Shown here piece after piece: positions 1 through 64,000 of a stretch of DNA of 64,000 bases (its first letter is position 1; each line of letters starts with the position of its first letter). The position numbers and the translations under genes are program-made. Location: contig CAWUHX010000354.1 in NCBI GenBank assembly GCA_963922205.1, positions 186,001-250,000 of the forward strand, given 5' to 3'. This DNA is from Romanomermis culicivorax. Lineage: Eukaryota; Nematoda; Enoplea; Mermithida; Mermithidae. The notes under the pieces are model-generated. The model was not told the origin of the DNA. It did no database searches and saw only the letters and a list, made by a program, of their open reading frames with translations.

Positions 1-211
1 CAGTTCCCTAGATCAGGTATTCAGTCCCCTTGATTAGGAGTTCAATCCATAGGTTAGGGGTTCAACCCCTAGATCAGAGGTTCAATTCCTTGATCGAAGA
101 TTCAGTTCCTTGATATGAGATTCAGTTCGTCCATTCCGACGTTTAGCTCCCTAGATTATCGGTTCATTTCCCTTGATCAGAATTTTAGCTCTCTAGATCA
201 GAGGTTAAGTT
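1..211. repeat. Degenerate ~30-bp tandem satellite, cut by window edge
   Basis: About seven imperfect units of roughly 30 bp, each resembling CCTAGATCAGAGGTTCAGTT. Words such as TAGATCAG, TTCAGTTCC and CTTGAT recur with one or two changes. The array starts before the window and fades out near 211. From 212 to 606 no gene or clear repeat is seen. Confidence 0.7.
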
Positions 212-606
212 CTGGAAGAATATATGCGTGACAAATTATGCAATTTCAGTGTAAATAAGGCCCATGTGGAGATGTCATTAGTGTAAATATAATCAAACGA
301 ATTCATTATATGGCCTATGATTCCTCGAATCATCTTTTGAAAGATTTCCTCGTCAGTTGTCGCTAAATAGGCTCATGTTTCCACTAAAACCAATGTCATA
401 CTGTAGCTCATTGTTCAGTGTATCAATTGCGTTTTCTATATTTATCCAAACATAACACACACACCTAACGGGTGGGCCCGCACACAGAGTCGTTAATTCC
501 AATTGTCGAACACCATTTTTATCCTTAATTGACGCCTATTTAGGTCTTTTTTCGGGTTTCTTCTCCACGTAATAAATTCTTTAGGATTCGATTATCATCG
601 TCCATT

Positions 607-9658
<9,052 letters not shown>

Positions 9659-9934
9659 CCTTAAATTTTTCTTGCTCGTACAACAATTTGAATCTTCGAT
9701 GTTTGTGCAATATATAATGATGGTTGTTGATTGAATGTACAGAATTTTTGTATTTGTTACTAGAGTTATTTTGTTTATAGAAGACATTAATTAAATTTCT
9801 ATGTAATTTAGACGAAGATAATTTTCGTAACTTTTCCATACCAAACAAAGGGCTATTTAATTCATTTGAAAAACAAGTGCCAAACATGAAAAACGTGTGT
9901 CGAATACTTCTTGATTTTGTGAAAAAGTAATCAA

Positions 9935-10425
9935 ATTGCAATTTGATTAAAAAAAGAAATAAAGGGCACATAGTTTCCATACAAAAAAAATCAAGTGAGT
10001 CTTGATTATTTCATCAAAAAAGTAATCAAGTTGCAATAGAAAGAAATAAAATTCATCTTGATTCAATTCAAAAAATATCAAGTATCATCTTTCAAAAAAA
10101 GAAACAAATGCATTTGATTCCATCCAACAAAAAAAATCAAGTTCCAACTCGATTTCAAAAGAAATTAATTGTATATTTATTGAAGAAAATAAGAAATTTA
10201 TTGAAGAAAATGCACGTTGGTTCCAGACGAAATTACACTAGATTCGATCCAAAAAAGAACTCAAATAGAAATCAAGTTGCATCTTGATTACAAAAAAAAT
10301 AAATCGAGTTGCCTATAGATTCAATCCAAAAAATCAAGTTGAATCATTCAAAAAAAGAAATCAAGTTGCATCTTGATTCCAAAAAAAGGAAATCAAGTGC
10401 ATCTTGATTAAATCTAGATAAAGAA
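9935..10425. repeat. Degenerate ATCAAGTTGCATCTTGATT repeat array
   Basis: At least eight imperfect 40-60 bp units combine AATCAAGTTGCA, TCTTGATT and a run of A. ATCAAG...CTTGAT is itself palindromic, so each unit could form a small hairpin. It starts about 280 bp after the ML stop codon. No ORF. Confidence 0.7.
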
Positions 10426-11512
10426 GTGGTACATGAAACCTCAGATTTTTGAGGACACCTAATTTGCATATAAAACATTTTTACACAGTAGTATCTCAGT
10501 AGTAAGGAGGGAGTTGTCAAAGGTAACTTGGGGGTACGCGATACACAAAACATAGGCAAATTTTCCTTACCTGGCAGGTGCCAAAAGCTCTCGGGGGTAC
10601 ACAGGGGGTCCACCTTTGCTACCCCCGTATACTGTTCAAATGCCTAGTGGTGGAAGTGTTCTGGGGCTGTAGTGACCCCCACCAAACACGCCCTCACCAT
10701 TGGCTTCTCCCTTATTTATAATAATGCAGAAAAAAACACGCGTCTTTTCATGCCTGTGATTTTTTCAAAACTGGGACTGAATTTTTCAATTCTTGTCCCA
10801 GTTAAATTTTTGTTTCACTTTTTGTATTTTGCCTATGCTTAAGCATGTAAAATATGTTCCAGTTTTTTCAATTTTTGTACTGATTTTTTCGATTTTTGTC
10901 CCGATTTTTTCAAAACTTAACAGATTTTTTCAAAACATGCACTGATTTTTTTTTATCTTTTCACTTGTTTATGTATTGGGTTTTTCTGAAATGTAGTTTC
11001 GAGATTGTTTGTCACGTGCCGACGAATTTCGTTGAACGTCACATGATTCACATCACATTTTTTTCGTTATGTTTTTCCTTACGTTTTGTGTTACAGTAAT
11101 TTACATTAGCTTTACGTTTCGTTTTTATAATTTTTAAATGCAATTCATGTGTGTACTTTTATGTTTCGTTTCTGTTTCATTTGCGCACATGTTATTTCCG
11201 TTTCGATTTATTATTTTCTATCACACACATAGACTAGGGTATGTACCCGCTAGTCAAGAATTTCCGTTAGAGATAAGCTCTCCAAGCTCATCTCCTGTAA
11301 TTAGAGCACAACGTGCACCTCTTATCAGTAAAAACTAGTGACGTTTCGCAACGTGAAACGACTAGTTTGAAATTCTCACTAGTTGACGTTCCTATGTTAA
11401 GCATGGAGAGTGAAAACTTGCCCCAATGCTTAACGTTGTGAACTGGAAAATGTCTATGTGACCATAGGCATCTTCTGCAACGATTTCCGCTGCAGAAATT
11501 AGCTTGGGGGAG
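10426..11512. other. Non-coding stretch; possible Maverick-end fragment at 10490-10640
   Basis: No gene is recognised. At 10490-10640 the text CAGTAGTAAGGAGGG...GGGGGTAC...ACACAAAACATAGGC resembles the Maverick terminus at 13672 (AGTAGTATAGGGGG...CACACAAAACATAGC) and the left end of the 994-bp element at 59632. This may be a decayed terminal fragment. From 10700 to 11512 the DNA is T-rich with no convincing exon. Confidence 0.35.
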
Positions 11513-11755
11513 TGTTAACTCCGCCCAAGGCATACTGTAGTTTATGAAGCCCTTTAAAAGGACATGTTTCGTTAGTTTGTCACTCATTTTTGTGTCTTGT
11601 CTTCGACTATAATCATCTTGTTGCGTTTTAGCCAGCGTCTTTGCATTTGCCATTCGTCATTATTATTATATTTTTATATTGTCAACTGCGTTCGCCGCTC
11701 GTCGAATAAATTTGCATATTCTCGCCTCTGGCCTCTTTTTACGTTGCCAGTTACA
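11513..11755 (+). mobile_element. Possible short LTR (243 bp) remnant
   Basis: The sequence begins TGTTAACTCC and ends CCAGTTACA, so the ends are TGT...ACA. It is immediately preceded by the purine tract TTGGGGGAG, as expected for a polypurine tract before a 3' LTR. Inside are a TATA-like TTTAAAAGG and an AATAAA at about 11706. No partner LTR or reverse transcriptase is seen nearby, so it would be a truncated or 3'-end remnant. The composition of 11756-12330 is more GC-rich than its surroundings, consistent with foreign sequence. Confidence 0.3.
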
Positions 11756-13665
11756 GTAACCCGACCGTAGGAGCTCACCCCCATTGCCATTAATCAAGAA
11801 CCCCACCCCCTCTCGGAGGAAACGTTTGATACCCCCGCCTGCTGATCCGCAGCCGCATTACCCCACGCCGAATCGTTCGGATCCCTATACCCGCTCACGG
11901 CCGTCCGTAGGACCCACGCTTTGATCCAAGAACCCATCCCCCAGCGCCAAGTACTTTGAGAAGAGGATTTAGTGAGTCTTCTCAGGGGTTATTATTGTTG
12001 AGGGTATATTTGTGGGAATCCTCCCTTAAGCTAGTTTCCCTTGGAAGTACCCTCAGTTGAGAAAGCCCTCAGATCCTTAATTTCAGGGCCAATAAGGGGA
12101 TTTAGGTTAACAATCGGGTCCCCTACAGTACGCCATTCTGGGAATGGCACCGTTCCTCATTCCCAGTGAATGAGGACTAGGGATTGGCACCCCTGACCCG
12201 GCCGCGTTGTCCATTATTCTACAGCAGAACCCAAGGACAAGGCCGAGGTACATCATAGGTTTACCTGTGGTAGTACCAGCTGGGTTAAGTTCCCGAAGTA
12301 GATAACCTAACGGAGCCATCCAACGGGGTCACAGCATGCCACTTCCAGTGACATGACCATATTTCCTATGGGATATGGTATGGGTTTTACCCACCAATGT
12401 GATTGTCCCACTTCGTTTAATGTGACATGGCTCCCAATTTCTACTTTATGTGACATGTTTTTCCAAATTCAAATTCTACAGGTTGATTGAGATCATTTTT
12501 TATTTCTACATTTATTACATTGAAGGACTTCTTCAATACTGCCACATAATGAGGGCTGATATAAATATTACTAACAATTTTCATATACGCACCTTCAACA
12601 TTGACTACTTACAGCAGGGGTACTAATGTATTACCTACTATCTGTGGTTGTAGGATATCACAGTATATGTAAAAATAATGTCATCCTCCATACATATCAG
12701 GCGGATATTCAGCAATGAGTTGTGCGGTTTCCTGTGAATAGTCCAGTCTTCTAATATCAACCTCTGTAAAACCAAGCATGTACTGAATATGTGTAAATAG
12801 TTTAATACCTATTACTTACCTTACCAGGTTACCTTTGACAACCCCTCTCGTTTCTACTATCTCCATTGTAAATTAGTTAATCATGACAATGCTACACACA
12901 GATTTAGAATCCTTTCAAAAAATACTTTCTGAAAATGTCATAGAAAAAGACTGGCATAATATTATAGCAAAACCCCCACTCAAAAAATTTTCGAGTGCAC
13001 GGCCAAAAGTTGGTTAAGGTCTTTTTAGGATCAAGAAATGGACAATTTCGGTCCTACTACTTACATTTTGAAAAGATTTATGTGACACAAAATGTTACTT
13101 TATCGAGCTCTTGTAGATCTGTTGTTTTTTCCTAGCAGAAGTATTAAAAATTAGAATGTATGAATTGTCGAAATACTATGGTCGAGCTCGACCTTCCTGA
13201 ATTCTCAAAAAAGGCATTCAAACTCTCAATAACAACAAAAAACAAACATTGGCACTGGATTCCACTTATCCTTCACTTTTTAAACTAGTCAACTGACCTT
13301 CCACCCTGATAAATCTTTGAAGCATTCCCTTGATTGCTTCACATAAGTTTTTTCTTTTTGACCCTACATTACAACATTTATATTCGAATGGCTGAATCGA
13401 CTCAGTGGCTGAAATGACACAGCTGGCCTAAACAACATGATGGCTGAACATAAAACATGTATAAAAGCAGTGTCTACATCGATTCAGTGGCTAAAAAACA
13501 TGGTGGCTGGAGTGACAGATCAACTCACAATTTCGGTGGGCCAACGAAAATTCTCTTAGATGAGTCGAAACTGCTCTTGCTTAAGCCCTGCTTGCGTTTC
13601 AGGAACTTTAAGCTATCACAGTAATTAAGCAAGTACTGTAATAAAAATGCAGAATTTCATCAAAA
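11756..13665. other. No recognised gene; repeats near Maverick insertion
   Basis: 11756-12330 is CCCC-rich and could be internal sequence of the putative LTR element, but no gag or pol motif was found in any frame. 12330-13360 shows only short frames with no splice-consistent exon. 13385-13530 holds AGCCACTGAATCGAT-type dispersed repeats also seen at 7838-8570. Confidence 0.4.
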
Positions 13666-13671
13666 AACGGC

Positions 13672-13803
13672 AGTAGTATAGGGGGTCTATGGAGTCCCCA
13701 CACAAAACATAGCATTTTTCGGCCTATCCTTAAGTACAGGGCGGATAATATAAAAAATTGACCTAGCTTGCTCGAAAAGTTTATTAACCCGAATGACGTC
13801 ACC
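13672..13803. repeat. Maverick left terminal inverted repeat
   Basis: This 132-bp repeat aligns with the reverse complement of 28102-28233 with three substitutions and no gaps by eye (TATGG/TACAG near the tip, and TTG/TCG). The preceding six bases, AACGGC, are the target duplication. The high identity implies a recent insertion or ongoing TIR homogenisation. Confidence 0.97.
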
Positions 13804-14036
13804 ATTTTTAATTGATCTAGCTTGTTACGTCAACAATAAACAAACTTCTTTTTATAGTTTGTGTACCTGTTAGCACTGCCCATTTATAGGGCAGCCCCCA
13901 GTGTCAGCCACGAGGAGGCTGGTACACGTGTGACACCAATATTTTTTATTATTTTTTTCATTGTTTTTCACTTTTTATTCTTTTTTTGTTATTTCTATAT
14001 TTTTTTATTTTCTTACTTTTCTTCATTTTTTTCTTT

Positions 14037-17000
14037 TTATTTTTTATATCCAAAAGGTAAAGTAAAGTAATTTGCGAGCACAACACGCTTATCATATACA
14101 ATTTTGTAGTTTTTATACATTTGTTTGGTTAACACGTCACGTTCTTCAGTGCGGACAATTTTTGTATAACTTAATTTACAGTAAGAATCTATTTGTTGAC
14201 TTACAAATAACTGTACCATAAATTTTACAGTTTCAAAATTTAACACCGAAGCTATAGAATGAGTTGAGCGAAATCCGCGAACTTTTAAGCTACACTTTTC
14301 TAAATTATTTACACGCACCTTATAACCATAATTTTTAGGACCCCCTGCAACAAATTCACAAATATAGGCAGCTGATCCATAATCTTTCTCGAGTTCATTT
14401 GTCATTTCACCTAAATAATTACCTACTGGAACTTCATATACATCGGAGGGCCTACTCAAATATATCAAGCTATCAGTATCAAAATATAGTACATGATCCT
14501 GTAATTTTTCAATATAAGAGTACAGTTTAAGACATGCGTGACAAGTTACGTAAGCAGCTAATACAGAATTAGTATTGGACAATATGTGTACAAAGTCGTC
14601 AGTTTTTGTATAATTTACCATGATCATATCATTACTTACAGCATGAGTACTATGAATAACATTACTGTTATCATTTAAAAGTTTAAAATACTCACACGGT
14701 TTCGTGAAATATTCACTCTGCATCATGTTACTCCTTTGGCCAAATTTTCCCCAAAAGCTGTTGAGACATAATTTTGCGAGAGCTCTCAAGCCTGGATTTT
14801 TATTGATTTTCGAGGTATCCAAATGAATACCTTCTTTATTGACCCATTCCTGGAGGTATTTTTGTTTGTCCTCATCAGTTTGTACCCATGATGGCCACTC
14901 ATCTGCTTCTTGTTTGATTTTTATGAATTGGTTCATATATTGAGTGAATAAGCCGTCTGGTAAGCTGCTATTGGCATTTTTGTACTCCGAGAATTTTGAG
15001 TATTGCCATACCTCATGTATTTCGAGGACTACATATCCGAGGTCCACAGCTTTGTAAAGTTTGTGACACACCCACGTACCACTGAGTGACCTTTCATCAT
15101 CTGTATGCTCACATTTATTATTATTTTCATCCGCGCACATTTTGCACAATGGAAATGTTAATTTTTGCCTGGTTCGGTAAGGTAATACCGGATGCAGTAA
15201 ATTTTGAGGGGGTAACACTTTGCATTTGATAAGCCCTTTGTACGGTTTGACCTCTGGTAATATCCGTTGAAAGTTTTCAATTATAATATCAGGGTGACCC
15301 AAAGGGAATCGTCCATATTTACATACCCACGGGTATAGGCTACAAATGTCCGTATAATGAATTTTTTCATCATTTTTTGTACGGTAATATAAGCATATTG
15401 CATTAGTGCGCCCGCCAAAGAATGCATCCCTCGGATTGATGGGTTCGTGCAATTTAATTGAGGCGAAGAATTTTTGCATATCGAGATCAATTTTGAGTTG
15501 CATGTTAAGTTCACACTCCCACATTTCTGTTACAGTGTACCCCTTAGCTTTGAGGAATGTTATTTTATCAAGGGTTCTTTGATGAGCATCCTCCATGGAC
15601 ATGAGGCCATTCAGTATTTTTTTATTACGATCGGGGAAGCATTTTGGGCACCCGTGATAGTAACAACCTTGGAATTCATATACGTTGTTACCCTGTATGC
15701 CGTCCACCTTGTAATTGCCGATTTTAATTTCTGGACCATTTCCCGCATGCCTAATTTGAGTTTGATGTGTTGCTGACAACCATTTTAGCCATTTTATGGC
15801 TATTATGAACTGCATACGTTCTCGTTTGTATCCCCCATAAGGGACCACACCAATGACGTTTTCAGGCATGTGGTTCAATCTATACACAAGATTGCACGCA
15901 CTGGCGATCGTAAGGCTGCTCAAGAATGGGTCAACACCCGTTTGATCGATGAATAATCGCCTAAATTTCATACAACACTGTTGTAGAATATCAACGTCAC
16001 TATGACAATATGCTAGAACTTCATGTCTGAAATTAATTACGGTATTTCTTTTTGAACTATACCACTTGTAAAATTTTTCAGCTTCATCAGGTTTCATAGA
16101 ATCCGCCCCGTAGTAATGAGGTGCTGGTAATGGTCCCACATAATCCCAATTTGCTCTCATATTGAAATAATGAGGGAAATATCCTTTTTTAAGTTCATCA
16201 ATGCCGAAAGCTTTGGGTAATGCTGACAAGGGCATGGGTAAGAAGTTGAAGCTATCGATTATTTTTACTCCACCACCTTCAATTGAAATTAATTCGAGTC
16301 CCCTGGGAACAATTTCCGGTTTGATGCAATGCTTGTGCATATATTGTAGTATGAATGGTCTGTCGAAGCCCTTGGAATTATGGGCGATTGCTATCGATTT
16401 TTGGTTCTGTTCACTGAATAACCAGGTGCAGAATTCTTGGAGGCAATTTTACCCCATAAAGATATGCAAGTTTTGCCCGCAATTATCACATGCATCTAAC
16501 TGTTCATCATTACACCCATCACATACTTTTCGGGCCACGCATAGCATTGGAATATGTAGAAATGTTTCATCATCGATTAATGTCTCTTGAGTTGTCTCAA
16601 AATCGAAAAATATATAGGATTGAGTATTTTTGTCTTTCTTTGGGGAGCTGGCTTTTTGAATAAAGCACTGGTGATTATCCTGGGGGACGGACTTGTGACA
16701 TATTGTACAGTAGAACGAATAGCAGGTGTGTTTGTGTTTACGTCCGCATAAATTTCGGCTGGTCTTACATATGTATAACTGTTCGCATATTGGGAGGCAG
16801 GGTCCCCCTTTCGAGTTAATATTATTTTTATGGGCAGCGAAGCATTCATTGTTTGAGAAATACCGTAAGCAAGAGTCACATTTTATCCATTGATCTAGCA
16901 CACAATAGGGTAAAGTGCGACAATTGGGACATTTAATGGGGCATTTATGGGCTGTTGCACATTTGTACGATTTATTGCACCTGTCACAGAAGTAAGATGT

Positions 17001-17969
17001 ATTGAAGAATGCGGGCATACTGGTTATGACGTCATAATGACCCTCTTGTAAGTATAGACTCAATATTTTGTCTGCAGCTGGACCTTCATAGAATAAATCA
17101 TTGAAGTCCTCTTTGCACCATACTTTTATTTGATAATCAGGCGAGAGTGCAGTCTGCAATTTTTCTAGCTCGCTGTAGCCGCACCCTGTTGCAAGGTCAC
17201 CAAGGCCGGCCATGACCATTAGCTGAGTAGCCAATCGTTTTTGCATAGTATTAGGGGTATTGCGCGGTTTACGTATGGTATTTAGATGCGGATCATTGTC
17301 CACATAGGCCCGGGCTACGGCCAATGCTCTGGCGCAGCACAAATTATCCGAATTTTTTATTTTTACGATGCATCTGTTACGTTTCAGTTTTTCCTTGAAC
17401 GTACCCATATTTTTTTTATAATATACTGCCCCTTTTAGAGAAATAACGTGCGTAAATTTGACCATCATGTCACCATCGAACGTCATATCATTATTGGACT
17501 GTTCCAATCGTTTGATCTGTGATAGGATAGTTTCAGCTGTTAATTCACCGACATTGCAATATGGAAGGACCAAGGGGTGGTCCATGGAGGATTTTTGTTG
17601 AAGGTAAAATCCCACCAAATCCTTATCATTAGCTGACATTTTTATATTGCTCAACACGTGGTCAAATATATCCCCCAAGGTTATATGGACGTTGGGGCAT
17701 GTATCCATATTTTTGAATTTCAGTTTATAACTCTTTGCTCTAGTGTTGAATTTTGGCATGTTTTGATCATTGATTAAGTTTAGATCAAAATAATAGGCCA
17801 GTGATGTTGATGCTTCATTTGCTTGCACGGAAATACAAAAGTCGGGGTCCGTCACATCATTTACATTCAGCTGATGTAAATTTTCTCTGATGGCGTCCAT
17901 ATGTTTCCGATCCTGCCATAATTTGGAACCGATAATGGTTTTCAAGCAAAGTTTAGAAAGCCGTTCCAT
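14037..17969 (-). CDS. Protein-primed family B DNA polymerase (Maverick PolB), one in-frame stop
   Basis: One reading frame of about 1310 codons, interrupted only by TAA at 16449-16451 (codon 507). Order of parts: N-terminal region; Cys/His-rich zinc-binding stretch (about codons 330-450); Exo I DFETT at about 456; Exo II AHNSKGFD at about 530; the YEFQGCYYHGC motif at about 764; Exo III YCHSDVD at about 654; Pol A DICSLYP at about 874; Pol B with KLCLNSFWGKFG; Pol C YFDTDS. This is a full protein-primed replicase as in Polintons and adenoviruses. The stop lies between the Exo I and Exo II segments, where the frame is otherwise conserved. A 39-bp GT...TTATTCAG stretch could be read as a tiny intron, but it would remove conserved residues, so a point mutation is more likely. 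The ATG at 17969 lies about 50 nt after a TATA element. The next gene upstream is the TBP. Confidence 0.93.
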
Positions 17970-18014
17970 GGTAAATAAATTTTGGAGAATGACCTCTTCT
18001 TTGTTCGCCCTCCC

Positions 18015-18029
18015 CTTTTATACTTTTTT
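18015..18029 (-). promoter_or_regulatory. Shared TATA element before polB
   Basis: The coding strand reads AAAAAAGTATAAAAG, about 46-54 nt before the polB ATG at 17969. It matches the element-wide consensus AAAAGTATAAAAG. Confidence 0.75.
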
Positions 18030-18090
18030 CAGGACAAAATAACCTTTATAACAAAAAAAATTGCATGACAATGACGTCATCACTTTTTTA

Positions 18091-18624
18091 TTACGCGCGA
18101 TATTTACAGATAATTCTCATAATACGAGGAAAGCCAATTAACATATCGTTTTTACATTTACAGCCAGTGAAAATAAGTTTACCCGAATGAAATATTACAA
18201 CAGTCATTTTGGGGTCATTCATTCTGAAAGTTAGGCCGGGGAACAATTCAGGTACGAACATACTTTGCTTGGGGTAGGCTTTGCACAATTGTTCCAGGCA
18301 AATTTTGAATCCGGTCGTATGGGAACCCACAAAATTTGCAATTTTAAAATTACTCCGCCTGCATGTGTATCCTTTACATTGTAGTCCCGCCATTAAATTA
18401 TCCAAGACGCAGGCAGCATCTGTGGCCGTTTTGATTCCCACACACACAACTCTTCCATTCCGAAAAATCAATAACGTCCCCATGGGGGTTGTCTCCTTTA
18501 AAATTAAAGCTGAGAATTTTCTGGGGTTGTATACACAGTCTGTAAATTCATTGTGTAGTTTGATCAAATCCAATTGGCACCCCAATTCCATTGTTACAGT
18601 CATATTTTGTATTGTAGAGGGCAT
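18091..18624 (-). CDS. TATA-binding protein (TBP) encoded by the Maverick
   Basis: 177 residues forming the two-repeat TBP saddle with almost no N-terminal tail. Repeat 1 starts with IQNMTVTMELGCQLDL, then YNPRKFSALIL and LLIFRNGRVVCVG. Repeat 2 has FKIANFVGS, PELFPGLTFRM and VVIFHSGKLIFTG. The four phenylalanines that kink TATA DNA in known TBPs are all present (F37, F54, F128, F145), as are the DNA-contacting asparagines (N7, N97). In the cell TBP nucleates polymerase II/III pre-initiation complexes. Here it sits between polB and the minor capsid gene, with its own TATAAATAG at about 18688-18698. It is clearly divergent from textbook animal TBP, for example VG instead of TG after the repeat 1 sheet. 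It is intact, with no internal stop. It could drive the element's own promoters or compete with the host factor; which one cannot be told from sequence. Confidence 0.93.
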   Translation of the reverse strand: MPSTIQNMTVTMELGCQLDLIKLHNEFTDCVYNPRKFSALILKETTPMGTLLIFRNGRVVCVGIKTATDAACVLDNLMAGLQCKGYTCRRSNFKIANFVGSHTTGFKICLEQLCKAYPKQSMFVPELFPGLTFRMNDPKMTVVIFHSGKLIFTGCKCKNDMLIGFPRIMRIICKYRA

Positions 18625-18685
18625 GGTGGTGGCGTATGTACGGTGGAGTAATTAAAATATAAAATGACCCGATGTTGTTGATTCT

Positions 18686-18700
18686 TCCTATTTATACCCG
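18686..18700 (-). promoter_or_regulatory. TATA element before TBP gene
   Basis: The coding strand reads CGGGTATAAATAGGAAG, about 65-72 nt before the TBP ATG. It is a variant of the element-wide motif: the TATAAA core is kept but the flanking A-run is missing. Confidence 0.55.
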
Positions 18701-18718
18701 TTTACATGCTTATGTCAT

Positions 18719-19486
18719 TTAAAAATGAAATAATTGATTACTTTTTCGAAAATGTAACTTGACAATTACTTTTCCAGTTACAAAATTGACACATTCATTT
18801 GCATCTGTTTTAAGAAAAATTTCAATTTCTGAAAAGTTTTTGACCAATATGGGTACGTAGTGGGGGGAATCATATATTTTGTTAACAATTTCCCCGTATT
18901 TGTTTTCTATGCTCACAATTCTTACGAGAGGTGGGAGAACATCGCCCACTATTTGAGGTTCTACTAGGTTACAGTAGACGAACATAAACTCGAACCCCCC
19001 TCTTACGTCAAAGGGGTATTTCGACCATGTTGAGCTTAAAATTTTTGGTTCAGCAAATCCAAGAATGTGTTGCAATCGTAATGACAATTGTACACTTTCA
19101 ATAATTTCATTATTAATTTTGATACTAGCTTTTCTGTCGTAGTTATTGTAGGAGAACTCTATACTCTTGGCGATGTCAGCCTCATCATCAGCAGTTAATG
19201 CGTTTTTGATGGACCATGTTATGGTGTCAGTTAGTTCTTTCACTGAGGAATAATACGAGGTTGGAACACGAACAGTGTACAGTTTTTTAGATGAGGCGTG
19301 TTGAATAACAATTTCTTGGTCATTATTTGAAATATTTTCCCAAGTATGAGGGTAAATGATTTCGCACAATCCGCACTCCCAGTCCCCTTGGAGCATTAGC
19401 CTATAAGGCAATGGTACGCTAAAGTGACTGGCTTTATTGCCAGGATTACTCACTGTATTGCTAGGTAAGGTTATATAGAATGACAT
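18719..19486 (-). CDS. Minor capsid (penton-like) protein
   Basis: 255 residues from the chosen start. An in-frame ATG exists 11 codons further up (19519), but it touches the TATA box at 19523-19537. The second Met, at 19486 (MSFYITLPSNT), is therefore the likely start. It matches the penton/minor capsid protein of Polintons in layout: N-terminal SFYITLPS, then FSVPLPYRLMLQGDWECGL, EIIYPHTWEN, and a C-terminal strand with KVIVKLHFRK. This is a jelly-roll vertex protein in the predicted virion. It is intact and adjacent to the protease, major capsid and ATPase genes, as is typical of the morphogenesis block. Confidence 0.85.
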   Translation of the reverse strand: MSFYITLPSNTVSNPGNKASHFSVPLPYRLMLQGDWECGLCEIIYPHTWENISNNDQEIVIQHASSKKLYTVRVPTSYYSSVKELTDTITWSIKNALTADDEADIAKSIEFSYNNYDRKASIKINNEIIESVQLSLRLQHILGFAEPKILSSTWSKYPFDVRGGFEFMFVYCNLVEPQIVGDVLPPLVRIVSIENKYGEIVNKIYDSPHYVPILVKNFSEIEIFLKTDANECVNFVTGKVIVKLHFRKSNQLFHF

Positions 19487-19522
19487 TTTAAATAAAGATA
19501 CAACTGATAAGTTGCGCAACTC

Positions 19523-19537
19523 CTTTTATACCTTTTT
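19523..19537 (-). promoter_or_regulatory. TATA element before minor capsid gene
   Basis: The coding strand reads AAAAAGGTATAAAAGG. The TAA inside TATAAAAG is also the stop codon of the upstream protease frame (ends ...KKV, TAA). It lies about 38-46 nt before the ATG at 19486 and helps fix that start. Confidence 0.75.
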
Positions 19538-20030
19538 GATGTTGCATAGCTGATTAATGATAAAATGATCATCAAATACAGGTGTATTCATTAAAAATAG
19601 TTCATTGATAAATCCTGTGACATATTCATCAATGTAGGGGCATTTGGTTAAACAGTTGGTTATGGTTTTCATTGGAACCCCTCTTACTCTCCATATCAGA
19701 TAAAATAGGCAAAATTGTCCACAAGTTGCAGTTAAAAATGCTTGCAAACATTTTTTATTATATTTTACATTTGTTGAGTTTCTCAACATGTATTGTTGTA
19801 TGTGGGGTACGGGTGGAGACCCGTAACTATCAAAATACTAACACGTGCCATTTGCATCAAAATATAATGCGACCCAATGAGATCCCGATTCGTTATGCTT
19901 ATCCAAATTTATCACTAAAGCGCAGGGTACTGTTGTAACCAGTGGCAAAAGATCAATGGGATAAACACCAACTTGCACTTGTTTTAGCTTGGTCACTTTT
20001 TAGCACAGCCAATATTTCACTCGTATTCAT
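19526..20030 (-). pseudogene. Adenain-like cysteine protease (PRO), broken
   Basis: About 168 codons. The likely ATG at 20030 lies just after the major capsid stop. Visible pieces: VGVYPIDLLP; a GSHWVALYF block with the catalytic His; YFDSYGSPP with the acidic residue; and ATCGQFCLFYL with the catalytic Cys. This is the His-Asp/Glu-Cys order of adenovirus protease (C5/Ulp1 fold), which cleaves capsid precursors in Polintons. Two lesions are seen: a one-base frameshift within the first 25 codons (about 19985-19965) and a TAG at 19838-19840 just before the YFDSYG block. The C-terminal 87 codons (19526-19789) are open and contain the Cys motif. Without repair the copy cannot make active protease. 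Confidence 0.85.
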
Positions 20031-20032
20031 TT

Positions 20033-21322
20033 TTAAGCATTGTAATCATTGAACACTCGTCTGTTTTTATCTATCATAAGTAGATTGTCAAATTCAGCAT
20101 ATATTATCACTTCTATACCAGTGGCGGGAATGCCTTCAGCGAAGGTCAACTCGATGCTGGTTGAACCTTCCTTTATTAAGTCCCAATGCCCGCTATCATC
20201 TTCATCCGGTGTTAGATCGAATGCGAAATAACATTGACCATACTTGTAATTTTCTCTGCTTATCATATTACCCTTGTTGTCCTTCGCCATGTCTAGAACT
20301 TCGAACAGTTGATTATAAGCGTGTATGTACTTGTTATTGGCAAAGTCGAGTTTCAATGGATGAGAGGGAAATGTTTGTCCACCAGCTATGACTTTAACCT
20401 CAGTGATACTGTAACACTTGAAATTGAAGGGTGATTTTTTCAGGTTTCCCCTGTACGCATCAGCATCCACACACGCTATAATCATTCGCCTAGGTAATTG
20501 CCCCGTAAATAATGTATTAAGAGGTGCTGATTGTGCAGTGCTGGGGATATGCAAATTCATCATTACGACTCTGCGTATGGGATATTTTGCCGTGTGTTGG
20601 AGCATAGTTTGCTCCAGAGCCAATCCAACACTGTCCAACACTTCTACTTTACGAATGTACCATTTCATTTGTAATACCTCAAGTTTTGCTTCAACAATAC
20701 CCTGGGGGCTTTGTAACACAAAATCATTGTTATTTCTGTTCAATTCTAGCTTTAATTCTGTGAAATTCAACAGGTATCGATCTTGCATAAATAAATCAAT
20801 GTGCAGAGGAGCGGATACTTCAACGATACACCCGTCTGCGAAATAAGCAGCTCTCTCCTTGAACCCGGGGTTATCATCCATATCAATTTGTTTTCCGCTT
20901 TCCAATGTATACAATGCAGACTGTAGGTGGGTATTTTTTGCATCGTAACTGTAATTTAACTCTGTTTCAAAAAAAGCTCTATAAGCATATTTGTCCCTGC
21001 TGTCATATACGAGGCGTCCGTTTAAAAAAAGCTTAACTTGTCTGAAAAATGTTTTTCCAATCAAATTAATGGGTGCAAATACATGGGCGGCGGCAGCTGG
21101 AATAGTTAATTTCAACGTCATATACAAATAGTTTTTACTTAATTGCAACATGTTGGGGTCAGGCGGCACTCGAAATTCATAAGGGCCCTCATTTGTTATG
21201 GGGTTTACGGGGTTAGTCTCATCCCAATATCCCTTTTTGATGACCACCTGCGTGGGTGGTACTGTAAAAAAATCCAATTCAGATTTTGTGCTCGGAAAAG
21301 AGAGTGAATCAACGAGAGACAT
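20033..21322 (-). CDS. Major capsid protein (double jelly-roll)
   Basis: 429 residues, intact. It shows the Polinton major capsid pattern: an N-terminal DFFTVPPTQVVIKKGYWDE segment, GPYEFRVPPDP, FFRQVKLFLNGRLVYDS, and a second jelly roll with YRGNLKKSPFNF, VIAGGQTFPSHPL and C-terminal strands ending at IIYAEFDNLL. Polinton capsid proteins of this type are predicted to form a pseudo-hexagonal icosahedral shell. The ATG at 21322 is preceded by the shared TATA at 21378-21390. The protease start is only 3 nt after its stop, so the two genes are tightly packed. The length is at the short end for the family. Confidence 0.93.
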   Translation of the reverse strand: MSLVDSLSFPSTKSELDFFTVPPTQVVIKKGYWDETNPVNPITNEGPYEFRVPPDPNMLQLSKNYLYMTLKLTIPAAAAHVFAPINLIGKTFFRQVKLFLNGRLVYDSRDKYAYRAFFETELNYSYDAKNTHLQSALYTLESGKQIDMDDNPGFKERAAYFADGCIVEVSAPLHIDLFMQDRYLLNFTELKLELNRNNNDFVLQSPQGIVEAKLEVLQMKWYIRKVEVLDSVGLALEQTMLQHTAKYPIRRVVMMNLHIPSTAQSAPLNTLFTGQLPRRMIIACVDADAYRGNLKKSPFNFKCYSITEVKVIAGGQTFPSHPLKLDFANNKYIHAYNQLFEVLDMAKDNKGNMISRENYKYGQCYFAFDLTPDEDDSGHWDLIKEGSTSIELTFAEGIPATGIEVIIYAEFDNLLMIDKNRRVFNDYNA

Positions 21323-21351
21323 TTTTTCGTTTTTTCTTCTTATTATTTGAA

Positions 21352-21750
21352 TTAAATATCATCCTGGTGTGAACTGGCTTTTATACTTTTCAGTCTAGAC
21401 CCCAACGCACCTCCTTTTTGTAACAATGCTTCACTACCCTTTTTTAATAAGCTTGAGACACCCTCTTTGCCGTGTTCTTCCAGAGCCTCTGTTATGGGCC
21501 GTCCTCTCAAATAGTCCGATGCAATATTTGAACCAGTGGATAATGCTTGTCTCCCAACGTGGGAGGAGACTGACTTAAATACGGGCACAGCCATTCTAAA
21601 TAGAGACCTAAAAAAGCTACCTAGTCCAGCTCCCCGTTGGTAAGGAGTACCCTTGAATCCAGTATAGTTACCGTAACCAGTTTGTTCAGCCTGGTCAGTA
21701 TAGTACTGTAACCAGACGTTCAAATTTTCAGGATTGTAATATTGGCGCAT
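21352..21750 (-). CDS. Small conserved Maverick protein (glycine-rich/amphipathic, possible virion component)
   Basis: 132 residues. The N-terminal part reads MRQYYNPENLNVWLQYY. A GY-NYTGFKG-PYQRGAGLG segment follows, then an amphipathic stretch SFFRSLFRMAVPVFKSV and a Gly/Ala/Ser helix. This layout recurs in Polintons next to the capsid gene and is thought to be a minor virion protein; a membrane-active role like adenovirus pVI is only a guess. It is intact. The TATA element of the following major capsid gene lies inside its 3' coding end. Its own promoter is a doubled motif at 21784-21804. Confidence 0.65.
   Translation of the reverse strand: MRQYYNPENLNVWLQYYTDQAEQTGYGNYTGFKGTPYQRGAGLGSFFRSLFRMAVPVFKSVSSHVGRQALSTGSNIASDYLRGRPITEALEEHGKEGVSSLLKKGSEALLQKGGALGSRLKSIKASSHQDDI
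21378..21390 (-). promoter_or_regulatory. TATA element before major capsid gene
   Basis: The coding strand reads AAAAGTATAAAAG, a perfect consensus, about 56-64 nt before the ATG at 21322. It lies within the last codons of the upstream 132-residue gene. Confidence 0.8.
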
Positions 21751-21783
21751 TTTGTTTCAAAAAAATTCATTGTTTTAATATTC

Positions 21784-21804
21784 TTTTTATACTTTTATAC
21801 TTTC
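21784..21804 (-). promoter_or_regulatory. Doubled TATA element before 132-residue gene
   Basis: The coding strand reads GAAAGTATAAAAGTATAAAA, two overlapping motif copies, about 34-50 nt before the ATG at 21750. The first TAA is the stop codon of the upstream gene (ends ...RLKV). Confidence 0.75.
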
Positions 21805-22826
21805 AGTCTATTCCACATAGTTCTTGTGTTTATTCTTTTCAGAGACCTCCGGGGTGATGAGGAGGGCGTGGACACTGACGATAAGGGTGATACATAAATG
21901 TCATCATCCAGCAAAGTTAACCTAGACTTATTGGTGATAACCGAAAGGGGAACATTAGCTTTGTGCAAGTTTTTTACAAAAATTTCAGCACCGATAGCAG
22001 GCAGTCTGCTTCTGCTATCACGGGAAAAATCTGAAATTAAATCAATAATATTTGTCCCTGCAACTTTCTTTCCATCAACGATCATTTCCCCCACATCAGA
22101 CCACTGCATGTGAGGATTTTTCTTCGCGTAATTATAAAGTTCCCTGGCGAATATTTGATATTTTTTAGGAATTACGGATAAAGCGCTTTCTAAAAAGGTG
22201 TCAGTATGTGATGAGGCACCCGGAGCATTTTCAGGTTCATTGGGTGCAGGTACGGGTACCAACAATGGGGGTTCTCGAACCTCAACCTGAAACGGTTTTG
22301 TTTGCTCATCAATTGCTTTCATATACCTATGTAATACTTGATTATAAAGAATTAGTTTCGAGTCAGTATGCAACTGCCTATCTTGCAAAATTTTATTCAT
22401 TTCCTTGTCCAGGTTAGAGGTTAATGTAGCATCGCGCCTGGCTACATCGTGAGGAACTAGAATCATTTTGTTTGTGTGCATCATTTTTTCCTTTAAAGCA
22501 TCAATTAATAATTGACCTGCTATTCCTAGAACTGGAGCCAACAATGCGGGCAAAAAACCGCCTCATTGCTCGAGTATTGTTTTTCTATCCTTTAACTTTG
22601 TGTTTTTATCCGCTAGAATTCTCAAATTGTATTTATGCCTTTTTAATTCCTCAACTTTTTTGGGTGGGACCTTTATATTTCCGTTTAATGTGTTAAGTAT
22701 GCACTCGCATAAGCACAGAATCAGATCGTCATCAGCTGTTTGTATAATAGCTTTGCGCTGCTTAGGTTTTGCTTTGGATAATACTTTGATATAGTTGATG
22801 TTACGTTTTAGTCTATCAGGAGCCAT
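21795..22826 (-). CDS. Conserved Maverick accessory/virion protein, one in-frame TGA
   Basis: One frame of 343 sense codons plus one internal TGA. It starts at ATG 22826 (MAPDRLKRNINYIKVL) and is interrupted by TGA at 22563-22565 between ...KTILEQ and GGFLPALLAPVLG. It then runs open to 21795. Family-like blocks are: a helical Lys-rich N-terminus with CECILNTLNGNI; the hydrophobic GGFLPALLAP segment after the stop; VPHDVARRD; LYNQVLHRYMKAI; a linker rich in Pro/Glu; and a C-terminal NIIDLISDF...IGAEIFVKNLHKANVPLS domain. This is a widespread Polinton gene of uncertain function, probably structural. The TGA sits in a conserved stretch and looks like a single-base nonsense change. A smaller protein from the downstream part would need a non-ATG start. 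Confidence 0.75.
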
Positions 22827-22858
22827 TACTGTAATGGAGTTTACACAAAAATTATACG

Positions 22859-22873
22859 CTTTTATACTTTTGG
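22859..22873 (-). promoter_or_regulatory. TATA element before accessory gene 21795-22826
   Basis: The coding strand reads CCAAAAGTATAAAAG, about 33-41 nt before the ATG at 22826. Its GTA-TAA supplies the last Val codon and the stop of the upstream ATPase gene. Confidence 0.8.
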
Positions 22874-23488
22874 CAAATATACAGCTGGGTAATCAGAAAA
22901 TATTCCAGTTCTGAGTCTAAATTTATCTGGAGTTGTCTGGGATAAGTCAATTAGCAAAAAGCTGAATGGTTTTAATGTAGCATCTGTGTAGGCTTCCAAA
23001 AAATATTTAACATTAGATGGGAATAACTGCCAGGCTAGGATATTTATTTGCAATTTATCTGTGAGATTTTTCATAAGTACGATATACTCGGCATTAATTC
23101 TAGACGTCCGCAACCCCGAAAAAAATATATTCTGTACAATATGGACTACGGAAACACTCAAGTGGTGACAACCAGGTGTGAATAATGCAATGAGTTGAGG
23201 ATTATTTTTCATTTCGAGCATCAAATCATCTAAAATTAACATCTGAGGCATTGGTGTGTGCTCCCTGATAAGACTCATGTCGGGTAATCCTTGAATGATT
23301 GTGACATTTTCATTTTTAAGTTCATCATATGCATCCTGATACTCGGTATAACACCAGTAGATTTTTTGTGGAACAGGGTATACCATAGCATTCACATTTT
23401 TTATCAGTTCATTGACAAATGTCGTTTTTCCAGCCTTGGTGGGTCCCGAGACCAAGCACATAAATGGGTGTTTAAAATGGAAATCCAT
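22862..23488 (-). CDS. Genome-packaging ATPase (FtsK/HerA-A32 type)
   Basis: 208 residues, intact. Walker A is SGPTKAGKTTF (about residues 14-24), Walker B is MLILDDLM (about 83-90), followed by the HHLSVSVVHIVQN sensor-like strand. The size and motifs match the A32-like packaging ATPases of Polintons, virophages and large DNA viruses, which pump DNA into capsids. It sits next to capsid genes. Its stop codon overlaps the TATA element of the next gene. Its own TATA is at 23514-23527. Confidence 0.93.
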   Translation of the reverse strand: MDFHFKHPFMCLVSGPTKAGKTTFVNELIKNVNAMVYPVPQKIYWCYTEYQDAYDELKNENVTIIQGLPDMSLIREHTPMPQMLILDDLMLEMKNNPQLIALFTPGCHHLSVSVVHIVQNIFFSGLRTSRINAEYIVLMKNLTDKLQINILAWQLFPSNVKYFLEAYTDATLKPFSFLLIDLSQTTPDKFRLRTGIFSDYPAVYLPKV

Positions 23489-23513
23489 TTTTTTGTTTTT
23501 TTATTTTTTGATT

Positions 23514-23527
23514 CCTTTTATATAATT
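23514..23527 (-). promoter_or_regulatory. TATA element before ATPase gene
   Basis: The coding strand reads AATTATATAAAAGG, about 27-35 nt before the ATG at 23488. It keeps the TATAAAAG core, with a different upstream flank from the consensus. Confidence 0.65.
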
Positions 23528-23562
23528 TTTTATTTTTATTTTTTATTTTCATAAATCATATA

Positions 23563-23913
23563 TTAATATCGAACAGCAAGCCACATTTCGGCATCAAGGG
23601 CGCTGTACACCCGCATTACCCATATATCTCTATACTGAGGGTGAATAGAACGCCATAAGTGGTGAAAAAAATGCTCATCAGGTGTTAGCAATGCTTTTTC
23701 CAGGGACAAGGCGAACAGCCAAAATCCTTTTTTTTTCTTTTTTTCTCCTTCTTGGGGCACCCTTTTCCATTCATGCTTGAAATGTTGCGCCATTTTCTCC
23801 CAAAAGTAGGATGCAATACTGGCCAATTGCGCATTGGTATGATATGGACGGACAATTAGCATATTACTGAACTGCACCATGAATTGGTGGAACATGACTT
23901 GCTCGAACTCCAT
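23563..23913 (-). CDS. Unrecognised 116-residue Maverick protein
   Basis: It begins MEFEQVMFHQFMVQF, is aromatic-rich (many Phe, Trp, His and Tyr), and has a Lys run KKKKKGFW in the middle. No signal peptide or membrane segment is obvious. The perfect TATA element at 23940-23954 and the close spacing to the ATPase support a real gene. The family was not recognised. Confidence 0.6.
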   Translation of the reverse strand: MEFEQVMFHQFMVQFSNMLIVRPYHTNAQLASIASYFWEKMAQHFKHEWKRVPQEGEKKKKKGFWLFALSLEKALLTPDEHFFHHLWRSIHPQYRDIWVMRVYSALDAEMWLAVRY

Positions 23914-23939
23914 TTTTTACATTTTGTACAAGTTGCAGT

Positions 23940-23954
23940 CCTTTTATACTTTTT
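23940..23954 (-). promoter_or_regulatory. TATA element before 116-residue gene
   Basis: The coding strand reads AAAAAGTATAAAAGG, about 28-36 nt before the ATG at 23913. It matches the element-wide consensus. Confidence 0.75.
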
Positions 23955-23991
23955 ACTGTTCCCCCTGGATCATCATTTCTCGTTCAGCCAA

Positions 23992-24234
23992 TTAACGTCT
24001 TAGCACGGATGTAGCTGCGTGTTGCACGGCCAGATTATAGTCTACGCATCTGGGGCACATGCTTACTGTAAATAACATTTTACCCCCTGAAGTTACGAAG
24101 CAGTCTCGTTCGCACGTATTTTTCTGACAAAAATAACACAGTTGTATGGTTAGAGGGTACATGGGACGTTTGTAATTGCGGGAACACAACTGAATGGGTG
24201 ATGTTATCGTCTTTCCTCCATTTTTCGACTCCAT
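23992..24234 (-). CDS. Small zinc-ribbon-like protein (80 aa)
   Basis: The Cys pairs CYFCQKNTCERDC and CPRC, about 20 residues apart, look like a zinc ribbon. The N-terminus is basic and polar. The family was not recognised. A TATA-like element, AAAAGGTATACAAG (24268-24281 on the plus strand), lies about 35 nt before the ATG. It sits between the 116-residue gene and the integrase. Confidence 0.55.
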   Translation of the reverse strand: MESKNGGKTITSPIQLCSRNYKRPMYPLTIQLCYFCQKNTCERDCFVTSGGKMLFTVSMCPRCVDYNLAVQHAATSVLRR

Positions 24235-24285
24235 ATTGACTTTTTAAATATTCTAGGTTTGCGAGTGCTTGTATACCTTTTGCTG

Positions 24286-25344
24286 CTACAGTTTTATTAA
24301 CTCAGTGACCCATGAGTTAAATTTGGTGGGGTGACCTCTCCACTTTACAAAATATTCGGTTTTTCCACCACGTTTTCTGGTTTTTATTACATTTTCCACA
24401 ATGCATACATCATCGAAAATATCGATTTTTTGAAGTTCTTGTTCATAAAATATACCCTCTAAAATTTCGCCCAATGCATCCTTCAAAAGGTAGACGGGTG
24501 GATGTCTGGCTTTACATTGATGTACAGTAAACGTCTCTTCGCTCCAGTTCGGGGTATATCCCTTTTCAAAATGCCCTTTGACCTTGCTAATGCGTACTTT
24601 ATCACCCTGTTTATACTTCAAAATAACAGATTTATTTGGGGGTAACTGGAACGCCCTTTTTAGTACAACATTTTGATTATTTTTAGACACAGAACTGGGG
24701 GCCATTCCTATAGTCCTGTGTACAGACGTGTTGTAAGCTACCACCAAATCTGGTAAAATATTTACGTATCGGTACGTGTTGTTTCTGGTAAAATAACGCC
24801 ACATTTTTTCCTTCAAGGTTCTATTGAACCGTTCTACAATGCAAGCTTTTGTTTCACTTTTTGTTGTGAAAAATTGTATTCCCGCCTTTTTTAAATAAGC
24901 TTGAAAATCTTTATTCACAAACTCAGTCCCGGCGTCCGTCTGAATTTTTTGCAGTTTACGACTGGATGACGTCAATATGCCATCAAAAGCTTTTATTATG
25001 CTAGCACCAGTTTTGTTTTTTAGGGGTACAACCCACGCATACTTTGAAAAAAGGTCTACGCAGGTCAACAAATATTTTTGCCCATCGTTATATTTTGATA
25101 TAGAGGTCAGGTCAACCAGGTCCATCTGCCATTGTTCGTCTATGCTACTTACAATAACCTTATTCTGGGGGTACGTACGCCTGGCATACTTATGCACAAC
25201 ATAGGTCGTTTGTTGGGCTAGCCAACTTTTTACTTTTTTTATTGTGATTTTATCGTCAACTTTTTTGGCCCTTTCGTATAAGTTACGCAGACCACTATAT
25301 CCTTCAGTTGGATCATAGTATAATTTATGCAACAATGCATCCAT
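24286..25344 (-). CDS. Retroviral-type DDE integrase with C-terminal chromodomain
   Basis: 352 residues, intact. The rve core has first Asp in WQMDLVDLTSI (about residue 74), second Asp in QTDAGTEFVN and Glu in IVERFNRTLKEK, giving the D,D(35)E pattern. Upstream is the helical N-terminal region, and downstream an SH3-like segment (YKQGDKVRISKVKGHFEKGY). The last about 50 residues are a chromodomain (IVENVIKTRKRGGKTEYFVK then WRGHPTKFNSWV), as in many Polinton integrases, where it may target chromatin marks. This enzyme would make the 6-bp duplications seen at the element ends and perhaps at 59632-60625. Confidence 0.95.
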   Translation of the reverse strand: MDALLHKLYYDPTEGYSGLRNLYERAKKVDDKITIKKVKSWLAQQTTYVVHKYARRTYPQNKVIVSSIDEQWQMDLVDLTSISKYNDGQKYLLTCVDLFSKYAWVVPLKNKTGASIIKAFDGILTSSSRKLQKIQTDAGTEFVNKDFQAYLKKAGIQFFTTKSETKACIVERFNRTLKEKMWRYFTRNNTYRYVNILPDLVVAYNTSVHRTIGMAPSSVSKNNQNVVLKRAFQLPPNKSVILKYKQGDKVRISKVKGHFEKGYTPNWSEETFTVHQCKARHPPVYLLKDALGEILEGIFYEQELQKIDIFDDVCIVENVIKTRKRGGKTEYFVKWRGHPTKFNSWVTELIKL

Positions 25345-25348
25345 GTTT

Positions 25349-25699
25349 TTATTTTTTTATAAAATATGCACAGTTTTTGCGCATTTTTATACAATCAAAT
25401 TTTTTTGAACAATAAACACAAAATTTTATTTTAATAATCAGACGATCTTTTGCATCTCGTTTCATGAATACAAAGCATTTTGGACATGGTTCATTCTGGT
25501 CACTTGGTTTTTCTGCAATGTGTGAATAGTTGGGTAGATCAAATAACGTACGATAAGGCACCCTGTGCACTTGCCTGCATATTATATAATGCCGAACACT
25601 TTTAGGCGTTTGGCCACACGTTTCACAAGGTTGATTCATGTTTGGCTTTTTAGCTCCATAATGAACGCAAAAGCACCTACTTTTATAATGTTTTCTCAT
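25349..25699 (-). CDS. Cys-rich (zinc-ribbon-like) 116-residue protein
   Basis: The CETCGQ, CPKCF, CVYCSKKFDC and other Cys pairs suggest two zinc ribbons. It is basic overall. The start ATG overlaps the stop of the upstream 67-residue gene as ATGA (25699-25696), and its end is 5 nt from the integrase ATG, so these three may be co-expressed. The family was not recognised. Confidence 0.55.
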   Translation of the reverse strand: MRKHYKSRCFCVHYGAKKPNMNQPCETCGQTPKSVRHYIICRQVHRVPYRTLFDLPNYSHIAEKPSDQNEPCPKCFVFMKRDAKDRLIIKIKFCVYCSKKFDCIKMRKNCAYFIKK

Positions 25700-25899
25700 G
25701 CAATATTAGGTTGCCTACGGAAATGTTTTCGAGTATACAGAATATCCATAAAATATTTTTGCAACATTTTAATTAAAAGCAATGCAGCCAAAATAATTAG
25801 CAGTATAACGCAGCTCATAATTTCATTATAGAGGGACTTTACCTGGGAACCATTTAAACAGCCATCCGATAATAATTCTGACGAATTTGAAAAATTCAT
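25696..25899 (-). CDS. Small single-pass membrane protein (67 aa)
   Basis: A polar N-terminus (MNFSNSSELLSD, with an NSS glycosylation site) is followed by one strong membrane segment, SCVILLIILAALLLIKML, and a basic tail. The perfect TATA element at 25928-25942 and the ATGA overlap with the next gene support it. The function is unknown. Small membrane proteins occur in virions, but that is only a suggestion. Confidence 0.6.
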   Translation of the reverse strand: MNFSNSSELLSDGCLNGSQVKSLYNEIMSCVILLIILAALLLIKMLQKYFMDILYTRKHFRRQPNIA

Positions 25900-25927
25900 T
25901 TTTTATGAATTGACTCGAAAATTGTTA

Positions 25928-25942
25928 CTTTTATACTTTTCG
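25928..25942 (-). promoter_or_regulatory. TATA element before 67-residue membrane protein
   Basis: The coding strand reads CGAAAAGTATAAAAG, a perfect consensus, about 30-38 nt before the ATG at 25899. Confidence 0.8.
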
Positions 25943-26164
25943 TGAATTCAGGCTTTGGATGACATAAAGTATACAACTACATTACATTGCATGTTGGCTA
26001 ATTGCAAAATTAAAAGTAGTAGGATAGGTTAGGTTTCTTGGCAAAAAAGAGAAAGTTTTTTATGTGCATACGAAAATTCGTAGATTTTATCAAAATTTTG
26101 GGAGCAATTTTGAAAATGAAATTCTTGGGCATTAATGTATCTTCAAAAAACAAAATTCGGCTAA

Positions 26165-26526
26165 ATGGACCACTTCAAGGAAGTATATCGTATTAATGGT
26201 CTTCAATACTCAATTTCAGAGTATCAATACAACACCCACATTTGCAAACACTTTTCATCTTACAACGATAAAAATTGTACCATATTTTCAAAAAATCTAC
26301 GCCGATTGAAAGGATACGTCGAAAAGACAATCAAAGAAGGAGCTGTTGTTCGCACAACAAAGAAAAGCACGGTACAATAGAAACTTTTGAATATGTACAT
26401 TCGACCCCCATTGGCCATTTTTTCGACTATCGAAAAACCTCATGGGTGTCCACAAAAAGTATGCGAGTTGCAGTTAACATTGATACGTGTGAAATTATAA
26501 CGTTATTTCCGACTGTTTGTCTTTAA
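26165..26526 (+). pseudogene. Plus-strand frameshifted ORF pair, unknown
   Basis: Two overlapping open frames, 26165-26380 (71 codons) and 26275-26526 (83 codons), look like halves of one protein split by a frameshift near 26330-26370. The first half contains HICKHF and a Lys-rich helix. The second has a strand-rich end, RVAVNIDTCEIITLF, followed by a stop. This is the only gene-like unit in the element on the plus strand, diverging from the 67-residue gene. The final strand faintly recalls the C-terminal strands of small BECR-fold RNase domains, but no active site is certain. No TATA consensus is seen upstream. Confidence 0.35.
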
Positions 26527-26789
26527 AAATTTCGTCAATATTTTATTGTGATAGATATCATAAAATTTTCAGAAGTCAACATACCTACAAAAAAAAGAAG
26601 AAGCAGGTGTCATAATGGGCATTGGGCTGTGTTACTTTTTTAATAATTATTTGTTATGTTCACACCCCATATTTTTTTCTTCACTTTCCTATTCTCAAAA
26701 GGTGTCAGTACCGCCACATGTAGCATATGTCCTCCTATCCTATTCATTATTTATTCCTTCAATGCGAAAAAATTTTCACAACTACACTG

Positions 26790-27641
26790 TCAGTTTACAA
26801 CATTTTGAAGGGGGCACGCCCCCATAAAAATTACCCGTACATTATTACAAAAGCAAAGGCACCGCAATGGATTTCTAAGTTTTACATGAAAATTATGCGT
26901 GACATCAGTACAATGAGTTTCGGACCCAGAGGCAAAAAATACAGTAGCTGAATTATTTGGCAAAGGATGCAAATTATTTAAGAAAGCAATCAGGTTTGCT
27001 AAAACATGTTCAGCTACACGCAAGTTTGAAAATCTTACATTCAAAATAGAGGGACGTGTGCGGATAATATTCAAAAATGCATCCGAATTCTCAACATCAT
27101 CTTGAGTAAATGTGACAGTTTTTACATTGGGTGGTAATAGTAACTCGATAAAAAGGTTTGGAACTGATAAAGTTTCAATTTTTGGCATTGAAAAAAGCAA
27201 ATTTTGGTGCAAGATGTATCTGGATATGTCCAACGTTGTGACACATTTTTCGCACATGGCCGCCAATAGTTGAAATAATTGCACATTTTGGGTATCAATG
27301 ATGAGACGATCAGGTTGGACTTTTCGTAAAATAGCCCTTATCCTTTCAAAATCTGATTGTGGGACGGTGGGCTGGACTCTTACCCGGATTACAGTCTCGT
27401 ATGATTGACTATTGTTTATTTCTGGTATAAGTTTTCTTTTGGAGATAACTCTTTTATTGATTTGAAAGTTGGCAGCGTGACGGCCGATGTCTACAGCTAC
27501 TCCGGAAGATGGGGGGAATTTGCACACATGACAGGCGTTGCGCCACTTTTTGCATACTGGTTCGCAGGTTCGAATCCGTTCGTACCATGGAATATATGTG
27601 AGAATATGAAAGAGCAGTTCCAACGGTAAAGAATTTGTCAT
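26790..27641 (-). CDS. F-box protein with LRR-like C-terminal region (cargo gene)
   Basis: 283 residues from the start MTNSLPLELLFHIL. An in-frame ATG 18 codons earlier would add a hydrophobic stretch before the F-box and is less likely. F-box: SLPLELLFHILTYIPWYERI then CEPVCKKWRNAC (about residues 4-40). After it come about 240 residues of leucine-rich, LRR-like repeats, as in the large nematode F-box families. F-box proteins bind Skp1 and recruit targets to SCF ubiquitin ligases. The gene is intact, intronless and inside the right TIR, so it moves with the element. No strong consensus TATA lies close by; TATAAAAAA sequences occur at about 27780-27805. It may have been captured from a nematode host. 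Its target cannot be predicted. Confidence 0.8.
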   Translation of the reverse strand: MTNSLPLELLFHILTYIPWYERIRTCEPVCKKWRNACHVCKFPPSSGVAVDIGRHAANFQINKRVISKRKLIPEINNSQSYETVIRVRVQPTVPQSDFERIRAILRKVQPDRLIIDTQNVQLFQLLAAMCEKCVTTLDISRYILHQNLLFSMPKIETLSVPNLFIELLLPPNVKTVTFTQDDVENSDAFLNIIRTRPSILNVRFSNLRVAEHVLANLIAFLNNLHPLPNNSATVFFASGSETHCTDVTHNFHVKLRNPLRCLCFCNNVRVIFMGACPLQNVVN

Positions 27642-27695
27642 ATTCAAAAGAAAAAGTATTGAACGTAAGTTGCACGTAATAGCCAAGAACAACAA

Positions 27696-28101
27696 AATGA
27701 TGCTTTTGAATAATAATGCCAGTAGGCAACAAAAAGAGTGATGACGTCAAAAAGTAGCTAAGCTTAGAGAAGATGACCGTTTTTTATATTTGCCCGAGTT
27801 TTTTATATTTGTAAGCTGAACAAAAAGTGACGTCAAAATGGCTAGCTAATTTTAGAAAATTGAGATTGTTTTTAAACGCAATAAGTTGCAATTGAACAAA
27901 AGGATGAGTGATGACATAACATTTTATGAGTGACCAAAAAAGTGTTAGCTAATTTTAGAAGCCTTTATTGTTTTTACATACATAAAAAGGTTGTGAGACA
28001 AAAATGGCGTATAAAAAAGGATGACTCATTGGGCCATATTGTCCGCAAAACTATAAAAACAAAAAAGTGGCTTAATTGTTGACATTATTTTTAGCTACCT
28101 A
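27696..28101. other. Right subterminal non-coding region of the Maverick
   Basis: No ORF. It contains repeated phrases GTGACGTCAAAATGGC/GTGATGACATAAC and two copies of GTTAGCTAATTTTAGAA (near 27845 and 27945), with TGACGTCA words also found at the left end (13794-13802). These may be binding sites for replication or integration proteins. Confidence 0.45.
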
Positions 28102-28233
28102 GGTGACGTCATTCGGGTTAATAAACTTTTCGAGCAAGCTAGGTCGATTTTTTATATTATCCGCCCTGTACTTAAGGATAGGCCGAAAAATGCTATGTTT
28201 TGTGTGGGGACTCTGTAGACCCCCTATACTACT
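28102..28233. repeat. Maverick right terminal inverted repeat
   Basis: Reverse complement of 13672-13803 with three substitutions. It is followed by the second copy of the 6-bp duplication AACGGC (28234-28239). Confidence 0.97.
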
Positions 28234-28449
28234 AACGGCCATCTGCTGTTAATGTCGACATGACAAATTTGGGGCGTTTGAAAAAAAAATCATAATTTTG
28301 TCACCTCAATGGTCGTGAACGAAATATTTTTGCTAAAATGACTACAGTAATTTGCCCGGCACTAAATTTTTCATGTTGAACTTATGTTGTGCCGTGGATT
28401 TTGACTCATCTTTTGAAAGCTAACCTGTTTCATCTGGTCGGGAAAGGGA

Positions 28450-29180
28450 TGTTCTCATGTGAGCGATTCTTAAGTGGGTGATTCCCAAGTGATCAATTCT
28501 CAAGTGAGCTATTCCCAAGTGAGCGAATTCCCAAATGATCGAATTCTCAATTGAGTGATTTCCATGTGAGCAATTCTAAATTGAGCGAATTCCCAAATGA
28601 GCGAATTCCGATTAGGGTGATTCCAAACTAACGACCGAGAATGTAATAACACTTTCTTCAAATTTCAAACTTAGAAGAAAGAAAAAAGTGTGAAAAAACG
28701 AAAAAATAAAGAATCGGGAGAATAGAAAATGATAAAGATGAAGAAGTAAAAGCAAAAAACTAAGATGAAAAGTAGATAAGAATGAAGGAAAAATCGCGAA
28801 GGATAAAATTAAGTAGGAAACAGAGTGCCAATTTGTATAACAATTACATGGGCGACATCTTATTAAAAATGGCAACTCGCAATGTATTGTTTCATGAGCA
28901 AAAAGAAAAGAGAAGATGACAAGAAAAAAAGAAAATGGAAGAAAGCAGAGACAAAAGATAAAAATGCAAAAACATACATAAACGGAAAGATAATTGCAAC
29001 ACACAGAAGGAAATAAAAAAGAAATACAAAGAAAAATATAAGGTAAAGAAGTAAAATCTGAAGAAAGTGTTATCACATTCTCTATCGCTCGTCTAGAATC
29101 GCCCAATTGGTACTTCGCTCATTTGGAAATTCGCTCAATTGGGAATCACTCGCATAGTATCGCTCAGTTGGGAATAAACC
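28450..29180. mobile_element. Fold-back element with GCGATTCCCAAGTGA arms, copy B
   Basis: The left arm (28450-28625) repeats gcgattCCCAAGTGAGCG and the right arm (29090-29180) its inverse. TIRs GAGAATGTAATAACACTTTCTTC (28643) and the mirrored form ending at about 29084 enclose an A-rich core matching copy A at 2700-3510. No coding capacity. From 29180 to 29990 no other gene was recognised. Confidence 0.65.
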
Positions 29181-30053
29181 AAAAATAAGTACCTGCTTTG
29201 AAAGTCGTTTATGCAAAGCTTTTACCTGTAAGATTTTATACTCAAGAAATGTTGAATAGGCACACAAAGTTTCAATCCTATGTGGCATATTGTTTTTAGC
29301 AGAAAATGACGGAAAATAAAATTGTTCATGCTTTCCACTCATAAAATTCACAAGCACTTCAAGAAAAACAGACTATAGTCACAAATACTCAGGTTGATGT
29401 TCGTCCAAAAGGAATTTTGACAAGGAATCTAAAATCTAACGGCCAAATCGTTTATTCAAATTTACTTGACCCTATGCTGAGCACAATATAGTAAACATCA
29501 AATAACCAATCAACAGATTTTCCGCGAGGCTCTACTTTATGAATTCTCGAAGCGAATTCATGAACTTGCTCGAAATCACCCACAACATACATTTAGTTTC
29601 ATTGGTTCGCACCAGCCTTTACCGTTCCAAAGTGTATTGGAGTTGAACCTTGTAAAAATGTAATTTATTTTTGCATATTCGATTTTTCAAAAAATACATG
29701 GTATAATCAACAACGAAAGATTTGTTATCTGCGGTAGGAAGTATCTAGCAAGTTAGTTACACGCACTGACTGAAAAAAATTACGGATCAGGGAGATAGCA
29801 TTCCATTAAAGTTATATGAGCAACAAAAACTACTCGATTTTTACTTTTTTTTGTTCACATTTATACTGACTTAAAGTGCATTCCCGAAACACAGATAGAA
29901 ACTCGCTGACAATTTAAAAAAATTTTCAAGATAACCAAAACTGAACGTTTACCATATTGTATGTCCTAAATTTCTTATCATTTGCCCATTTCCAGCACTA
30001 TTATTTTCTTTCTCGTGAAATAAATCCTTTTTTTCTGAAAGGAAAACGTCCAC

Positions 30054-30593
30054 ATGAAAGCCACGACGACCATTTTTACCATTTTAGTCCTTTTGGCAGT
30101 CGGGACCATCAGGAGCGATCCCAATGACGAGGAAGCCGCAGTCGAAGTTGCTACTACGCCAGATCCGGACGGTCATGGCATTCATGGTTTATGGAATAAG
30201 GCGCAAAGGTTTTATGGTAGAATGAATCAATATCTGGATCCGCAGGATCGAGTGAGACAATTTTGGTTACTGTAGAAATTTGTTTCTATAGGTAGGGTAT
30301 GGCATGGTAGTTCTGAAATTCAATGTAGAAAATTCATTTGAAAAGCAATGGTCGACACTTGGCTATCACTTTCTGTAGTATCATATTATAATGGTCATTC
30401 TCTTACACAGTTGAAAATGGACCAAGTTTTCGGCCACATGACGACGTTTTTGAGGCAAGTGCACAATAACCCGCAGGAAATCGTGCAAACTTTGAAAAAA
30501 GGTATAGACAATGCTAGACAACGAGCCAGGAATGACCAATCGGTCAAAAAATTGACGGACGAATTTGACAGGATAAAGCGCAAGGTACGGTAA
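30054..30593 (+). CDS. Small secreted helical protein, 2 exons
   Basis: Exon 1 is 30054-30251 (donor CGA/GTGAGA) and exon 2 is 30411-30593 (acceptor TTACACAG), phase 0, stop TAA; 126 residues. The N-terminus is a signal peptide (MKATTTIFTILVLLAVGTIR, cut near SDP). An acidic propeptide-like stretch follows (NDEEAAVEVATTPDPDG). The rest is predicted amphipathic helix with many Lys, Arg and Gln. A good trans-splice-like acceptor, CCATTTCCAG, ends at 29995, 58 nt before the ATG. The family was not recognised; small helical secreted proteins are common in nematodes. The intron carries no repeats. Confidence 0.7.
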
Positions 30594-31056
30594 CTAAAGT
30601 AGAAAAGATTCATTTTTATGTTTGCAGTAAGTTCTTTTGATATTAAAACACTTGTTTTTTGAGTACCAATGAATTCTGTTCAATACATTTCCACTGTAGG
30701 CATTACACTCATTACATAGAAATAATGAATGAAACAAGCTCACTATCGGGAGGAAGCCACTCCAAATTCATGTGTCTGTCGGCGAAAGAAAAAATGCTCC
30801 GTGGATGCCTTTAACAACAAAACCTCCTGCTTATTAACGGTGATCTACCCACTAGGCTAAACCAGTCGCATGGATAAGTTCGTTAAATTGAGTAACAGTG
30901 AGGATGTGGAGGAGCAGAGTGTGGTCTGCAGGACGTGAAGTGAACTTAGGCCTTGTGTCCCAGGAAGAGGTACCCTTATAAAAAGACAGGAAGTCTGATG
31001 TAGGGTCTTACGTCGATTAGAGACAGATAATACGTCATTTTGTGACAGATTTCATC

Positions 31057-31301
31057 CAGTTTTTCTTCAAATGCTTCTGAATAATGAAAGTGGAAAGCAA
31101 GTAGTATTTCAGATTTTCACGATTTTCTGATAAACAATATATGATACAGCAATGGAAATTTGTGAGCATACTGGCCTAACCTTTAACAATTTTTTGAGTG
31201 AAAAATTTTACAGAAAGAGCTCTATGTAAACGATTTTGACGACGATACTGATTTGTGTCGCTTTTCTATTTGAAAGCATTTCATAAAGAAATGGACTATA
31301 G
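31057..31301 (-). mobile_element. MITE (CTATAGTCTG family), copy 1
   Basis: About 245 bp, the inverse of 33568-33819 and 53350-53600. It shares the words AATGAAAGTGGAA, AGTATTTCAGATTTTC, TGGCCTAACC and AAAAATTTTACAG. The right tip GGACTATAG is intact; the left tip is worn. Confidence 0.75.
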
Positions 31302-31699
31302 TATCGTACAAGAGATCTGACATCAGCCATATTTTCGAAAACGTCATATTCAGACTATGATGAGCAAAGGTGAATCTGTCAATCTATGTGCTACAAGTAC
31401 TACGAGCAAATTTATGGGGACGTGTAGAGCATTATCCATGCGAGAACTGATCCTCGAGGTATTCCGGCTGTTCATCACACGGCCTGCCAAGTACACACCA
31501 TCATCATTACAACGACAATTTCCGAACCATCCACATAGCGCTCGAATTATTTTAGTATGCAGTGAGTCTGTTTTTGAGTTTGAGCAGACAATAAACCTGC
31601 ATCGTCAGCTAAAATATTTGTTCTGAATTAAGTCGCACAACTATCACAGTCAAGTCGAAAAGAAAAGTTGGCTCTATACTAGGACCTGAACTTAAGCCT

Positions 31700-32845
31700 G
31701 AAAGATCAGCCCGTCCCGAAATACAAGCTGCAGACCAGGCTTGGGCTGCCTGAAAAAATTCTCGGGACAGCCCGACCTATTTTTCAAAAGCCCGATAAAG
31801 CCCGACAAATTTTAATGTGCAAGTAGTTTTTGATTAAGCTCGTGGTGATTACTGCATCAAATAAATTTTGCTCATAACATCTAATTTTTTTCAATGTACC
31901 TGAAGAAAACCAAAAAATTTTCGATTTTTCACATTTTTTTGAAACCAGAAACCATGGACGGAGTAGACAAAGCTCGGCCCGACCAACTACGCTCTTTACT
32001 CACACTCTTTCTTCTCTCCCCCGTTTTTTGCTCTACCAAATGAAATTGCATTTACACAAGATTTTAAGACACGATTTCTGAGAGGATTCAACTGAGTTGT
32101 GATAAGTAAAAAATTAGCACTACCTGAAAATCACATATTTGGTGTAACTTGATGCACTAGGAACGATGTCTCATTTTTAAAATGTATCAAGTTTTGATTC
32201 TCTCACAATAGAAGTCACAATTATCAGAGAATGTAATTATAAGATGGTATCCATACTTCAAGTCTGTGACCCTCTGGCAGTAGAAGACATCATAAGCTAT
32301 CTATTGAATAGAAAATTTTTTGGTGCTTCTGAGATTTAGCGGTAGATATGATGACTTTGGTGAAAAAATGACAATTTTCGCTTTCAAAATTTGATGCTTC
32401 GAGCGCCACTGTATTCTTAATACGTACTTTACACTAATGAATCCTAAAGTAAATTGCGAACCATCTATTGGTCTAATATTGGGTAAATTTTCAGAACACT
32501 ATGTCTGATGTAGCTAAACTTGCAAAGGTTGAAAGAACTGTAGGTCAAAAATCGAAAAGGTCGAAAATCGTCAATTTCAGCGTCAAGTTACGTCAAATAT
32601 GTGATTTTCAGTTAGGGTTAATTTTTTACCTAAATCGCGACTCTCTGTATGAGAAGCTGAATTTTTTCAGTTAGTGTGTCTTAAAATCGGACTTTCGTGT
32701 CGGGCTTCGGGTCTTGTTCTTTTAATCGGGCCAGATCGGGTCTCAAGGTTAAAGCCCGATTTCGGACCGGGTCGAGTTCGGGCTTCTAAAAAAAATATTC
32801 AAGCCGGGCCGGAAATTCCGAGACCGATTCGGGCATCACTCTTTA
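31700..32845. mobile_element. Fold-back element with GCCCGA arms
   Basis: The left arm (about 31708-31808) repeats AGCCCGA and CCCGACA. The right arm (about 32690-32842) repeats the inverse, TCGGGCT and TCGGGCC. The core of about 880 bp is AT-rich without a gene. It has the same design as the fold-backs at 42030, 54310 and 56812, but a different arm motif. Confidence 0.6.
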
Positions 32846-33058
32846 CACAGGTTGTTTGTAGTTTGGACGAGCGGTTTTAAAAAACAGACTAGTGTAGTCT
32901 CCTCTAGGCCCAATTTTTCATTGTCACAGAGCTTAAATTTATAATTCACAGGAATTTCATGAATTTAATCAACTCTACCGTATCTTGGATCATTAATGTT
33001 ATTTATCATTTTTGTACATATTTTCAGATAAATATTTTTTTTTACCATTTTTCCAAAA

Positions 33059-33271
33059 AGTCGATCCTGTATCAAACCAACTAATGACACAAAGATCACT
33101 TATACCTCGCATGGTAACAGTCAGCCTTTTGCCGACTATAAAGGCCTTATTCCGGCATACAATGATTATTGGTCTTTGAAGGTCACCTGTAAGACATCAT
33201 GTAAGACGGACGCCAACCAAGACAAGCAGGCATGTACCTTCGACCTGCCGTATTCAAAGCAGATGCACTAA
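33059..33271 (+). CDS. Orphan terminal exon of a Cys-rich secreted protein
   Basis: A 70-codon open frame without an initial ATG, ending at TAA 33269-33271. It begins around SCIKPTNDTKITY and contains PFADYKGLIPAYNDYWSLKV, then CKTSCKTD and ACTFDLPYS. Composition and regular Cys spacing look like real coding sequence. The acceptor is unclear: the good TTTTCAG at 33027 gives a stop in this frame, so either a weaker AG at 33060 is used or the gene is broken. No upstream exon could be joined in phase. Confidence 0.4.
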   Translation, partial: SRSCIKPTNDTKITYTSHGNSQPFADYKGLIPAYNDYWSLKVTCKTSCKTDANQDKQACTFDLPYSKQMH

Positions 33272-33370
33272 ACTGCACTAACCAAGCTACACAGATGGTT
33301 CATAGACTTTTTTTTGTAAGAATGGTGTGTGCAAAACTGGTGGACGATGAACAGCAAAATACACCACCAC

Positions 33371-33447
33371 AGGCCATCTTAGTCTAGTGGTTATTACCAC
33401 CGACTACTGGTCTCAAGAACTAGGTTTGGACTCCGGTGTAACCCCTT
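33371..33447 (+). repeat. tRNA-like SINE head fragment
   Basis: It contains the A-box-like TTAGTCTAGTGGTTA and a B-box-like AGGTTTGGACTCC. It resembles the heads of the SINE copies at 34689 and 61525-61886 but lacks their body. Confidence 0.4.
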
Positions 33448-33567
33448 TTAACTGGCCCAGGTATATACAATAAGTATATACTAAAATGTTACAGGAAATA
33501 TGTAACATTTTAGAAAAGGTTACATATTTCCTGGAGTTTATCTATTTTCTTATAAAACTTTACAGTA

Positions 33568-33819
33568 CTATAGTCTGTTTTTTTTATAAAAATGCTTCAA
33601 ATAGAAAAGTGACACAAATCGGTATCGTTGTCAAAATCTTTTACATAGAGCTCTTATTGTAAAATTTTTCACTCGAAAAATTGTTAAAGGTTAGGTCAGT
33701 ATGCTCACCAATTTCCACTGCTATATGATATATTGTTAAAAAAAAATCGAGAAAATCTGAAATACTACCTGCATTCCACTTTCATTATTAAGAAGCATTT
33801 CAAGAAAAACAGACTATAG
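33568..33819 (+). mobile_element. MITE (CTATAGTCTG family), copy 2
   Basis: 252 bp. It begins CTATAGTCTGTTTTT and ends AAAAACAGACTATAG, with perfect 10-bp inverted tips and about 28-bp imperfect TIRs that include AAATGCTTC/GAAGCATTT. Related copies are at 31057-31301 and 53350-53600, and end fragments at about 29353-29376 and 35466-35495. It has no coding capacity and possibly depends on a Tc1/mariner-type transposase (TA at the tips). Confidence 0.8.
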
Positions 33820-34688
33820 GTCTTTGTTCTAAAATTCTAAAGTTATATGATTTTACAATTTTGCAGTTTTATGCATTTTTCTTTGCATTTCCCTTGAATT
33901 TTGTGTTTTTTAGAATTTTGTGAATTTATTGTCTTACGTTTTGAACATTTTTCCATTTCAAATCCCGAAAATCTTCGCATTTCTCAAATTTTTTTTACAA
34001 AATTTTTATTCACATTTATTTTTGGTTGCAATCTTTGTTTTAGAAATTTTCTGTCGCACATTTCCTTTGCAATAATCTACGACACTGTTTCCATCTATTT
34101 ACTGTTAGCGATGGTTCAACAACTATCTTTGAAACTAACCCATCGATAAGCAACAAAAATGAAATTATGCTTTTTGTTTGGAGAAAATAGGTCTATAGCT
34201 GTGTTTTCCATTAAATGAATTGCTGACCTCAATATATTATATTTAGTCTCTGCTTAGGTCGAAAGACGTCAGCAATATAACTGAAGAAGCTATTGGCATG
34301 TACATATAGCTTATTGCTGGTGGTCATGCAATATAGTTTTCTATTGGCAACAGTGCTGCATTTCTCTAGTAGCTAAACACTACCTTCAGTCAGAGGGTAA
34401 CCTAAGTTTGCTGAGACTGCAACTGACATGAGCCTGCAATCGAAAAGCTATCAGGGTCGCTCCAGATGCTTCCCGCAGGCCACTACACAGAACCATAAGA
34501 ACTAATTATAGTAATGTCCAGAAGATGGCAAGTCGTCCCTGATACTGACGGTGGTGCCCAATGTCCAGCACCCACTTTCGCTTATTAGAACAACTAAATA
34601 AATAAATATTAATCTAGAACTGGGTGCAACAGAACAATGAAAATGATGATGGCAGACGTAATGTACACACTAAACGAGAATCTATAAA

Positions 34689-35053
34689 GAGACTGTCTTT
34701 GGTCTACTGGTTACCACCCCCAACTACCAGTCTTGGTTACCAGGTTCGATCTCGCATGTAATCCGAATTTTTCTGGTAGCAGACAACCTTTTGGGGTAGA
34801 TAAATTGTGTAGAAAATTTTGAAACACTTCTCTAACTCAGCCCAATTAAAATCTTGGCGGTAGAGTACGGCGAATGAGTAGGTGGCCTATTTCATTTATG
34901 GGTAGGTAGCCGAACAAGTCCTGTTTTGTCAGCGAGAAGCTAGCCTGTAGAATGTGGCCTCCAACATGTGGGAAAAGCACCCAATGAGCGCCTCTCATAT
35001 AAGGTGGGCACTCCTGTAAAGTTGCCTTTCCGGCTGTAGGAAAAATGGGTACA
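34689..35053 (+). repeat. tRNA-derived SINE, copy 1
   Basis: The head has A-box-like TTGGTCTACTGGTTA and B-box-like CCAGGTTCGATCTCG. The body of about 300 bp matches the inverse of 61525-61886: CATTTATGGGTAGGT, AACAAGTCCT, GCTAGCCTGT, AAAGCACCCAATGAGCGCCT and ATATAAGGTGGG. It ends in GGCTGTAGGAAAAATGGGTA. Confidence 0.7.
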
Positions 35054-36519
35054 GGTGCGTCTGCTAAAGTTTGAAAAAATGATAAAGAATGATAAAATCA
35101 CGATTTTCTGGTCGTATTGTGGCTTTGCCCAATGACCAATTTTTCATAGATGTAGAATGACTGCTACAGTAAGTACATCCCCAACAAATATTCTTGTTCA
35201 ATGTTTATTTATGTTCTTGCCAAAGCAAGAAATATTTTGCCTTTCCACATCGAAATTGTCAAAAACGTGAGTTTTGTTTAAGCTAGCTGCATTCAACAGA
35301 CCAATAAGTCTAAGATCAGTTTGTCATTAAAACCATCAGATTCAAATTAGACGAATAACTCATCATAAGCGGCGCACACAGTGTTAGGAATAAGATTTTG
35401 AGCCCAAATAATTGAATTTTTGTGAGTTGTTTATCAGGAAGTACTTGCTTTCAACTATTTCCCGAAAAATAGCATTCGAAAAAACGGACTATAGTAATGT
35501 TAAAATTAAATTTAAAAGATCGCCGGAATTTTTTTTCAAAACAATAACCTTAGTATTAATAGATACACATTATTGGGATCTATTCAAAAGCACAGTTTGA
35601 AATGGCTATCTCCATTTTTGGCAGACTTATGAGTAACCCAGACTAGTCAGAAGCAGTGACAGTTGATGCATAACCAGGATATGATTCAAAGACTATATTC
35701 CAACGTCTCCTTATTGTTGTCTGATGATGAACAAGTACAACTAGCAGTCTCGCTGAAGACATCTAAAAAAACTGCAAAAGAAGGATTTAGAAATTGCAAC
35801 TTGTTGGTTTTATATTCTATAGGTCATTACCATGATGCTCTATTTAGTTCAGCGGATTAACGCGTGCCACTACCGAAGCAGCTGCTCAATAAATTTTGAG
35901 ACAGTAGAGTGTTTCTATTTACCTGTTTTATATCGAACTTTATTTGTACTCTTGATTTTATACTTTATTCTAAATAAATGTCATGTTCAGGTGGTATGTT
36001 GGCATTACTCTCATTGGTGCTGTCTGAAAAGTAATTGTAATATATATTTCTGAGTCTAAAAAAAAGTTGTTAATATTTTGTTCTGACACTAAATTTAACA
36101 TCAATCTATTGCTATGATCGAAATTTACTTGAAAAGCATTACGCATCAGTTCTTGATGTTTGGCTGTCCCCTAATCTTTCTGGTAAATAACCTTACAGGA
36201 TCTTGGTGCCTGGTTACTCACTATATTTCACAATACAAAAATACAAAGACAATTTCTTCCCATGTTATGTTTGGATGTTATCATAGTTTTACCGTTTTCA
36301 TATAATGCAGAGCTGAATCTGTAAGGTCACAGCTCAAACGCTTCCCATTATTTATGATAACATTTATTTTTGTATCAGGAATCAAATGTTGTAATAGAAC
36401 GATTTTATTACAAAAACATGTTTTGATGGGAAATGACTTGTTTGATCACACAAAGGACTAATCGCGAGCTTATATTGAAAACTTTGAGATCATTTTCTAT
36501 ACATTCTGGAATATTTTCG
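35054..36519. other. No confident gene
   Basis: It contains a MITE end fragment (GGACTATAG at about 35495) and a 65-codon plus-strand frame at 35663-35860 whose N-terminal half (MIQRLYSNVSLLLSDDEQVQ) looks protein-like. No splice-consistent partner was found. The rest appears non-coding. Confidence 0.35.
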
Positions 36520-39500
36520 ATGATGTTTACTCTATGGATTTTGGTGCTTGTATTGGGTTCGCTTGACTGTATCCTAGCTTTAACTTCCTATAACCTAACG
36601 CATTTTGAATACGACGAAGAACTAGCTTCAAATTTTTCTTCATGTAAGTACAGTAATCTACATTCAAAAGCCCCAGAAGGCTTATGTCATCTGGGCACCT
36701 CGACAATATGTTTTTGATTTGATGACCATTTTCCATAGAGACCAGAAGTTTAGCAATAACATAGGAAGATAGACAATCGACATCAGGAACTGTATTTAAC
36801 TGAATCTCAATTAGGTATCTATAACATAGAGGAAAACATGGCTTCTGGCAAAACTGACAACCAGATTTCACAATTAATTTCATAGTTTTACATAAAGCTT
36901 CAGTTGTTGTTCATTAAAATTTTTCGCTACAAACATATAATAAATATTTACATATTATAGGGCAGATTCAATATGTAAAGATTTAATATGTAATATGTAA
37001 AGATTACATTAGTTTCATTGTTCATGTGTCATATTTAAACTTAAATTTGCAGATGGTCTGCAGTGGTTAGTTCACCTACGTCGATCTCAGCAACTGGAAC
37101 AGATTAAACCATGCTGAGACATGCTATAAACAGATAATTTTGAGCATCATTATTATGTCTATAAGGAAACGTTTATCTCTAATGAACTATAAAATAGTTC
37201 AGAAGTGTCAGAGAGTTGGAGATAACACGTATAGGAAACGGTGCAAAATCAGCTGTTTTCCTAATGGAAATTTTCCTTATTTCATGTAGCTTTCTTGAGT
37301 GAGATTTTTTCACTTTTTCAAAATAGTTTTTGAAATATGATTATGCAAATTCCAGTGTAAAATGGCCAAATCTGGTTAGAGGGGCGAGAATGGTTAGTGT
37401 AACGTCGTTCAGGTTGCTGCTAGCTATCAAATACGATTTCATACTTTACACTTGGAGATTTTTCTCCCTTAGGATTTTGGCTTACACCTTGACTGATTGA
37501 TAAAAAGTTTTGTATCAGTTCCATTGCGATCACAATAACAATCGGGGAACGAGTCGATCCCCACATGAAAGAACTAATGAATTTTAACCTGTTACCTCGA
37601 ACGTCCAGTTACCCTCAAAAGAATTTTTGTGCTAAGCATCCCATAACCTCGAATGAACAAATTTAGCCTAATCATAAGCCTGAGCCTAAGCCATAGCCTG
37701 AGCCTAAGCCTAAGCCTAAGCCTAAGCCTAAGCCTAAGCCTAAGCCTAAGCCTAAGCCTAAGCCTAAGCCTAAGCCTAAGCCTAAGCCTAAGCCAAAGCC
37801 TAAGTCTAAGCCTAAGCCTAAGCCTACCCCTAAGTCTAAGGTTAAGCCTAGGCCTGAACCTTAGCCTAAGCCCAAGTCTAAACCCAAGCTTGCATCTAAG
37901 CCTAAGTCTAAACCTGATGCTGAGCCTGAGCCTGAGCTTGAGTCTAAGCCTAAATCAATATCTGCGCCTGAGCGTTAGCCTAAGCCTAAGCCTAAGCATG
38001 TGAAATTTTTGAAATTACACAAAAGTTGTTCCAAGTAAAAGGACGTTTGATGTAATCAAACCTGCTGCCAAAGTTTGCATCATTCCGTCACCACAATTTT
38101 TTATAGATGGGACGGTTGCTACCGTAAGAACATTCTTAATACATTGATCTCGGAACAAAAGTGTTTCATTCTACTCTTGATCATGAATTTTGAAGTTAAT
38201 CCTTAAAATCGAATTATATATTTAATAGGGTTGGAGAAGCGTGACACCGGGCATGAATACAAATGCGTAGGAAGTGCGCCACTAACTTTCAATGTTCCGC
38301 TTCTCGTTTGTAAGGCATTTTAATTGCTATTTTCTTATTTGAACCGGAATCAATGCATAAATTAATATTTATTTCAGACTATAGGTTTGCAGGTTTTGTC
38401 ATTATAAGTGGTGACAACTTGGTCATTTTGGTCGAAGATCCCAATGGCAAATCGTTGCAATATGTAATTCCACTGAAAACAGGTAATCAAATGTAGAGCT
38501 ATGGCATTGTAAGTAATTTTTATATGTTGTGAAGGTCTTTCCTTCGATTTAAAGAAAAACTACGGTCTGTTAGAACTACTCGTTGGCCAGGTCTGGGATC
38601 GAGTGAAACAGTCCTCGTTCAGACTAGGCAACAACAGCAATAAACTCTTACTAACGAACGGGCCCTAACAGAGCAGATCTTGTAGACTCCTAGAGGAAAA
38701 TCTGTATCCACTGCACTATTCTGGGTAGGAGAAACCCCATATGGTATATCTCTGACCTGACAGCTGCTGATAAGTATTGCCCGAGCCTACAGCCCATCCG
38801 AAACTCACTAAGTAGCGTGAAAATGTGTAAATATGTAAATACAAACAAATACTGTATAAAAGTGAACGACCATGAAATTTACGCAAATTGAAGATGCTAT
38901 GACGGGCGAATGATTTATTAATTTGGGCGTCGTCATTCACCAAGAATAAGACAAAACAATGATGATGTCACATCATTTTTCTTATAGGGCCATCTTATTG
39001 TGCAGATGCCCATCATTGATTTGCATGTCGATTTCCCGATTTCAAAATGGACGGCAACAAAGTGCAAAACATATGAGTGTTGTCTGTCCCATACTCAACA
39101 AAGGAAAGTTACCTGATGAAACTCTCACGTGTTACTTGATATGGCCGAATAGTAAAGTCAGGAACATATATATTATATAAATGTATATTATTCTCATCTT
39201 GTTCCTTACAAATTTACAAAGTACGAATAGGTGTGGCCTCTGATAAGTTCCCAATTGATCCTAAAAAATTGGTAGGAAATAAATATGAAAATAAATATGA
39301 AGCATGACAAGATTTATTTTTATCAGCGTCAACTACATGCATTGTTGTAGCTTACAAGATCAACAGTAATTTGGACATAGTAGCACATAATTTGTTTATC
39401 TATTCAAGACTAGCACTCATCTCGTAACCTCTGATATGTTTTTTTCGAGTATGCATAAATCTTTGAAAGTTACATTTCTTATTTTTTGGACTAGTTTCAA

Positions 39501-41874
39501 GCTTAGAAAACTTCCCTTTCTCTAATCTGAATTCGATATGCAGTTTTTCTGAGTTTATGACGACAAATGTGTCAATTATCAAATAAAATATTTTAATTCT
39601 GATCAAAGCTACTGTTCTGTGGTTTAACATTTTATATGATACATGTTTCCATAAGGTATATGGTTATGTAGTGGTGGCATGCTATAATGCATGACTTAGG
39701 TATGGTATCATATAGAATATTAGATACATATAAAGCCGAATTATATGGCATAATTCGACATATATCACTTTCTAGGTTGACTTGTAAACTTGACCATGAT
39801 TATCTTTGCGAATGCGTCCCATGCCAAACAAGAACTGTTGATGGGGATCATCAAACTTTTGAAAATTACAGGCTAGGACCCCAACTAACTACTGAACTAA
39901 CCAAGGTTCCCAAGTAATAATAGGCAGTAGCCTGTGGTAACGGAACCCTGACTGCCCTAAAAACCTACCAAAAAGTTCTTTTTCCATCCTTTTTTCTGAA
40001 GGCTTACAAATGTTTATGAATAATGCGATGTACAAAAAATTTTTACTCTAGATTAGGTATGCCAAGCACTGTCAGCTTTCTCTCTATGGCCTCAGGCACA
40101 TAACCTTAGCCTTATTGGGCTGATATTAACACTAAGCCAAACTACTACAGAATTGGGTACCCTTTTCGGGACAAATCATAGGCAATTCCAAGATCGCCTT
40201 CTCTTTTTTACCAGAAAGCTCAGCTTACTGAAGCAAGCACAACTACTGCCTTTTGGAAGATTTATCATAAATAACAGCACCATGAGGATTGGACTCTGCA
40301 ATTTTGAGGTTTGAGATCCTAGGTCACCACTATAGTGAGCCGGTCTTATGCGTCTGATGTAGTGTTGTGGAACAGACAGCACAATAGTTCCTAGATTCAT
40401 CCCAATACCATACTATACTAACTCACTGAAGCTCAACCCAGAAGCTGCTTGACCCTAAAAGTCAAAAGCTCTTTTTAAACTGGCGCTTGAATAAGTTTCA
40501 ACCCTTATTCACGATGCCAAGTTCTCACCCTCAGAGTGTATCATGATTTTTCTTCCTAATAACAAGTCTTTCAGAAGTGACCGGATAGCCACCACACTAC
40601 ATCCCTCATGGCCAGTAGGATTTTTTTTGATTGACAGTTTCAAAGAAATGGAAATTTTGGGGCTTGATCACCAAAAGTTTTATGCAAACTTTTAATTTTT
40701 TGCCGGTATAAGAATCAAATTTTTCCACCTTGCATTATTTCAGCTAGTCCAAATCCACCATTGTCGAAGTATGTTTGCCGCTACATTAAAATACAATACT
40801 CGCGGTAAGATAAATTTTTTTGCTATAATATGCTCGAGAGAGCCACTGAAGTTGCGTGTAATGAAGGAAATAACACGCTTTCTAGATATGTTTTGCGTGC
40901 ATGAGTTGAGCTACAACTCAACTGAAGTTTCTTTGGTGAAGCTAACCCTAGTTCCAAATAGTATCGATGCTGTAAATTACCGAAAGAATTTTCTTTCCTC
41001 CAGAATATATTTTTTAGAATGTTCTTGCAGTATGATCACATTACATGATGCGCAGGTACATGTGATACATATCTTACACTATGAGCATGTAATATGATGT
41101 GCAGATACATTTATTGTACTACATTTTCCTGAACAGTTCTAGAGCCTTCCACAATATTCTATAATATTCTGTTCAAGTGAATTTCTAGAATATTTCCTGA
41201 TTTTGCATGATGGTATATAAGCCGGGTTATTTTGCATAATCATTCATCTATTTATTGTACTATTCAGTACATATACTATTGTATGTTGTGTTAGTTAGGC
41301 TAGCTGAACCTAGCTATTTACCAGCTAGTATTCCAGTTGGATTTTTACAAATTACCCTAGGGTTAATCTATTTTCAACTCAGTCCAGTCATTATTGAAGA
41401 CACAACAGCTCCTAAACAAGAATATGGTGGACAGGTTTTAATTTCTACAATGTTCTATCACGCCTTGATGTGACTAGACATTTGTGGGAATACTCCACTA
41501 GCACTTTCCAAGTTCTTGAGAAAAAATGTACTTACAAATATCTGTTAAGCTCATCAAAGCTCATTTTTTAATTTAGAAGCAGCAGACTATGATCTAAGTT
41601 CTTGCACGTCAACGATCTTTACTGTATTCAATTATCACTTAAACATTATAAGACTTTTCACACCAAATGTTCCCGTTTAATATTCAGCAACGAAATTAGA
41701 TGGCATCAATCTTGTTATCGAATGGGCTCCTCAATCGTCCGATACAATGATCGCAAAATGTGCTGCGATAGCGCATTGGTATTCCATTATGCCACCAGTA
41801 AACAAACATATGAAACGAAACGTTGGTCGTTTGATATCTGTTGCGATTACACAAAGGTCAAGAAAGCATCTTGA
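36520..41874 (+). CDS. Secreted Cys-rich protein, 5 exons
   Basis: Exons 36520-36643, 38229-38309, 38378-38482, 40744-40804 and 41688-41874; 185 residues, stop TGA. All junction phases agree (1, 1, 1, 2). Donors are T/GTAAGT, T/GTAAGG, G/GTAATC and CG/GTAAGA; acceptors include TTTCAG and ATTCAG. The signal peptide is MMFTLWILVLVLGSLDCILA. The middle has HEYKCVGSAPLTFNVPLLV and a strand-rich RFAGFVIISGDNLVILVED. The last exon is rich in paired Cys (WHQSC, KMCCDS, DICCDY). The family was not recognised. Intron 1 contains the TTAGGC array at 37663-37996. An additional exon in the 2.3-kb intron 3 cannot be excluded. The model is inferred from phase and splice sites only. Confidence 0.6.
37663..37996 (-). 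repeat. Interstitial nematode telomere repeat (TTAGGC)n
   Basis: The plus strand reads GCCTAA tandemly, perfect for about 15 units at 37703-37793 and degenerate on both sides (GCCTGA, GTCTAA, CCCAAG). TTAGGC is the nematode telomere hexamer. Flanking sequence continues normally on both sides, so this is an internal array and not a chromosome end. The open frame of Leu-Ser repeats across it is a by-product. Confidence 0.97.
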
Positions 41875-42029
41875 GACGTATATATTTTATTTTGTTGTAA
41901 AATTATTAGCCGGTTGTGTGCAAGTTTTTCAAGTAAAACTCAAGTACCAGGAAGTCCTTATGAGCAGCTATTGCTTATTAAGAATAAATTATTTTGGAAA
42001 GGAAGAAGCTGAAATCAGTGGGAGGTAGT

Positions 42030-42830
42030 GATCGACCGGAGGTCCAATTTTACCTCCTGCTGCAGGCCGGTGCCGGAGGAACTTTTACCTCCGGTTCCGG
42101 CTGGAGCCCGAGGCCGGAGGCCGGATGAGGCCTGATGTATAATAGAATATAGTGCTAACCTCATCAACATTTTATTTTCTCAACTACATCATTTATTTCC
42201 AGACGAACTGAGTATATCACCACTACTCCCACTTTGACTGCTACTGCTGTCAGCTTCATTTTTTGAATCAATAGGAGGCGAGTTGGTTGAAGAAAATGGC
42301 AGGTGAAGGAATTGACGTATTGATTCTTTCCTTAAAATGTTTCGGGGGGAAAATTTGAATCTTTGTTAAATATTGAGATAAAATATTGAAGATTACAAAT
42401 TAAAACATGAGATAATACGTTTAGGAAGATGAAAACTATTATAGATTAAGTGAGAAGTGATGGTAGACATATAAAAAGCCTGAGCTAGGTTATGCATAAT
42501 AATGATTATCAAAATTATAATCGGCACGAATCGCCGGAAATTTTTTTCGTTCTAAAATGCACCAAAATTCATCTTTTCTGTATCCCAAACACTCTGTACC
42601 AGTGCAGAAATCACAAAAAAAAGGTCTGCACAAAGCCTAAAAACTCTGCACTGAGCAGAAAAAAAACACTGCAGTAAAACAAATATGTGATTAATCATTT
42701 ATTATATCAGAATGAACCTGATAAAAGCCTCCGGCCTCCGGCCACTTTAGCGAGTACCTCCAGCCCGGAGGCCGGAGGTCAGAAAATATGTCGGATTAAC
42801 CAGAGGCCGGAGCCGGAGCTCCGGTCGATC
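42030..42830. mobile_element. Fold-back element with CCGGAG arms
   Basis: The ends are GATCGACCGGAG and CTCCGGTCGATC, perfect inverses. The left arm (42030-42130) and right arm (42727-42830) are made of GGCCGGAGG/CCTCCGGCC words. The AT-rich core of about 600 bp has no gene. Confidence 0.75.
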
Positions 42831-43033
42831 AATAGTTGGAGCAGAAAGGCGGGAGAGATAGCCAAGAATCAGCCATAACACACGGCACTTAATCAAAAAT
42901 GGTTTTGTTGTACAGATAACATGGCTTCGATTTTTGAGGCATAATTTTCAACAAGTTTTAAATGAAAGTCGACCTTGAAAATTGACCCGAATTATTAATC
43001 CTTCGGTCGCCCAATTTGACTTAGAAACTGAAT

Positions 43034-43923
43034 TGTAACGTACCTGCTAAAGCAGTACTGTAAATATGTAGCATACTGTATGTAATAGACATTTATTAGA
43101 TATTATTTTATTTTCACATTTTATCGTCTCAAGGATGTCTGGGATTCACACCCAAACATTCCTACAAAATTACGTGAAGTACTTTATTTTGATCCATTCA
43201 CACCCCGGTAGCCCAATTAAGATGCCCCAATTAATTTGCACAAACGGCAGCTGTTCCCCTAGAACCTACACTAAACTACACATTCCACAGCTACCGTAAT
43301 CCCCCGTAAAAATCGTAAACAACACCTGCACACAGTAAAATATGTAGAAGCCCCACCGTACAGTAGTCTCAAGTGTAACAGTAGCGGCGGCCCCACAAAA
43401 CATGTGTATACAGAGAAACCGATACAGGAAGCATGCACAGAAGCACAAAGGTGTGGCCAAGCCCACCGTAGAAAGCAAGCGAAGCACAGAAAGCATACAG
43501 TACCAGAAAAGCGTTAGAGAGGCGTAACTAAGTAAGCATAAGAAGCATAGCAGGAAACGACGATTGGCGGAAGAAGATGGACAGAAGCTCGACCTCCCGC
43601 GACGCCCAGGGAGTGGCCAAAATCGCCGTATAAAAGAAGAAGCAAAGCGTGATTTCATTCATTCTTGTATCGTTCAATTTTTTGACCCCGCGCCCGTATT
43701 TGCAAGCATTGTTTTGAGAGCGAGTCTCATTTTTATTCGGAAGCAATTAAGCCCTGTATACTCGCCGCGTTATCGTATCATTGTCGTATCGACGTCTAAA
43801 GCAGCCGTCGAGTATTGTAAAGCCGTATATTATCGCCCCGTATTGTACCGCCGTGCCCTGTTTCCCCGCCGTATCGACCAATTGGTTAGAAGTAAAGTAC
43901 CTCACACAAATCTGGTCGTTACA
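43034..43923 (+). repeat. 5' LTR
   Basis: 890 bp, starting TGTAACGTACC and ending TGGTCGTTACA. It is nearly identical to 50899-51788. Open frames inside on either strand are duplicated in the other LTR and are not genes. Confidence 0.95.
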
Positions 43924-43928
43924 TATTT

Positions 43929-43946
43929 TGGTGACCGTACCGTTAC
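43929..43946 (+). promoter_or_regulatory. Putative primer binding site
   Basis: TGGTGACCGTACCGTTAC begins 5 nt after the 5' LTR. A TGG start at this place is expected for a sequence complementary to a tRNA 3' CCA end. The tRNA was not identified. Confidence 0.5.
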
Positions 43947-44165
43947 GTTAACCACTGGAACTCCCTGCCCCAATTAGGTGTACTCTTATCCGGGCGTTTA
44001 GAAGCATTAGATAATACAGTAGTAATCATTTCCTACAGTAAGACAGTATTCGTAGAAAGCAAACTGGAAATCCCCTCCAACGAGACATTAAGCGATACAT
44101 TTAAACGAATACAACGTGAAGCAAAAATTGAGGCATTTAAGCAGAAATCCCAACGTAAACCAAGA

Positions 44166-45605
44166 ATGACCCACCAAACGCAAGATCATTTAGGAGAAAT
44201 CGTTAGAGAACAGATAAACGATTTATTTTCAGAACATTTTCGTACCCTACGCACACAATTGAATCAGAATACAGTAAACCCTACCCTAATAGACGATCTA
44301 AGAACAGCAAACATTCGTAATAACATGGCTAACAATTTCTACGCGAAACCTACAGTATTCACGGGCGGCGTGACCCAACATTTTGGTGAATGGAACAAAA
44401 GATTAGAACAATTCATGGCACTCCAAGGCATGAAAGATACAGACGTACAGTTAAAGTTGGCATGTTTAGAAATTCATTTAGGAGGAGCCGCATTAGCAAA
44501 ATTCAAAAGTTTAGCAAATTCTGAAAACCCTCCCCACACATACGAGCAGTATAAAGTCGCATTACAGGCATTTTTCCCAAACAATAGAGATAATGAGCTA
44601 CATCAACAATTCTTACGCGAAAGAAAACAAAAGCGTTCAGAAACAGTAACGGAATTCTTATTTGATCTAGAACATCTCGCAACCCTCGCCTACCCTAACT
44701 TTAACACAGACGCACGAGAAATGATCATAAAACCCCTCTTTGTAGAAGGCATGCAAAACGAAATCAGAGAAGCAATTAAGTATAGAAGGTTCGCAACTCT
44801 AAAAGAAATGTCAGACGAAGCAGCTTACATTGAACAGCAAATTCTTAGAAATGAGTTAAAATCCAACGCCCTTCCCTTCATACCCCCAAAACCGGAACCC
44901 ATCTTTTCCCTAACCAAAAATACAGACCAACAGGATCTTTTACATCAGTTAGAACAACAAGTAAAAGATTTACAGTTGCAGATCAAACAAAAACCTCAAC
45001 CCCCACAACAAAGTAGCTACAACAATTTCAGTAACAATACTTTCAGCAGGAATAATGCTTACAGGAACAATACCATCCCTAGGCAACCCACATGCTTCCA
45101 GTGTGGACAAATCGGACACGTAGCTCGTAATTGTAAATCAGTAGGCACCCGAAAATCATGTGAAATCTGTTTCCGTAATAATCACAGTACACGCGATTGT
45201 AAAAGCCGATGCATCCACTGCTCCCAAACAGGACATAGATCAGATAACTGCCTTTCCAAACCCTACTCAAACTTTCAATGTTTTATATGCAAGCAGGGAG
45301 GTCATACAAGCAGGTATTGTCCAAATCAGCAGAGTCGTAATATTCAAAATTGCATTGAGTACAGGCAACCCCAACCCCTCATGGACATTGATGACCCCGC
45401 ATTTTACTCAAAATTACCCGCCATAACTAACGGCCCTCAGACTACTTTAGGAACTATCATGCCCAACACCCACCGCCGTAGTGACGAATACGTCCTTGAT
45501 CTGGACGTACCCGATTGGTGCGCCATGTCACCACCCCCCACGCCTGAAGCTGCAAAAATCGAAAAATCGCCGCCCACCATCCCTGTAGGCTACAAGATCC
45601 CCTGA
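44166..45605 (+). CDS. gag: Gag polyprotein with four CCHC zinc knuckles
   Basis: 479 residues, intact. A capsid-like helical region (about residues 50-230, including FGEWNKRLEQFMALQG and the retrotransposon gag pattern FLRERKQKRSETVTEFLFDL) is followed by a Gln/Asn-rich linker. Then come four CX2CX4HX4C knuckles: CFQCGQIGHVARNC, CEICFRNNHSTRDC, CIHCSQTGHRSDNC and CFICKQGGHTSRYC. Knuckles bind the element's RNA for packaging. The frame ends at TGA 45603-45605. The same frame continues openly into the env-like ORF, so readthrough or subgenomic expression is possible. Confidence 0.93.
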   Translation: MTHQTQDHLGEIVREQINDLFSEHFRTLRTQLNQNTVNPTLIDDLRTANIRNNMANNFYAKPTVFTGGVTQHFGEWNKRLEQFMALQGMKDTDVQLKLACLEIHLGGAALAKFKSLANSENPPHTYEQYKVALQAFFPNNRDNELHQQFLRERKQKRSETVTEFLFDLEHLATLAYPNFNTDAREMIIKPLFVEGMQNEIREAIKYRRFATLKEMSDEAAYIEQQILRNELKSNALPFIPPKPEPIFSLTKNTDQQDLLHQLEQQVKDLQLQIKQKPQPPQQSSYNNFSNNTFSRNNAYRNNTIPRQPTCFQCGQIGHVARNCKSVGTRKSCEICFRNNHSTRDCKSRCIHCSQTGHRSDNCLSKPYSNFQCFICKQGGHTSRYCPNQQSRNIQNCIEYRQPQPLMDIDDPAFYSKLPAITNGPQTTLGTIMPNTHRRSDEYVLDLDVPDWCAMSPPPTPEAAKIEKSPPTIPVGYKIP

Positions 45606-47708
45606 AAACAAGACACTACGCCGCCCACCACCCCAGAAACCCCGTCGAAAACAGGCCCCAACTTGTTATCCCTTCTCCATGGCCTGACCCCCGAACATTA
45701 CCAATTTCGCCCCCGCCAAACACTCCTACCAACCCCCGCAAGTAAGCAAGTCCAAACCCCATCCCATAACTCAACTTCTAAAGTTTTACAGAATGTTCAG
45801 ATTTCAAACCGGCCACCCCCTCAGCTCAAAATCGCAAAACGACAACACCAAAAGCCCCAACACCAAACCGGCCACAACGAAAACATACAGTGCCCCGCCG
45901 CCTCCACTAAAACATTCTATTGGCCGATGTTTTGTATTTTTCTTTGTATAATAATCCCCACATCGTGTAGTGCCCAATTTCAGATGTGTGGAACTTCATT
46001 GAGCGGTCACTCAATCAGCATACCGAAACTTGTATCATGCATGCCCCCTTCCACAGTAGACAAACCCGTACAAACATTCGGAAAAATCTATATCCCCTCC
46101 ACTAAGCCCCACATTACAGACGCATACAAATGCAGTGTTCGCAAACGCAAAATTTGTACTAATACAGGATTTTTTGGATCAAAAGGTATTGTCTTCGACC
46201 AAACCGAAATGCAAAATCTAACCCCACATGTTTGTAAGGCAATCGTTATAGACAAAGAACACAACGGTCAAAAATTATACGAAACCCAACCAGGATTTTG
46301 GTCAACAAATAACTCCCTAAGCGTAGAATACACATGGTGTTGTACAGACCATTGTACCTCGGTCACTAACATCATCATAGAAATAGGACAAATAGCATCT
46401 TGGAATGGAAAATCTATGACAGGTACATTAGGCGACCTAGGGTCATGCAAACCGACATCAGGTCATTGTGTTACAGCTGACGGATCCATTATCTGGAATG
46501 AAACAGCATTTGAAAACTTATGCCCCTTCGAATACAAAAACACACATCCCATCAAACTCACACAAACCCACATGATAATAGAAGAACTACAAGGTGCATT
46601 CTCGGTTAAAAATACAGTTTTTTCGAACCCTAATTGCCCAGAAATCCAAGACAGCATTCTAACCGAACAAGGCATTATTGTACAACTAGACAAAAGCACC
46701 CCACATCGTAACGCATTTTTAACCCCAAAAAACAACGAAACTCATACTACACTATACGATTTTGATGATTTTGAACCCATCAATGCAAAACTAAACTATC
46801 TAGCAGACAAAATACAGGAATTCGAAATTCAAAATTTCAAAAATGTATGGAGTGAATTATGCAGACAGGCGCAGCGTCACCTTGATCTCGTATGGCAAAT
46901 TTTACATCTTGATGCAACCCTTGGAGCACGTGCATTCCTACAGAGAACCGACATAATAGCAGAATTCACAGGAGAAGCCCTCACAGTCTGGCCCTGCAAG
47001 CAGGTAAACGCATCCAGAGTCTTTTACAACCACAAAATCAACCAAACATGCTACAAACTTTTGCCCATCCTCGTAGGAACTGAACTCATGTTTTCAAATC
47101 CAGGAGGCAACGATTTGACCCCTTTTTCACAAACCGTTGACTGCCATCACATGCATGTAGCCCTTTACAAACAGAATAATACATGAGTCAGTGAAACAGG
47201 ATCCCCGCATGTCACAAATTTACCTTTAGAAATCGTCTGGAACCAAAATTTCTCCCTTTTTCATTTTAATACACCCGCCATTTTTCATGATCAACTTGCA
47301 ACTATTTCAACCAACTTACTCTTTTTGAAACAATACATTTACAAAACTCACACACTCGAAAACATTGTCAAAAAACTCGTCAATTACACCGCCCAAATGT
47401 CTCTCAATTCCGATACAGTTTACAACATGATCTCAGGCACTGGCCAAGCACTCGGAAATACACTCTCTGGCGCCGGTCAAGGCATAGAACATGTAATAAC
47501 CGGTACCACCCAAAGTCTCACAGACGGATTAAACAATTTACTCAAAGGACCCCTGCAAATCATTATCAATCTCGAAAATTATTACTGTAGTTATTGCAGG
47601 CGTCTTTTATTCGTTTCTCGTTCTTCGAAAATATTTCCCCTCTCCAAAGCATCATGCCACAAACGAACATGCATACGAAATACCATCAAACAACAGACAT
47701 TTACATGA
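45606..47708 (+). pseudogene. env: Env-like glycoprotein gene, with breaks
   Basis: A frame open from the gag stop through 47183. It contains an N-terminal Pro/Gln-rich region, a hydrophobic signal-like segment FYWPMFCIFLCIIIPTS (about 45919-45970), and a long ectodomain with about 20 Cys and several N-glycosylation sites. A TGA at 47184-47186 is followed by more in-frame sequence with a Gly/Thr-rich repeat region (near 47400-47550). A membrane anchor plus basic tail appears in a neighbouring frame near 47580-47640, so there is also a frameshift. This architecture is that of a type I envelope glycoprotein. The viral source family was not assigned. No ATG was found near the start of the frame, so a splice from the leader or gag readthrough would be needed. 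Confidence 0.7.
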
Positions 47709-48089
47709 GACAATTCCCCCATCATTCGGCCATGCTCTCTTAGAATTAGCTAATCGTCGTGGTGCACAAACACAGCAGAAATACATCCTTGTCGATATTG
47801 ATACCCCCCGAACTCCTGCAATCGAACTCATTAATCAAATTCACCAATCTGCATCAAATAAGCCACCCCAGAATGTACCTGAGAAACATACCCCTCATAT
47901 TCCAATCACACTTAACGGCAAATTAATGACAAAAGGCATGATTGACACTGGTGCAGTTTACTCACTCATTTTCCCGAGTCGAGCAACTTTTACAATTAGA
48001 CATGAAACCCCCGCTAGTCCAAGCATAAGCAGCAAATAATCTCCCAATTCACTTTGTAGGAACCACTTTTGTGTTAACCCTCATTTTTT
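47709..48089 (+). pseudogene. Retropepsin (PR) region, out of frame with RT
   Basis: The aspartic protease active site IDTGAVYSL is visible at about 47941-47967, preceded by a strand-rich HIPITLNGKLM. Its frame (+1) differs from the RT frame (+0) and closes shortly after, so at least one frameshift separates PR from RT. No second conserved protease motif was found. Confidence 0.6.
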
Positions 48090-50867
48090 GTGTTAACCTC
48101 CAGTGACCTGACAGAAGCAGAAAAAACGCAACTCCTACGCGCCCTATCGAAGTACCCCACATTATATGCTAAATCCAAAATGGACGTAGGTAGAACCACC
48201 CTCGTTTCACATACAATTGACACCAATGGCTCCCAACCCGTCCGTAGACAACTTTATCGAACTTCCCCAAAAGAAAAGCAAATCATACAAGCAGAAGTTG
48301 AGCAACTCGCAGCAGCAGGTGTCATAAGCCAAAGCAATTCCCCATGGTGTACCAACACAGTTTTAGTCCCAAAAAAAGACGGAGGCCATCGTTTATGCAT
48401 TGATTTTAGAGGCCTCAATAAAGTCACCAAAAAAGATACCTACCCCTTACCCCGTATAGACGAAATTCTAGACACCCTCCGAGGAATGAAATATTTTATG
48501 TCCCTTGACCAATCCAATGCATATTATTCCATTCCCATAGCACAAGCAGACAGAGAAAAAACTGCATTCAATTGCTCAGCCGGCCAGTATCAATTCAATT
48601 ACCTCCCCTTTGGACTCACCAATGCCCCAGCCACATTCCAAAGGTTAATGGATGTTATTCTTTCTGGTCTGCAATGGAACACATGCCTTGTATATCTCGA
48701 CGATGTTTTGGTATTCGCAAACTCCCATGCCCAAATGCTGAAACGTTTAGACACTATTCTGGCCCGATTCTCACAAGCAGGCGTTAAGCTAAACATACAA
48801 AAATGCAAATTCTGCCAGCCCCAAGTTCAATACTAAGGCCACGTCATTTCTCAGCAAGGCATTTCACCAGATCCCCATAAGGTACAGACCATCTATGACA
48901 TACCCACACCCAAAAGCTCAAAAGAAGTTAAGTCATTCCTTGGCCTACCCTCATAATATCGCAGATTCATCCCAAATTGCTCTCAAGTTTCTAGCCCACT
49001 CACATCGCTACTCAAGAAGAATTCGGAATTTTCCTGGGGCCCTGAACAGCAAAACGCATTCACTAAGCTAAAAGAATTACTCATTCATGCCCCAATACTA
49101 CAGCATCCCGATTTCACAAAACCGTTTATCCTGCAAACTGACGCCTCGAAACTCGGAATTGGCGCCATTCTCAGTCAGCTAGATAGTAAAGGTCAGGATC
49201 GCCCCATTGCTTTTGGGAGCCGCACATTGAAACCCGCAGAATGCAACTATCCGATCACTGAGTTGGAAACCCTTGCAGTAGTCGAATTTGTCAAGTATTT
49301 CCGCCCTTATCTTTTCCAGCAACATGTTATTGTACACACTGACCACACAGCAGTTCAGGCAGTCTTACAAAAGGAAAACCCGTCCCCTCGCATTGCCCGT
49401 TGGGGATTAGCCCTCTCCGGTATTCAGCTAGACATTCGACCCAAGAAAGGCACTGCTAACCGCAACGCAGATGCAGTTTCTCGATTCCCCTCACAGACAG
49501 CAAAGCAATCCTTTGATATTGAGCAATTAGAAACCCGCCCCGAAATATCAACTATCAATTCAGTTTTGGAAGCCGAAGCAACTGAACAAGAAGAGCAACA
49601 GAAAAACTTTGCCGAACTCCAATGCACTGATCCAACTGTCAAAAGTATTTTAGCAAAAATCGCCCAAAAACACCCCCTTACTCTGATCAAATTCGCAGTG
49701 CATCAAAACATTCTCTTCCGTATAGTCGACAAACAGGCAAAACTATACATTCCCAAGTCGCAAGTCCAGCATCTCATCGCCTCACATCATGACAGCAAGT
49801 TCACAGGTCATTTTGTGGCCCGGAAAACTTTACACTTGCTCAGACAGAAATACTTTTGGCCCCAAATGAGCCATGGCATCAAACGTTACTGCAAAACTTG
49901 CCACCCATGCCAAACACAGAAAGCCCTCCGACACAAAGTGCATGCAAACTTGGTACCAATTCAGCCGACTGGCCCATTTGATAGAGTCGGTGTTGACTGC
50001 ATGGGACCGTTACCCCTCACTGAAGACGGCAACCGATTCATTGTCGTTTTCATCGATTATTTCACAAAGTATGTAGAGGCATTCCCGACCCCTGACATCA
50101 CTGCAGCCACTATTGCCAAGCTATTCGTAACCAAAATTGTTTGCCGTCATGGGTCCCCAAAAATCATCCATTGTGATCGTGGCACCGATTTCGTATCCGA
50201 CCTCTTCTCACGGATCACCAGTTTATGCAATACTCAGAAAATTCATACTACCCCATACCATCCCATTGCCAATGGAGAAGTTGAGCGTTGCAACCAAACC
50301 CTAGCCACCCGTATACCCATGTACATCAATTCAAATCACACTGATTGGGATACTTATCTCCCATATGCCGTTTTTTTGATCAATATTCATAAAAATGATA
50401 GCACTTCGTATCCCCCATTTGAATTACTCCATGGTAGGCAAGCTAATCTGCCGTCAGACGCAGCCTTAAACTTTTTCCCCACGTCCTACATGGTTGATTT
50501 AGACGATTACGCCCTTCGTATAAAATCGCATTTTACAGAAGCACTCTCAACCGTGCAGAAAAGTTTGCAAAAAGCCCAAGCCCACTATACCCATCAGTAT
50601 AACAAGCATGCTCAGAACATACATTACAAGGCACGTGATCTTATTCTCTACAAAAATCATTCGTGTAAACAAGGGCTGACTCCCAAATTCCTCCCTCGCC
50701 AAAACGGACCCTATACAGTCACAAATTTCATGTACCCCAACGTTACGCTTAAACACCCCCATAAGAATATCACATTTACGGTGCATGTAAATGAGACAAC
50801 CCCTTTCTACCCTCGGAAAGCAACTATCGAATCTACCCCCACCCCTCCTCAACCTCGAAAGCCTTGA
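48090..50867 (+). pseudogene. pol: Pol: reverse transcriptase, RNase H and integrase, two in-frame stops
   Basis: One frame with TAA at 48834-48836 and TAA at 48954-48956. RT: CIDFRGLNKVT, FMSLDQSNAYYSIPI, LPFGLTNAPATFQ and the catalytic CLVYLDDVLVF. RNase H: LQTDASKLGIGAIL, NYPITELETLAVV and HTDHTAVQAVL. Integrase: zinc finger HHDSKFTGH...CKTCHPCQ, DDE residues in VGVDCMGPL, HCDRGTDFV and NGEVERCN, then a GPYTV-type C-terminus. The order RT-RH-INT places it in Ty3/gypsy (Metaviridae). Stops fall in the RT thumb/connection region, in otherwise well-conserved sequence. The integrase part (49227-50867) is open. Confidence 0.93.
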
Positions 50868-50887
50868 ACAAGGACGTTCAACTCCGG

Positions 50888-50898
50888 AAGGAGGGAAA
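50888..50898 (+). promoter_or_regulatory. Polypurine tract
   Basis: AAGGAGGGAAA ends exactly at the 3' LTR start (50899), the expected primer for plus-strand synthesis. Confidence 0.85.
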
Positions 50899-51788
50899 TG
50901 TAACGTACCTGCTAAAGCAGTACTGTAAATATGTAGCATACTGTATGTAATAGACATTTATTAGATATTATTTTATTTTCACATTTTATCGTCTCAAGGA
51001 TGTCTGGGATTCACACCCAAACATTCCTACAAAATTACGTGAAGTACTTTATTTTGATCCGTTCACACCCCGGTAGCCCAATTAAGATGCCCCAATTAAT
51101 TTGCACAAACGGCAGCTGTTCCCCTAGAACCTACACTAAACTACACATTCCACAGCTACCGTAATCCCCCGTAAAAATCGTAAACAACACCTGCACACAG
51201 TAAAATATGTAGAAGCCCCGCCGTACAGTAGTCTCAAGTGTAACAGTAGCGGCGGCCCCACAAAACATGTGTATACAGAGAAACCGATACAGGAAGCATG
51301 CACAGAAGCACAAAGGTGTGGCCAAGCCCACTGTAGAAAGCAAGTGAAGCACAGAAAGCATACAGTACCAGAAAAGCGTTAGAGAGGCGTAACTAAGTAA
51401 GCATAAGAAGCGTAGCAGGAAACGACGATTGGCAGAAGAAGATGGACAGAAGCTCGACCTCCTGCGACGCCCAGGGAGTGGCCAAAATCGCCGTATAAAA
51501 GAAGAAGCAAAGCGTGATTTCATTCATTCTTGTATCGTTCAATTTTTTGACACCGCGCCCGTATTTGCAAGCATTGTTTTGAGAGCGAGTCTCATTTTTA
51601 TTGGGAAGCAATTAAGCCGTGTATACTCGCCGCGTTATCGTATCATTGTCGTATCGACGTCTAAAGCAGCCGTCGAGTATTGTAAAGCCGTATATTATCG
51701 CCCCGTATTGTACCGCCGTGCCCTGTTTCCCTGCCGTATCGACCAATTGGTTAGAAGTAAAGTACCTCACACAAATCTGGTCGTTACA
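50899..51788 (+). repeat. 3' LTR
   Basis: 890 bp. It differs from the 5' LTR by about 11 substitutions, mostly transitions, with no gaps seen. It is followed by the duplicated target GAAT. Confidence 0.95.
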
Positions 51789-51792
51789 GAAT

Positions 51793-52356
51793 CCAAAATT
51801 GGTTTAACGGTTTAACTCATTTTTTATAAAATTTTCACAAATTTTCACAAAAATTTTTCCGAAAACAATGCTTAAGCATAGGAAATAATCGCAAAACGTG
51901 TCTGGAATACCTAAAAAATAAGTCCCATTTTTGTTTTTGTTTTTAATTTTGTAAAAAATGAGTAAATTCTATGACCCTTAGGCATTATTTTAAAATTTTT
52001 GGGAGACGTTTCATCATCAATTTCAATGTCCGAGTTGGTCAAGGAACATTGAGCTCGAATTTTACTCATTGAATCTTCGGGTGTACTTTCCAGATGGAAG
52101 TCTACTTTCACACATTGGAGCTTTGGACGCGCTTTCTACACCCCCCATATCGCTCCGCATGCTTAATAAAATTCACATCACATTACATCATCGATGATAC
52201 TTTCTACACCCCCTATATCATCCCGTACCTTATACGAATTCGGATCATCAGCTATACTTTCTACACCCCCTATATCGCCCCACACAGTTAAGGCAGTAAG
52301 CTTTGATGTATATGTTTTGTACAGGGGTATATTTTGTGTACCCCCATACAACTAGT
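51793..52356. repeat. Partial copy related to the 994-bp element at 59632
   Basis: It shares with 60200-60625 the words ACTTTCTACACCCCC...TATATCATCC, TTAAGGCAGTA-CTTTG, TGTTTTGTACA-GGGTAT and TTTTGTGTACCCCC. It ends ACAACTAGT. Only the right half is present; the LTR retrotransposon abuts its left side. Confidence 0.55.
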
Positions 52357-52359
52357 GCT

Positions 52360-53349
52360 TCTTCCTTTTGGCTCTTAAAAATTGTGATGTTGAAAAAAAA
52401 CACAAGTGAAAAAAATAATGAAACTGCCGTATTCAGTTTCAGAAAAAAAATTTCGGTTTCTAAAACAAACATCAAATAGAATAGCACATCAAATCTAAAT
52501 TTGAGAAATATCAATGATAATGTCTGAATATTTTATTTAGCTTGGAAGTCCTCCAAATCGACAAAAACACCCTTAGCCTGGATAGAAAACGCAACCATAT
52601 TCAAGAAAAAGACACCACGCAAAATGAAAATCACGTTGAGAGCACCTGGATCGAAATTTACTCAAGTAACATGACATACAGTAAATATGTATACGACCAG
52701 AAATGTTTAATGTATCCACTTGCTGGGCTTTTACGGGCTTACATCCCAGGCACGGCTCAATCCACTGATTTTTTCCCTGTGCCCAAGCCTGGCCCAACCC
52801 GCTGATGGACTGAACTGGCCCAGGTTGTGGGCCGCCCATGCAAGACAATATTTATACAACCAACTTGTAGGTGAAGATTTTATGCAGCAGCGGTATTCTA
52901 TTCTATTGCTGAGTGTGGGCTCATTTTGACAATAATAATAGTGATATTGTTATGAAATTGGGTCAACAAAATGACGATACAGCAGATGCAACATAGCAAA
53001 GGTGCAGGCAAAATCTGCGGTCAAAAGCTTACTCGACATGCCCCAGAAACCAAAGAGCTGTGGTGTTTATTGTGGAATGGCCCAAATAAATCGATAACTT
53101 GATGAACCCTCTTTCTTGACGGCAATGTTATGACATACAGAGTTAAGCTCAGCTCAGCTGCACCTCAATGGCAACGGTATAACATATGAACTTAAGCTAC
53201 AGCTGAAGTTGCAGCTCATTTGCAGAAGTCTCTTTGATGAAACCGGCCGGTGGTTCCGGATTTTATCAACACTATTTGTGAATGATTCGGAGGCACTTTA
53301 TTCTAAATTTTATTCTTGATATCCACGCGTGGATTTCCTTCTGCTGCTA
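52360..53349. other. No recognised gene; GCCCA-rich patch at 52725-52845
   Basis: 52725-52845 is rich in GGCCCA/TGGGCT words like the arms of the fold-back elements, but no second arm was located. Short frames here have no splice support. Confidence 0.35.
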
Positions 53350-53600
53350 TTATAGCCTGTTTTTTATAAAATGCTTCCAAATAGAAAAGTGACACAAATC
53401 AGTTCTGTCGTCGAAATCTTTTACATAAAGTTCTTACTGTAAAATTTTTCACTCGAAAAATTGCTAACGGTTAGGCCAGTACGCTCACAAATTTCCAGTC
53501 CTACATGATATTTTGTTTATCGGAAAATCACAAAAATCTGAAATACTACTTGCTTTCCACTTTCATTATCTAGAAGCATTTTAAGAAAAACAGACTTTAG
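53350..53600 (+). mobile_element. MITE (CTATAGTCTG family), copy 3
   Basis: It begins TATAGCCTGTTTTTTATAAA and ends AAAAACAGACTTTAG. It is clearly alignable over its full length with 33568-33819. Confidence 0.8.
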
Positions 53601-54046
53601 TTCCAGATCTTAAGCAAAAAATGATGAATCCAGCTGATTACGGCTCCAAAAATTGGCGATCGTAAATTTTCTGGCCTTGACCCACGTTTTATTCAAAAAA
53701 GAAAAGGCAATTCATGTTTTCCTCCATTTTATAAAAAATCCACCAGGTTATGAAAATCAAAAATATTTTGGCAGAAGAATTTTGCTTGTATAACATTTGT
53801 AATTTCAGTTCCCTATTTTTCATTAATTAGTTCGATTTCAGAATGTTCTCCAACATAGGCTTCTGTTCATGAGCAGGATGTTTCTGGTACTGTTTATTCA
53901 GCCTGTTTTCGCCAAATGTTTTTCATTCCGTAGATTTACTTCAAAAATAGAAACATTTGATCGTAAACAGCTTATTTAATAGTAAAATCTGCGAAACATG
54001 ATCAGTTAACTAAGTTTCGATAGCATGAAAGATGTATTTTCCAGGG

Positions 54047-57000
54047 ATGGCGATTTTTCTGCTTTTCTTTATTCCATATTCATATACTTTATCACTATCG
54101 GAAATCACGGATGTTCCACCGGGTGAATATCAGAGTAATAATTGGACAGTATCGAATATATCAATGTACGATACACAGCTCAACAATAATAGCCTAATAA
54201 TGATGCAGATTGAAGCAGTTGTGAATGACATGGAAAAAGGTAATTTCCCGTAAGCTGAGTGAATACAAGATTCATTTTTTCAACCAAACTCTTGACAGAC
54301 GACGCAGTTTTAAGGCGGATTCATACTTCATCTGGCATCCGGCATCCGGCGTCCGGCAAGCTATTTTGAGCTTCCGGCATTCAGTGTCCGGCATCCGGCA
54401 ATTTGGTTTCCGGCATCCGGCAAATTGGCTTCCAGCGGCAAGTTGCCGGATGGGATGGCAAGCATACTTCTTCCGGCGCCGGAAATGCCGGATGACAATT
54501 TATTCTTGCTTTTACTATGTTAAAATACTTTGAAATCTGTGCAATATTTTGTTTCAGGAGAAATTTCGCATGGAAAATATATATAATATTATTTTCCAGG
54601 TCTACTCGTAATTATTACGATGTCAGAGGAAGAAAACTTGCTTGATCTAGCAATTTTGTACTATTTATTGAAGAGAAATTTGTCAAATTTGTCAGTCTTC
54701 CATAGGCGTGACTAAACTATAATTACGTCTAGAAAAAAGTCTTTATTTGACTACCCTGCACGTTATGCTTTCAAGAACGAAAAAAACATACAAAATACTC
54801 AGCAATCAAAAATTAAACGAACGCCGTGATTAAAAACAAAAAATTTTGCCAACTAAAGAAATCGATATCTCTCGCATACATTGTATATGCAAAAATTAAT
54901 CAAACACGCACTTCAATTGAAATTACATACAAAATATGCTTTCCGGCATCCGGAAAAGTACAAACTGTTTCTACTCTTCCCATCCGGCAAAATTCCAGTC
55001 TTCCGGCAAAAAAATGAGACGGCAGCGTCGGAAAAGGAAAAAATGACGTCATCCGGTGCCGGATTGCCGGACGATTTGCCGGATCAAAAATCTAAAAATA
55101 GACTTTTTTCAGATGCCGGATGCCGGACGAAGTATGAATCTGCCTTTAGGCGGAGCAGCGAAAACTACTCCGTTTAGTTGTCTGTGTAGGGAAGTACAAT
55201 AATAATTTGTAATTCTGACGATTTTTTTAACTTTCCAGATTTTCATACTGACTTGTGATATTTAATGCCATCAAATATTTCCAAGTTGTGAGTAAAGTTA
55301 CGATACCTTGTTTCACTTTTGAAAAAAGAATTCCAGTTGTTTTTGACACAGAGTTCTGTATTTTTATGATTTTCCGGTGAAAATACTGTTTCATGCTGTG
55401 ATGACAAGTTCGATTTTTAATGGAGCAATTTAAGATCGTTTGCAGCTACGCGCCTTGGCTTTCTTCCAGCTGTGTACTAAGAATGTGACATTTGGCGTAG
55501 TCTGCGGTATGTTCAGTATTACTGTAGGTGTGTATTTATTTCTTCTCTAGTCATGCGCAAATGAAATGACAAATAAAAAGTGAAGGAATACTGTAGTTAA
55601 AAATTCCTTGCTGTAGGATCAAAGCAGATTATAACTTTGATTATGTAACTACTTGCTCATGCTGCACCCATCTATGCTGCTTGTGATGCATCCCCATGCC
55701 TGCACATCTTACCCCTCCTGATAATCTATCCCACATCCCTGTGCATAATCATTGAGGGGCAAGCCTTATGTTTAACCATTCCAGGCCAGGGTACCACGTT
55801 TATAAACTGATCTGGCTGCAGGCTTCACCTTAACTCTAATTCGACATTAGCTCTGGAGCTTTCTCACATAAAATTTAATTTCGCCAATTCCTCCCTCCTG
55901 CGACCATGTACACATAGGCCTTGCATCCGAGAAAAGAAAATTCTAATGCACTTTAGGGTTGGGGCAGATTTTAATTCATCCTCAGTAGATTTTTTCTGAT
56001 CCTTAGCAGATTCGAACCCCCAGCATTGATAGAGAAGATGATGGAGGAAAATGAACAGGAGATAGAAAAAGATCGTCATAAGAGTGAAAATGATGCTGTA
56101 GTTCAACAATTTTTCTAAACAAAGCATACTTGATTCCAAAGAAGTAACATGAAATCTCTAAAAAATCAAATATTTGACTAATAACTATAGATTTAAGGAT
56201 ATGCTACTTGAATGTCTGAAGACCCACCCTCTACCTGGGTGACACCCAGCAGAATTTTTAAGCTGCTTGTATGCGGAATATGTTATATCTCATCCAGCTG
56301 GTGTTCCAGCTCATTCAAACTATTGTTAGATTCAGAAAGAAATGAACAAAAACTTATTGATTCCAAACTCAGCAAAGTACTCGTTACATGTGAAAAGGCC
56401 TTCCAAATAAGTTCCTCTCCCTCTAGAACATTAAACAATTAGATTCGTAATTATTGACATTAATTTTATACCATTTTCGAAATTGATCTTCTATATTTTT
56501 GAAGCTGGATTATCGGTATTTTGTGATGAATTATCCCATAAATAGCATCTGAAAAGAAAGTTACCTGAAATCTTCCTAAATTGATGAAGATGTACTGTTG
56601 TAATTGTTTACATGGAGCAAGTGTACAGTTTGAATTTCTGATAAAGACAGTGAATTTCGAGGCTTCTAAACTTCTAACCCGTTTAAATACTTCTAGGAGA
56701 GATCAATTAAGTCGATCATCTAGTCATTCACATGTTCACAAGTTGAAAAGTTCATGCAAGTGAATGGATTAATTTATTTTTGGTGAGGGTTTATGGTTGT
56801 GGAGATATGTAAAGCCGTAGGCATACTCAGCCGCAACGGGCGAAAAAGTCTGCAGCTCGCACACTTTTTTGCGGTTTTCAAAAATTGCGACCCGCAAAAA
56901 GTTCTCGGGTGGAGTACTTTTTGCGGTTCTGGCAGCCGCACTTGATACAGTATATGCCGTTTCGCGCTGAATAACACTGAATACCTGATCTTTATCAACT

Positions 57001-60000
57001 AGAAAACTCAATCACTTCCAGAATTTGCTTTGTCCAGTGTTTTTTTTCTGCAAAGGAATCTTTTGAGGAGAAAAAATCGGGAATAAAGAAAAAAATTTAT
57101 GCAAGGTTCTCATTGTCGAAAAAGTTTTCGGGAATCGGAAACTGAAAAGATGTATTTTGGTGAACACTGTTTTTCCCGCCGGCTTTTTCGTCAAATAGGG
57201 GTATAAAATTTTTCCCCAATTTTCTAGTCTTTTTTCGCTTAAAAATGCTCATAGACGGTTTATGTTAGTGTTTTTAAGTTTTTAAAACATGATGTTTTAG
57301 AGCGGTTGATTTTTTCCACATGAGAACCGGACCCAAAATTTTTTTCCTCATTTTTCAAAAATTTTCGCCATTTTTAAAAACGTTTATAATGTGCCTACGG
57401 ATGCTTTTCCATGCAATTAGGAGCATACCCAAGCATTTTGACGCTTTTGGATTCGGTAACCTACAACCTTGCATCTCTTAAGTAATTTCCGGTTCGAAGT
57501 TGCGGTTAACTATGCTTACAATTGCGGTTTTCCGGTTCCGCATTTTTGCGGAACCGCAGAAAAGTATGCCATTGTGAGAGCCGCAACCGACCCGCAATTG
57601 CGGGCCGCAAAATTTGCAGCCGCAAAAAAACCGGTCAAGTATGCCTACGGCTTAAGTAAACCTTATGTCAAAATTGTTTTTTTTTGACTATTTGAAAAAT
57701 GTTGGTTTAAAAACTGCACTTCTCAATTTATGAACATAGGAAAAAACTTGCAAAAGACTTCTGCATTCCTAAATGTTCAGTCATTAAATCGAAGAAAGTC
57801 TGAAGGTGAACCTTCAACTATTTGGTAAATTCGTACAAACATAATGTTTAAAACACCTTAAGGTATAATGAAACTTTGTTTAATCAGACAAGCCGCGCCA
57901 GTTGACAAACTTATCTATAAGTGTCAACAGTAGGTATTGTAACAATTCTCGAAGTGTTGTTTGCGATTTGTTATAAGAATTCATTGTGGGCTATTATTGG
58001 CCTTACACTCGCATTAAAATGTGAAACACCTTTATTTGAATAGCACAATATAACACACTATAATACAGTAGTGAGCAATGTAGTGTATGTACTACCTTCT
58101 TCAGGCCATGACAATTAGAACAATGTTTAGTAAATCCTTGCTTGAAATGGGCTTTGATCCCTGAACTTTCAGATTTTGAGTCAGAAGCTGTAACCACTCG
58201 GCCATCGGGTCCAATGTCCGCCTGGTTAGATTCTTCCTTACGAGATGCAATGGCCTACCAGCTTAAATAGAAGACCTAGCTGTATAAACATCGACCCCAA
58301 ATGGCTCAGTGGTTACAGCGCTCGACTCACAATTTCAAAGTTCAGGGATCAAACCCCATTGCAATCAAGGGTTTATTAAAAATTATTATAATTGTCATAG
58401 CCTGAAGAAAGTAGCAGGTACACTTCTGAAACATTGCTCACCACTGTATTATTGTGTGTTATATTGTGTTATTCTGATAGAGATGTTTCACATTTTTGTG
58501 CCATTGTATGGCCAATAATAGCCACAAATGAAATCTTAGTAGGAATTATGTGATCCTTCCCCTCAGATCTATCGGTTATTCAATACTGCTAAATTGACAT
58601 ATGCAAAGCAAGCATATCAAATTTAATTTTTCCATCAGAATACACCTTAGCGATATTTCATCATGGAATATCCAACAAAACTAATGTCTGGAACGATACT
58701 GATCAAAATGAGATGGACGACTTTGGAAACAACACAAGTAAGAGCACACTATTTTTTAATAAAATGCGTTACAAAGCTAAAATGAGAAGATTCTGCCAAA
58801 ATCTTTTTCACAACTTTTGATTACATACTGCCTACACAAAAAATTTCCAAATATTTTGTATATACTCGGATAACTATAGATGTTTGACACTTGGAACATG
58901 TAGATAATCAAAAATTCCAAAAGCAAATATCCTTGCATTCCACTTTTACTATTACAAACTCATTCAAATGAATGAATTTATTTATTTATTGCAGTTACAA
59001 AAAGAAAGCGTTACAGTTTTTATGATGATGACGATGAGGAAGAAGATTCATTTGATAGTATTTGGCATAGTGATTTCGATTATGACGATTTTGGGCTCAG
59101 TTGGGTGAGTACGTAGCTTATCATTTCAATTTGTAAATATCTACAATAATGTTCAATTTTGCTAAATTGACATGCAGTATCGAATTGTCCAAACAAATGT
59201 TCCTTCACTGTCAATTTTTGATTGAAACATTCTATTGAAATGGCTCTGCATTGTAGGACATTGGAATTCTTTAAAGCCAGCAAAGTGTTGTCAAATTTAG
59301 GAATGTTTTTTCCAGTGACATCGGAAAAAGCATTCATAAATTTCATAACTAAAAACATTTTAAAAAAAACTCCTTCATACAGGAGGAAAAATTTTTTTCA
59401 GAAGTCTCCAGGTGCAAATTCTAGATGTTTAGATGTCATAGCTATTCGATACCATGCAAATAATGTTACACTAACCACGTGTGTCAATATTTACACCATA
59501 ACTTGCATAAATGAGGTCTACAGTAGTAACTTCGCCTCTACCTGAGCTCAGCAATGGGATGATGCTGAAACATAAACTTGGTGGCTGATTGTGAGCACCA
59601 AAATAATGCCCCTTAGAAGAAGCATTCGTCAGTAGTAAGACAGGCCCATACAGTGTATACACAAAATATACCAATGTACAATACGCGGGAATCAAGGTAT
59701 AGCGCTTTAGCTGTGTGGGGCAGTACAGAGGGTCTAGAAAGAAGGCCCGAAGCTTTAACATGTAAAATTTGACTTCAATGTAGAAAGTGCACCCAGCACT
59801 TTATGTAGAAAGTACATCCGATGCTTGATGTAAAAAGTATGCCTAAGCCAACTAAAAAGTTAAAATTGTCTCCCAAATGTCTCCGTAACCAGTTTATTGC
59901 AACCCTTAGAATCTAATGGTTTCACAGGTTTATTCATCTTTTACAAAAATTTTTTCAAAAAATTTTGTTCAGGACACCTTTTTTACGTATTTGAGAAACA

Positions 60001-63000
60001 TTTTTCATGCATTCCTATGCTTAAGCATTGTTTTCAGGACACGTTTTTTAATGTTTGGGGACACGATTTTCATGAATTTTGTGAAAAAAAATATGTCAGG
60101 AATGAGCAAAAATAATGTCCCCAACAATGAAAATCATGTCCCAAAAACAATGTTTAAGCAGTGAATCACCAAAAAACGTGTCCAGAATTTGTAAAAATCG
60201 TGTATCAAAACAAATTTCCTGTAAAAATTTTTGTAAAAAAACCAGTAAACCCTGTAAAACCATGAGATTCTAAGAGTTGCACTAAAATCTTTTGGCAGGC
60301 ATTGTGTCATCAATTTTAAAACCCAGTCTGTCAAGGCGTACTTTCTGCATAAAGCTTTGGGCGTACTTACTACATCATGCTGAATAGCTTCAGGCTTACT
60401 TTCAACATGGAGGTCAGATTTCACATGTTAAAGCTTCAGACATACTTTCTAAACCCCTCCTTCTATCACCCTGCACGTTATACAAATTTAGATCATATTA
60501 CATCACCGGGTATACTTTCTACACCCCCTGTATCATCCCTCACAATTAAGGCAGTATACTTTGGTGTCAATGTTTTGTACATAGGTATCTTTTGTGTACC
60601 CCCTCTGTGGGTCTGTACAACTACTTTCATCTCTAATACTAATACTAATGTGTTGATGAAGTTCCAGAGCCCACAGATTGAAAATGGTGTGTGGTCAGAT
60701 TGCCTCATGGTTGAAAATTTTGCTATTGTCAGCTACCATTAAGTGGGATTTTTCAAATTGTCCATATCTATCGTAGTTCCTGAGATCAAGCACAGTTGCT
60801 TGTCACATGCGTGTCAGCTTCAGTGTCTTCTATTCAAAATGTTGGTTGAATCAGGGAAGAGCAACTGAATGGATGATAAAAAATTCTTGCCCATCAGAAT
60901 TTTGTGATAAAAGTTGCTCAAAATTTACAAGAAGTTCCTGCCATTGAAATATTATAAATCGTAGAATTTTTGAAACATTACAAGAGACTCATGGACACAT
61001 GAATCTTTTATACAACTGCCTTCAACAGTTACAAAACCAATCCTTGATTGACACCAAATATATTTTTTGATGAATATGGCTATCCTGAGGCTCGTGAATA
61101 TGCTAGAGAATAAACAACTCAGCAGAGGTCATATGATGCATTTGCTTAATCCATCCTGGTTTACTTTAAGACAGATGACGATGACGATGATGATGGTGCT
61201 TTTAGCGAAGTAGAGGAAGAAGATGACAACATGGATGATGAGGATGATGATGACATGGATGAGGAAAATGAGTACGAAGAAGAAGAAGAATATGAAGATG
61301 GTCAGTTTAAGCAGTTTAAGCGGGGTCAAGTTTATTTCTGAATCTGTTAATTGTAGAAAGTTAATTATGTATTTTTTGTCTTAGATATGTAAAAAATTAC
61401 CCCCCCCCCCCAAAACACTACTACAGTCCAGGATTTCATGAAATCGGATCATTATAATGTGCAATGTCATCACAATTCATAAACCATGGTCAAAAACGAC
61501 AGTTCCTTTTTTAATTTTTGCAGATACCATTTCTCCTGTAGCCAAAAAGTCAGACTTTACAGGACTACCAGGGCTTAGACTACCCACCTTATATGAGGCG
61601 CTCTTTGGGTGCTTTTGCAGCCTAGTGGAAGCCAGATTCAACAGGCTAGCTTCAGCTTGACCAAGTAGGACTTGTTCAACAACCTACCTCATAAATGGTA
61701 TAGGCCCACATCATCTGGGCAAGAAGTGTTCCAAGCTTGCCTACACAATTCATCGACTCCATAAGGACGAAAAGCTGTGTCTGCCTAGGCCAACTATCAG
61801 AAAAATCTGGGTTGAGCCTGGTATCAAACCTGGTTCATGAGACTAATGGTTGGTGCTGATAACCACTGGACCAAAATCGGCCTAAGTCTTAATTTCTGAT
61901 GGGGCTTAGCTTTGAAATTAGAGAATTAAGTACGCCAAAGATATGGTTGAATTTGTATGGGGGTCTGCACTTAATCTAAACCATGCATTATTTATGATCT
62001 TGAGTATGCAAATTGTATTTGAAAACCACCAAAAAGTTTATACTTGACAGTCAGTATAACTTTCTGTAAGTTCATTAGTAGACAGCTTTATCTGAATAGA
62101 CTATTCTAAATGACTCGATTTTTTACTTGAGAGCAGAACCTGTTTTGTATAATATTCTGCTTAGAATTTGCAATGATTTTCAGCTGTTGCAACAACAACA
62201 CAGAGACCGATCACTCGAAGACCAACATTCAGACCACTGATAACAACAGGAAATCGGAAATTTACATTTGATCCAGCAAGACCAAGACCTCAGAAGATAA
62301 CCACTAGAAAACCAGCATACTGGCCACCAAAACCCCAAGCTCCGAAGCCAGCAGGTCAAAACTGGAAAATTGTACAAACCATAGCAGTAGAAGACAATGA
62401 GCCACCACCATCATACAATATTCTCCAATTCAAACCAAAGCCAGCAGTAGGTGCATGGCCAAATCGGGGATCAATAGGAAAACCACGGGCGCCAACTAGA
62501 ATGACTACTCGAAAGCCAACACGCAAAGGACAGCGACCACATAGACCTACTGCCAAACGTCGAAGAATAACTACTTCCAAACCAAGTAAGCAAAAACATT
62601 CATCCGCGTTGGTTCTAGAGTACGTCGTTGGTGGTGTTGAAGGTAACCATCACCAGCCGGGTATCGAGTATAGGCTGTCATCTCAAACAGGGCTCAACAA
62701 ATACGCTGAATAACAGAAACCTATGGAATCAATCCTGTAAACATCATGTTAGATATACATCACAATAATTCTTTGACTTTGGAACAACCGAAGTTTGGTT
62801 ATTTCTGTTGAGATCTTCCTTGCTACTGACATGTGATCATTATATAAATTCTCAATTTTTCTATATGCTATAACCCACAATCTAAACCTGGTTATGTCAA
62901 ATAATGATTAGTCATGCACATGTAACACATATACAAGATTGAGTTAACATGTACAGAATATAAATTTTTGGTTAAAAGAGTGCTCAGGGAAAATCAACAT

Positions 63001-63881
63001 ATGGTCAAAATTTCATTGATTAAATCTTCTGGGAACCATTCAAACATCTTATATGAGAGACATAACTGATTGTTTCACTATGCATTTTGTGAACGAGTTT
63101 ATCTGAAGTTGAGCCTTTATGTACACAAGAACATTGGAATATTTTATCAAGTTACACTGTAGTTCGTGACCTTTGGGGCAAGTGGGATTTATTAATTACT
63201 TGTATACCTGATCCAACCTATTGCTGTGTCCTTGAAGATTCAAAGTTCATCCGTGGTCCGTCCATTGTTAATCAATGTCAGCTATATCACTTTATGGGCA
63301 CTACCATCCCCACAAAAGGACCCAAGCTTTCACCTTACCTTCCCTGCAGACAGACCCAAAGTGATAGTTGGCTATCATTTTTTGTGAAGTGATAGTGTAT
63401 AAGTTAAGTTAAGCTCAAGGCGTTGCACATGATTTGACTTATTTTCACAAAGCTACCATGATATAAGGAAATAGAAATTGAATAAAATTTAATTTGGCAG
63501 GCATTTAGTTCCGAAAAATCTGAATGTTTCCTACAGTTTTAGCAATTACGTCATTTTATTAATAATCAGTGTGTAAATTTATTTAGTAGTGTGGATGTGT
63601 GTCTTAGCACAACATCATGTTCAATCAGCCTGAGTGTGAGTCAAGTTTCTTACTTATCTTACTAGCTACGTTTTCAATTCTCTCTCTTCTTTCTTTCAGT
63701 CTCTTTCGTCATTGAAAGGAATATAATTGCAGTGTTCAATGAAGATGACTTTAAGGCTGGAACTGTGCAATTACTCTATGAGAAGGAAAGTGCATCTGAA
63801 AAGAAAAATTATGCTTCGTACAAACAGCAACCAAATCAAAGCACTAGGAAGGCAGGTCCTGATAATTGTTATATAAATTAG
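54047..63881 (+). CDS. Secreted acidic, Thr/Arg/Pro-rich protein, 6 exons
   Basis: Exons 54047-54239, 58639-58737, 58995-59108, 61175-61300, 62184-62585 and 63700-63881; 371 residues, stop TAG. All junctions are phase 1. At exon 3 the in-phase donor GTACGT (59109) was chosen over the stronger GTGAGT (59105), which would break phase. The ATG is 2 nt after TATTTTCCAG, which looks like a trans-splice acceptor. Parts: signal peptide MAIFLLFFIPYSYTLS; N-glycosylation sites NWT, NIS, NKT and NDT; two very acidic runs (YDDDDEEEDS and exon 4, almost all Asp/Glu); a basic Thr-Arg-Pro-rich exon 5 (TTTQRPITRRP, TTRKPT); and a final exon with FVIERNIIAVFNEDDF. The family was not recognised. Alternating acidic and basic low-complexity blocks suggest an extracellular matrix or mineral/cuticle-associated protein, but that is a guess. 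Confidence 0.65.
54310..55149. mobile_element. Fold-back element with CCGGCAT arms
   Basis: Outer TIRs TAAGGCGGATTCATACTTC and the inverse of GAAGTATGAATCTGCCTTTA. The arms are arrays of GCATCCGGC/GCCGGATGC. The core is AT-rich with no gene. It sits in intron 1 of the 54047-63881 gene. Confidence 0.75.
56812..57653. mobile_element. Fold-back element with GCCGCAA arms
   Basis: The ends AAGCCGTAGGCATACT and AGTATGCCTACGGCTT are perfect 16-bp inverses. The arms contain repeated AGCCGCAA, TTTTTGCGG and GACCCGCAA. The AT-rich core has no gene. The ATACTT step just inside the tip resembles the element at 54310, suggesting a common superfamily. Confidence 0.75.
57986..58216 (-). repeat. tRNA-derived SINE, inverted pair left copy
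   Basis: Read on the minus strand it has GATGGCCGAGTGGTTACAG (A-box-like) and AAGTTCAGGGATCAAA, then a body ending GGCCAATAATAGCCCAC. It matches 58296-58527 in opposite orientation. Confidence 0.65.
58296..58527 (+). repeat. tRNA-derived SINE, inverted pair right copy
   Basis: AAATGGCTCAGTGGTTACAG and AAGTTCAGGGATCAAA, followed by a body that includes CCTGAAGAAAGTAG and ends GGCCAATAATAGCCAC. With the left copy it forms an 80-bp-spaced hairpin. Confidence 0.65.
59632..60625. mobile_element. Non-autonomous element with Maverick-like ends, 994 bp
   Basis: It starts AGTAGTAAGACAGGCCC and ends (inverse) AGTAGTTGTACAGACCC. TIRs of about 130 bp are imperfect and include TATACACAAAATATACC. The flanks TTCGTC (59626-59631) and TTCATC (60626-60631) form a 6-bp, 5/6-matching duplication. 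AG ends, the CACAAAA word and the 6-bp duplication match the Maverick at 13672. No ORF. It lies in intron 3 of the 54047-63881 gene. Confidence 0.6.
61525..61886 (-). repeat. tRNA-derived SINE, copy 2
   Basis: Reverse orientation of the family at 34689-35053. The head reads TTTTGGTCCAGTGGTTATCA and AACCAGGTTTGATACC on the minus strand. The body shares AACAAGTCCTACTTGG, GCTAGCCTGTTGA and GAGCGCCTCATATAAGG. It lies in intron 4 of the 54047-63881 gene. Confidence 0.7.
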
Positions 63882-64000
63882 GCAATATTATTGAGCTGTG
63901 AAAGATAAAAAAAAAGAATTTTCTTTGCTCCGGACTTTTTATTATTGCAATATTAAGTTTAAAAGTTTTTTACCCTCATCCCCATAGAAGTGAAGAGATT

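Follow-up and report, generated by a model that had tools for sequence, protein, structure and literature searches.

An element-encoded TATA-binding protein in a Maverick/Polinton lineage of the mermithid nematode Romanomermis culicivorax

Small nuclear DNA viruses are expected to depend on host transcription factors, and a kinship of Polintons with adenoviruses, virophages and giant viruses is under discussion. An open reading frame (ORF) in the genome of Romanomermis culicivorax, a mermithid parasite of mosquito larvae, raises the question of whether such an element can hold a general transcription factor of its own; a conserved TATA-binding protein (TBP) together with TATA boxes in a 14.6-kb element would be an exception to host-factor dependence. 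The ORF lies in the window, by which we mean the whole analysed stretch of 64,000 nucleotides on contig C354, and an earlier, sequence-only reading of the window had proposed it to be a compact TBP serving a Maverick/Polinton as a private transcription factor.

The identity of the ORF was established by profile search, which gave a strong match to the TBP family rather than none. Pfam profile PF00352 matched in two stretches with an E-value of 5.7e-42, revealing two tandem TBP repeats, and residues 3-176 were matched by TBPs of the PDB at 1e-32. The gene is read from the minus strand, the plus-strand reading in that frame containing 9 stops. Alignment with the yeast TBP core required no internal gap and showed 36% identity. 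All four DNA-kinking phenylalanines and both central asparagines, as claimed beforehand, occupy matching yeast positions (F37, F54, F128 and F145 corresponding to yeast F99, F116, F190 and F207; N7 and N97 to N69 and N159). AlphaFold2 modelled the window TBP with a mean pLDDT of 91.8 and an order of strands and helices that is repeated twice; for one family B TBP (families are defined below) the pLDDT was 94.1, and PF00352 matched 12 of 12 element TBPs scanned. TRF2/TBPL1 proteins have lost the intercalating phenylalanines, all four of which are present in the window TBP, and this identity was rejected, the tree described below containing no TRF2 sequence. Two UniRef proteins of R. culicivorax appeared, by eye, to be gene models fusing capsid pieces with the window TBP.

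The carrier is an element of 14,562 bp bounded by terminal inverted repeats and a 6-bp duplication (Table 1). The repeats begin with AGTAGT and are identical at 129 of 132 positions. In its polB, rve integrase with chromodomain, double jelly-roll capsid, P-loop ATPase, inverted repeats and 6-bp duplication the element agrees with animal Maverick/Polintons (adintovirus-like), from which it differs by a TBP gene with the minor capsid gene on one side and polB on the other; the coordinates of ORF and repeats confirmed this position well within the repeats. The polB, integrase, capsid and ATPase genes are all on the minus strand. The polB N-terminal ORF is in the frame of the C-terminal ORF, and in other copies its matches lie next to C-terminal polB sequence. 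Since polB is interrupted between 16340 and 16449, the window copy may itself be immobile; a stop-free match is present elsewhere in the genome. The major capsid protein (MCP) scored 26.9 bits against PF21738, 0.1 bit below the curated cut-off of 27, and the ATPase matched PF00910 above the cut-off and Pox_A32 below it (0.0017). We take the ORFs at 18719..19519, 19526..19789, 21352..21750 and 21795..22553 to be a penton-like minor capsid gene, part of a cysteine protease gene, a pX-like gene and pY, respectively. The F-box protein encoded near the right end may be cargo that targets ubiquitin pathways of the host. Neither a TFIIB-like factor nor a polymerase subunit was found by Pfam among the 16 ORFs of the window element scanned; as its short cysteine-rich ORFs match nothing, a diverged TFIIB-like factor might be encoded there.

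Table 1. Features of the window element and of the TATA boxes before its genes (positions in the window).
Feature	Position	Strand	Remark
Target-site duplication AACGGC, left copy	13666..13671	.	
Left terminal inverted repeat, 132 nt	13672..13803	+	
polB C-terminal ORF, 767 aa	14037..16340	-	PF03175 5.7e-37
polB N-terminal ORF, 506 aa	16449..17969	-	own Pfam polymerase match absent
TATAAAAG box	18015..18022	-	53 nt before polB ATG
TBP gene, intact, 177 aa	18091..18624	-	PF00352 5.7e-42, PDB TBPs 1e-32
TATAAATA box	18689..18696	-	72 nt before TBP ATG
Putative minor capsid (penton-like)	18719..19519	-	18719..19486 when counted from its ATG; without confident Pfam match; adjoins TBP in family B too
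TATAAAAG box	19523..19530	-	44 nt before minor capsid ATG; overlaps upstream ORF stop codon
Short ORF, putative cysteine protease part	19526..19789	-	Pfam match absent
Double jelly-roll MCP	20033..21322	-	PF21738 3.4e-6
pX-like ORF, 132 aa	21352..21750	-	
TATAAAAG box	21378..21385	-	63 nt before MCP ATG
TATAAAAG box	21792..21799	-	49 nt before 21352-21750 ORF
252-aa ORF	21795..22553	-	TATA box at first ATG not found
87-aa ORF	22563..22826	-	
TATAAAAG box	22859..22866	-	40 nt before 22563-22826 ORF
P-loop ATPase, putative packaging ATPase	22862..23488	-	PF00910 3.3e-6
TATAAAAG box	23515..23522	-	34 nt before ATPase ATG
116-aa ORF	23563..23913	-	weak matches (26-31%) in family B, C, D loci
TATAAAAG box	23941..23948	-	35 nt before 23563-23913 ORF
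80-aa cysteine-rich ORF	23992..24234	-	match in family B locus L024
Retrovirus-type integrase with chromodomain	24286..25344	-	PF00665 2.2e-14, PF00385 7.4e-8
TATAAAAA box	25384..25391	-	47 nt before integrase ATG
ORF	25696..25899	-	box at 25928..25935 stands before its start
TATAAAAG box	25928..25935	-	36 nt before 25696-25899 ORF
F-box protein	26790..27695	-	PF12937 5.1e-6
Right terminal inverted repeat	28102..28233	-	
Target-site duplication AACGGC, right copy	28234..28239	.	

The gene is not confined to the window copy. The available part of PMC10879605 gives the R. culicivorax v2 assembly as 359.1 Mb in 595 scaffolds, with 6.5 Mb of Polintons. In the genome searched (359,112,060 bases, 595 contigs), the window TBP had at least 157 matches, 150 of 264 candidates being scored; among the 150 typed, 88 were near full length, covering 163 or more of the 177 residues, and 61 of the 88 were stop-free. 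Copies were grouped by capsid identity into families A (81-100%), B (64-79%) and C (50-52%). As 98 of 1629 capsid candidates were scored, copy numbers are lower bounds; the 98 were obtained after leaving out 4 short N-terminal family C pieces belonging to copies already counted. Capsid genes were paired with TBPs using all 150 TBP matches and 13 matches at other places. A same-strand TBP within 4 kb downstream of the capsid gene was found in 72 of the 85 family A and B genes listed (family A 9/10, family B 63/75), at a distance of 1.2-1.7 kb in 66 of the 72 pairs, and in none of the 13 listed for family C; an opposite-strand TBP within 5 kb was seen at 0 of the 98. Most family B loci read had the order protease, minor capsid, TBP of the window. 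In family C, no TBP was detected by profile among ORFs of at least 60 aa in C80:164000-173400 and 173500-181500, which together reach from polB to beyond the capsid gene, nor in the part read of a second copy (L016). In three family C loci (L015, L016, L073) polB runs on the opposite strand; Pfam matched neither of two ORFs that lie between it and the ATPase gene. One locus placed in family B by default (L059; capsid match 46-55%, TBP 29%) is a more distant TBP-bearing copy and perhaps belongs to a further lineage.

TATA boxes were found before most genes of the window element. TATAAAAG occurs 9 times in sense and 0 times in antisense orientation (mean 0.87 and maximum 6 in 500 shuffles), and 8 of the 9 sense sites stand 34-63 nt before an ORF start. 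TATAAA was present at -20 to -80 of 10 of the 15 ORF starts, compared with a mean of 1.2 and a maximum of 6 in 5000 for the same TATAAA count at random places; among sense ATGs, 26 of 370 had TATAAA in that range. AGTATAAAAG was found 6 times in the element and 0 times in the remaining 49 kb of the window. The F-box gene has its nearest TATAAAAA boxes 147 and 166 nt before the first ATG. A Fisher test of window starts (10/11) against family C starts (0/7) gave p 2.5e-4, a post hoc value, the 11 window starts having been picked after seeing the data, with 4 ORFs of unsure start left out; all starts gave 10/15.

Boxes recur in related copies. Of the 7 further family A copies examined, 6 have TATAAATA before the TBP gene at -72 or -65, as have two group D copies at -46 (group D is a set of 14 loci assembled by hand). 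Family B TBPs have no clear box of their own, since the TATAAAAT at -66 of many of them falls within the last coding stretch of the minor capsid gene and was not taken as a promoter. Before the minor capsid gene, TATAAAAG was found in 31 of 33 copies examined, which are kin and not independent (family A 4/4, family B 27/28; together 31/32). The L059 gene has TATAAATA in place of TATAAAAG, and in the family C copy L016 TATAAAAG was absent and TATAAATA present only at -8. This conservation is partly forced, because TATAA overlaps the upstream ORF stop codon in the window copy. When TATAAA or TATATAA at -90 to -25 of the starts examined was scored as a box, boxes were present at 13/17 in family A, at 43/66 in family B, including the coding coincidence before TBP, at 2/7 in TBP-bearing group D, where 6 of the 7 are TBP starts and several come from near-identical copies, and at 0/9 in TBP-less family C, where some come from two copies of one gene. 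Family C copies contain five TATAAAAG sites each in a repeated tract after MCP, away from the gene starts used; one of its members, L073, has one TATAAAAG per strand, neither at a gene start used. Presence of TBP and presence of boxes are thus clearly linked in A, fairly in B and weakly in D, and boxes are absent at the starts examined without TBP, the contrast with family C being a single comparison.

To compare the surfaces of the protein, residues were aligned for 16 element or metagenome TBPs. DNA-contact residues were mostly kept. The exceptions were the second kinking phenylalanine, replaced by Tyr in the 6 family B copies shown, the third, replaced by Tyr in L067, and the first, replaced by Ile in L019; T124 was Val or another residue in many, and R196 was lost in most of family B. 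For the basic patch of the first repeat, the residues presumed to contact TFIIA, NC2 and Mot1 (yeast K133, R137, K138, Y139, R141, K145) read R, R, K, Y, R, K in the host TBP and A, D, N, L, A, C in the window TBP. The patch was changed in families A and B and partly kept in D and in the metagenome proteins P0123 and P0126; Tyr139 was missing from 16/16, and also from Trichoplax TBP. At the positions that we take to contact TFIIB (yeast E186, E188, L189), the window TBP has V, E, L and group D E, E, L or I, and at the two glutamates family B has T or S, then E (K in L029). The E186 glutamate was thus lost in families A and B, and E188 was kept in 15 of the 16. According to the available part of PMC7221094, the first-repeat basic cluster binds TFIIA, Mot1, Brf1, Brf2 and TAF1, viral TBPs have lost it and may thereby escape host regulators, and two TBP glutamates contact TFIIB; viral TBPs have also diverged at the positions for TFIIB, so that host TFIIB may not be recruited by them, and several viruses have a TFIIB of their own.

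From these sequence features we infer DNA binding, use of TFIIB, escape from host regulators and the choice of genes served. On balance, we think it probable, by a modest degree, that the element-specific TBP marks the TATA promoters of the element for host TFIIB and RNA polymerase II. It would bind and bend TATAAAAG-type boxes 34-72 nt before most element ORFs (10/15), and its remaining TFIIB surface would recruit TFIIB and RNA polymerase II, which would be those of the host because neither was found among the element ORFs scanned. The changed basic patch would leave the protein largely blind to host TFIIA, TFIID/TAF1, Mot1 and NC2, and this blindness could allow transcription of element genes under conditions in which host TBP is scarce or restrained. 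The weakest links are that A and B retain only half of the TFIIB surface and that boxes are few in D. The private transcription factor proposed earlier thus gained from the boxes at 10/15 window starts and 0/9 in TBP-less family C and lost from the 2/7 in TBP-bearing group D, its role staying a deduction. More tentatively still, and with somewhat less than even confidence, a Polinton lineage may have evolved a minimal orthogonal start system consisting of one private TBP and TATAAAAG boxes before most genes, lacking a polymerase or TFIIB of its own, using host RNA polymerase II and blind to the regulators of host TBP. If so, it would be, to our knowledge, the smallest virus-like genome with its own general transcription factor.

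As TATA boxes would serve host TBP too, they do not prove use by the element TBP. Host TBP could be the factor that uses the element promoters, with the element TBP competing at host promoters or titrating host factors and so reshaping host transcription in favour of the element. We consider this rather unlikely. The mostly kept DNA contacts and the one TFIIB glutamate would allow binding to host TATA boxes, families A and B have an altered regulator-facing patch, and group D carries a TBP with boxes at only 2/7 starts; however, an action on host genes does not require boxes at 10/15 element ORFs against 0/9 in the TBP-less family.

Less probable again, and in our view improbable, is that the TBP fold serves a task other than initiation, such as DNA bending for replication, integration or packaging. 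In the window, polB is the neighbour of TBP, and the inverted repeats could make use of a protein that bends DNA. The earlier suggestion to look for TBP beside polB in other Mavericks was followed within the same genome: in group D, polB was present in the stretch read at 9 of the 14 loci and in none of the other 5, on the strand opposite to TBP at 8 of the 9 and on the same strand at 1 (L063). Against a bending role, family B keeps TBP, and no polB adjoining its capsid genes was found in a genome search with 59 of 2408 candidates scored, and the E188 glutamate facing TFIIB is kept in 15/16 TBPs. In the flank read downstream of TBP in family B (L022-L053), polB was likewise not found, and these copies, which keep capsid and TBP, may perhaps depend on the polymerase of another element.

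Mavericks carry cargo genes, and a TBP captured from a host could be a passenger carried without function, a reading we disfavour as very improbable. An F-box gene is aboard as well, and dN/dS for the window TBP and L067 was 1.01. Pairwise NG86 estimates, made without a significance test and with dS saturated in several of the 15 pairs, were nevertheless well below 1 in most, with 0.11-0.39 in 11/15; L017/L020 gave 1.66 on almost no changes, and two pairs were undefined. A passenger is further opposed by the one fixed place of the gene in 72/85 listed copies and by DNA-contact residues mostly conserved at 28-40% identity between the window TBP and the element TBPs of other families.

The host TBP gene was found at C95, intron-split and canonical, 70-82% identical to yeast TBP. 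A recent retrocopy of it, inserted by chance in one Maverick, is refuted: the window ORF is intronless and the host gene has introns, but the identity to the host exons is 31-40%, and copy number, the canonical host gene, the capsid-TBP pairing at 72/85 listed A and B places and the separate tree cluster rule it out.

The tree proposed with the earlier note comprised 40 sequences, 22 of them element TBPs. Element TBPs of A, B and D and three metagenome proteins formed one cluster apart from cellular TBPs with support of 89/98, and A grouped with B at 99/98, the bootstrap not having settled; the host TBP fell among the cellular TBPs, outside the element cluster. Because long branches meet, two further trees were made, one with A and the other with D as the sole element group, and each then stood on its own side of a branch (100/98-99, no outgroup). 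The simplest reading would be a single ancient acquisition, after which the gene was inherited within Mavericks; two separate acquisitions of TBP by Mavericks are possible. The outgroup was a haloarchaeal virus TBP, the one TBP in phage records (28.6%). The metagenome proteins P0123, P0126 and P0138 came from a profile search (best 120 of 2777, 16 sequences taken), and their place in the cluster suggests that the gene may occur beyond R. culicivorax. A protein search with the yeast TBP core returned named matches that were nearly all fungal. In viral contigs, four scans for relatives and one pattern scan yielded no confirmed TBP or element relative, which is weak evidence of absence as the patterns were narrow. 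We conclude from gene, place and conservation that the window ORF encodes a TBP belonging to the element and inherited within a Maverick/Polinton lineage.

Virus-borne TBPs as such are known, from Mimiviridae and relatives, African swine fever virus (ASFV; B263R) and Bodo saltans virus; what appears to be new is a TBP kept in dozens of Polinton copies of several lineages. In the portions of the literature available to the search, no Polinton-borne TBP was found, and an earlier mention in papers on nematode Polintons is possible. TBPs in large DNA viruses are described in the available parts of PMC11410667, PMC7458399, PMC3620924, PMC5871332 and PMC10132985, and, like the element TBP, viral TBPs keep DNA-binding positions and diverge at the host-regulator surface (PMC7221094, as available). 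ASFV and Bodo saltans virus, as far as the sources at hand tell, have their own RNA polymerase subunits and TFIIB-/TFIIIB-type factors, whereas none was found among 16 ORFs of the element. TBP is reported in 59% of mirusvirus genomes (PMC10132985, in part); these viruses differ from the element by genomes of hundreds of kb and an HK97-type capsid and are not Polintons. TBPs also occur in algal elements without double jelly-roll capsids, according to the accessible part of PMC10675990. The element TBP, recognisable by sequence and accompanied by TATAAAAG boxes, also differs from the TBP mimics of herpesviruses. Those mimics direct host RNA polymerase II to late viral promoters, are very diverged, and act with several viral partners on TATT boxes. 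If the reading as a minimal orthogonal start system is true, it would show that a TBP can be captured and kept alone, before a full viral transcription apparatus exists. The conserved element TBP also bears on how large DNA viruses acquired their TBPs. With its regulator surface changed and its DNA face mostly kept, the protein offers a natural probe of the control of TBP by TFIIA, Mot1, NC2 and TFIID.

Two further elements were noted in the window. At 31059-33810, inverted repeats of 168 and 75 nt (87-89%) lie about 2.3-2.6 kb apart and perhaps mark another terminal-repeat element. A retroelement at 44166-50867 (+) contains gag, reverse transcriptase (RT) and integrase and is, by our reading of the domain order, of Gypsy type; its ORF 45663-47186, between gag and RT, matched a Monjiviricetes fusion glycoprotein (PF24664, 5.5e-15) and is probably an env-like capture in an unusual place.
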